Part shown: positions 1 through 33,603 of the stretch, piece after piece | Layout of the letters: every line of letters starts with the position of its first letter | Position numbering within the stretch: the first letter of the stretch is position 1 | Assembly (NCBI GenBank): GCA_003151975.1 | Contig: PLZD01000065.1 | Location: forward strand, 1-33,603 | Source of the DNA: Elusimicrobiota bacterium | GTDB lineage: Bacteria; Elusimicrobiota; Elusimicrobia; UBA1565; UBA9628 | Length of the DNA: 33,603 bases | Direction: 5' to 3' | Translations under genes and position numbers: made by a program | Notes under the pieces: model-generated | Told to the model about the DNA's origin: nothing | Seen by the model: only the letters and a program-made list of their open reading frames with translations | Databases searched by the model: none

Positions 1-177
1 CGGCGGAATCATCGGCGGCGGAATCGTCGGGGGCGGAGTCGTCGTCGGCGGAATCGGCCGCGGCGGAGTCGTCGTCGGCTCCGAAGCCGGCTCCGAAGTC
101 TGCGGAGCGTCCTTGGCCCTAACCGCGCTGGAAATCGTCAGAACCGCCGCAAATAACGCCCAATAGAATTTTTTCAT
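1..177 (-). CDS. Partial Pro/Thr-rich secreted protein (N-terminal 59 codons)
   Basis: The reading frame is open from an ATG at 177 to the window edge, so only the N-terminus is seen. It starts with a signal peptide (MKKFYWALFAAVLTISSAVRA, cleavage near residue 21). A low-complexity region rich in Pro and Thr follows, built from repeated units such as PIPP and PTTTPP, and the DNA shows the matching imperfect GGCGGAATC/GGCGGAGTC repeats. A purine-rich ribosome binding site (GAGGGAG) precedes the ATG. It lies 65 bp downstream of the ferritin-like gene on the same strand with no promoter seen between them, so it may be co-transcribed. Proline-rich tracts of this kind usually act as periplasmic or cell-wall spacers. 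The function cannot be assigned without the missing C-terminus. Confidence 0.6.
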   Translation of the reverse strand, partial: MKKFYWALFAAVLTISSAVRAKDAPQTSEPASEPTTTPPRPIPPTTTPPPTIPPPMIPP

Positions 178-242
178 TTCTCCCTCTGCTCCGCATCACG
201 GGACCGTCGACTGATTGCAGCGAAAGCCAGCACAAGCGGCGT

Positions 243-803
243 TTACAAGTCTTTCGTCTTAAGCAGCGACGAAAGGTCCTCGGCGTGCTCTTCTTCCTTG
301 GCCAGGATGCCTTCCAGCATGACGCGAGTCGTCGGGTCGTCGTTGCCCAAATAACGAATGATCTCGCCATAGCTGCCGATGGCGATGCGCTCGGCGATGA
401 GATCCTCCTTGATCATTTCCGGCAGATCGTTGCCTTCCGCGTACTCCGAATGGCTGCGCGTCGCCAGGCCGGCGGGTGAGAAATCCGGCGCGCCGCCCAA
501 CTGCACGATCCGTTCGGCGATCAGGTCGGCATGCCCCTGCTCCTCGGCGGCATGCTGGGCGAATTCGGCGGCCACGCTCTGCGCGTGGATCCCCTTGGCC
601 ATGAAATAGTGGCGCTTGTACCTCAGCACGCAGACGATCTCGGTCGCGAGCGCCTCGTTGAGAACTTTGAGGACGGCTTCGCGGTCGGCCTTATAGCCGG
701 CGGTCACGGCGCCTTGGGCGATGTGCTGGCGCGCGCGCTCGCGCAACAGCTTGATGTCGCTGAGAAACGGCTTTCTGTCGACGGCTTGATTTCCGTTGTT
801 CAC
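243..803 (-). CDS. Ferritin-like / bacterioferritin-type protein (186 aa)
   Basis: Ferritin-like four-helix protein, probably for iron storage or peroxide detoxification in the cytosol. Carboxylate and histidine ligands of a di-iron site are visible: E55 in the first helix (ALATEIVCVLRYKRHYF), E88-x-x-H91 in EEQGHAD, E134/E138 in the third helix, and E170-x-x-H173 in EEEHAED. The length fits the bacterioferritin/DPS-like family, with about 35 extra N-terminal residues. The start is GTG at 803, with AAAGGAG about 7 nt upstream. A TTGACA-like hexamer lies upstream (around 826-831) but no convincing -10 box pairs with it, and the shared promoter motif of this window is absent. No haem-ligating Met was identified, so a non-haem ferritin-like protein is as likely as a true bacterioferritin. 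Confidence 0.85.
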   Translation of the reverse strand: MNNGNQAVDRKPFLSDIKLLRERARQHIAQGAVTAGYKADREAVLKVLNEALATEIVCVLRYKRHYFMAKGIHAQSVAAEFAQHAAEEQGHADLIAERIVQLGGAPDFSPAGLATRSHSEYAEGNDLPEMIKEDLIAERIAIGSYGEIIRYLGNDDPTTRVMLEGILAKEEEHAEDLSSLLKTKDL

Positions 804-861
804 TGTTAGCTCCTTTGTTTCAACTGCTTGTCAAATCCCCACCTAACATCCTTTAGCGTCG

Positions 862-1032
862 TTAGCGGTCGCAAGACGGCCACCGGGTATCGCGGAAATG
901 GCAGAGTCCGATCAGCAGCAGGATGACGCCGGCCGCCAGGAGGCAGGCTGCGGCGACGTTCCAGAGGTGGAGGTTCGCCCCGGCCGCGGCGCTGTACCTG
1001 GTGTAAAGGTCCATGCTCCCCAACGTGCTCAT
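862..1032 (-). CDS. Small single-pass membrane protein (56 aa)
   Basis: Short ORF starting MSTLGSMDLYTRY and ending WPSCDR. One hydrophobic segment (about residues 24-44, LWNVAAACLLAAGVILLLIG) would span the inner membrane. The ATG at 1032 lies 6 nt after a TATACT -10 box (1039-1044) of a promoter with both shared sites, which supports real expression from a leaderless mRNA. There is no Shine-Dalgarno sequence. The promoter region is a near-duplicate of the one in front of the PilB-receiver gene. I recognise no family. The promoter, the clean transmembrane segment and the placement argue that it is a gene; the short length leaves some doubt. Confidence 0.55.
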   Translation of the reverse strand: MSTLGSMDLYTRYSAAAGANLHLWNVAAACLLAAGVILLLIGLCHFRDTRWPSCDR

Positions 1033-1136
1033 AATGTGAGTATACGCCGCCGGCCGCGATATGGATATTCGGAGTAATGCCTGGACCGGCGAGTAGTATT
1101 ACTGAAGGTGGATTTTGTCGGGATCGGCCTGGCCGC
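1030..1136. repeat. 107-bp direct repeat, copy 1 (offset 2316 bp)
   Basis: Near-identical to 3346-3452 without gaps, about 87% by eye. On the minus strand it contains the last codons of the HEAT-repeat gene (GQADPDKIHLQ and a stop), both operator sites, the -10 box and the start codon region of the 862-1032 ORF. The HEAT coding part is cut off abruptly at about 1137, so this copy is a remnant. Confidence 0.9.
1039..1104 (-). promoter_or_regulatory. Shared-type promoter of the 862-1032 small gene
   Basis: Minus strand: distal site GTAATACTACTCG (centre 1097.5), proximal site GCATTACTCCGAAT (centre 1075.5), -10 box TATACT (1044-1039). The ATG follows 6 nt after the -10 box. Confidence 0.75.
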
Positions 1137-1161
1137 GGAGATTCACTAGCTTTCGTAAATT

Positions 1162-3348
1162 CTAGTCCGGTCCGACCCCGACCCTGTTGCGATGGAAAAC
1201 GGCGTTGATGCGGGCAAGGATCAACGGGTGGGCGGAAGGCTTCATGATATAATCGTCGGCCCCCAGAGAGAACGCTTTCTCCTGATCGTTGTCATCGCTG
1301 CTTGCGGTCAGGACGATCACGGGCATGGCTCGGGAGGTCTCGTTGAGCTTGCGCAGGACTTCAAAGCCGTCCATGACCGGCATCTTCAGGTCCAAAAGCA
1401 ACAGATCGGGAGCGGCCTGAGATATCATCGATAGGGCCTGAGTCCCGTCGGCGGCTTCGTCCACGAGGAAGCCGCTGGCCTCGAGAAGCTTGCGCAGCAC
1501 CGTGCGGGCGGCGGGATCGTCATCGATGACCAGGATCTTGCGCTGGCCCGGGGCCGCGGCCGCCGCGGTCTTGATGGCCGCGGTCTTCGCCGCCCGCGCG
1601 TAGCGGTCCGTTTCGAGATCGATATGAGGCAGGAGCTCCTCGATCGATGTCTCGCCGCTGGAGAGCCGGCGCATCGCGTCGGCCACCAGCGGGCGAAGGG
1701 CTCCGGATTCCAAGGCGATCCGCCGCAGGGCGATCGTGTCCATTCCCATGCTGATGGCTTCCCTCAGCTCATTGCTGATCTCGAGATATTCCGAGATGAG
1801 AATACGCCCCGAATATCCGCGCCCCTCGCATTTCTCGCAGCCGATGGACTTGTAATAATTTAGGGGCAGTTTATGCCGGGCCAGGATGTCGAGCACGCGC
1901 GGATTGGCCAGGGCCGGCGCGATCGGAGCCTTGCACGCCGGGCAGAGGCTGCGCACCATGCGCTGCGCCGTGACGGCCAGCAGCGCAGGGGCGAGCTTGA
2001 ATCGTTCGATGCCCATGTCGGCCAAGCGGGTTAGCGATGAGACCGTGTCGTTGGTATGAATGGTCGTCAAAACGAAATGGCCGGTCAAAGCCGCCTGGAT
2101 GGCCATTTCGGCGGTCTCGCGGTCGCGCACCTCGCCGATCATGATGACGTCGGGGTCCTGGCGCATGACCGATCGCAGGATCGCCGCGAAGGTCAAACCT
2201 TGCTTGTCCAGGACTCTGACTTGGTTTATTCCATCCAATTTATATTCTACGGGGTCTTCGATCGTCGTTATATTGATCTCGGGAGCCTTGATGCGATTAA
2301 GGGCCGAATAAAGCGTGGTGGTCTTGCCCGAGCCCGTGGGCCCGGTGACGAGCATCAGACCCTGAGAGCGTCTGAGGATCCTCTGGATGCTATCGCACAC
2401 TTCAGGCTGGAACCCAAGCTCTTCGAAAGGGGTGGCGGCGGCGCCGGGGTCGAGGATCCGGATGACGATCTTCTCGCCGGTGTTGGTCGGGAGGCTGGAG
2501 ATCCGCAGGCCGTACTCCGTCGCTCCGACCATGATGCTGGCTCGCCCGTCCTGGGGACGCATGCGGTCGGCGATGTCCAGATCGGCCATGATCTTGATGC
2601 GGGATACGACGGCTCCGGCCGCGATCTCCCGCGGCAGGCTCAGCATGGGGCGCAGGTCCCCATGGATGCGGTAGCGCACCGTGCTCAGCCGCGCGGCATG
2701 CTCGATATGGATGTCCGAGGCGCCCATGCTCACGGCTTTGGAGATGATCGCGTTGACCAGCGCGATGATGGGCGCCGTGACGGGATCGGCGGGTGCCGAC
2801 GCTTCTCGCCCTTCGGTCTCCGCGTTGGCGCCTTCAAGCAGCTCGATCTTGTCATGCTCGCCGATATGCGACAGCAGGTCGTTGACGACGAGTTCGGTCT
2901 GATAGCACTTAGTGAGCAAGGCTTCCATATGCGACGGGAAGCAGAAATACGAGGTGGGAACGCGGCCGGTCAGCGCCTGAACGTCCGCATGGGCGTTAAG
3001 ATCCAATGGATTGATCATGGCGACATCGACGGACTGATCGTGGATCTCAAGCGGCAGGAGGAAATGGCGGCGGCAGATCTTCTCGGGGATGAAGGAGAGG
3101 GTCATTTTATCGATCGTTTCTTTTGAAGGGTTCACGCTCCTGATGGCATGGAAATTGGAGATGGCCTCGACGAGGACCTCTCGCTTGAGAGTCCCCTTGT
3201 CCACGAGAGCCTGGCTCAGATAGGGCATTCGTTCGGCGCGGAACCCATCCACGATGCCGGGAGGCACTTCGGGCATCGTCATCACTAGGGATGTGATCCA
3301 TTCGTCCCTGAATCGGTATGACTTATCCGTGTCTCCCAATGCGGGCAT
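1162..3348 (-). CDS. GspE/PilB-family secretion or pilus ATPase fused to a C-terminal receiver domain (728 aa)
   Basis: Cytoplasmic hexameric ATPase of type II secretion or type IV pilus assembly. An N-terminal MshEN-like domain (about 40-160) is followed by the ATPase core. That core has Walker A GPTGSGKT (336-343), an Asp box around IEDPVEY (363-369), Walker B DPDVIMIGEVRD (398-409), a His box LTTIHTND (427-434), and the tetracysteine zinc site CPAC (469-472) with CEKC (504-507). An Ala/Lys linker leads to a CheY-like receiver (about 603-722) with acidic DDD (609-611), phospho-acceptor D653, T681 and K703, all intact. No pilin or other secretion gene is nearby. The start is ATG at 3348, 6 nt after a TATACT -10 box and without a Shine-Dalgarno sequence, so the mRNA is probably leaderless. 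An internal start at Met23 or Met25 is possible. The gene lies between two 107-bp direct repeats. Confidence 0.93.
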   Translation of the reverse strand: MPALGDTDKSYRFRDEWITSLVMTMPEVPPGIVDGFRAERMPYLSQALVDKGTLKREVLVEAISNFHAIRSVNPSKETIDKMTLSFIPEKICRRHFLLPLEIHDQSVDVAMINPLDLNAHADVQALTGRVPTSYFCFPSHMEALLTKCYQTELVVNDLLSHIGEHDKIELLEGANAETEGREASAPADPVTAPIIALVNAIISKAVSMGASDIHIEHAARLSTVRYRIHGDLRPMLSLPREIAAGAVVSRIKIMADLDIADRMRPQDGRASIMVGATEYGLRISSLPTNTGEKIVIRILDPGAAATPFEELGFQPEVCDSIQRILRRSQGLMLVTGPTGSGKTTTLYSALNRIKAPEINITTIEDPVEYKLDGINQVRVLDKQGLTFAAILRSVMRQDPDVIMIGEVRDRETAEMAIQAALTGHFVLTTIHTNDTVSSLTRLADMGIERFKLAPALLAVTAQRMVRSLCPACKAPIAPALANPRVLDILARHKLPLNYYKSIGCEKCEGRGYSGRILISEYLEISNELREAISMGMDTIALRRIALESGALRPLVADAMRRLSSGETSIEELLPHIDLETDRYARAAKTAAIKTAAAAAPGQRKILVIDDDPAARTVLRKLLEASGFLVDEAADGTQALSMISQAAPDLLLLDLKMPVMDGFEVLRKLNETSRAMPVIVLTASSDDNDQEKAFSLGADDYIMKPSAHPLILARINAVFHRNRVGVGPD

Positions 3349-3452
3349 ATGGTGAGTATACTCCGCCGGCCGCCTGATAAATATTCGGAGTAATGCCGGG
3401 TCCGGCGAGTAGTATTACGGAAGGCGGATTTTGTCGGGATCGGCCTGGCCGC
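3346..3452. repeat. 107-bp direct repeat, copy 2
   Basis: Same block as 1030-1136, here in its apparent original setting: the true end of the HEAT-repeat gene (GQADPDKIRLP and a stop) followed by the promoter and start codon of the PilB-receiver gene. The two copies bracket that gene exactly. Confidence 0.9.
3355..3421 (-). promoter_or_regulatory. Shared-type promoter of the PilB-receiver gene
   Basis: Minus strand: distal site CCGTAATACTACTCG (centre 3413.5, overlapping the HEAT gene stop), proximal site GCATTACTCCGAAT (centre 3391.5), -10 box TATACT (3360-3355). The ATG at 3348 is 6 nt downstream. Confidence 0.8.
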
Positions 3453-4869
3453 CGCATTCTCCGATCCAGCCCGCCAAGGCCGCCGCCGCGTCCTTGCGCA
3501 GCCACGCCTCGGGAGATGCGAGGCCTTTGGTCAATTCAGCCTTCGCCTTCTCGCCGCCGATCTGGAAGAGAAGATGCACCGCTCCGGCTCTGCTGACCGC
3601 GTCGGTTCCGCCAGCGGCCATGCCGATCAACAAGGGGACGACCTCCTCCGGGTAGCCGTCATGAGCGAGCGCGGCGAGCGCGGCCAATCTCTGCCACTCC
3701 TTCTTCTTTCCCTCGGCCTCTCTGAGGAGTTGATCCACTTTGGATTGAGACCAGTCCGCATGCGGCCGCCTTGCGATATTCTCGGAACCGCGATCATAGA
3801 GGGCGTCCAGACTCGATTTGGCGGCGTCGCGGACTTGGCCCGAGGGATCTTTCATCGCAGATCTCAACGCGGGGTCCGCCGCGCAGAACCTTTTGGTTCC
3901 AAGGCATTGCGCCGCTTTCGACCGGACGGTCTCGTCCGGATCGGACTTGAGGGCCGATAAGATGACCGGCGCGTATTTTTCGTCCCACAGGCGTTCCAAG
4001 GCGGAGATCGCGCCTCGGCGGACGGCCGGTTCCCCATCCTTGAGCATCGTCAAGACGAGGGGGGCATCTCCGGGCTCGACGACCCGGGCGATCGCCTCGG
4101 CCGCCGTTTTCGCGACGAAACTATTCTTATGATGAAGCAGCGACTGGTATCGGGAGAGCGTTTCGTGTCCGAGCGCGGTCGCGAGGTATTCGATATTCGG
4201 CTCGTTCTCTTGGGAATTGATCGCCGGATTCTCGACGTCTTTCATGATCCTGTCGATCGCCATGACCCCGAACCCGGAGATGTCGATCTTCGTGCCTCGG
4301 CCGCGCCGGTTCGAGTCCATGAATCTCTCCAAATCCGCCGGATCACCGATCCGGCCGATCGCGACGGCGGTTTCCCGCGCATAGACTCCGCCTTTTTTCA
4401 GCATCGCCCTCAAAATCGGCAAGGCCTGCCGGTTCTTGCCGTTGCCCGCCGCCGCCAAGAGCGCCAGAAGCCGCTTTTCTCGAATGGCGAGCTTGCGGGA
4501 GGTCCGCGCGTTGTAGGCGCCGGTGGTGCCGCGGTCGGGGAAAAGGGTCTTCTCCTTGACGAGCCAGGCGGCGATCAGAGGGTGATATTTGGGGTCTCCG
4601 CATTGGCCGAGGGCCGAGGACACCGGTTCGAGGTCCGCGCATATTTTCGGATCCTTCAATTCGGAATACAAGGCGAGAACATCGTTCTCCGAGAGAATCG
4701 GAAGCGACGGCAAGTTCTCACAGATGGCCTGCGCTTCAACCGGGGGGCTGCCGCGCGCCGCCGATAAGGCCTCGTGCGCATCGTTGAAATGCATGAGGCG
4801 CTCTTGCCCGAACGCTTTTTCGGATGGGATCAGCGATAGAACGCCGACGACGAGGCGAGCGAAGCTCAC
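3415..4869 (-). CDS. Exported HEAT-repeat protein (484 aa)
   Basis: Probable periplasmic helical-repeat scaffold protein. A signal peptide covers about residues 1-22 (MSFARLVVGVLSLIPSEKAF). From about residue 130 onward, degenerate HEAT/PBS-lyase-type repeats recur, for example RAMLKKGGVYARETAVAIGR, MLKDGEPAVRRGAISALERL, LKSDPDETVRSKAAQCLG and MKDPSGQVRDAAKSSLDALY, ending with another repeat at the C-terminus. The repeats suggest a protein-binding role; no catalytic motif was seen. The start is GTG at 4869 and overlaps the stop of the Lys-rich gene by 4 bp (GTGA), so the two are translationally coupled. It is the last gene of an operon led by the Omp85 barrel. Its stop codon (3415-3417) lies inside the distal operator of the next promoter. 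Confidence 0.8.
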   Translation of the reverse strand: MSFARLVVGVLSLIPSEKAFGQERLMHFNDAHEALSAARGSPPVEAQAICENLPSLPILSENDVLALYSELKDPKICADLEPVSSALGQCGDPKYHPLIAAWLVKEKTLFPDRGTTGAYNARTSRKLAIREKRLLALLAAAGNGKNRQALPILRAMLKKGGVYARETAVAIGRIGDPADLERFMDSNRRGRGTKIDISGFGVMAIDRIMKDVENPAINSQENEPNIEYLATALGHETLSRYQSLLHHKNSFVAKTAAEAIARVVEPGDAPLVLTMLKDGEPAVRRGAISALERLWDEKYAPVILSALKSDPDETVRSKAAQCLGTKRFCAADPALRSAMKDPSGQVRDAAKSSLDALYDRGSENIARRPHADWSQSKVDQLLREAEGKKKEWQRLAALAALAHDGYPEEVVPLLIGMAAGGTDAVSRAGAVHLLFQIGGEKAKAELTKGLASPEAWLRKDAAAALAGWIGECGGQADPDKIRLP

Positions 4870-5246
4870 TTGGCTGCCTCGCCCTGCTTCTCTTTGTCGA
4901 TCTGCTTGTCTTTGTCGATCTGCTTGTCTTTGTCGATTCGGGCCTCTTTCCTTTCGGCGGCCGCTTGCTGCCTCTGCTCCGCTCCGCCGCCCAGCGCCTC
5001 GCCCTTTTCGCGCAGCCGCTCGCCGCGTTGGGCGCGCCAGGCCTTGGTCTTGTCAAATTTCTCCTTTTTTTTCTCGACCTTCGCGTCCTTCTTGATCTCC
5101 TTGCGGACCTTTTTCGCGGCTTTGACATCGTCGGAGCTGGTGGAGATTTGGCTTGCGGCCGTGGAATCCGTTTCTTGGGCGAGGCCCGAGACCGGCAGCA
5201 GCAGGAATACCGATAAAATCGCGCCGGCGGTCCAATATAAGTTCAT
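4866..5246 (-). CDS. Exported Lys/Glu/Gln-rich protein (126 aa)
   Basis: Small exported, highly charged protein. The start is ATG at 5246, because AAAGGAG precedes it by 7 nt and it opens a good signal peptide (MNLYWTAGAILSVFLLLP, cleavage near VSGLAQ). The mature part is almost entirely charged and predicted helical (KKVRKEIKKDAKVEKKKEKF) and ends in tandem DKDKQI repeats encoded by 18-bp DNA repeats. It lies between the Omp85 gene (29 bp downstream of its stop) and the HEAT-repeat gene (4-bp overlap). The operon context suggests an envelope role with the barrel, perhaps as a Skp-like or peptidoglycan-contacting helical protein, but that is a guess. No family is recognised. Confidence 0.7.
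   Translation of the reverse strand: MNLYWTAGAILSVFLLLPVSGLAQETDSTAASQISTSSDDVKAAKKVRKEIKKDAKVEKKKEKFDKTKAWRAQRGERLREKGEALGGGAEQRQQAAAERKEARIDKDKQIDKDKQIDKEKQGEAAK
4884..4942. repeat. 18-bp tandem repeats (about 3 units) in the Lys-rich gene
   Basis: Unit GTCGATCTGCTTGTCTTT recurs head to tail within 4884-4942 and encodes DKDKQI repeats at the C-terminus of the Lys-rich protein. Copy number could vary by slippage. Confidence 0.75.
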
Positions 5247-5275
5247 GATAGGTCTCCTTTGTATACCGTCTCGTT

Positions 5276-6859
5276 TCAAAAAGCTTGCCCCGCGAGGATC
5301 GAAAGCGACCACCGCGACGAGGTCTTGTTGTCGCTGAGCGCGTAGGCCATGTCGATGCGCAAGGGGTTGTTGCCCGACGAGCGCGACGGGGCCCCGCGAA
5401 AGCCGAGGCCGACGCTGCTCTTAAGGTCGTGCGGCCTGATCCCGGTCGAGGATTGTCCCGCATAGCCCGAGTCGAAGAATGCGACCGCGCCAACGTCGAA
5501 GAGCCGAAAGAGCTCGTCCCAGACGAAGATGCGGTCCTCGATGTTGAACAGGAAGCGGCGGTCTCCCGAGAACTCGCTGAGGCCGTAACCGCGCAGGCCG
5601 TTGACCTCGCCCAAGGACAGCTGCGAGATCGGGTCGAGATGCCAGGCGAGGTCCAGGCCGCAATGGAAGGCTAGGGTCTGGTATTTGAAGCCGCGCAGAT
5701 AATAAACCGCGTTGAAAGAAGCGAGACGGTTGCTGTTGCCTCCGTCCACGTACTTCGAGCTGTAGCCGGAGCTCAGGAGCAGCAGCTGGTCTCCCCACGT
5801 GAAGCCTTTGTGCGCCGAGATGCTCGGAAGGACTTGCGCTCCGGTGATCCCCAAGGCGCGGACCTCGGGAGCCCACGCCACGGCGGGAATGATCCCGAAG
5901 CCCATATTGATATCCTCATCGTGCGTGAATTTGTTTATCCTCCGCACGGTCATGAAGTCCAATTCTTCCCAGTCCCCTCCCAGCTGGAAGAAACCCCACT
6001 GCTCGCGGGGCGGGGGCGGGACGAGGCTGGGCTGTCCCTGTTTGAGCATGTAATCGGCGTGGTGCGCGAGGAAGCCGAGCGTGACGCGCCGCGTGCGCTC
6101 GGTCGAGGTCGCCACGGCGACGCCGAAGTTGGGCCCGGCCTCGATGATCGACTTGGAGTACAGGCCGGTCGGCGCCGCGAAATCGCTGACGTTGTAGGTG
6201 AGAAGGCCCCCGTAGGAATAGGGCGAGATCGAGGAGGCGAAGGGACGGTTCAAGGTCAGCGCAAAATTCTTGCTGCCGGGATTGGAAGCGGCGGCCGCCG
6301 CGAATTGAAGGTGCTTATGGTGAAGGAACTGGGGGTCCTGATAGCTGAGGGACTCGGAGGCCGAGGGGCCGTTACGGCTATATTCGACGCCGGCCCCCTT
6401 GCCCTCGCCCAGGATGTTGTGTTCGGCGAGCCCCCCATTGAAGCCGTCGACGCCGCCGGAGCGCTTGAAGCCCGCGATGACCTCGAGACTCCAGGAATCG
6501 TACGTCCGCACGATCAGATCCACGGAGCCCAGGTCGTTGACCGTCGCCTCGATTTTGGCGCGGCGGATGAAGGACAGCCCGCGCAGGGCGCGCTCGGTCT
6601 CCTCGATCAGCGCCTGGTCGTAGGTGTCGCCGACCTCGAAGAGCAGTTCCCGCTCGATGACGGCGTCGCGCGTGCGGATGTGAAGGTCGTTGGCGAGCTT
6701 ATAGAGCTTTTTGTTCTCGGGCGGGGCGCTCGTATCGAAGACCTCGTGGCTCTCGATCTTGATCGAGGCGATGACGAGGCCCGCCGGCAGGCGAGGCTTT
6801 GCGGGCGACGCCGCGAGGGCCGTCGCATGCAAGCAGAGCAGCAAGGTTAGTGCGCGCAT
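5276..6859 (-). CDS. Omp85/BamA-family outer-membrane barrel protein (527 aa)
   Basis: Outer-membrane beta-barrel of the Omp85 superfamily, with roles in protein insertion or transport. The signal peptide is MRALTLLLCLHATALAAS. A POTRA-like domain follows (about 28-125), with the pattern YDQALIEETERALRGLSFIR and VNDLGSVDLIVRTYDSW. The barrel has alternating hydrophobic strands, a late LRGYGLSEFSGDRRF motif resembling the conserved Omp85 [VL]RG[FY] loop, and a C-terminal Phe. The start is placed at ATG 6859. A longer frame reaches 6937, but it crosses the promoter -10 box (6886-6891) and adds a non-hydrophobic Arg-rich leader. It heads an operon with the Lys-rich and HEAT-repeat genes. One POTRA is fewer than the five of canonical BamA, so a specialised Omp85 is likely. 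Confidence 0.85.
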   Translation of the reverse strand: MRALTLLLCLHATALAASPAKPRLPAGLVIASIKIESHEVFDTSAPPENKKLYKLANDLHIRTRDAVIERELLFEVGDTYDQALIEETERALRGLSFIRRAKIEATVNDLGSVDLIVRTYDSWSLEVIAGFKRSGGVDGFNGGLAEHNILGEGKGAGVEYSRNGPSASESLSYQDPQFLHHKHLQFAAAAASNPGSKNFALTLNRPFASSISPYSYGGLLTYNVSDFAAPTGLYSKSIIEAGPNFGVAVATSTERTRRVTLGFLAHHADYMLKQGQPSLVPPPPREQWGFFQLGGDWEELDFMTVRRINKFTHDEDINMGFGIIPAVAWAPEVRALGITGAQVLPSISAHKGFTWGDQLLLLSSGYSSKYVDGGNSNRLASFNAVYYLRGFKYQTLAFHCGLDLAWHLDPISQLSLGEVNGLRGYGLSEFSGDRRFLFNIEDRIFVWDELFRLFDVGAVAFFDSGYAGQSSTGIRPHDLKSSVGLGFRGAPSRSSGNNPLRIDMAYALSDNKTSSRWSLSILAGQAF

Positions 6860-6885
6860 AATGATCGCCGAAGCGAATCTTAGAG

Positions 6886-6951
6886 AGTATGCGCGATGCC
6901 GTCGTCGCAACCAAGTCGGAGTATTACGCAGGGTCATGCGTACAACTCCGA
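6886..6951 (-). promoter_or_regulatory. Shared-type promoter of the Omp85 operon (divergent)
   Basis: Minus strand: distal site GGAGTTGTACGCAT (centre 6944.5), proximal site GTAATACTCCGACT (centre 6922.5), -10 box CATACT (6891-6886). The two sites are the same ones used by the plus-strand promoter, in swapped roles. Confidence 0.75.
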
Positions 6952-6981
6952 ATTGGAGCCCGCGGGGCCGCGCGGTATCAT
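6917..6981 (+). promoter_or_regulatory. Shared-type promoter of the GlsB-PAP2-DUF3943 operon (divergent)
   Basis: Distal site GGAGTATTACGCAG (centre 6922.5), proximal site GTACAACTCCGAAT (centre 6944.5) directly followed by a TTGGAG -35-like box, and -10 box TATCAT (6976-6981) 17 bp on. Confidence 0.8.
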
Positions 6982-7009
6982 TCCATCAGGCAAGGTCAGG
7001 AGGCGGTTT

Positions 7010-7255
7010 ATGGGATTATTTTATTTTCTCGTCGTCGGGCTCGTCGCGGGGTGGCTCGCGGGACAGTTCATGAAAGGCGGAGGATACGGCATGGTGGCCG
7101 ACATCGTCCTGGGCGTCTTGGGCGGCTGCGTCGGAGGCTGGCTCTTCACCGGCCTGGGAGTCTGGCCCGGCGGGGGAATCTTCGGGGCCATCTTCGTGGC
7201 CTTCATCGGAGCCGTGGTCTTGGTTTGGGGCGCGCGTCTGATCAAAAGAGCCTAA
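7010..7255 (+). CDS. GlsB/YeaQ/YmgE-type small membrane protein (81 aa)
   Basis: Small inner-membrane protein of the transglycosylase-associated family (GlsB/YeaQ/YmgE), which is typically stress-induced. Three hydrophobic segments are visible: about 2-21 (GLFYFLVVGLVAGWLAG), 28-48 (GMVADIVLGVLGGCVGGWLF) and 55-77. The Gly-rich pattern DIVLGVLGGCVGGWLF followed by GGGIFGAIFVAFIGAVVLVW is the family signature. The start is ATG at 7010, preceded by AGGAGG with 7 nt spacing. It leads an operon with a PAP2 phosphatase (4 bp gap) and a DUF3943 protein. Its promoter carries two shared operator sites and a TATCAT -10 box, so it is expected to belong to the common regulon. The molecular function of this family is not settled. 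Confidence 0.9.
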   Translation: MGLFYFLVVGLVAGWLAGQFMKGGGYGMVADIVLGVLGGCVGGWLFTGLGVWPGGGIFGAIFVAFIGAVVLVWGARLIKRA

Positions 7256-7259
7256 CGCC

Positions 7260-8009
7260 GTGACGGCGCCGGTCCCTCTCTTTCTTTTTCTCCTTCTTCT
7301 GCTCCCGTCGAAGGCGGCGGCGGCGGAGTTCGGCGAATTGCGGGAAGTCCCCAAAGACCTCTGGGGCGGCGCCAAGGAGGAAGTCCGCCCTGAAGGCCTG
7401 TTGACCTTGTTGACCGCCGGCGCGGCGGCCAGCATCGCTCGCTACGGCGGGACGACGGCTTTCGACGATTATCGCGTCGCGGACGCCTTGCAGAGGCATC
7501 CCGTCATGGGCAAGCGGGCGACCGATTTCGGAGCGGCTATCGGCGATCCACTCTACCTGCTGCCCGCCCTGGCGCTGACCTACGTCGCGGGAAAATATTC
7601 ACACCAAGAGCCGACTCAGGAGTTCGGAGTCCTCGGCTTCGAGGCGCTCGCGCTGGCCGGGATCGAGACGGAGATCCTGAAGGTCAGCGTGCGCCGCCTG
7701 CGCCCGGACCATACCGACCTCGCTGCGTTTCCCTCAGGGCACGCCTCCGAATCCTTCGCGCTGGCCACCGTCGCGGCCTCCCAATATGGCTGGAAGGCCG
7801 GTGTTCCCGCCTACGTGTTGGCGAGCTTCGTGGGCTATACGCGCATGGAAAGCAACAAACATTATCTGTCGGACGTTTTGTTCGGCGCGGGCCTTGGCAT
7901 CGCCTGCGGGCGCGCCGTGTTCAAGGTGCGGCGACGCGGCCACCCCGATCGATACGCGTTCACGCCGTTCGTTTCCCCCGGCGGCGGCGGCGTGGCGGTT
8001 TTTTTCTGA
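7260..8009 (+). CDS. PAP2-superfamily membrane phosphatase (249 aa)
   Basis: Membrane phosphatase of the PAP2 type; family members hydrolyse lipid phosphates such as undecaprenyl diphosphate or phosphatidate. All three catalytic motifs are present: K-x6-RP (K141 to P149, KVSVRRLRP), PSGH (158-161), and R-x5-H-x3-D (R195, H201, D205 in RMESNKHYLSD). An N-terminal hydrophobic segment (about 4-21) is a signal peptide or anchor, and two or more further membrane segments flank the motifs. The start is GTG at 7260, only 4 bp after the GlsB-type gene. The stop codon shares its last base with the next ATG (TGATG), so translation is coupled to the DUF3943 gene. This pairing suggests a role in lipid or undecaprenyl phosphate handling in the envelope. 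Confidence 0.9.
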   Translation: MTAPVPLFLFLLLLLPSKAAAAEFGELREVPKDLWGGAKEEVRPEGLLTLLTAGAAASIARYGGTTAFDDYRVADALQRHPVMGKRATDFGAAIGDPLYLLPALALTYVAGKYSHQEPTQEFGVLGFEALALAGIETEILKVSVRRLRPDHTDLAAFPSGHASESFALATVAASQYGWKAGVPAYVLASFVGYTRMESNKHYLSDVLFGAGLGIACGRAVFKVRRRGHPDRYAFTPFVSPGGGGVAVFF

Positions 8010-9502
8010 TGAAAACGATTCTCTTGCTGCTCTTGCTGTTTCTTCCCGCGAGGCTGCGGGCGCTCGAGCCGCTGATCAAGCCTTCCACCACCACAGCCAT
8101 CGCCGGCGAAACGGTGATCAAGGCGTCCACCGAGACCGCCAAGAACGGCGGACCCAATTCGCCCAATCGCGTGCTGCCGGGCGAGCCCGCCGTGCGCAAG
8201 AATTATTGGCTTCCGGCCATCGAGATCCCGGCGTTTCTGGTGCTGCTCAACGGCTACGACCGGGTCGCCTATCCCAACACGTTCTACAACAGCGGCATCA
8301 AATCCTCGAAGGAATTCTTCCTCCACGGGCACTGGGAATACGATCAAGATCCTTTTTGGGAAAGCCAGCTGGGGCATCCGCTGCAGGGCGCCATGATGTA
8401 CGGCTTCGCGCGTTCTTCGGGGCTCAACTTTTGGGAAAGCTGGGCCTACAGCAACGTCGGCAGCTACATGTGGATGATCGCGGGCGAGACCGACAACCCT
8501 CGGATCAACGGCCAGATCACGACCGGCAACGCCGGCTCCATTTTCGGCGAGGAGCTTTACCGCATGGGCAGCCTCGTGCTCGAGCGCGGCAGCGAAGACG
8601 GGGGCAAGCCCGCGGCCTGGCGCGAATGGGCCGCGGCCCTGATCTCGCCGCCGACCGGCATGAACCGCCTCTTGTTCGGCGACCGCTACAAATGGATGGA
8701 GGCCCGGGATCCGGCCACGTTCACGCGCTTGCGCTTCGGGCAGAGCGGGGCGGCGTCCGTCTCCGACAACCAGGCCGGCACGCACGGCGTCATCCATCAG
8801 GAGGCCACGACGGAGTTCTTGATGGACTACGGTCTGCCCGGCAAGGACGGTTATCGGTACATCCGCCCGCTCGATTACTTCAGCTTTCAGATCACCGGAG
8901 TCGCCGACAGCGGCCAACCGATCCGCAACGTCATCACGCGGGGCCTTTTGATCGGGGATAAGTACGAGGTAGGGGACTCCTATCGCGGCGTGTGGGGATT
9001 TTACGGCAGCTACGACTACATCGCGCAGGAGATCTTCCACGTCTCGAGCACGGCGGGCTCGATCGGCACGACGGCCCAGTGGCGGCTGGCACCCCAGACG
9101 GCGCTGCTGGGCACGGCGATGGCGGGTGTGGGCATGGGTGCTGCCGGCAGCACGCGCAATCCGGGCGACCGGAACTTTCACTACGGCGCCACGCCGCAGG
9201 AGCTGCTGGCGCTGCGTCTGATTTTCAGCGACCGGGTCATGCTCGAGACGACGGTGCGCGAATACCTTGTCAGCGCGCTGGCCGGCTCGGAAAACGGCAG
9301 CGAGGCCATCACGCGCATCGACACTTCGGCCACGGTGCGCGTTTACAAACATCACGCGCTCGGTCTTCAATACATCTTCTCGAATCGGCAAGCCCGCTAC
9401 GCGGGCCTGGCGAACCGCAATCAAAGCGTCGGGATCGTCAGCGTCACCTACAATCTGTTGGGGAACGCGAATTTCGGCGCGGTCCAATGGGAGCGCGACT
9501 AG
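8009..9502 (+). CDS. DUF3943 family outer-membrane protein (497 aa)
   Basis: Secreted protein of the DUF3943 family, of unknown function. A signal peptide covers about 1-21 (MKTILLLLLLFLPARLRALE). The conserved block lies around residues 105-200: a sequence like HGHWEYDQDPFWESQLGHP, then QGAMMYGFARSSGLNFWES and NAGSIFGEELYRMGSLVLE. The second half has many alternating aromatic strands (for example YFSFQITGVADS, WGFYGSYDYIAQEIFHVSST, HHALGLQYIFSN), consistent with an outer-membrane beta-barrel. It is the third gene of the GlsB-PAP2-DUF3943 operon, coupled to the PAP2 gene by a 1-base overlap. A joint role in envelope lipid homeostasis is an inference from context. It converges with the BON lipoprotein gene with only 7 bp between the stops. 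Confidence 0.85.
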   Translation: MKTILLLLLLFLPARLRALEPLIKPSTTTAIAGETVIKASTETAKNGGPNSPNRVLPGEPAVRKNYWLPAIEIPAFLVLLNGYDRVAYPNTFYNSGIKSSKEFFLHGHWEYDQDPFWESQLGHPLQGAMMYGFARSSGLNFWESWAYSNVGSYMWMIAGETDNPRINGQITTGNAGSIFGEELYRMGSLVLERGSEDGGKPAAWREWAAALISPPTGMNRLLFGDRYKWMEARDPATFTRLRFGQSGAASVSDNQAGTHGVIHQEATTEFLMDYGLPGKDGYRYIRPLDYFSFQITGVADSGQPIRNVITRGLLIGDKYEVGDSYRGVWGFYGSYDYIAQEIFHVSSTAGSIGTTAQWRLAPQTALLGTAMAGVGMGAAGSTRNPGDRNFHYGATPQELLALRLIFSDRVMLETTVREYLVSALAGSENGSEAITRIDTSATVRVYKHHALGLQYIFSNRQARYAGLANRNQSVGIVSVTYNLLGNANFGAVQWERD

Positions 9503-9509
9503 ACGCCGT

Positions 9510-9821
9510 TTAGGGCTTGATCTCTATGTTGTTGACGACGTTCTTGACGCCGTCCACGCCGCGGGCGACGACTTCCGCCCGGTTCTTATCATCCACGTTG
9601 GGCACGAGGCCGGAAAGATAAACCGTGTTCTCCACCGTCTTGACCCCGATATGGGTCAGCGTCCCAGGATGATTGCCGCCCGCCAAACGGGTCTTCACGG
9701 TCGCCGTGATCCCGGCATCGTCCAAGCTGTGTCCCGCGGTCTCGCCCGTCAGGGTCTTGCAGCCGGCGGCCAGAAACAACGAGAGTCCCAGCACCATCCG
9801 AAGCGTTAAAAACCTAGACAT
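9510..9821 (-). CDS. BON-domain lipoprotein (103 aa)
   Basis: Small envelope lipoprotein with one BON domain, a fold found in osmotic-stress proteins such as OsmY and thought to bind membranes or peptidoglycan. The N-terminus MSRFLTLRMVLGLSLFLAAGC carries a lipobox (LAAGC, Cys21). The BON domain spans about 34-101 (DAGITATVKTRLAGG through VYLSGLVPN to VVNNIEIKP). The start is ATG at 9821, preceded by AAAGGAG with 7 nt spacing. A longer frame to 9872 lacks these signals and would cross the -10 box at 9844-9849. Its promoter has the shared proximal site GTAGAACTCCGGAT at the exact spacing, placing it in the common regulon. Confidence 0.9.
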   Translation of the reverse strand: MSRFLTLRMVLGLSLFLAAGCKTLTGETAGHSLDDAGITATVKTRLAGGNHPGTLTHIGVKTVENTVYLSGLVPNVDDKNRAEVVARGVDGVKNVVNNIEIKP

Positions 9822-9843
9822 AGAATCTCCTTTGAGTGTGACC

Positions 9844-9910
9844 ATGATAGCCGTCGCCGCGCCGCGCGGCAATCCGGAGTTCTACCGTGCGCGGCGCGTA
9901 AAAGCCCTTA
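9844..9910 (-). promoter_or_regulatory. Shared-type promoter of the BON lipoprotein gene
   Basis: Minus strand: distal site GGGCTTTTACGCGC (centre 9902.5), proximal site GTAGAACTCCGGAT (centre 9880.5), -35-like TTGCCG, -10 box TATCAT (9849-9844). Confidence 0.8.
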
Positions 9911-9977
9911 TCCGTAGTTATACGGATGCTCCGGGGGATGAGTCCTGATTGTGCCGCGCGAGGGACGGCGGCATAAT
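9910..9977 (+). promoter_or_regulatory. Shared-type promoter of the CheB-CheR-PAS kinase/regulator operon
   Basis: Distal site is a perfect palindrome, ATCCGTAGTTATACGGAT (centre 9918.5). The proximal site GGATGAGTCCTGAT (centre 9940.5) is weaker. The -10 box is CATAAT (9972-9977). The kinase ATG lies about 35 nt beyond the expected transcription start. Confidence 0.8.
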
Positions 9978-10018
9978 ATAGATGGCGGAGGCTCGTTAAA
10001 AGTTTATAATAAAAAGCC

Positions 10019-13000
10019 ATGATAATCAGTAAGCCTAGGGGTTTCCCTATCGTCGGCATCGGGGCTTCCGCGGGCGGGCTCGAGGCCTTCGAGAGCCTAT
10101 TGACCGGCTTGCCGCGGGAACCGGGCAAGGCCTTCGTGCTCGTGCCCCATCTCGCCCCCCAGTTCGAAAGTCATCTCAGCGAGATATTGGCACGCAACAT
10201 CAACCTGCCGGTCAGGGAAATAAAAGGGGGAGACAAAGTCGAGCCCAACCAGATTTATGTCATCCCGCCCAATCGTTCCATGGTTATTAAGGAAGGGATT
10301 CTCCATCTTTCCGCCGCCAAACGCGACATCCAGCGCTTCAATCCCATCGACAGCTTCTTTCGCTCCTTGGCTGACGACCAGAAGGGGCGCGCGGTCGGAG
10401 TCCTCTTGTCCGGCTCGGGCACCGATGGGACCGAAGGACTCAAAGCCATCAAGGCGCGCGGTGGAACCACTTTCGCGCAGGACGATGAGAGCGCGGGCCA
10501 TCTCAGCATGCCGCACTCGGCCGTGATCGCCGGCTGCGTGGACTTCGTCTTTTCTGCGGCCGAGATCGGGCGGAAGCTCGGCCTTACCCTCAACGGCGGC
10601 CACCGTCAGCAATTCAAGTCCTCGGTCGAAAAGACCATCGATAGGATCGTCGCGCTTCTGCGGGCCGCCAAGGGAGTGGACCTCGAGTTCTATAAGCGGG
10701 ATACGATCCGGCGGCGGATCCAAAGACGCATGGGGCTCAACCGTGTGCGGGATATCGAGAAGTACCTCCGTCTTCTTAAATCGAACCCCGAGGAGGTCGA
10801 GCGGCTCTATGGCGATGTGCTGATCTGCGTGACTTCCTTCTTTCGGGAACCGGACTCCTTCCGGGCCTTGAAGACCGCCATCTATCCGCGCCTGCTCAAA
10901 AACAGGTCCGCGCGTCTGCCGATCCGCATCTGGGTTCCGGGCTGCTCCACGGGCGAAGAGGCTTATTCCCATGCCATCAACTTGATCGAGTACCTCGAAA
11001 AAAACCCCTCCCAGACGCCGTTCCAGATATTCGCCACGGATGTCAACCCCGAGGTCATCGCGAAAGCCCGCATCGGCTGTTACTCGGAGAAGATGACCGC
11101 GGGGCTATCCCCTGAGCGCCTGCGGCGCTTCTTCGTGAAGACCGACGCCGGCTACACCGTCATCCCGGCGATCCGCGACCGGTGCGTCTTCGCCGTTCAC
11201 GACCTGGTGCAGAATCCGCCTTTCACGGGCATCGATCTGATCAGCTGCCGCAACCTGCTGATCTACCTGGGTCCCTCGCTCCAGGACAAGGTGATGCAGA
11301 TGTTTCAATATGCCTTGAAGCCCAGGGGAATCCTCATGCTGGGCCGCTCGGAGGGCGTCGGGGAATTCTCCGGACGCTTCTCGCCGCTGGACTCGATAAA
11401 AAAAGTGTTTTCGGAGCGCACGACGGCTTCCAAGGCGCATCTCGATTTCGTCCGATCCAATCGCTTCTTGGAGACCGAGGCCACCTTCAAGAGTCCGGGT
11501 ATAGACGTTAGGGGGCCGCGCCTGCCGACGGAAGACTCCTTCGATCTGCAAGGCCAGTTGGACGGCGTCCTGCCCGCGCGCTACACCCCCAATGGAGTCA
11601 TCGTCAACGCGGAACTCGAGATCCTTCGATTCCTGGGTAATACCTCCGGGTTTCTGCGTCCGGCGCCCGGGAAACCCAGCATGAATCTGCGCCGCATGGC
11701 TTCGGGGGCCCTGCTTCTGGAGCTCAGGGCGGCCATCCAGGCCGCCAAACAGTCGGCCAGCGGGGTGCGCAAGGAGATCTCCGCGTTTCACGCGGGCGGG
11801 CCGCCTCGGCGCGCCCGCATCGAGGTCCTGCCGATCAAAGCCTCCGCACCACTAAAGGAATACTTCGTCATCCTCTTCGAGGAGATCTCCGCAAACGGCG
11901 AGGATTCGGGCGCCGCGGGGAAAAGTCGCGGCAAGCAACGCCGCCGCATGCGGGAGCTCACGGAGGACCTGGCGACCTCCGCCGAGCACCTCAAAGCGAT
12001 CATCGAAGAGCAAGAGTCGACCAACGCCAGGCTCAAGGCCTCCAATGAGGACCTTCTTTCCAGCAACGAAGAACTGCAAAGCATCAACGAGGAGTTCGAA
12101 ACCTCCAAGGAAGAGCTCCAATCGAGCAACGAGGAGCTGCTCGCGTCGACCGAGGAAGTCCGGCGCGGCAACGAGATCTTGCGCCACGCCAACAACGACC
12201 TATCCAATCTGCTGGCCAACAGCGACATCGCCATCGTCCTCCTGGATTCCAAGCTGGCGATCCATCGCTTCACGCCGGCGGCGGAGAAGGTCCTCGGGCT
12301 ATCCTCGGACGAGATCGGCCGATCCGTCGAGACGGCCAAGCTTTCGCTGCGCCTTCCCAATCTCAAAGACCTGCTCCTGAACGTCATCAAGACCGGCCAG
12401 AGACACGCATTGGAAGCGCAGGATCTTCAGGGCCGCTGGTATTACCTCATCCTTCGCCCTTACCGGACCGACAAGAGCGGCGGCGAGAAAAGCAGGATCG
12501 AGGGCGCCGTGATGGCGCTCATCGATATTACCGCCCGGAAGCTCTCCGAGAAGAACTTGCTTCGCCTGGCCACCGTTGTGCTCGACTCCAACGACGCCCT
12601 CATCATCTACGATCTCAAGGACCGCATCACCGCCTGGAACAAAGGCGCGCAAAAGATGTACGGCTATACCAAAGCGGAAGCCTTGCGCATGAACATCCGG
12701 CGGCTCACGCCGAAAAATATGCGCATACGGGTGCGGGAGCTGGTTCGGGTATCGGCGGCGCCGCTGGTGACCCAGCGCCGCACGAAAGACGGCCGCATTC
12801 TCGACGTGTTGCTGACCGTCACCGTGCTGCGCGACAGCAAGGGCCGGGCCGTCGAGGTCGCCACGACCGAGCGGGACATCACGGAGCAGAAGCGGGCCGA
12901 GCTGGAACGCAAGCTCATCGAAAAAAGCGTGGTGCGGCTGGCCACCGTGGTGCTCGACTCCAACGACGCCGTCATCGTCTACGATCTCAACGATCGGGTC

Positions 13001-14317
13001 ACCGCTTGGAACAAGGGCGCGCAAAGGATGTACGGCTACGGCGAAGCGGAAGCCTTGCGGATGAATATCAGGCAGCTCACGCCCAAAAACATGCGCATCA
13101 GGGCGCGCGAGCTGGTTCGGGTGTCGGCGGCGCCCATCGAGACCCAGCGCCTCATGAAGGGCGGGCGGATTCTGGACGTGCTGCTGACCGTCACGGTGCT
13201 GCGTGACGACAAGGGCCAGGCCGTGGAGGTCGCCACGACCGAGCGCGACATCACGGAGCAGAAGCGGGCCGAGCGGGAACGCAAGCTCAACGAAAAAAAT
13301 GTGATGCGGCTGGCCACCGTGGTGCTCGATTCCAACGATGCCGTCATCATCTGCGATCTCAGCGGGAGGATCGCCGCCTGGAACAAAGGCGCGCAAAATA
13401 TGTACGGCTACAGCGAAGCGGAAGCCTTGCGCATGAACATCAGCCGGCTCATGCCGGAGCGCGATCGCATCAGCACGCGCGAGCTGCTCCGGCTGTCGTC
13501 GACGCCGATGGAGACCCGGCGCCGCGCGAAGGACGGCCGGATCCTGGACGTGCTGCGCACGGTCACGGTGCTGCGCGACGCCAAGGGCCAGCCGGTCGAG
13601 ATCGCCAAGACCGAACGGGATATCACGGAGCAGATGCGGGCCGAGCGCGAACTCCAGTGGCTTCACGCGCGGGTGATCACCGCCCAGGAAACGGAGCGCA
13701 AGCGCCTTTCCCGCGAGCTCCATGACGGCGTCGGTCAGATCCTCTCGGGAGTAAAATTCCGGCTCGAATCCTTGCCGGGGACCATGGCTTTGACCCCGGG
13801 CGCCTCGGCGAAGATCCTCAAGGTGGGCGGCTTTCTGAATCATGCCATCTCGGAGATCCGCCGCGTTTCGCAGAATCTGATGCCGTCGGAATTGGAGGAC
13901 CTGGGCCTTGAGCCGGCGCTCCATACCCTTTGCCGCGATTTCAAGGGGCGCTCGGGAGTCCACGTGACGCTGCGCAGCGGGGACGTTTCGGCGGCTATCG
14001 GGCCTAATTTGGCGCTGGCGTTGTACCGCATCGCGCAAGAGGCGCTCAACAACATCGGGAAACACTCTAAAGCGACCACGGCCATCGTCTCATTGTCCCG
14101 CAAGGGAAATGAGCTCGAACTGATCGTGAGCGATAATGGAATTGGATTCAAGGCCGGGGGCAGCCGACGGCTGCACGGCCGCGGCATCGGTCTTGGGAGC
14201 ATGCGCGAGCGGGCGCAGTCGGTCGGCGGCTCTCTCGAGATACAATCGAAACCGGGATCGGGCACCACGCTCGGCGTCCGCGCTCCCCTGTCGGGCCTAG
14301 GAGAATACCTCGTATGA
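10019..14317 (+). CDS. CheB-CheR-coiled-coil-PAS(4)-NarL-type hybrid sensor kinase (1432 aa)
   Basis: Large cytoplasmic signalling protein. An N-terminal CheB methylesterase domain (about 8-190) has the catalytic triad S17 (GASAGG), H44 and D136 (GSGTDG). A CheR methyltransferase (about 200-470) has a SAM-binding VPGCSTGEEAYS near residue 306 and CRNLLIYL. A coiled coil (about 650-720, SNEELQS repeats) leads to a divergent PAS domain (about 725-842). Three near-identical PAS domains of 124 residues start near 850, 974 and 1098. The C-terminus is a HisKA_3 dimerisation domain with H1235 (RELHDG) and an HATPase with EALNN (N1344, N1345) and DNGIG (1372-1376). HisKA_3 kinases phosphorylate NarL/LuxR-type regulators, and one follows with a 4-bp ATGA overlap. 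No transmembrane segment and no classical chemotaxis gene is present. The promoter carries two operator sites. Confidence 0.93.
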   Translation: MIISKPRGFPIVGIGASAGGLEAFESLLTGLPREPGKAFVLVPHLAPQFESHLSEILARNINLPVREIKGGDKVEPNQIYVIPPNRSMVIKEGILHLSAAKRDIQRFNPIDSFFRSLADDQKGRAVGVLLSGSGTDGTEGLKAIKARGGTTFAQDDESAGHLSMPHSAVIAGCVDFVFSAAEIGRKLGLTLNGGHRQQFKSSVEKTIDRIVALLRAAKGVDLEFYKRDTIRRRIQRRMGLNRVRDIEKYLRLLKSNPEEVERLYGDVLICVTSFFREPDSFRALKTAIYPRLLKNRSARLPIRIWVPGCSTGEEAYSHAINLIEYLEKNPSQTPFQIFATDVNPEVIAKARIGCYSEKMTAGLSPERLRRFFVKTDAGYTVIPAIRDRCVFAVHDLVQNPPFTGIDLISCRNLLIYLGPSLQDKVMQMFQYALKPRGILMLGRSEGVGEFSGRFSPLDSIKKVFSERTTASKAHLDFVRSNRFLETEATFKSPGIDVRGPRLPTEDSFDLQGQLDGVLPARYTPNGVIVNAELEILRFLGNTSGFLRPAPGKPSMNLRRMASGALLLELRAAIQAAKQSASGVRKEISAFHAGGPPRRARIEVLPIKASAPLKEYFVILFEEISANGEDSGAAGKSRGKQRRRMRELTEDLATSAEHLKAIIEEQESTNARLKASNEDLLSSNEELQSINEEFETSKEELQSSNEELLASTEEVRRGNEILRHANNDLSNLLANSDIAIVLLDSKLAIHRFTPAAEKVLGLSSDEIGRSVETAKLSLRLPNLKDLLLNVIKTGQRHALEAQDLQGRWYYLILRPYRTDKSGGEKSRIEGAVMALIDITARKLSEKNLLRLATVVLDSNDALIIYDLKDRITAWNKGAQKMYGYTKAEALRMNIRRLTPKNMRIRVRELVRVSAAPLVTQRRTKDGRILDVLLTVTVLRDSKGRAVEVATTERDITEQKRAELERKLIEKSVVRLATVVLDSNDAVIVYDLNDRVTAWNKGAQRMYGYGEAEALRMNIRQLTPKNMRIRARELVRVSAAPIETQRLMKGGRILDVLLTVTVLRDDKGQAVEVATTERDITEQKRAERERKLNEKNVMRLATVVLDSNDAVIICDLSGRIAAWNKGAQNMYGYSEAEALRMNISRLMPERDRISTRELLRLSSTPMETRRRAKDGRILDVLRTVTVLRDAKGQPVEIAKTERDITEQMRAERELQWLHARVITAQETERKRLSRELHDGVGQILSGVKFRLESLPGTMALTPGASAKILKVGGFLNHAISEIRRVSQNLMPSELEDLGLEPALHTLCRDFKGRSGVHVTLRSGDVSAAIGPNLALALYRIAQEALNNIGKHSKATTAIVSLSRKGNELELIVSDNGIGFKAGGSRRLHGRGIGLGSMRERAQSVGGSLEIQSKPGSGTTLGVRAPLSGLGEYLV
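12566..13681 (+). repeat. Three 372-bp tandem PAS-coding repeats
   Basis: Units start at 12566, 12938 and 13310, each beginning CTGGCCACCGT. Each encodes one 124-residue PAS domain plus linker (LATVVLDSNDA to ITEQ-RAE). The first two are nearly the same at DNA level and the third is more diverged, which suggests recent internal duplication. Confidence 0.9.
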
Positions 14318-14997
14318 AAGTGAAAAGCCAAGCCAAGATCAAAGTCTTCCTCGTGGACGACCATCCCGCCGTGCGCGAGGGAGTGCGTTCTTTTCTGACC
14401 ACCCAAGGCTCCGTGGCGGTAGTGGGCGAAGCGGCCGACGATGTGGAGGCCCTGCGCAAGCTCAAGAAGGTCGAGCCCGACGTCATCATCCTGGACATCA
14501 ACCTCCCGGCATTGGACGGAGGCGAGCTGGCCCGGCGGCTGCGCCAAGTGGTCCCGCACGCCAAACTGATCGCCTTCAGCATCCATTCCACTCCGGAATA
14601 CGTGGTCCGAATGGCCCGCAGCGGCGTGCACGGCTACGTGGTCAAAGACGCTCCGGCGGCCAAGCTCGTCGAGGCCATCCGCCAGGTTTACGGCGGGGGA
14701 CTTTATTTCCCGTCCGACATGTCCGACGCCATCTTGGCCCCGGGGTCCAATCCTTCCTCCAATCAGCCCGGCCAAGTCGTGTTGACCGCTCGAGAGCGCG
14801 AAGTCCTGGGCCTGCTCGCCGAGGGTCTGGCCAACAAAGAGGTCGCGCGCAAATTGGGCATCAGCGTGCGGACCGCCGAGACGCATCGCGAGCACCTCTC
14901 GCGCAAGCTCAACATCATGACGGTCGCGGGTCTGACGAAATACGCGATCCAGCAAGGACTGACGTCGCTTGGGACGACTCCCTCGCCCGAGAAGTAA
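14314..14997 (+). CDS. NarL/LuxR-type response regulator, cognate of the upstream kinase (227 aa)
   Basis: Two-domain transcription factor. The receiver domain (about 9-125) has acidic D15/D16, phospho-acceptor D61 (ILDINLP), and K111 (VVKD). After a short linker, a LuxR-type HTH occupies about 157-218 (LTAREREVLGLLAEGLANKE, recognition helix SVRTAETHREHL). The ATG overlaps the stop of the kinase gene (ATGA) and GGAG lies 11 nt upstream, so the pair is translated together and is very probably a cognate two-component system. Its HTH is nearly identical to that of the regulator at 16191-16862, which predicts the same DNA target. I infer that it binds the GTA-N4-TCCG sites found throughout this window, including those in front of its own operon. 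Confidence 0.95.
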   Translation: MKVKSQAKIKVFLVDDHPAVREGVRSFLTTQGSVAVVGEAADDVEALRKLKKVEPDVIILDINLPALDGGELARRLRQVVPHAKLIAFSIHSTPEYVVRMARSGVHGYVVKDAPAAKLVEAIRQVYGGGLYFPSDMSDAILAPGSNPSSNQPGQVVLTAREREVLGLLAEGLANKEVARKLGISVRTAETHREHLSRKLNIMTVAGLTKYAIQQGLTSLGTTPSPEK

Positions 14998-15029
14998 AAC
15001 CGCTTACTCAATAGTTTCGTCCCTGCCCG

Positions 15030-15072
15030 CGTAGAAGTACGGATAGCAGGCGAACGTCCCGAGAGTTATCCT
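15030..15072 (+). promoter_or_regulatory. Shared-type promoter of the receiver-only regulator
   Basis: One clear site, CGTAGAAGTACGGAT (centre 15035.5), with the -10 box TATCCT (15067-15072) at the standard distance. A second, distal site is not convincing. Confidence 0.7.
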
Positions 15073-15088
15073 TTCTATTAGACCAAGC

Positions 15089-15523
15089 ATGAAGCCAGAA
15101 CAAATCAAGGTGTTCCTTGTCGACGATCATCCCATCCTGCGCGAAGGGGTGCGCACCTACCTGACCAGCAATGCGATCAAGGTCGTGGGAGCCGCCGCCA
15201 ATGGCGAAGAAGCCCTGCGCAAGGTCAAGAAACTGGCGCCGGACGTCGTCATTTTGGACATTAACCTGCCCGGCATCGACGGCGGCGAGTTGGCCCGCCG
15301 CTTGCGCCGGCTCATTCCCAAGACCAAGTTGATCGCTTTCAGCATCCATTCGAGCGAAGCCTACTTCGCGAAGATGAACCGGTGCGGCGTGCAGGGTTAT
15401 GTGACCAAAGACCAGCCGACGACCGCGCTGCTCTCCGCGATCAAGCATGTGTTCGGCGGCGGACGGCGTTTCCCTCAAGGCTGGGCCCCGGCGCGCGTCA
15501 GCGGCGCCGGCGTCCCCCGTTAA
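15089..15523 (+). CDS. Receiver-only response regulator paralogue, lacking the HTH (144 aa)
   Basis: Close paralogue of the two NarL-type regulators, but it stops after the receiver domain. Conserved residues are D12/D13, phospho-acceptor D57 (ILDINLP) and K107 (VTKD). It matches the 16191 regulator closely through the VFGGG segment near residue 130 and ends in an unrelated Pro/Arg tail (GWAPARVSGAGVPR). The DNA after the stop goes straight into the next promoter and holds no HTH remnant in any frame, so this looks like a deletion rather than a frameshift. It could act as a phosphate sink, a competitor for the kinase, or a partner by heterodimerisation. No Shine-Dalgarno sequence is evident. 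It has its own promoter with GTAGAAGTACGGAT. Confidence 0.85.
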   Translation: MKPEQIKVFLVDDHPILREGVRTYLTSNAIKVVGAAANGEEALRKVKKLAPDVVILDINLPGIDGGELARRLRRLIPKTKLIAFSIHSSEAYFAKMNRCGVQGYVTKDQPTTALLSAIKHVFGGGRRFPQGWAPARVSGAGVPR

Positions 15524-15530
15524 TCCTCTC

Positions 15531-15594
15531 AGTAATAACCCCGTCCTCTCCCGTAGAATTCCGCATTGGCTGGGCGCGCGGCGCGCGCTATAGT
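15531..15594 (+). promoter_or_regulatory. Shared-type promoter of the barrel-regulator operon
   Basis: Distal site AGTAATAACCCCG (centre 15536.5, spacing 21 instead of 22), proximal site GTAGAATTCCGCAT (centre 15557.5), -35-like TTGGCT, -10 box TATAGT (15589-15594). The ATG at 15602 is 7 nt downstream. Confidence 0.75.
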
Positions 15595-15601
15595 AGTTGA
15601 C

Positions 15602-16186
15602 ATGAACGGTACGAACCGCCGCTGGCCGCTCCTGATTCTCGCCGCCGCACTTTGGCCCGCCTGCCGCGCCTGCGCGCAAGCCGACTCGCCCGACAAGCTC
15701 GGTCCGCGGTCGGGTTTTTCGTTGGGCGTCCGCGGCGCTTATTTTCGTCCCCTGGGCGCCGACGCCGGGGCCGTGGCGGGAGGAGCGCAGGCGCGCCTCC
15801 ATCTCAGCTCGACATGGGCCGTGGAGGGGTCGGTGGACGTGCGCCGAAATAAATTCGACGCGACGCCGGTGGATGTGGTCCCCGTCCAACTCTCGCTCAT
15901 GGCTTACGTTCTGCCCGCTGATTTCCGGCTCGCCCCTTTCGTTTTGGCGGGAGGCGGCTGGTACTATACCCATGTCGGCTCGCAGTTCAACCATTCTTCT
16001 TCGCGCTTCGGCCCGCACGCCGGGATGGGCGCGGAATACTTCATCAACAAGTCGTGGTCCGTAGACGGCTCCTATCGCTACCTTTGGGCCGAGGATATCC
16101 ATTCCCAGGATGCGACCCATCCCCTGGGGCGAAACTTCAGCGATCAAGGCTATATGTTGACCTTGGCTCTGAATTATTGGATCTAA
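15602..16186 (+). CDS. Small outer-membrane beta-barrel protein, OmpW/opacity-like (194 aa)
   Basis: Secreted eight-strand-type barrel protein. A signal peptide is followed by Cys-containing residues and CAQADS (MNGTNRRWPLLILAAALW start; cleavage near residue 26). Alternating strands follow, such as FSLGVRGAYFRPLG, WAVEGSVDVRRN, LAPFVLAGGGWYYTHVGS, FGPHAGMGAEYFINKSWSVDG and the terminal MLTLALNYWI. The pattern fits OmpW or OprF-N-terminal-type barrels. The start is ATG at 15602, 7 nt after the TATAGT -10 box; there is no Shine-Dalgarno sequence, so a leaderless mRNA is likely. It is followed 4 bp later by a NarL-type regulator, so a sensor-output pairing is possible. The exact family is not certain. 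Confidence 0.8.
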   Translation: MNGTNRRWPLLILAAALWPACRACAQADSPDKLGPRSGFSLGVRGAYFRPLGADAGAVAGGAQARLHLSSTWAVEGSVDVRRNKFDATPVDVVPVQLSLMAYVLPADFRLAPFVLAGGGWYYTHVGSQFNHSSSRFGPHAGMGAEYFINKSWSVDGSYRYLWAEDIHSQDATHPLGRNFSDQGYMLTLALNYWI

Positions 16187-16190
16187 GCGT

Positions 16191-16862
16191 ATGGGAACGC
16201 TGCGCGTAACGCCGGAAAGAAGGGAGAAGATCAAGGTTTTCCTTGTCGACGATCATCCCATGGTGCGCGAAGGGGTGCGCTCCTATCTGACCAACCACGC
16301 GATCGCGGTGGTGGGGGAAGCCTCCGACGCCAAAGAGGCCCTGCGCAAGATCAAGAAGCTCGTCCCCGAGGTCATCGTCCTGGATGTGAACCTGCCCTCT
16401 CTCGATGGCGGCGAACTGGCCCGCCGCCTGCGCCGGCTCGTTCCCAAGACCAAGCTCATCGCCTTCAGCATCCATTCCAGCGAGGCCTACGTCCTGCGGA
16501 TGGCTCGCTGCGGCGTGCAGGGCTACGTGACGAAAGACCAGCCCACGGGGGAGCTGTTGGCTGCTATAAAGGAAGTGGTCCAAGGCGGTCTGCATTTCCC
16601 TGTCGACATGGCGGGCGTTCTGTTGGAAGCCGGGGCGCAGTCCGACGCGAGCCTAAGCGCCCGCTCCGAGTTGACGGACCGGGAACTCCAGGTCTTGACC
16701 TTGCTCGCCGAAGGCTTGCCGAACAAGGGCGTCGCGAAGAAACTCGGCATCAGCGTGCGGACCGCCGAGACCCATCGCGAGCATCTTTCGCACAAGCTCA
16801 ACATCCTCACGATCGCCGGCCTCACGAAATACGCGATCGCGCACGGCATGACGTCGCTCTGA
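16191..16862 (+). CDS. NarL/LuxR-type response regulator (223 aa)
   Basis: Full two-domain regulator. The receiver spans about 14-130 with D20/D21, phospho-acceptor D65 (VLDVNLP) and K115 (VTKD). The LuxR-type HTH covers about 161-223 (LTDRELQVLTLLAEGLPNKG, then SVRTAETHREHL). It lies 4 bp after the barrel gene, with which it must be co-transcribed, and has no histidine kinase of its own in this window. The CheB-CheR-PAS kinase upstream is the obvious candidate phosphodonor. The recognition helix is the same as in the 14314 regulator, so both should bind one motif. Receiver identity to the 15089 paralogue is high, pointing to local duplication of a regulator gene. Confidence 0.95.
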   Translation: MGTLRVTPERREKIKVFLVDDHPMVREGVRSYLTNHAIAVVGEASDAKEALRKIKKLVPEVIVLDVNLPSLDGGELARRLRRLVPKTKLIAFSIHSSEAYVLRMARCGVQGYVTKDQPTGELLAAIKEVVQGGLHFPVDMAGVLLEAGAQSDASLSARSELTDRELQVLTLLAEGLPNKGVAKKLGISVRTAETHREHLSHKLNILTIAGLTKYAIAHGMTSL

Positions 16863-16919
16863 AGTTTCCCTCCGAATTCAAGTCCCTCGACGACAAATAC
16901 GCTCGGTTCCGACGCTCTC

Positions 16920-17009
16920 CGTATTATTCCCGTTCATCCCGCCCCGTAATTCTACCGCCGGCCTCGGGTAGAACTCCGAATTTACGGAAACACAGCCCTG
17001 ACCTATACT
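16920..17009 (+). promoter_or_regulatory. Shared-type promoter of the DUF3494-like/PorV-OmpA operon
   Basis: Proximal site GTAGAACTCCGAAT (centre 16972.5), distal site CGTAATTCTACCG (centre 16950.5), -10 box TATACT (17004-17009). A third possible site CGTATTATTCCCG is centred at 16925.5, spaced 25 bp. The rest of this 177-bp gap holds nothing else recognised. Confidence 0.8.
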
Positions 17010-17039
17010 GTCCCCATGAAGCTCTGGAGGGCGCATAAA

Positions 17040-18122
17040 ATGAAAAGAATAATCCGCAGCCTCGGATGGTTGTCCATCCTGGCGCTGGTCGCAGGCTTGG
17101 CAGCTCGTGTGTCGGCGCAGACAGTGGGTCCCAGCGTGGCCGGCTCGAATGTCACGGCGGCCACGGCGATCACTCTTACCGGAGTCAATCCGACCAACTT
17201 ACTGATCGTACCTGTTGTTGCGGAGAGCCCGGGCATCACTCTGACTATGACCAACGCCTCGGTCGGCACCCAGCACTTAGGCGATACGTTCGCGACCAAC
17301 GCTCAGGCGGACGCCACGGCGCTCGATACGAGTCTTACAGCGGCCGTCGCCGGCAGCAATGTTATCGCAATAGGCGGCGCTCTTCCTATCGCAATCAATG
17401 CCCTCGCTGGAGTCAACACCCTTACGGCGGCCGCCAACATCGTCAACGCCGGCCCGTTCACCTGTACCATAACAGGAACGCCCACGAGCATCGTGATCAT
17501 CCGGGCCCCCGGCGGATTCATGACTCTGACCGACGTCAACATCATACTTGCCGGCGGCATCCTTGCCGGCAATGTCTATTGGCAGGTGAATAATGCCATT
17601 ACGGTCACCAATAATGATGCCGTCAACAGGTCGTTCCCAGGAACGGCGCTTTCCCAGATTGACGTGACGGCGGGAGCCGTTGCCGTTACTTCCAGCGGTG
17701 CGGGCTCTCTTGGGATAGGCAGGCTGATCTCCCGGGTGGGCGGCGTCACCATCACCCAGTCGGGCGCGGGAACGCTGACGGTCGCCTTTCCAAGCGGCGG
17801 CACGGGCGGCTTTAATCCTCCCATCAATATTCCTATTAACATCTGCTCGGCGATCGACATGATCGTTCCCTCGCCTGTGACAGGGGCAACCGCGCAGTTC
17901 TCTTACTGCATGGACCAGCCCGGGACGATCAAGATCCGGGTCTACAACGCGGCCGGGGACCTCGTCGCCAAGATCGAGGATAGCAAGCAGTCCGGCGCGC
18001 AGCTCTCCAAGCTGAACACGGCTCGGCTCGCGCCGGGCGTCTACTATTACTTCCTGGAAAAGCATTATGGCGGCGGGACTGAATTTCGTGGCGGCGTAAG
18101 CAAGTTCGTCGTGGTCCGTTAA
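17040..18122 (+). CDS. Secreted DUF3494-like (ice-binding/adhesin-type) protein with FlgD-like C-terminal domain (360 aa)
   Basis: Exported protein. The signal peptide is MKRIIRSLGWLSILALVAGL with cleavage near VSAQ. The middle (about 25-245) is Thr/Ala/Gly-rich beta structure and resembles DUF3494 ice-binding-like domains: AGNVYWQVNNAITV, then SFPGTALSQIDVTAGAVAVT and GIGRLISRVGGVTI match the family's order of motifs. The C-terminus (about 275-360; TIKIRVYNAAGDLVAKIED, then LAPGVYYYFLEK and KFVVVR) resembles the FlgD Ig-like/C-terminal sorting domains of type IX-secreted proteins. The start is ATG at 17040, with GGAGG 9 nt upstream. An in-frame ATG at 17016 lies at the predicted transcription start. 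It is followed by a PorV-like gene. The DUF3494 call is from remembered motifs and is moderate; ice binding itself is not implied. Confidence 0.6.
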   Translation: MKRIIRSLGWLSILALVAGLAARVSAQTVGPSVAGSNVTAATAITLTGVNPTNLLIVPVVAESPGITLTMTNASVGTQHLGDTFATNAQADATALDTSLTAAVAGSNVIAIGGALPIAINALAGVNTLTAAANIVNAGPFTCTITGTPTSIVIIRAPGGFMTLTDVNIILAGGILAGNVYWQVNNAITVTNNDAVNRSFPGTALSQIDVTAGAVAVTSSGAGSLGIGRLISRVGGVTITQSGAGTLTVAFPSGGTGGFNPPINIPINICSAIDMIVPSPVTGATAQFSYCMDQPGTIKIRVYNAAGDLVAKIEDSKQSGAQLSKLNTARLAPGVYYYFLEKHYGGGTEFRGGVSKFVVVR

Positions 18123-18134
18123 GGAGACATGTAC

Positions 18135-19622
18135 ATGAAAATATCATCGATCGGGCTGGGACTTCTCGCCGCCGTCGCGCTCTGCGGCAGCGCCGTGGCT
18201 CAAGAAGTCGACTACGCCGCGGGGACCAGATCCTTGGCCCTGCAGCAGACGGCCGCAACGGCGCGGGCGATGGGCATGGGCTCGGCGGTGGTCGCGGTTC
18301 CTCAAGGAGCGGCGTCGCTGCTCTGGAACCCGGCCGGACTGGGTTTCATGGACTGTCGCGAAGTCAGCATCCATCATAACTCCGGGTTCAGCGGCATGAT
18401 CCAAGAGACCGGCATCGTCGGGGTTCCTCTGGGCAACGTCGCGGAACACGTCAAGAACGAGTGCTCCCACGGGGGCTCTCTGGGCGGGCTTGCCGCTTCG
18501 CTCGGCTACGTTGATTACGGAAGCTTCAACGGTACGGACGTCAACGGAAACACGACCGGCAACTACACGGCGAGGGAGTATTCGGGCAGCCTGGGTTGGG
18601 GCAAGGAAGTGTTGAAGGGTCTTTCGGCGGGCGTCGCGGTGACCGCGAACAGGCAGGACCTGTCCAACACGAGCTTCTACGGCTACACCACGAGCCTCGG
18701 CTTGATGTGGAACGCGACCAAGACCTTGGACTTGGGCGTTTCCTATAACAACCTCAACCTGGGCAGCAAGCTCGGCGGCAGCCTGCCGGCCTCGGGGTTT
18801 AGGGTGGGCACGGGCTGGACGATCGACCGTCATATCCTCTTGGCCCTGGCGGGAGAGCTGCAGGATAATTCGATGAACCGGCTCAATATGGGCGTCGAGT
18901 ATCTCATCGGCAACCTCGAGCGGAGGGTAAACTTGCTGGCCCTGCGGGCCGGCTATGTGGTGAACTTCCCCGCGCCCCAGTTGACCGGCCTGACCGGCCT
19001 GACGCTCGGCTTGGGCTACGAATTCGCGAAGGGAATGACCTTCGACTACGCATTCCTGCCGACGGGCGACCTGGGAATCTCTCACCGGTTGAGCTTGACC
19101 TTTAAGTTCGATTGCCCCAAGAACGCCCATCCGGCCCGTCCGGCGGCGGCGCAGACGCAGGCGCAAGCGCAGCCGGCTGAAGCTGCGGCGGTGCCGGCGA
19201 CGGACGAGGAGGAGGCTGCGGCGCCCATCGTCGTGCCCCTGGCCGCGCCCATCGTGCTCAGGTCGGTTTTGCTTGAAGATTCCCATTTCGACTTCGACAA
19301 ATCGGCACTCAAACCGGACGGCATGGCGGCTCTTGATGAAAATGTCCAGCTCCTGAAGGACAACCCGAACACTCTGGTGCGTGTGGCCGGGTACACCTCC
19401 TTGCGGGGCAAAGAGGAATACAACCAGCAGTTGAGCGAGAGAAGGGCGGCCGCCGTCGAAGCCTACCTCGTCGCCCAAGGCATCGCGCCGAGCCGGATCA
19501 CCACGATCGGATACGGCGATACGCGGCCGGCGGAGTATGAAGCCGACAAGAAAAAAAGGAACGCGAACTCGGCCGCGGCCAAGGCCAACATGCGCGTGCT
19601 CTTCGAGATCACTGTAAAGTAG
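18135..19622 (+). CDS. PorV/PorQ-like beta-barrel fused to an OmpA domain (495 aa)
   Basis: Outer-membrane protein. After a signal peptide (MKISSIGLGLLAAVALCGSA, cleavage near VAQ) comes a PorV/PorQ (UPF0164)-like barrel of about 300 residues. Its hallmark N-terminus is AARAMGMGSA-like (TARAMGMGSAVVAVPQGAAS, then LLWNPAGLGF). A linker rich in Ala, Gln and Glu (about 330-375) leads to an OmpA-type peptidoglycan-binding domain (about 380-495): FDFDKSALKPDG, YNQQLSERRAAAVEAYL and GYGDTRPAE. The start is ATG at 18135, where AAGGAG has 8 nt spacing; the ATG at 18129 would have only 2 nt. The stop of the preceding gene overlaps this ribosome binding site, so the two genes form an operon. PorV-type proteins hand over type IX secretion clients, which suits the upstream sorting-domain protein. 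A strong terminator follows. Confidence 0.85.
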   Translation: MKISSIGLGLLAAVALCGSAVAQEVDYAAGTRSLALQQTAATARAMGMGSAVVAVPQGAASLLWNPAGLGFMDCREVSIHHNSGFSGMIQETGIVGVPLGNVAEHVKNECSHGGSLGGLAASLGYVDYGSFNGTDVNGNTTGNYTAREYSGSLGWGKEVLKGLSAGVAVTANRQDLSNTSFYGYTTSLGLMWNATKTLDLGVSYNNLNLGSKLGGSLPASGFRVGTGWTIDRHILLALAGELQDNSMNRLNMGVEYLIGNLERRVNLLALRAGYVVNFPAPQLTGLTGLTLGLGYEFAKGMTFDYAFLPTGDLGISHRLSLTFKFDCPKNAHPARPAAAQTQAQAQPAEAAAVPATDEEEAAAPIVVPLAAPIVLRSVLLEDSHFDFDKSALKPDGMAALDENVQLLKDNPNTLVRVAGYTSLRGKEEYNQQLSERRAAAVEAYLVAQGIAPSRITTIGYGDTRPAEYEADKKKRNANSAAAKANMRVLFEITVK

Positions 19623-19646
19623 GGCTGGGTCGTCTGGTGCCGCATC

Positions 19647-19680
19647 GCGCCCCTGCCTCCGGGCAGGGGCGCTTCGCTTT
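19647..19680 (+). terminator. Intrinsic terminator after the PorV-OmpA gene
   Basis: Perfect 11-bp stem GCGCCCCTGCC / GGCAGGGGCGC with a 4-nt loop (647-672), followed by TTCGCTTT. It lies 24 bp after the stop codon. The T-tract is interrupted. Confidence 0.75.
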
Positions 19681-19724
19681 ACGCCGGTGGATCGTTCGCC
19701 CAGGAGCTTTCGATCCGCCGGCGT
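19681..19724. other. Second long hairpin upstream of the AI-2E-type gene
   Basis: Inverted repeat ACGCCGGTGGATCG / CGATCCGCCGGCGT (19681-19694 and 19711-19724) with one mismatch in 14 and a 16-nt loop. It directly follows the terminator and is 50 bp before the transporter ATG. There is no T-run, so a leader structure or protein-binding site is as likely as a terminator. Confidence 0.55.
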
Positions 19725-19774
19725 CGGCTTTCGCGCCAAGAGGAAATCATGAAGACGCTCGATAAGGACCGCGC

Positions 19775-20851
19775 ATGAAGGCCGAATCCGAGTTTCCCGT
19801 AGTGACCAAGCGCGTGCACCTTATTACCTTCGTGGTCGCGCTGCTGGCCTGCCTCATCGTCGTCATTTGGATGGTGGGCCCGTACCTCCTTTCGCTGTTT
19901 CTCGGCGGAGCGCTGGCCATGCTCGCTTATCCAGCGTATCGTTGGCTCAAGGTCCGGGGCTGGGGCCCCCGGGTGGCCGCAACCTCGGTCACGGCCGTGA
20001 TGCTGGTGTTGGTCGTAGCGCCGCTGACCGGCTTCGCCATCTTGGCGGTCAACCAGGGAATCTCCATCGGCCAGGACCTCGCCGAGCTCAAGGAATTCTC
20101 CCCCAAGGAGATGAGCGTCGACCTCAGCCGTTGGCAGATCGTCAGGACGCTGATCGGCGAACCGGCGGTGGTCAGAGCGCGGCTTAAAGGCGCGATCCAG
20201 ACCGCGGGCCAGATCACCAACACGGTCGTCATCAGGCTCGGCCGAGGCGTCCCGAAGTTTCTCGTTGAGGTCATGCTGACGGTGGTGGCCTTCTTCTTTT
20301 TCTTGTTGGACGGGAAGCGGTTCATAGAGTGGCTTCTCGGGCTCGGCGTGCTCGACCGAAACGTGCAGGAACAATTGGTCGAGTCTTTCCGCGAGACCAC
20401 GATCTCGGTGATCCTCGCCGGCCTTGCCGCCGCCGGTTCATTAGCCGCCCTGATCTCGATCGGTTTCCTTGTCCTCGGCGTGCCGGGGGCGTTTTTGGCC
20501 GGAGGGCTGACGTTCATCTTCGCCTGGATCCCATTGCTGGGAACGGCGCCGGCCCTCATCGGCGGCTCCCTTTATCTCTTCTTGATGGAAGGCGCGTCGC
20601 TCAAGCTGGGGCTCATGCTGCTTCTCGGCGCCGTCACGAGCATCGTCGACCACCTGGTTCGGCCGCTGGTCCTCAAGGGCCGCGCCGGCATGCATTCTTT
20701 GGTGGGGCTCGTCGCCATCCTCGGCGGCATTCGGATGTTCGGGATCATGGGGGTCTTCATCGGGCCGGTGCTGGCGGCGATGCTGCTTTCGCTGCTGCGG
20801 ATCTGGCCGGTCATAGGAGGCCGATTCGGGATAGATTCGAAGGCGGGATGA
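19775..20851 (+). CDS. AI-2E family (PerM/YdiK-type) membrane transporter (358 aa)
   Basis: Inner-membrane protein of the AI-2E transporter family; members include quorum-signal exporters and sodium/proton antiporters, so the substrate is uncertain. Typical topology is visible: paired N-terminal hydrophobic segments (about 11-60), a third at 66-88, a hydrophilic region with amphipathic helices (about 95-160), then LVEVMLTVVAFFFFLLDGKR and a long run of membrane helices. The family pattern FIFAWIPLLGTAPALIGG and the C-terminal VGLVAILGGIRMFGIMG-VFIGPVLAAM are present. AAGGA precedes the ATG with about 7 nt spacing. The stop overlaps the next start (ATGA), coupling it to the TamA-like gene. No shared promoter motif is visible upstream; a long hairpin lies at 19681-19724. 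Confidence 0.92.
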   Translation: MKAESEFPVVTKRVHLITFVVALLACLIVVIWMVGPYLLSLFLGGALAMLAYPAYRWLKVRGWGPRVAATSVTAVMLVLVVAPLTGFAILAVNQGISIGQDLAELKEFSPKEMSVDLSRWQIVRTLIGEPAVVRARLKGAIQTAGQITNTVVIRLGRGVPKFLVEVMLTVVAFFFFLLDGKRFIEWLLGLGVLDRNVQEQLVESFRETTISVILAGLAAAGSLAALISIGFLVLGVPGAFLAGGLTFIFAWIPLLGTAPALIGGSLYLFLMEGASLKLGLMLLLGAVTSIVDHLVRPLVLKGRAGMHSLVGLVAILGGIRMFGIMGVFIGPVLAAMLLSLLRIWPVIGGRFGIDSKAG

Positions 20852-22581
20852 CGACCCGCGGCACATTGGCGTGGATCCTCGGCGCGCTCTTGCTGGCGGG
20901 AGCGGCGGACGCCGCGGAGAAAGAGGCGCCGCCCTGTCCCGGAGTCGTCTTCACGGGGGCTAAGATCGCGCTGAGCGCGGGCGAGCGGCGTCTAGTATGC
21001 GGCGATCCCGACAGCGAGGCATGGAAGGACGTTCCGATGGCGGAGGCGCGGCGCTTTCTCAGGGCCTTCCTGCAGCAGCGGGCGTACCATCATCCGGTGT
21101 TCACCGTGACGGACGGACGGTTGGTCGTGGACCCGGGCCAAATCACGCCGGTCAAGCGGCTTCAGGGAGACGGGCTTCCGCCGGGAGTCGACCTCAGCAA
21201 GCGGCGCGGCATCGTGGGCGCGCCGCTGACGCCGGCGCTGCTCAATAAGGTCAAAGCAGTCTTGATCGACGAGCTTCAGAACCGCGGGTACCCCTGCCCG
21301 GAGGTCGCGATGTCCGCCGACGCGCGGGCGGGAGAGGTCCGGGCGCGGTTCCTGGGGGGCGTCATCCACAATGCGAGCCCCATCGAAGAGCCGGCGCTGT
21401 CGAGCTTCGATCCCGCCGTTTTTCGGCGCTTCGAGGCTTTCCAACGTACTCAGCCTCTTAATCTGCGTCTGCTGACGCTGACGTCCAAACGGATCGTCGG
21501 CGAGGCCTTATTCCTCAACTCCTCATACGACGTGATTTGCGGGACGGAGGGGGTGCGCATTATTCACCGCGTGGCCTCGGCGCCGCCGCGCTTGATCCGC
21601 CTCGGCGTCGGCATCGACACGGAGGGCTTCGCCAGCGTCCGCGCGCGTTGGAACCATTCGCGCATCGGCTGGCGCGCGAGCACGGCCGAGGCGACTTTGT
21701 TCGCCTCGAAACGCGAGGAGTCCTTTGACGCTCTGATGCATATCTATCCGCAGCCGTCGTCGCGTCTCTACCTGCTGCCCCACGCGCTGGCGGCCCATAG
21801 CGACGAGCCAAATTATGACACGCTCTCCGCGAGCGTCCAGCTGGCGCCGGGGTTCACCTGGGACGATCAGGCGCTTCACGTGGATTTCAACGCGGGACCG
21901 GCGCTCGAGTACGCGGACACGCGGCGCGGCATCGGCCCCCAGCGCTCGATTTTTCAAAGCTTCGACACGCATCTCGCGGTGATGAGCCATCTTTTCGAGT
22001 ACTACCTGAGGGAGCCGCGCAACGGTTTTCACGCGGAGCTCGATACCGCCTCGCGCGTCTCGCAGCTCCAGTCTTCTTTGACCGCGAACCGCCTGAGGCT
22101 CGCCACCGAGAAGCTCTGGAACGTCGGAGACTTTGATCCTGCGATGTTCGTTCTCGGGGCGCGGGGTTGGGCGGGCACGACGCTCGTCGGCGGGAGCGAC
22201 GCAACCTTGTCGCAGCTTCCTCCCGCGATGCGCTTTTTCATCGGAGGCGACTCCGATTTTCGCGGCGTCGGTCCGGGGGAGCTCAGCGACGAAAGAGGCT
22301 TCCTGACCGCGGTCTATGAGGGCCTAGAGCTGCGCGCGGACGACCTCTTGCCCTACCGGATCCAACCGCTCTTCTTCATCGACGCGGCGATGGGGGGCCG
22401 GGAGTCGCTCCATATCGATCCCGACGTGTACTACGCTCCGGGATTCGGCGCGCGCTGGTCCACCTTCGTGGGGTCCTTTCGCGCGTCGCTGGCGCGCAAC
22501 CTGATCTGGCACCGCGATCCGGCCACGATCCCCGGCAGCCCCCACTGGCAGTTCTTTTTCAGCTATGGGCGGGAGTTCTGA
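20848..22581 (+). CDS. TamA-like Omp85 outer-membrane protein (577 aa)
   Basis: Outer-membrane barrel of the Omp85 superfamily, probably the TamA partner of the TamB encoded next. The signal peptide is MTTRGTLAWILGALLLAGAADA. A periplasmic part (about 25-215) includes POTRA-like stretches (RRFLRAFLQQRAYHHPVFTV and LLNKVKAVLIDELQNRGYPC). The barrel half has many alternating strands, a GGDSDFRGVGPGELSDERGF loop equivalent to the conserved Omp85 RG[FY] motif, and a terminal Phe. The start is ATG at 20848, overlapping the transporter stop by 4 bp. An in-frame ORF extends far upstream through the transporter gene but is only a shadow there. The stop shares one base with the TamB start. The three genes form one operon. 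Confidence 0.85.
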   Translation: MTTRGTLAWILGALLLAGAADAAEKEAPPCPGVVFTGAKIALSAGERRLVCGDPDSEAWKDVPMAEARRFLRAFLQQRAYHHPVFTVTDGRLVVDPGQITPVKRLQGDGLPPGVDLSKRRGIVGAPLTPALLNKVKAVLIDELQNRGYPCPEVAMSADARAGEVRARFLGGVIHNASPIEEPALSSFDPAVFRRFEAFQRTQPLNLRLLTLTSKRIVGEALFLNSSYDVICGTEGVRIIHRVASAPPRLIRLGVGIDTEGFASVRARWNHSRIGWRASTAEATLFASKREESFDALMHIYPQPSSRLYLLPHALAAHSDEPNYDTLSASVQLAPGFTWDDQALHVDFNAGPALEYADTRRGIGPQRSIFQSFDTHLAVMSHLFEYYLREPRNGFHAELDTASRVSQLQSSLTANRLRLATEKLWNVGDFDPAMFVLGARGWAGTTLVGGSDATLSQLPPAMRFFIGGDSDFRGVGPGELSDERGFLTAVYEGLELRADDLLPYRIQPLFFIDAAMGGRESLHIDPDVYYAPGFGARWSTFVGSFRASLARNLIWHRDPATIPGSPHWQFFFSYGREF

Positions 22582-24803
22582 TGCGGAGGCTCAAGATCCA
22601 CGCCATCGTCGCGGCCTTACTGCTTGCCGTCTCCATCTGCGCGGCCGACATGTTCCTCAACCGGCCCGGATCGCTGCTCACGGACCGGACGACGGGCGCG
22701 TTGGTGAAGTATCTCGGCGCGCGCTGGTCTCCCCGCTGGAAGACCTTCCGCTTCTCCGCCGCGGCATTGGGTCCGGACCGCCACCGCTACGAGCTGATCG
22801 CTTCGGATTTCTGCGTCAATGAGCCCAAGGGGCTGTTCTCAGGCTGCTTCTCTCGGCTCGAGCTGCGCGTGGTCGTATCTTACTCCTGGCATGGGCCGCT
22901 TCTCGAGCGCGTCGAGAGCTTCGTTGCGCTGTCCGACGGCGCGCGCCTCGATCTTAGCCGCCTTAGGCCGCCGAACGGAGTCCTCGCGGCGCTGCTCTCG
23001 ACTCCGGTGGAAGCGCTGCGCTTGGAGTTGTCCCGCTTCACGGTGTCGTCCTCGAGTACGGCGGTCTACGGCGCGTTGCGGGCGGACCTGACCTCCGAAG
23101 GCCGGCGGCCGCTCTCGGTGTCGGCCGACGTTCGCATCCGCGGCTCCTCGGGAGAGCGCCGTCTGAAGGCGGAGTTGACCGCGGAGACCGATCTGCTCAA
23201 GGGAGCGGCGCCGACCTACGCCGACGTCGTCGGTCGAGCGGACCTCGGGGCGCACGGCCGAGCGCGCGCCTCCTTTCGCTTGCATCGCGAAGCAAGCGGC
23301 TACGCCGTCTCGGGACGCGCCGAGGTCGCCGTGTCGTCGGGCCCGGTGCGGACGATCCGGCTGACCGCTTGCAACGGCGCGGGCGCGGCCTCCGGCGCGG
23401 CGCTCGCCTGCCGCTACGAACTGGTCCTGGCCGAGGCGGTGCCCCAGAATCTCGGGGGGATGAAGGCGGCCACCGGAGGCGTCCGGCTCGAAGCCCGTCG
23501 CGACGGCGAGAAAATCGAGGCCGAGCTCAAGGCGGAGATCGACCCGATCAAGGATTGGTACGAGCTCGCCGGCGACCTGGCGATCCGCGTCAGCGGCCGG
23601 CTCGACCGCCCGCTTAAAACCGCGGCGATCAGCGATGAGCTGCGCGCGACCTTGAAGGTTCCCCGCTTCGAGGACGTGGTCTCGCTGCTGCGCGAGACGA
23701 AGTACTCCATCCCCGCGCCCATCCACGTCCTCAAGGGCCCGTTGTCGCTTGTTTTGGAGAGCCGGGGCGATCCTCGCGCCGACCGCCAGACCGCGCACTA
23801 CGCGTTCTCGAGCGATCTCGCGGGTCCCCGCCAGAAGCTGATCTTGCGGGCGACGGGGGACTTGACGGTCGTCGGCGTCGGTAAGCCTGATCGCGCTTAC
23901 GAGCACGACGGGGAGCTGATCCTTAAGGAAGTCGCGCTCGAGCTGCCGCGCCTCGATATTCATCGCCCTCCGATGGTCCTTCTCGACAAGCGCATCAAGA
24001 CGGGCGACGAGAAGCCTGCGGCCGCGCCCGCCTGGAAGGCGTTTGTCGTGGGCCCCGAGGTGCGCCCCCTGCCGCTGCGTTCACGTCTTGTCGTGAGGAC
24101 CGAGAAGCCGCTGCTTCTGTTCTCGAATCTCGTGAAGGAACCCGTGCCCGCAAACCTCGACCTGATCGTCAGCTATCCGCCGGCGGGGGTCGCGGGCATG
24201 GTCTCGGTCGAGAAGTTCGACGTGACTCTCTTTCGCCGCAGCGCGACCATCGACCACTTGAACGTGTCTTTGACCGCCGGCTCGAAAATCGGCGGGCTCG
24301 AGGGGCTCGTCCGCTGCCACATGCCTTCGTCGGAGATCCGCGTCCTGCTGCTCGGCACGACCGCCAAGCCGCGTGTCGAGCTGTCGAGCGTTCCGCCGAT
24401 GAACAGCGCGGACATCATCGCGCTGCTGATCTTCGGAAAGCGGCCGGACGATCTCGATCTCGAGCAGACTTCGTCGGTCGTCAACACCGAGACCGCTCTG
24501 GAAAGCCAGGCCTTCGGCCTAAGCTCTCTGTACGTGTTCGGCGCGACCCCTATCGAGCACGTCGGCTACGATTCGGCGACCAAGACCGCCACGGTCAAGT
24601 TTCGCCTGCCCGGCGGAGCCGACCTCGAGCTCGGCAGCGACTTCGACCAAAACAGCGAGCTGCGCCTGCGCAAGCCCCTGGCGCCCCACTGGGCCATCGA
24701 GTCCGACCTTACCGATGAAGGACAGCAGAGCAACGGACAGCAGAGCAGCGGACAGCAGAGCAGCATCGACACGACCTTTATCGAGTGGTTCGACCGATAT
24801 TAA
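22581..24803 (+). CDS. TamB-like translocation/assembly module protein (740 aa)
   Basis: Inner-membrane-anchored periplasmic bridge protein of the TamB (DUF490) family; these proteins span the envelope and are implicated in phospholipid transport and outer-membrane protein assembly. A single N-terminal membrane helix is seen (about 6-24, IHAIVAALLLAVSICAADMF). Long repetitive beta-rich sequence follows. The conserved C-terminal block includes SVEKFDVTLFRRSATIDHL, GTTAKPRVELSSVPPMNSAD and IIALLIFGKRPDDL, typical of the DUF490 domain. It is shorter than the roughly 1260 residues of Escherichia coli TamB. The C-terminus has an odd QQSSGQQSS tail made of short repeats before the last IEWFDRY. The start overlaps the TamA-like stop by one base. 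Confidence 0.88.
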   Translation: MRRLKIHAIVAALLLAVSICAADMFLNRPGSLLTDRTTGALVKYLGARWSPRWKTFRFSAAALGPDRHRYELIASDFCVNEPKGLFSGCFSRLELRVVVSYSWHGPLLERVESFVALSDGARLDLSRLRPPNGVLAALLSTPVEALRLELSRFTVSSSSTAVYGALRADLTSEGRRPLSVSADVRIRGSSGERRLKAELTAETDLLKGAAPTYADVVGRADLGAHGRARASFRLHREASGYAVSGRAEVAVSSGPVRTIRLTACNGAGAASGAALACRYELVLAEAVPQNLGGMKAATGGVRLEARRDGEKIEAELKAEIDPIKDWYELAGDLAIRVSGRLDRPLKTAAISDELRATLKVPRFEDVVSLLRETKYSIPAPIHVLKGPLSLVLESRGDPRADRQTAHYAFSSDLAGPRQKLILRATGDLTVVGVGKPDRAYEHDGELILKEVALELPRLDIHRPPMVLLDKRIKTGDEKPAAAPAWKAFVVGPEVRPLPLRSRLVVRTEKPLLLFSNLVKEPVPANLDLIVSYPPAGVAGMVSVEKFDVTLFRRSATIDHLNVSLTAGSKIGGLEGLVRCHMPSSEIRVLLLGTTAKPRVELSSVPPMNSADIIALLIFGKRPDDLDLEQTSSVVNTETALESQAFGLSSLYVFGATPIEHVGYDSATKTATVKFRLPGGADLELGSDFDQNSELRLRKPLAPHWAIESDLTDEGQQSNGQQSSGQQSSIDTTFIEWFDRY

Positions 24804-24866
24804 GGAAATAATATAAATGAGGGCCCTGGGCCTTGTGATGGGCGCGCGCGCCTGGTACCCTGTGGT

Positions 24867-25379
24867 GTGAAACACCTCCTGCTGGCCGTGCTCCTGCTTC
24901 CCTCGGCTTTCGCCTCCGGAACGCTTCCCGGTCCGCGAGAGTACCGCTTGCGGATGTTCCATACCCATACCGGCGAGCACATCGACGTGGTCTATCGCCG
25001 CGACGCCTCCTACGATCCCGAAGCGTTGGCTCAGCTCGATCACTTCCTCCGCGACCACCGGGACGGCACGGTCAAGCACTACGACCCGAGGCTGTTTGAC
25101 CTGCTTAACTCGCTGGTCGCCAAGGTTAGGCCGCAAGCGGAGATCAACATCATCTGCGGCTATCGCACGCCGCACAGCAACGGCTGGCTGCGGCGACGAA
25201 GCTCGGCCGTGGCGAGGAACAGCCTGCACATGGCGGCGGAGGCCATCGATATTCGCGTGCCCGGCGTGAAGCTCGCGCACCTGCGCGACGTCGCGCTGGC
25301 ATTCCGGCGCGGCGGCGTAGGATATTACGCCGCCGAGAATTTCGTGCACGTCGACGTCGGCCGCGTGCGCCGCTGGTAG
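24867..25379 (+). CDS. DUF882/M15-type (YcbK/MepK-like) peptidoglycan peptidase (170 aa)
   Basis: Exported zinc peptidase of the DUF882 family; characterised members such as MepK cut peptidoglycan crosslinks. A signal peptide covers about 1-17 (MKHLLLAVLLLPSAFASG). Zinc ligands H121 and D128 lie in SLHMAAEAIDIR, and H161 in FVHVDVG; the CGYRTPHSN segment (97-105) is also typical of the family. The start is GTG at 24867. A TACCCT box lies at 24856-24861, so a leaderless transcript is possible, but the shared operator sites are absent. It converges on the L,D-transpeptidase gene with one base between the stops. The pairing of a crosslink cutter with a crosslink-forming enzyme is sensible for wall remodelling. 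Confidence 0.88.
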   Translation: MKHLLLAVLLLPSAFASGTLPGPREYRLRMFHTHTGEHIDVVYRRDASYDPEALAQLDHFLRDHRDGTVKHYDPRLFDLLNSLVAKVRPQAEINIICGYRTPHSNGWLRRRSSAVARNSLHMAAEAIDIRVPGVKLAHLRDVALAFRRGGVGYYAAENFVHVDVGRVRRW

Positions 25380-25380
25380 G

Positions 25381-27051
25381 TCAGCGCGCGGCGCGGGCCC
25401 GCTCGAACGACGCGCCCTCCGCGGCGTCGCGGCCGTAGATATCGTCGAAAAAGCGGACCTCGCCGTTTTCCTCGACCACCGCCGTCCCGTATTGGAGAAG
25501 CACGGGAATCGGTTCGGTCACCTTCACGGCGATCGTCTCCTTTCCCTCGATCGCGGCCCGAATGTGCTCCGGCGTCCATTCCGGTTGGCCGCGCAGCGCC
25601 CAAACGGCCAACGCCTCCGGGTTTTCGACGCGGATGCAGCTGTGGCTCAAATCCCGGCGCGACTGCTCGAAGCCCCGTCTTGACGGAGTGCCGTGGATAT
25701 AGACGCTGTGGGCGTTGGGCATATAAAACTTCACCGCGCCCAGCGAGTTGTCGGGGCCCGGTTTTTGCCTCAGATAAAGCCGGCCCTGCCGGAGCTTCTC
25801 CAAGACGGCTTTGCTGACCGCCCCCGTGGCGACGACCGCGTCATCGCGATCAATGACCTCGAAATTGTTCTTCCTGAGGTAGGTCGATGGATTTTTCGCG
25901 ATCTTCGCGACCAACTCTTTTTTCTGGATGCTGATTGGAACGGTCCACGGCGGGTGGAACACCACCTCGGTCATGACGCTCGTAAAAACCGGGGTTTCCT
26001 TTTCCGCGAAGGCCATGCCGACCACCACCCTCTGCGGGGGCGCGTCGCCGGCGTAGAGGCGGAACTCCGGGATGTTGACGATGACGGGCGGCCGGGAGAA
26101 CTCGCGCGGGAGCCACCGCCACCGTTCCAAGGCCAGGCGGAGCTGACTCAGGCGCTGGCTCAAGGGCGTGTTGAGCTGACGAACCGTCTGCGGGTCCAAG
26201 AATCCGTCGGGGGCCAGCCCGTGCCGGCGCTGAAAACGCTTCACGGCTTTGACGAGGGGCTCCGCATAGACGTTCGGGTCCACGGAAATCCCGGACGGCA
26301 GATCCCCTAGAAGTCTCAGCAGGCGCGTCAAGCGCGGCGTTCCGGAATAGCGGTCCCCGGCCTTGATCGTGGTCGTGGAAACGGGAAGAAGCTCGCCGTC
26401 GTCCTGTCGCGCCAGATCGTTGTACCGCTGCACGGCCGCGATCAGGCGTCGGTAGGGGGGGAAAGGCGGCTCGAGCGCGGAGAGCGCCGCCGCCGTGTCT
26501 TGGGCCGGCACGATCCGTTCGCGGAGGATATCCCACAGTCTGGGGGCGCGGGGCTTGCGCGGATTGATCCGGCCCAGGTGCAGGTCCGTGACATAGCGCA
26601 TCGCGCAGACCGTAAGCGCCAGGTCGAAGCGCAGAAGCTCTCGCTCCGAGCTGGGGCGGTGTGGGCGGCTTAACGCCGCCAAGCGCCTCTTCCAGAAGGG
26701 GCCTTCGTATTCCCTCGCGATGAGTCCCTTCTCATCGGCCGCCTGAAGCAGCTTGATGACGGCGCGGGCCTTCGCCGTCGGCCGGGAATCCCTCACCCAG
26801 GCCAGGGTGTAGTCCTCGGACCGGTAGAATTCGCCAAGCTCGGCTTGGTATTCACCGAACCGAAGAGTCTGCAGCCGGCCTTCGGACACGATGCCGCGCA
26901 GTTCGCGCTCTCCCTCCGCGGTGAGGCGCTGCGGCCCCGCCCCGCCCGAAGTCACGGTCGCCACGGCGGGAGAAATGAGAAGCGCGAGCAGAGCCGCCTT
27001 GAAGAGACAGCTCGCGACTTGTCCGGCCTTGTTATTTGTTTGGTCCGTCAA
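25381..27051 (-). CDS. L,D-transpeptidase, YcbB/LdtD-type (556 aa)
   Basis: Periplasmic L,D-transpeptidase that forms 3-3 peptidoglycan crosslinks. After a signal segment (about 15-33, SCLFKAALLALLISPAVA) comes the LdtD-type N-terminal scaffold. A peptidoglycan-binding domain follows at about 265-290 (VKAVKRFQRRHGLAPDGFLD). The YkuD catalytic domain has HGTPSRRGF and SHSCIRV with nucleophile C472. The start was placed at TTG 27051: it lies 6 nt after a TATCCT -10 box and opens a signal peptide. The longer frame to an ATG at 27153 would run through the promoter and has a Gly/Pro-rich unlikely leader. No in-frame ATG occurs near the signal peptide. The promoter shares its operator pair with the divergent 27178 operon. 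Confidence 0.88.
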   Translation of the reverse strand: MTDQTNNKAGQVASCLFKAALLALLISPAVATVTSGGAGPQRLTAEGERELRGIVSEGRLQTLRFGEYQAELGEFYRSEDYTLAWVRDSRPTAKARAVIKLLQAADEKGLIAREYEGPFWKRRLAALSRPHRPSSERELLRFDLALTVCAMRYVTDLHLGRINPRKPRAPRLWDILRERIVPAQDTAAALSALEPPFPPYRRLIAAVQRYNDLARQDDGELLPVSTTTIKAGDRYSGTPRLTRLLRLLGDLPSGISVDPNVYAEPLVKAVKRFQRRHGLAPDGFLDPQTVRQLNTPLSQRLSQLRLALERWRWLPREFSRPPVIVNIPEFRLYAGDAPPQRVVVGMAFAEKETPVFTSVMTEVVFHPPWTVPISIQKKELVAKIAKNPSTYLRKNNFEVIDRDDAVVATGAVSKAVLEKLRQGRLYLRQKPGPDNSLGAVKFYMPNAHSVYIHGTPSRRGFEQSRRDLSHSCIRVENPEALAVWALRGQPEWTPEHIRAAIEGKETIAVKVTEPIPVLLQYGTAVVEENGEVRFFDDIYGRDAAEGASFERARAAR

Positions 27052-27057
27052 GATTAA

Positions 27058-27122
27058 AGGATACCCGCCGCCGCCCGCGACGCCAATACGGGATTCTACT
27101 CCCCATCGCGCGTATAAATCCG
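27058..27122 (-). promoter_or_regulatory. Shared-type promoter of the L,D-transpeptidase gene (divergent)
   Basis: Minus strand: distal site GGATTTATACGCGC (centre 27116.5), proximal site GTAGAATCCCGTAT (centre 27094.5), -10 box TATCCT (27063-27058). The TTG start is 6 nt downstream. Confidence 0.75.
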
Positions 27123-27153
27123 AATGGCCGCATCCTCGCGGCGGGGGTATCAT
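27090..27153 (+). promoter_or_regulatory. Shared-type promoter of the OsmC-Lpd-EEP operon (divergent)
   Basis: Distal site GGGATTCTACTCCC (centre 27094.5), proximal site GTATAAATCCGAAT (centre 27116.5), -10 box TATCAT (27148-27153). It shares both sites with the opposite promoter. Confidence 0.8.
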
Positions 27154-27177
27154 TTAAGGGACAGAAGGAGAAAGTTT

Positions 27178-27315
27178 ATGACTCTCGCAGACTTCGCGGT
27201 CATCACGATCGTCCCGCAGCATGTTCTCGATAGCGTGTGGGCGCACGACACCGCCCATGTCTTCGTGGCCGCCAAGCGCCGCGCTATCCTCGAGAAGCAG
27301 GAGAAGTTCCATTGA
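27178..27315 (+). CDS. Small conserved-context protein of unknown function (45 aa)
   Basis: Short ORF beginning [20 protein letters not shown] and ending [19 protein letters not shown] has 7 nt spacing to the ATG, a good ribosome binding site. It is first in an operon whose promoter has two operator sites and a TATCAT -10 box (27148-27153). The stop overlaps the likely TTG start of the OsmC gene, so it may be translated for coupling. It has a hydrophobic first half and a charged helical end; no signal peptide or domain is recognised. It could be a leader or a real small protein. Confidence 0.55.
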
Positions 27316-27758
27316 TAAAAGAAAATGTCATAAAACGCGGCGCCTCGGCGGTGTGGAAGGGCCGCATCAAGGAGGGGGACGGCAGGGTGTCGACCGAGAG
27401 CGGCGTGCTCGCCGAGGCGCGGTACGGATACTCGACACGCTTTGAAAGCGAGGCCGGGACCAACCCCGAGGAGCTCATCGCGGCCGCCCACGCCAGCTGC
27501 TTTGCGATGGCTCTCGCCGGTCAATTGGAGGCCGTTAAGTTGACGGCGCAGAGCCTCAACGTCATGGCGACGGTCACCCTCGACAAAGGCGAGGCCGGCT
27601 GGACCGTGACGGAGATCCACCTGGACGTCGCGGCGAAGATTCCGGGCGTGCAGGCGGACAAGTTCGTGACGGCGGCCAATAACGCCAAAGCGGGCTGTCC
27701 GATCTCGCGCCTGCTCGGCGCGGCGGCCAAGATCACCATGACTGCCCGTCTCACGTGA
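27312..27758 (+). CDS. OsmC/Ohr-family peroxiredoxin (148 aa)
   Basis: Cytosolic thiol peroxidase that reduces organic hydroperoxides. The two redox cysteines are C63 (HASCFAMAL) and C129 ([10 protein letters not shown]), and the sequence fits OsmC from [10 protein letters not shown] onward. The chosen start is TTG at 27312: it overlaps the upstream TGA (TTGA) and AGGAG lies 8 nt upstream. A longer frame from an ATG at 27237 would run through the small ORF and is unlikely. It is followed 19 bp later by a Lpd-like flavoprotein. OsmC/Ohr enzymes are known to be re-reduced by dihydrolipoamide systems, so the neighbour may be its reductant. The promoter of the operon carries the shared operator pair. 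Confidence 0.88.
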
Positions 27759-27777
27759 GCGGGGCGGAAGGCCTGAA

Positions 27778-29124
27778 ATGGTCAAGCGAGTGGATGTCGC
27801 GATCATCGGAGCCGGTTCCGCGGGCCTCTCCGCGCTGACGGAAATTCGCAAAGTCACGGACAACTTTATAGTCATCGACGACGGCCCTCTGGGCACTACG
27901 TGCGCGCTCTCGGGCTGCATGCCCTCGAAGGCGCTGATCCAGGCCGCCAACGGCCGCCGCCTGAATGTTCCGGAAGCGCTCGTCCGGGTGCGGCAGCTCC
28001 GGGATCGATTCGCGGGAGAAGTCGTCCGCTCGACGCGCCGATTGGGAAGCCGGCTTGTGCGGGGCCGAGCCGTGTTCGCGGGGCCCCGCCAACTGCGCGT
28101 CGGGAAGAAGGAATATTTCGCCAAACGCGTCATCCTGGCGACGGGCTCTCGGCCCCTCGTGCCGAAAGAATGGCTCCTCCTCGGGTCCCGAGTCGTCACG
28201 ACCGACTCCCTCTTTGAGTTGCAGGATCTTCCGCGGCGGATCGGCGTCGTGGGGATTGGAGCCGTCGGACTTGAGCTCGGTCAAGCTCTTTCCCGGCTGG
28301 GCTGCGATGTCGTCGCTTTTGATCGCTCACGGGGCGTCGGAATACTTACCGATCCGGCCGTCAACTCCTGCGCCTCGCGCCGTTTCGCGAAGGAATTTTC
28401 GATCCACTTCGACAGCGATGTGAAATTGAAGGCCCACGCCGGGAAAATAAAGATCATGTCCGGCGGGCGCGCGTACGAAAGGGACCTGATCCTGGCGAGC
28501 CTGGGACGCCGGCCCAATCTCGAATCCCTCGGGCTTGAAGCGATGGGCGCGGCGCTCGATGAGAGGGGATTCCCGGAATTCGACCGCGGGACGATGAAGC
28601 TGTCCGGGCTGCCGATTTACCTTGCGGGAGATGTCGGCGCCCAGCGCCCTATCCAGCACGAGGCCTCCGACGACGGGCGGATCGCCGGCTATAACAGCGT
28701 CCATCCCAAGCCCCGCCGTTTCGAGCGGCGCGCTGCGCTGGCCATCACCTTCAGCGATCCAAACCTCGCTCTCGTTGGTAAGAGCTTTGCCGAGCTTAAG
28801 CGGGGAAGCTTCGTCACGGGCGAAGCGAACTTCGAGACGCAAGCGCGCGCCCTTATCTTGGGCGAGAACTACGGCCTGCTTCATGTCTACGCCGGGGCCG
28901 CCGACGGGAAGTTCCTCGGCGCGGAGATGGTCGGTCCCGAGGGAGAGCACCTCGCCCACTTGATGGCATGGTCGCTGCAGCGGAAGCTCACCGTTTTCGA
29001 GATGCTGCGGATGCCGTTTTATCACCCGACGGTCGAAGAGGGCCTGCGCGACGCGCTGCGCGACGCGGCGAGAAAAGTAAAAGTCAGCAGCAATGCGCTC
29101 CCGTCCCGGCGTTTCTCCCAATGA
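27778..29124 (+). CDS. Dihydrolipoamide dehydrogenase-like pyridine nucleotide-disulfide oxidoreductase (448 aa)
   Basis: FAD-dependent disulfide reductase of the Lpd type. The FAD-binding motif GAGSAG is at 11-16. The redox-active pair C42/C47 lies in GTTCALSGCMPSK. The NAD-binding motif GIGAVGLELG sits in the middle domain, GDVGAQRPIQHEA is the second FAD contact, and the C-terminal HPTVEE catalytic His-Glu is present. The usual GGTCLNVGC motif is altered to TTCALSGC, a variant seen in some standalone Lpd-like proteins. No dehydrogenase-complex genes (E1, E2, lipoylation) are nearby. It sits between OsmC and an EEP-family gene, whose ATG overlaps its stop (ATGA). A role in re-reducing OsmC by dihydrolipoamide is an inference. 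Confidence 0.88.
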   Translation: MVKRVDVAIIGAGSAGLSALTEIRKVTDNFIVIDDGPLGTTCALSGCMPSKALIQAANGRRLNVPEALVRVRQLRDRFAGEVVRSTRRLGSRLVRGRAVFAGPRQLRVGKKEYFAKRVILATGSRPLVPKEWLLLGSRVVTTDSLFELQDLPRRIGVVGIGAVGLELGQALSRLGCDVVAFDRSRGVGILTDPAVNSCASRRFAKEFSIHFDSDVKLKAHAGKIKIMSGGRAYERDLILASLGRRPNLESLGLEAMGAALDERGFPEFDRGTMKLSGLPIYLAGDVGAQRPIQHEASDDGRIAGYNSVHPKPRRFERRAALAITFSDPNLALVGKSFAELKRGSFVTGEANFETQARALILGENYGLLHVYAGAADGKFLGAEMVGPEGEHLAHLMAWSLQRKLTVFEMLRMPFYHPTVEEGLRDALRDAARKVKVSSNALPSRRFSQ

Positions 29125-29852
29125 GCATCACGATCGCCAGCTACAATATCCATAAATGCATCGGCGGCGTCGACCGCCGCTACGATCCCGCCAGGGTGCG
29201 AAACGCGCTTGCTCCGCAGGCTCCGGACATCCTGCTGCTCCAGGAAGTCGACGAGGGCGCCCGGCGCTCTCTGCGGCACAGGCAGGTCGACGTGCTCGGC
29301 GACCTCTTCGGGCTGCCGCATCGGGTCTTTTTCCCGAACGTGACGGTGCGCGGCGGCGGCCATTACGGCAACGCGGTGCTCTCCCGCTTCCCGATCACGG
29401 AGGCGGTCAACATCGACGTCACTATTCCCTGGACGAAGCGCCGCAGCGTCCTGCACGCCCGCATCCGCGTCCGCGAGCCTGACGGCTCCTCCCGGACGAT
29501 CCACGTTTTCAACCTGCACCTCGGCTTGTCCCAGCGCCTGCGCGTCGCCCAACTTCGGCGGTTCCTGGCAAGCCCTCCGTTCCTGAAGCTTCACAGCCGC
29601 GCGCCGATCGTGCTGGCCGGAGATTTCAACGACGCTCGCTCGAGGCTCGGGGAAATGCTTCTCGCGCCCCAGGGCTTTCGGAGCGCGGCCAAACGCCTGA
29701 AGACATTCCCGGCCATCGCGCCGGTCAGAGGGCTTGACGCCGTCTATGTGCGAGGAGACGCGGAGCTCATTGAGGTCGGACGCTCTAATCTGCCCGCGGC
29801 GCGCTGGGCCTCGGATCATAGGCCGTTGCTGGCCGAGATTCGGCTGCGCTGA
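29121..29852 (+). CDS. Endonuclease/exonuclease/phosphatase (EEP) family enzyme (243 aa)
   Basis: Metal-dependent phosphoesterase of the EEP superfamily. Core motifs in order: ASYNIHKCIGG (about 6-16), LLLQEVDEG with the metal-binding Glu (about 38-46), NAVLSRFPI, FNLHLGL, LAGDFNDA, and C-terminal ASDHRPLLAEI with the catalytic Asp-His. Family members hydrolyse phosphodiesters of nucleic acids, phosphoinositides or sphingomyelin; the substrate here cannot be told. It has no signal peptide, so it is probably cytosolic. The start is ATG at 29121, overlapping the flavoprotein stop by 4 bp. In many bacteria relatives sit beside cardiolipin synthase, but that partner is absent here. Confidence 0.88.
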   Translation: MSITIASYNIHKCIGGVDRRYDPARVRNALAPQAPDILLLQEVDEGARRSLRHRQVDVLGDLFGLPHRVFFPNVTVRGGGHYGNAVLSRFPITEAVNIDVTIPWTKRRSVLHARIRVREPDGSSRTIHVFNLHLGLSQRLRVAQLRRFLASPPFLKLHSRAPIVLAGDFNDARSRLGEMLLAPQGFRSAAKRLKTFPAIAPVRGLDAVYVRGDAELIEVGRSNLPAARWASDHRPLLAEIRLR

Positions 29853-29867
29853 ATCGGAGGAAATACA

Positions 29868-30161
29868 ATGGATAATAACACGAAAGTGAAGGCCGTCGCC
29901 AACAAACGCCGACGGCCCCGTCGTCATAAGGTCGCGTTTTTGATCGGGATGTGCCTGGGAATGATGGGCCTGCTGGTGGTCTTGGGAGCCGACCTGACGG
30001 CTTTTGGCCAGGGCCGCGGGCCGACGTTCCCCATCGCGGCGCACATCGGAGGAATGAATTATTCCGAGGAATTAGGCTTCCTCATGATCATCGGAGCTTC
30101 CGTGATGTTCGGCATCGCCTGGCACCTGGCCGGCAAGCAGGTCGGCGTCGACACGGTTTGA
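29868..30161 (+). CDS. Two-TM membrane protein of unknown function (97 aa)
   Basis: Small membrane protein. It starts with a highly basic cytosolic stretch (KVKAVANKRRRPRRHK), then a hydrophobic helix (about 22-43, VAFLIGMCLGMMGLLVVLGA), a loop (TAFGQGRGPTFPIAAHIGGM), and a second helix (about 68-88, ELGFLMIIGASVMFGIAWHL). GGAGG has about 7 nt spacing to the ATG. It follows the EEP gene by 15 bp and ends the operon; the next gene has its own promoter. The basic N-terminus suggests an inside-positive topology. No family is recognised. Confidence 0.75.
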   Translation: MDNNTKVKAVANKRRRPRRHKVAFLIGMCLGMMGLLVVLGADLTAFGQGRGPTFPIAAHIGGMNYSEELGFLMIIGASVMFGIAWHLAGKQVGVDTV

Positions 30162-30185
30162 TTCGAGAGCGCCCCTTTGCGGTCA

Positions 30186-30249
30186 GTAGTAATACGCTGT
30201 TGCCCCGGCATTTCTCCGAATAGGCGGCGGGTCAAGGGACGGCTATGAT
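30186..30249 (+). promoter_or_regulatory. Shared-type promoter of the exported helical protein gene
   Basis: Distal site GTAGTAATACGCTG (centre 30190.5), proximal site GCATTTCTCCGAAT (centre 30212.5), -10 box TATGAT (30244-30249). Confidence 0.8.
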
Positions 30250-30282
30250 AAGAGTACTCCAATGAATCGGAGGGAGGAGGCG

Positions 30283-30918
30283 ATGATGAAGACTGTTTCG
30301 GCGTTTCTAGCCATCGGAGTGTTCGGCTGCTTGCCGTTCAGGGCGAATGCGATGTTGGTCGAAGGAATCGCGGTCTCGGACGCGAACAAGCAAGGCGCTT
30401 TGAAGGAGTCCATGCGCAAGCTTTGGGCGGACCATGTGATCTGGACCCGCGAGTTCATCGTGGCGGAGCTTGGAAGCAGCCCGGAAGCCGACGACGTCGC
30501 CGGTCGCCTCTTGAAAAACCAAGCGGACATCGGCGAGTCCTTCGTGCCCTTTTACGGGAAAGAGGCGGGCGAAACCTTGGCCGCCTTGCTGAAACAGCAT
30601 ATCCTCATCGCGGCCGAAGTCGTGGATGCGGCGAAGGACGGCGACAATCGCAAATTCAAGGACTCCAGCAAGCGCTGGCACGATAACGCCGCGGAAATCG
30701 CCGTGTTCTTAAGCGGCGTCAACCCGCTTTTGTCGAAAAATGCGCTGCTCGGAATGTTCGACGACCACCTCGCTCTCACCACCAGAGAGACGGTTGCCCG
30801 AATCGACAAGAATTGGGTCGAAGATATCGCGACGTTCGACGATTTGTTCGGGAAAATGATGTTGATGGCCGACGATATCTCGGGCGGGATCATCAAGCAA
30901 TTCCCCGATAAATTTTGA
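30283..30918 (+). CDS. Exported helical protein, conserved family of unknown function (211 aa)
   Basis: All-helical exported protein. The signal peptide is MMKTVSAFLAIGVFGCLPF, cleavage near NAMA-like residues 21-23. The mature part has a recognisable conserved pattern: LRKLWADHVIWTREFI-like start, RLLKNQADIGESFVPFYG, LLKQHILIAAEVVDAAKDGD, then HDNAAEIAVFLSG and the terminal DDISGGIIKQFPDKF. I recall the same terminal IIKQFP motif in a family common in Bacilli, but its function is not established. The start is ATG at 30283, next to a purine-rich GGAGGGAGGAGG. An upstream ATG at 30262 is also in frame but lacks a ribosome binding site. Regulation should follow the shared operator pair at 30186-30218. 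Confidence 0.75.
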   Translation: MMKTVSAFLAIGVFGCLPFRANAMLVEGIAVSDANKQGALKESMRKLWADHVIWTREFIVAELGSSPEADDVAGRLLKNQADIGESFVPFYGKEAGETLAALLKQHILIAAEVVDAAKDGDNRKFKDSSKRWHDNAAEIAVFLSGVNPLLSKNALLGMFDDHLALTTRETVARIDKNWVEDIATFDDLFGKMMLMADDISGGIIKQFPDKF

Positions 30919-30925
30919 CTCTGCG

Positions 30926-30992
30926 TCCGTAGAACTACGGAGTCGGGCCCGGACAACTTCGCATGGCCGAACGGTCTTCAGCGGCGCATAAT
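30926..30992 (+). promoter_or_regulatory. Shared-type promoter of the Ig-like/cytochrome operon
   Basis: Distal site is a perfect palindrome, TCCGTAGAACTACGGA (centre 30933.5). The proximal site GGACAACTTCGCAT is centred at 30955.5. The -10 box is CATAAT (30987-30992). Confidence 0.8.
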
Positions 30993-31033
30993 ATGGCATC
31001 GATTGCTTCAACATGCTTGATAGGGGGAAAGAA

Positions 31034-31384
31034 ATGGCCAAACGCAGCAGAGATTCAGCAGTGGTCGTCGATGGCGCCGGCAGCAGTCACGGCGACAGGG
31101 CGACGGCTGTCCAAAGCCGTCTTGCCTTGCGGGTGGAACACCCCGCCGAGGGGGCCATGATCGCGCCGACGTCTTACACTTTTCAGATCGCGGCGGCGCC
31201 ATCAATCAGCTGCGTGGATATCGCCGTCGATGGCGGCGACTGGAAGCCTTGTCGCGAAGCGCTGGGTCTCTGGTGGTGCGATTGGAGCGGCTTTGAGAAG
31301 GGCGAGCACACGATGGTGGCCCGCACCCGCAAGTCCGATGGCCTATCGACGAATTCGGCTCCGCGTCAGTTCTCCGTCGTTTAA
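31034..31384 (+). CDS. Ig-like (E-set) domain protein (116 aa)
   Basis: Small protein with one beta-sandwich domain of bacterial Ig-like type. The pattern is RLALRVEHPAEGAMIAPTSY, FQIAAAPSISCVDIAVDGGD, LWWCDWSGFEKGEHTMVART and SAPRQFSVV at the end. Such domains usually bind surfaces, glycans or partner proteins. No signal peptide is seen; the N-terminus is MAKRSRDSAVVVDGAG. The two Cys residues around the Trp motif may pair. GGGGGAAAG lies 6-10 nt upstream of the ATG at 31034. It leads an operon with the c-type cytochrome (24 bp apart). The promoter is the clearest of all, with a perfect palindrome TCCGTAGAACTACGGA. Confidence 0.7.
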   Translation: MAKRSRDSAVVVDGAGSSHGDRATAVQSRLALRVEHPAEGAMIAPTSYTFQIAAAPSISCVDIAVDGGDWKPCREALGLWWCDWSGFEKGEHTMVARTRKSDGLSTNSAPRQFSVV

Positions 31385-31408
31385 CGCTCCGATGCCGGAG
31401 CTTTTCCG

Positions 31409-32809
31409 ATGATGGCGGGATTAGCTGCGATGCCCCAAAAATCAAAGCTCTTGCTCTGCGCGCTGCTGCTGAGCGGGGTCTGCAGCGGCGGCGTGAAGGC
31501 TGCGGCCGACGATCTGAAGACGCCGGCGAGTTTCGGCTCGTTCCAAGACATGAAGAAGTGGTTCTCGGACCGCCGGGACGCCTTCGCCAAGAGGGCGCAG
31601 GCGCTGTTGAACGAGCGCTACGACCTGTCCGACCGGCCGTCCAACGACGCCTTCATGTCGCGGGGGAAACCGGTGCAGGAGGGCGTCCGGGCGAGGCTTC
31701 CCTCCGGGATCACGTGGCAGGCGCTGCAGGAGATGTCGCCCGAGGCGATTCGGGAGAAGGGAGTCTTTCCCGCCGGCTACATGCCGCTTCCTCATCCGAA
31801 CCACCCCGAGGGAGGCATGCTGTTTCCTCCGGCGGAAATCGCGGCCATCAAGCGGCAGGACGGCCGCGACTTGGAGCGCTTTGATCTAGACTTCGACATT
31901 CCGGACCGGTTTGAGCCGGAGTTCCCGCCCGCCATGTACCTAACGACGCGGACCGATCTCGGCGACGTGTCGAAGGGAAAGCTCGTCACGCTCGACAACT
32001 ACTACGAACTGATGAAGGACATTCTCAACCCAAAGCAGCTCGACGGCCTCCGCATGCTCGTGACCCCATTCCCGCAGCAGCAGTTCAACGCCACGGACGA
32101 CCGCCGCGTCGCCCGGCCCAGTCTGGGCGTCTCCTGCTTCGACTGCCACGCCAACGGGAGCACCAATGGCGCTGCGCATCTCGTGGGGGACATCCGGCCG
32201 CAGGAGTTCCGCCACCGCATCGAGACGCCGTCGTTGCGGGGCGTCAACATCCAGCGCCTCTTCGGCTCTCAGCGCGCGCTCAAGACGATCGAGGACTTCA
32301 CCGAGTTCGAGCAGCGGGCCGCGTATTTCGATGGAGACACCTTGCTGGCCGCAAAGAAAGGCGTAAACGTGCTCGACCGCGCCGCGCAGGTCCATCCGAT
32401 GGCGGAGTTCATGGAGATCCTGGGCTTCCCGCCGGCGCCGAAGCTGGGCGTGGACGGCAAGCTCGATCCCAAGCAGGCCTCCGGGCCTGAAACGCGCGGG
32501 CAGGCGCTCTTTTTCGGAAAGGCGAATTGCGTCAGTTGCCACGCGCCCCCGTACTATACGGACAACTCCATGCACGATCTCAAGACGGAGCGATTCTACA
32601 AGCCGCGGATGATCAACGGCATGATGGCGTCGGCCGACGGCCCGATCAAGACGTTTCCGCTGCGCGGCATCAAGGACACTCCGCCGTATCTGCACGACGG
32701 GCGCCTCTTGACGCTCGCCGACACCGCCCGGTTTTTCAACATCGTGCTCGAGACGAAGCTGACCGAACAAGAGGAAGCGGACCTGGTCGCCTTCTTAAAG
32801 ACGCTCTAG
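31409..32809 (+). CDS. Di-haem c-type cytochrome, cytochrome c peroxidase/MauG-like (466 aa)
   Basis: Exported c-type cytochrome. A hydrophobic signal segment (about 12-30, KSKLLLCALLLSGVCSG) is followed by a 200-residue unique region. Two CxxCH haem motifs are visible: CFDCH (243-247) and CVSCH (374-378). The arrangement, with RIETPSLRGV after the first and PLRGIKDTPPYLHDGRLLTL after the second, resembles the di-haem peroxidase/MauG superfamily, whose members reduce peroxide or oxidise partner proteins in the periplasm. The C-terminal EEADLVAFLKTL is typical of class I cytochrome c folds. The start at ATG 31409 has GGAG about 10 nt upstream; Met8 is an alternative. No electron-transfer partner is encoded nearby except the Ig-like protein. 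Confidence 0.85.
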   Translation: MMAGLAAMPQKSKLLLCALLLSGVCSGGVKAAADDLKTPASFGSFQDMKKWFSDRRDAFAKRAQALLNERYDLSDRPSNDAFMSRGKPVQEGVRARLPSGITWQALQEMSPEAIREKGVFPAGYMPLPHPNHPEGGMLFPPAEIAAIKRQDGRDLERFDLDFDIPDRFEPEFPPAMYLTTRTDLGDVSKGKLVTLDNYYELMKDILNPKQLDGLRMLVTPFPQQQFNATDDRRVARPSLGVSCFDCHANGSTNGAAHLVGDIRPQEFRHRIETPSLRGVNIQRLFGSQRALKTIEDFTEFEQRAAYFDGDTLLAAKKGVNVLDRAAQVHPMAEFMEILGFPPAPKLGVDGKLDPKQASGPETRGQALFFGKANCVSCHAPPYYTDNSMHDLKTERFYKPRMINGMMASADGPIKTFPLRGIKDTPPYLHDGRLLTLADTARFFNIVLETKLTEQEEADLVAFLKTL

Positions 32810-32823
32810 CCGTGCCGGCCTGC

Positions 32824-32865
32824 GTAGTACTCCGGATGGCCTCAATCCGTCAAAGGCCGTATAGT
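32824..32865 (+). promoter_or_regulatory. Shared-type promoter of the small ORF/receiver operon
   Basis: Proximal site GTAGTACTCCGGAT (centre 32828.5) and -10 box TATAGT (32860-32865) at the standard distance. The distal position (centre 32806.5), inside the end of the cytochrome gene, is only a weak match. Confidence 0.75.
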
Positions 32866-32891
32866 GATCTTGCAGCCCAAGGGGGTCCAGC

Positions 32892-33047
32892 ATGAGCTCA
32901 CAATTGAGCACTGCGTCATTGTGGTCTTGGTTTCAGGGCCTTCCGGAGCAATGGCAGCGAGGCGAATTCGTTTTCATACGGGACGCGACGATGCGGACCC
33001 TGGTGAGAACCTCTTCGAGACTGAAGATGCGATCACCGCGTCATTGA
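32892..33047 (+). CDS. Putative small protein or leader peptide upstream of the receiver gene (51 aa)
   Basis: Short ORF starting MSSQLSTASLWSWFQGLPEQ and ending RLKMRSPRH. AAGGGGG lies about 6 nt before the ATG at 32892. The stop is followed 3 bp later by the receiver gene start, an arrangement typical of translational coupling. The transcript should start near 32872, from a promoter with GTAGTACTCCGGAT and a TATAGT -10 box. The Trp-rich amphipathic start looks protein-like, but the C-terminus is basic and degenerate, so it may be a decayed fragment or leader. No family is recognised. Confidence 0.45.
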   Translation: MSSQLSTASLWSWFQGLPEQWQRGEFVFIRDATMRTLVRTSSRLKMRSPRH

Positions 33048-33050
33048 ATC

Positions 33051-33518
33051 ATGGGCCATGACATATTGATCGTCGACGACGACCCCGACATCCGCGGGAT
33101 GATGGTCCGCTTCCTGGAAACCATCGGGGAGGTTTCCGTGGCCGCCACGGGAGAAGAGGCGCTGCGGCTCATCGCCGCCCGCCCGCCGCGGCTCATGCTG
33201 CTGGACGTGGTCATGCCCGGGATGAGCGGAATTGAGGTGCTCAAAGCCGCGCGGGATTCCACTGGGGAGATAACGATCATCATGCTGACCAGCGAGGACG
33301 ATGTCGGATTGGCCAAGCAGTGTTTGGAGCTGGGCGCCGCCGAATATGTCACGAAACCGTTCAATTGGAGGGAGCTCAAGGAAAAGGTGAAGCGCTCCCT
33401 CAAGGACGCTCCCAGGGATGCCAAGCTCGCCAGCGGGCTTCCATGGCGCACCGTCGTGTCTCCGGATCCAACGGAGGCTGGAACAATAGAGCCTGGAGGC
33501 TCTGGCTCTCCAAAATGA
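33051..33518 (+). CDS. CheY-like single-domain response regulator (155 aa)
   Basis: Stand-alone receiver domain. Acidic D10/D11, phospho-acceptor D52 (LMLLDVVMPG), T80 and K102 (VTKPF) are all intact. The receiver covers about 4-118, followed by a 35-residue Pro/Ser/Gly-rich tail with no output domain. The final stop overlaps the next ATG (ATGA), so the next gene is coupled. It is not closely related to the NarL-type receivers at 14314-16862, which have LDINLP instead of LDVVMPG. The kinase partner is unknown. The promoter of its operon is the shared type. Confidence 0.9.
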   Translation: MGHDILIVDDDPDIRGMMVRFLETIGEVSVAATGEEALRLIAARPPRLMLLDVVMPGMSGIEVLKAARDSTGEITIIMLTSEDDVGLAKQCLELGAAEYVTKPFNWRELKEKVKRSLKDAPRDAKLASGLPWRTVVSPDPTEAGTIEPGGSGSPK

Positions 33519-33603
33519 CGCGCAACGCCGTCGATTTCTTGGCGGGCAAATCCATGGTCCTCGTGGAGCGGGCTGACATTCGAGATTTCGGAGTTGAGGC
33601 AGA
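33515..33603 (+). CDS. Partial CDS at window edge
   Basis: Frame opens with ATG at 33515, overlapping the receiver gene stop (ATGA), and runs to the end of the window: MTRNAVDFLAGKSMVLVERA and on. The segment KSMVLVERADIRDF vaguely resembles the first strand and acidic pocket of a receiver domain with altered residues, but it is too short to judge. Only 29 codons are visible. Confidence 0.5.
   Translation, partial: MTRNAVDFLAGKSMVLVERADIRDFGVEA

Follow-up and report, generated by a model that had tools for sequence, protein, structure and literature searches.

Among the described systems closest to the locus analyzed here is the FixL/FixJ pair of rhizobia with its target fixK. The likeness lies in a regulator that joins a receiver to a NarL/FixJ-type helix-turn-helix (HTH) domain, and in two adjacent sites upstream of the transcription start. 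As cited in PMC4999443, the FixJ site begins with GTAG and has a pyrimidine-rich far half (SELEX sequence GTAGTTTCCC), and the FixJ footprints at fixK extend from −69 to −44 and from −57 to −31. NarL/UhpA/VraR-type systems are alike in that a HisKA_3 kinase adjoins a GerE-type regulator; NarL is also the nearest solved full-length homologue by sequence of the first regulator of our locus (1a04, E = 4e−33). Better-known bacteria give the switching of stress regulons to special sigma factors. The SigB system of Bacillus and the PhyR-EcfG system of the Alphaproteobacteria control small stress genes comparable to those found here, and genes of the CsbD and YtxH types belong to such sigma-factor general stress regulons. 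SigB signaling in B. cereus involves a kinase, RsbK, that is tuned by a methyltransferase (PMC9912610).

Elusimicrobiota is a mostly uncultured phylum. Our literature search turned up no regulon described for it, and neither a relevant CsbD, BON or LuxR stress regulon nor an Elusimicrobiota two-component regulon. Here we describe a kinase-regulator locus from this phylum and the promoters that are predicted to respond to it.

Materials and Methods

The window, by which we mean the whole stretch of DNA that was analyzed, is contig C39 (33,603 nt) of an Elusimicrobiota bacterium with a genome of 4.64 Mb. Loci encoding a first regulator (RR1) 72–79% identical to that of the window came from Elusimicrobia MAGs, and the search also covered further species within the same family and order. 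Promoters were scored with a matrix trained on the sites of the window and other sites of the same genome; the out-of-sample tests carry more weight. For computing site centers, the transcription start was assumed to lie 7 nt past the −10 hexamer. The regulator subfamily was defined by an HTH profile of RR1, the second regulator (RR2) and a third paralogue, RR3 (contig C27), with a gap between scores of at least 103 bits and scores of at most 88 bits. Co-occurrence was determined over 341 Elusimicrobiota genomes, with a hold-out set of 145 genomes not used before. The strict promoter pattern was used for this purpose; the relaxed N22 pattern was too noisy in the AT-rich genomes of the relatives.

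Results

Kinase, regulators and receiver-only protein

The first-pass annotation had described a HisKA_3 kinase, two NarL/FixJ-type regulators, an outer-membrane protein gene and a receiver-only gene, and Pfam matches bore this out. The genes are:

10019–14317, forward: sensor kinase of 1432 aa, CheB-CheR_N/CheR-PAS_10-PAS×3-HisKA_3-HATPase_c (Pfam); directly 5′ of RR1 in most relatives
14314–14997, forward: RR1, NarL/FixJ-type response regulator (Pfam); RR1 clade in the tree
15089–15523, forward: receiver-only protein, an RR2-type paralogue without the HTH that retains the phospho-acceptor Asp and the conserved Lys (Pfam, tree)
15602–16186, forward: outer-membrane beta-barrel protein (OMP), first gene of the RR2 operon (PF13505); adjoins RR2 in relatives too
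16191–16862, forward: RR2, NarL/FixJ-type response regulator (Pfam, HTH comparison, tree)

The kinase matched HisKA_3 (PF07730, E = 4e−12) and HATPase_c (PF02518, E = 3e−13), which places it among the HisKA_3 histidine kinases. Its CheB domain is of the CheB_methylest family. The CheB and CheR domains are fused to the PAS-HisKA_3 kinase rather than standing alone as in a che operon, and neither an MCP nor CheA turned up among those genes of the window that were scanned with Pfam. The kinase gene ends at 14317 and RR1 begins at 14314, giving the 4-bp overlap noted previously. Both regulators consist of Response_reg and GerE domains, the arrangement of the NarL/FixJ type. The recognition segment said to be shared by the two is indeed the same, SVRTAETHREHL, and their HTH regions are 77% identical. 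The receivers of RR1, RR2 and the receiver-only protein have in common the residues DD, D61, S89 and K111 of a phospho-receiver. The order kinase-RR1-(receiver)-OMP-RR2 was kept in most of the relatives' loci examined, and some genomes have a run of three such regulators (L149, L150).

A second kinase-regulator pair is present elsewhere in the genome (L237, G000:C27:140000–150015, the RR3 locus). The end of its kinase is 58% identical, and its regulator shares 66% identity with RR1 and has a nearly identical HTH, yet that stretch contains no regulon promoter of at least 19 bits.

In a tree of 46 receivers, the RR1 and RR2 types were separated with high support, and all of the receiver-only proteins fell among the RR2 types. 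A single origin of the receiver-only proteins was considered and rejected, as the tree requires at least two independent origins: five of them form one group in another family, and the copy in the window arose separately. In most of those five orthologues (L139, L141, L158, L163 and L167) a C-terminal tail rich in Lys and Arg takes the place of the HTH. Because the HTH was lost repeatedly while the phosphorylation site was kept, these comparisons suggest that the receiver-only protein has a selected role as a brake or phosphate sink. Single-domain receivers have related parts in the alphaproteobacterial stress response (MrrA, PMC5964349).

Structure of the promoters

The promoters of the window are composite. 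In each, the site GTANAACTCCGNAT is followed, after exactly 22 nt, by a −10 hexamer, and a second copy of the site is often located exactly 22 bp further upstream. The elements identified in the window are:

1039–1080, reverse: promoter before a 50-aa ORF, with a ferritin-like gene (243–803, reverse; Pfam) downstream; near-identical to the promoter at 3396; 29.4 bits
3355–3396, reverse: promoter of a T2SSE/PilB-like ATPase with a C-terminal receiver (1162–3348, reverse; Pfam); 29.4 bits
6886–6927, reverse: promoter of a POTRA/Omp85-like protein (5276–6859, reverse; weak Pfam match), in a divergent pair with 6940; 26.2 bits
6940–6981, forward: promoter of a GlsB/transglycosylase-associated protein (7010–7255; PF04226), with orthologous promoters in G024, G041, G046 and G049; 35.1 bits
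9844–9885, reverse: promoter of a BON-domain lipoprotein (9510–9821, reverse; PF04972); 35.7 bits
9910–9927, no strand: perfect inverted repeat ATCCGTA-GTTA-TACGGAT, distal site of the kinase promoter, starting 22 bp before the proximal site (9914 and 9936)
9936–9977, forward: kinase promoter, with a degenerate proximal site (9936–9949), N22 and −10 CATAAT (9972–9977); 16.7 bits; kept in L139, L140, L144 and L158
15031–15072, forward: promoter of the receiver-only gene; 29.0 bits
15553–15594, forward: promoter of the OMP-RR2 operon; 31.8 bits; kept in most relatives
16968–17009, forward: promoter of an ice-binding-like/Por-tail surface protein (17040–18122) followed by an OmpA-domain gene (18129–19622), with a distal site at 16944–16957 (Pfam); 34.5 bits
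27058–27099, reverse: promoter facing an L,D-transpeptidase gene (25381–27153, reverse; YkuD/Scaffold, Pfam), whose annotated start must lie further in; 24.6 bits
27112–27153, forward: divergent partner of the promoter at 27099, for which no convincing target ORF was found; 31.9 bits
30208–30249, forward: promoter of a secreted 210-aa protein (30286–30918); 24.9 bits
30951–30992, forward: promoter of the gene at 31034–31384, with the distal palindrome TCCGTAGAACTACGGA at 30926–30941; 23.5 bits
32824–32865, forward: promoter near the right end, with a short ORF (32892) and a receiver gene (33051–33518; Pfam) downstream; 32.0 bits

The first-pass annotation had placed shared sites in front of both operons and the receiver-only gene. 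These sites are present and exceed chance, since the window contains 13 composite promoters of at least 19 bits and each of 200 dinucleotide shuffles contained none. As a genome-wide marker the bare motif was rejected: it gave 29 matches versus 31 in the control, and we concluded that position relative to the −10 is what counts. Nearly every good site of the window that has a −10 has it 22 nt away. When site, spacing and −10 were combined (GTAGWACTMCGRAT-N22-TATAAT, up to three mismatches), the genome contained 18 matches and the reversed control none; a relaxed exact pattern gave 25 matches and 1 in the control. Beyond those of the window, at least 22 further promoters were found elsewhere in the genome, a lower bound because only stretches around pattern matches were scanned. 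The best palindrome had been assigned to the kinase. The repeat at 9910–9927 is indeed perfect, but the palindrome at 30926–30941 is equally so. The kinase promoter pairs its perfect distal palindrome with a proximal site that is degenerate yet in exact register.

Out of sample, the matrix of this genome gave 65 matches of at least 13 bits in 333 kb of the relatives' loci, compared with 5 matches in 841 kb of RR1-homologue loci from other phyla, none of them reaching 16 bits. When sites of the relatives were picked irrespective of a −10, 34 of 57 had TANNNT at 22 nt. A distal copy at 22 bp was present in the same orientation in 16 of 69 promoters and in the opposite orientation in 23, and no other offset was found more than three times. 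The centers of the sites lie at about −43.5 (proximal) and −65.5 (distal). With a sigma70-type −10 next to them, the tandem sites imply that a response regulator acts as activator, in much the way FixJ does at fixK; the predicted direction, activation, follows from a site geometry that fits an activator beside sigma70 RNA polymerase. Divergent promoter pairs start 12–13 bp apart, so that the proximal site of one is the distal site of the other.

Several further features of the promoters were observed. Divergent sharing of sites occurs at 6886–6981 and 27058–27153 of the window, in C24, C50 (twice) and C34 of the genome, and in G033:C67 and G041:C8. A smaller class of promoters has 23 nt between site and −10 (L140, L141, L146, L147, L148, L151 and L156). 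Several predicted −10 hexamers end only 3–9 nt before the chosen ATG (15594–15602 and 3348–3355 of the window, and 7209–7314 of L238), which would point to leaderless transcripts or wrong start choices. Positions 1039–1130 and 3355–3440 are near-identical, with the same distal site and a similar spacer in front of unrelated genes (the 50-aa ORF and the T2SSE-receiver gene), which suggests a recent duplication of the promoter. The T2SSE/PilB-like ATPase, which combines a C-terminal receiver with a regulon promoter, also has an MshEN domain.

Genes behind the promoters

In this genome, genes directly behind a promoter include several of stress type: GlsB/Transgly_assoc, a BON lipoprotein, CsbD, YtxH and DUF5670. 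Others, by Pfam, encode a weak match to RsbRD_N and PqiA, DUF1264, SLT, NamZ, L,D-transpeptidase, phosphatidylserine decarboxylase, MotA/ExbB and CheW proteins. Also behind promoters are a receiver-adenylate/guanylate cyclase, two other histidine kinases, the T2SSE ATPase with a receiver, and surface proteins that have an OmpA-domain gene next in line. CsbD, YtxH, GlsB and BON proteins are usually counted as stress proteins; because the targets include these families, a stress and envelope regulon is likely.

The only CsbD gene and the only GlsB gene of the genome both have the promoter. In genomes bearing the regulators, about 6 of 10 GlsB genes have it, versus none of 3 in the others. CsbD genes occur without the promoter in G041 and G044, and thus the content of targets drifts. 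As a phylum-wide test, CsbD was dropped for its small number of genes (8 genomes).

Co-occurrence of the regulators and the promoters

The first-pass annotation had called for a comparison of the HTH subtype with the motif across genomes, which was carried out here. By profile, 30 of the 341 Elusimicrobiota genomes contain the HTH subfamily. Of these 30, 17 have at least three strict promoters, as do 5 of the 311 others (Fisher 1.2e−16). In the hold-out set the counts were 4 of 5 and 3 of 140 (p = 1e−5). Both values are optimistic because they take no account of phylogeny. The remaining 13 subfamily genomes have fewer than three strict N22 sites; some of them rely on N23, and there are none in G044 and G051.

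Genomes with the motif and without an orthologue of the regulators were looked for as well. Against the 17 concordant genomes stand two clear exceptions, G158 (5 strict sites, 96% complete MAG) and G168 (6 sites, 90% complete MAG), in which no orthologue above 83 bits was detected; an assembly gap, loss or another reader of the sites are possible causes. Three genomes of family f29 (G333, G334 and G339) are borderline, with 3 strict matches each and no HTH subfamily; these matches are near noise or represent a distant variant.

In most relatives, sites stand in front of the OMP-RR2 operon. They precede the kinase in the window and in L139, L140, L144 and L158, fewer than half of the relatives with a readable upstream region; L138, L143, L147, L149 and L154 have not kept the kinase promoter. 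Judged by this distribution, autoregulation through RR2 appears to be the more conserved loop, and the autoregulated circuit proposed earlier is supported. The proposal that the kinase and its NarL-type regulators are the masters of the shared-site regulon also has good comparative support, from the promoter grammar, the co-occurrence and the synteny. NarL/FixJ-type regulators bind as dimers to inverted or direct half-sites upstream of the promoters they regulate; what was observed here is that the sites are palindromic, hold a fixed register and occur together with the HTH subfamily. The promoter architecture, the stress-gene content and the conservation across the phylum go beyond that annotation.

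Discussion

With good but incomplete confidence, we propose that the locus encodes an autoregulated NarL/FixJ-type two-component system that activates a stress and envelope regulon. The PAS domains of the kinase would sense a signal, probably cytoplasmic, with the CheB/CheR-like module perhaps tuning the response, and the kinase would phosphorylate both RR1 and RR2. The phosphorylated regulators would bind palindromic sites of the CCGTAG-NN-CTACGG type as dimers, the proximal one placed at about −43.5 against the −35 region and the distal one often two helical turns (22 bp) further up. From these positions they would bring in ordinary sigma70-type RNA polymerase at a −10 (TATAMT) that follows the proximal site after exactly 22 nt, and one pair of sites could serve divergent genes. 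Positive feedback would arise from the kinase-RR1 and OMP-RR2 operons being among the targets. The receiver-only gene is also a predicted target, and its product would probably drain phosphate or occupy the kinase, acting as a brake.

The identity of the reader is central to this proposal. The sites might instead be read by a different, unlinked DNA-binding protein, with RR1 and RR2 as mere members of its regulon. Regulators often belong to regulons themselves, the genome contains other GerE-domain genes, and G158 and G168 keep promoters without a detected orthologue. We nevertheless consider this improbable: the number of sites tracks exactly the RR1/RR2 HTH subfamily throughout the phylum, no other regulator was seen syntenic with the sites, and their palindromic GTAG...C form resembles the SELEX-derived sites of FixJ, which has the same type of domain (PMC4999443). 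That the element is recognized by an alternative sigma factor, with CCGNAT as −35 and TATAMT as −10, would account for the fixed register and for a regulon like those of SigB, RpoS or EcfG, but is very hard to sustain. A gap of 22 nt is too long for a −35/−10 pair (16–19 nt; 12–19 nt for the regulon promoters of alternative sigma factors such as SigB and EcfG), and the −10 is sigma70-like. The sites themselves are palindromes that can face either way and come doubled with an offset of 22 bp, and the kinase promoter combines a perfect distal palindrome with a degraded proximal element.

If RR1 and RR2 do read the sites, they could do so as antagonists, one activating while the other serves as repressor or anti-activator. 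They share a recognition segment and yet form distinct, stably maintained clades, and they differ in receiver and linker. Activator geometry at all of the sites found argues against this, as do the kinase neighborhood and HTH common to both and the rows of three such regulators in L149 and L150, and we regard antagonism as unlikely. The competition between two regulators proposed in the first-pass annotation is not supported: the shared HTH fits redundancy, heterodimers or division of labor equally well, and nothing sets antagonism apart from the first two. A more serious alternative concerns function, namely that the regulon serves mainly cell-surface and secretion remodeling (OMPs, adhesin-like surface proteins with OmpA, the pilus-type ATPase) rather than stress. 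Many targets are surface proteins, and in the relatives the strongest sites are often found ahead of a large secreted protein that has an OmpA-domain gene behind it. The GlsB, CsbD, YtxH, DUF5670 and BON targets, which are small stress-associated families, and the promoter on the genome's sole CsbD gene weigh against it. We take remodeling to be a credible reading, though not the expected one.

The two-component activation of a stress and envelope regulon would have a wider meaning. A tentative extension, which we put at somewhat short of an even chance, is that a branch of the Elusimicrobiota dispenses with an alternative sigma factor in its general stress response. It would rely on a CheB-CheR-PAS-HisKA_3 kinase, a small family of FixJ-like activators and sigma70 promoters of rigid two-site design that are often bidirectional and would number up to 35 or more per genome, with positive feedback on the activators balanced by receiver-only paralogues that arose by repeated loss of the HTH. 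If the stress role is true, this would be a general-stress-like regulon under a two-component activator instead of a sigma factor, and the repeated receiver-only paralogues would be a natural experiment in feedback design. The strict grammar and simple pattern make the regulon predictable in MAGs and testable in a heterologous host.

Compared with known systems, the locus differs from FixL/FixJ in its phylum and targets, and its kinase is a HisKA_3 protein with CheB/CheR domains, not FixL. The marks of the FixLJ oxygen and nitrogen-fixation system, a FixL-type heme-PAS HisKA kinase and a fixK target, were not found; the targets are stress and envelope genes. FixJ has very few targets, whereas here sites exactly 22 bp apart are spread over dozens of promoters. 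Unlike NarL/UhpA/VraR-type systems, the locus has a CheB-CheR-PAS kinase that is cytoplasmic, and its two or three paralogous regulators come with a receiver-only copy; the predicted regulon is one of stress and envelope genes. Unlike SigB and PhyR-EcfG, it has sigma70-type promoters with an upstream activator, and no partner-switch proteins are present in the cluster. We conclude that the system is a two-component system with FixJ-like regulators, and that what is new is how kinase type, paralogue set, rigid two-site promoter and predicted stress and envelope regulon are combined.
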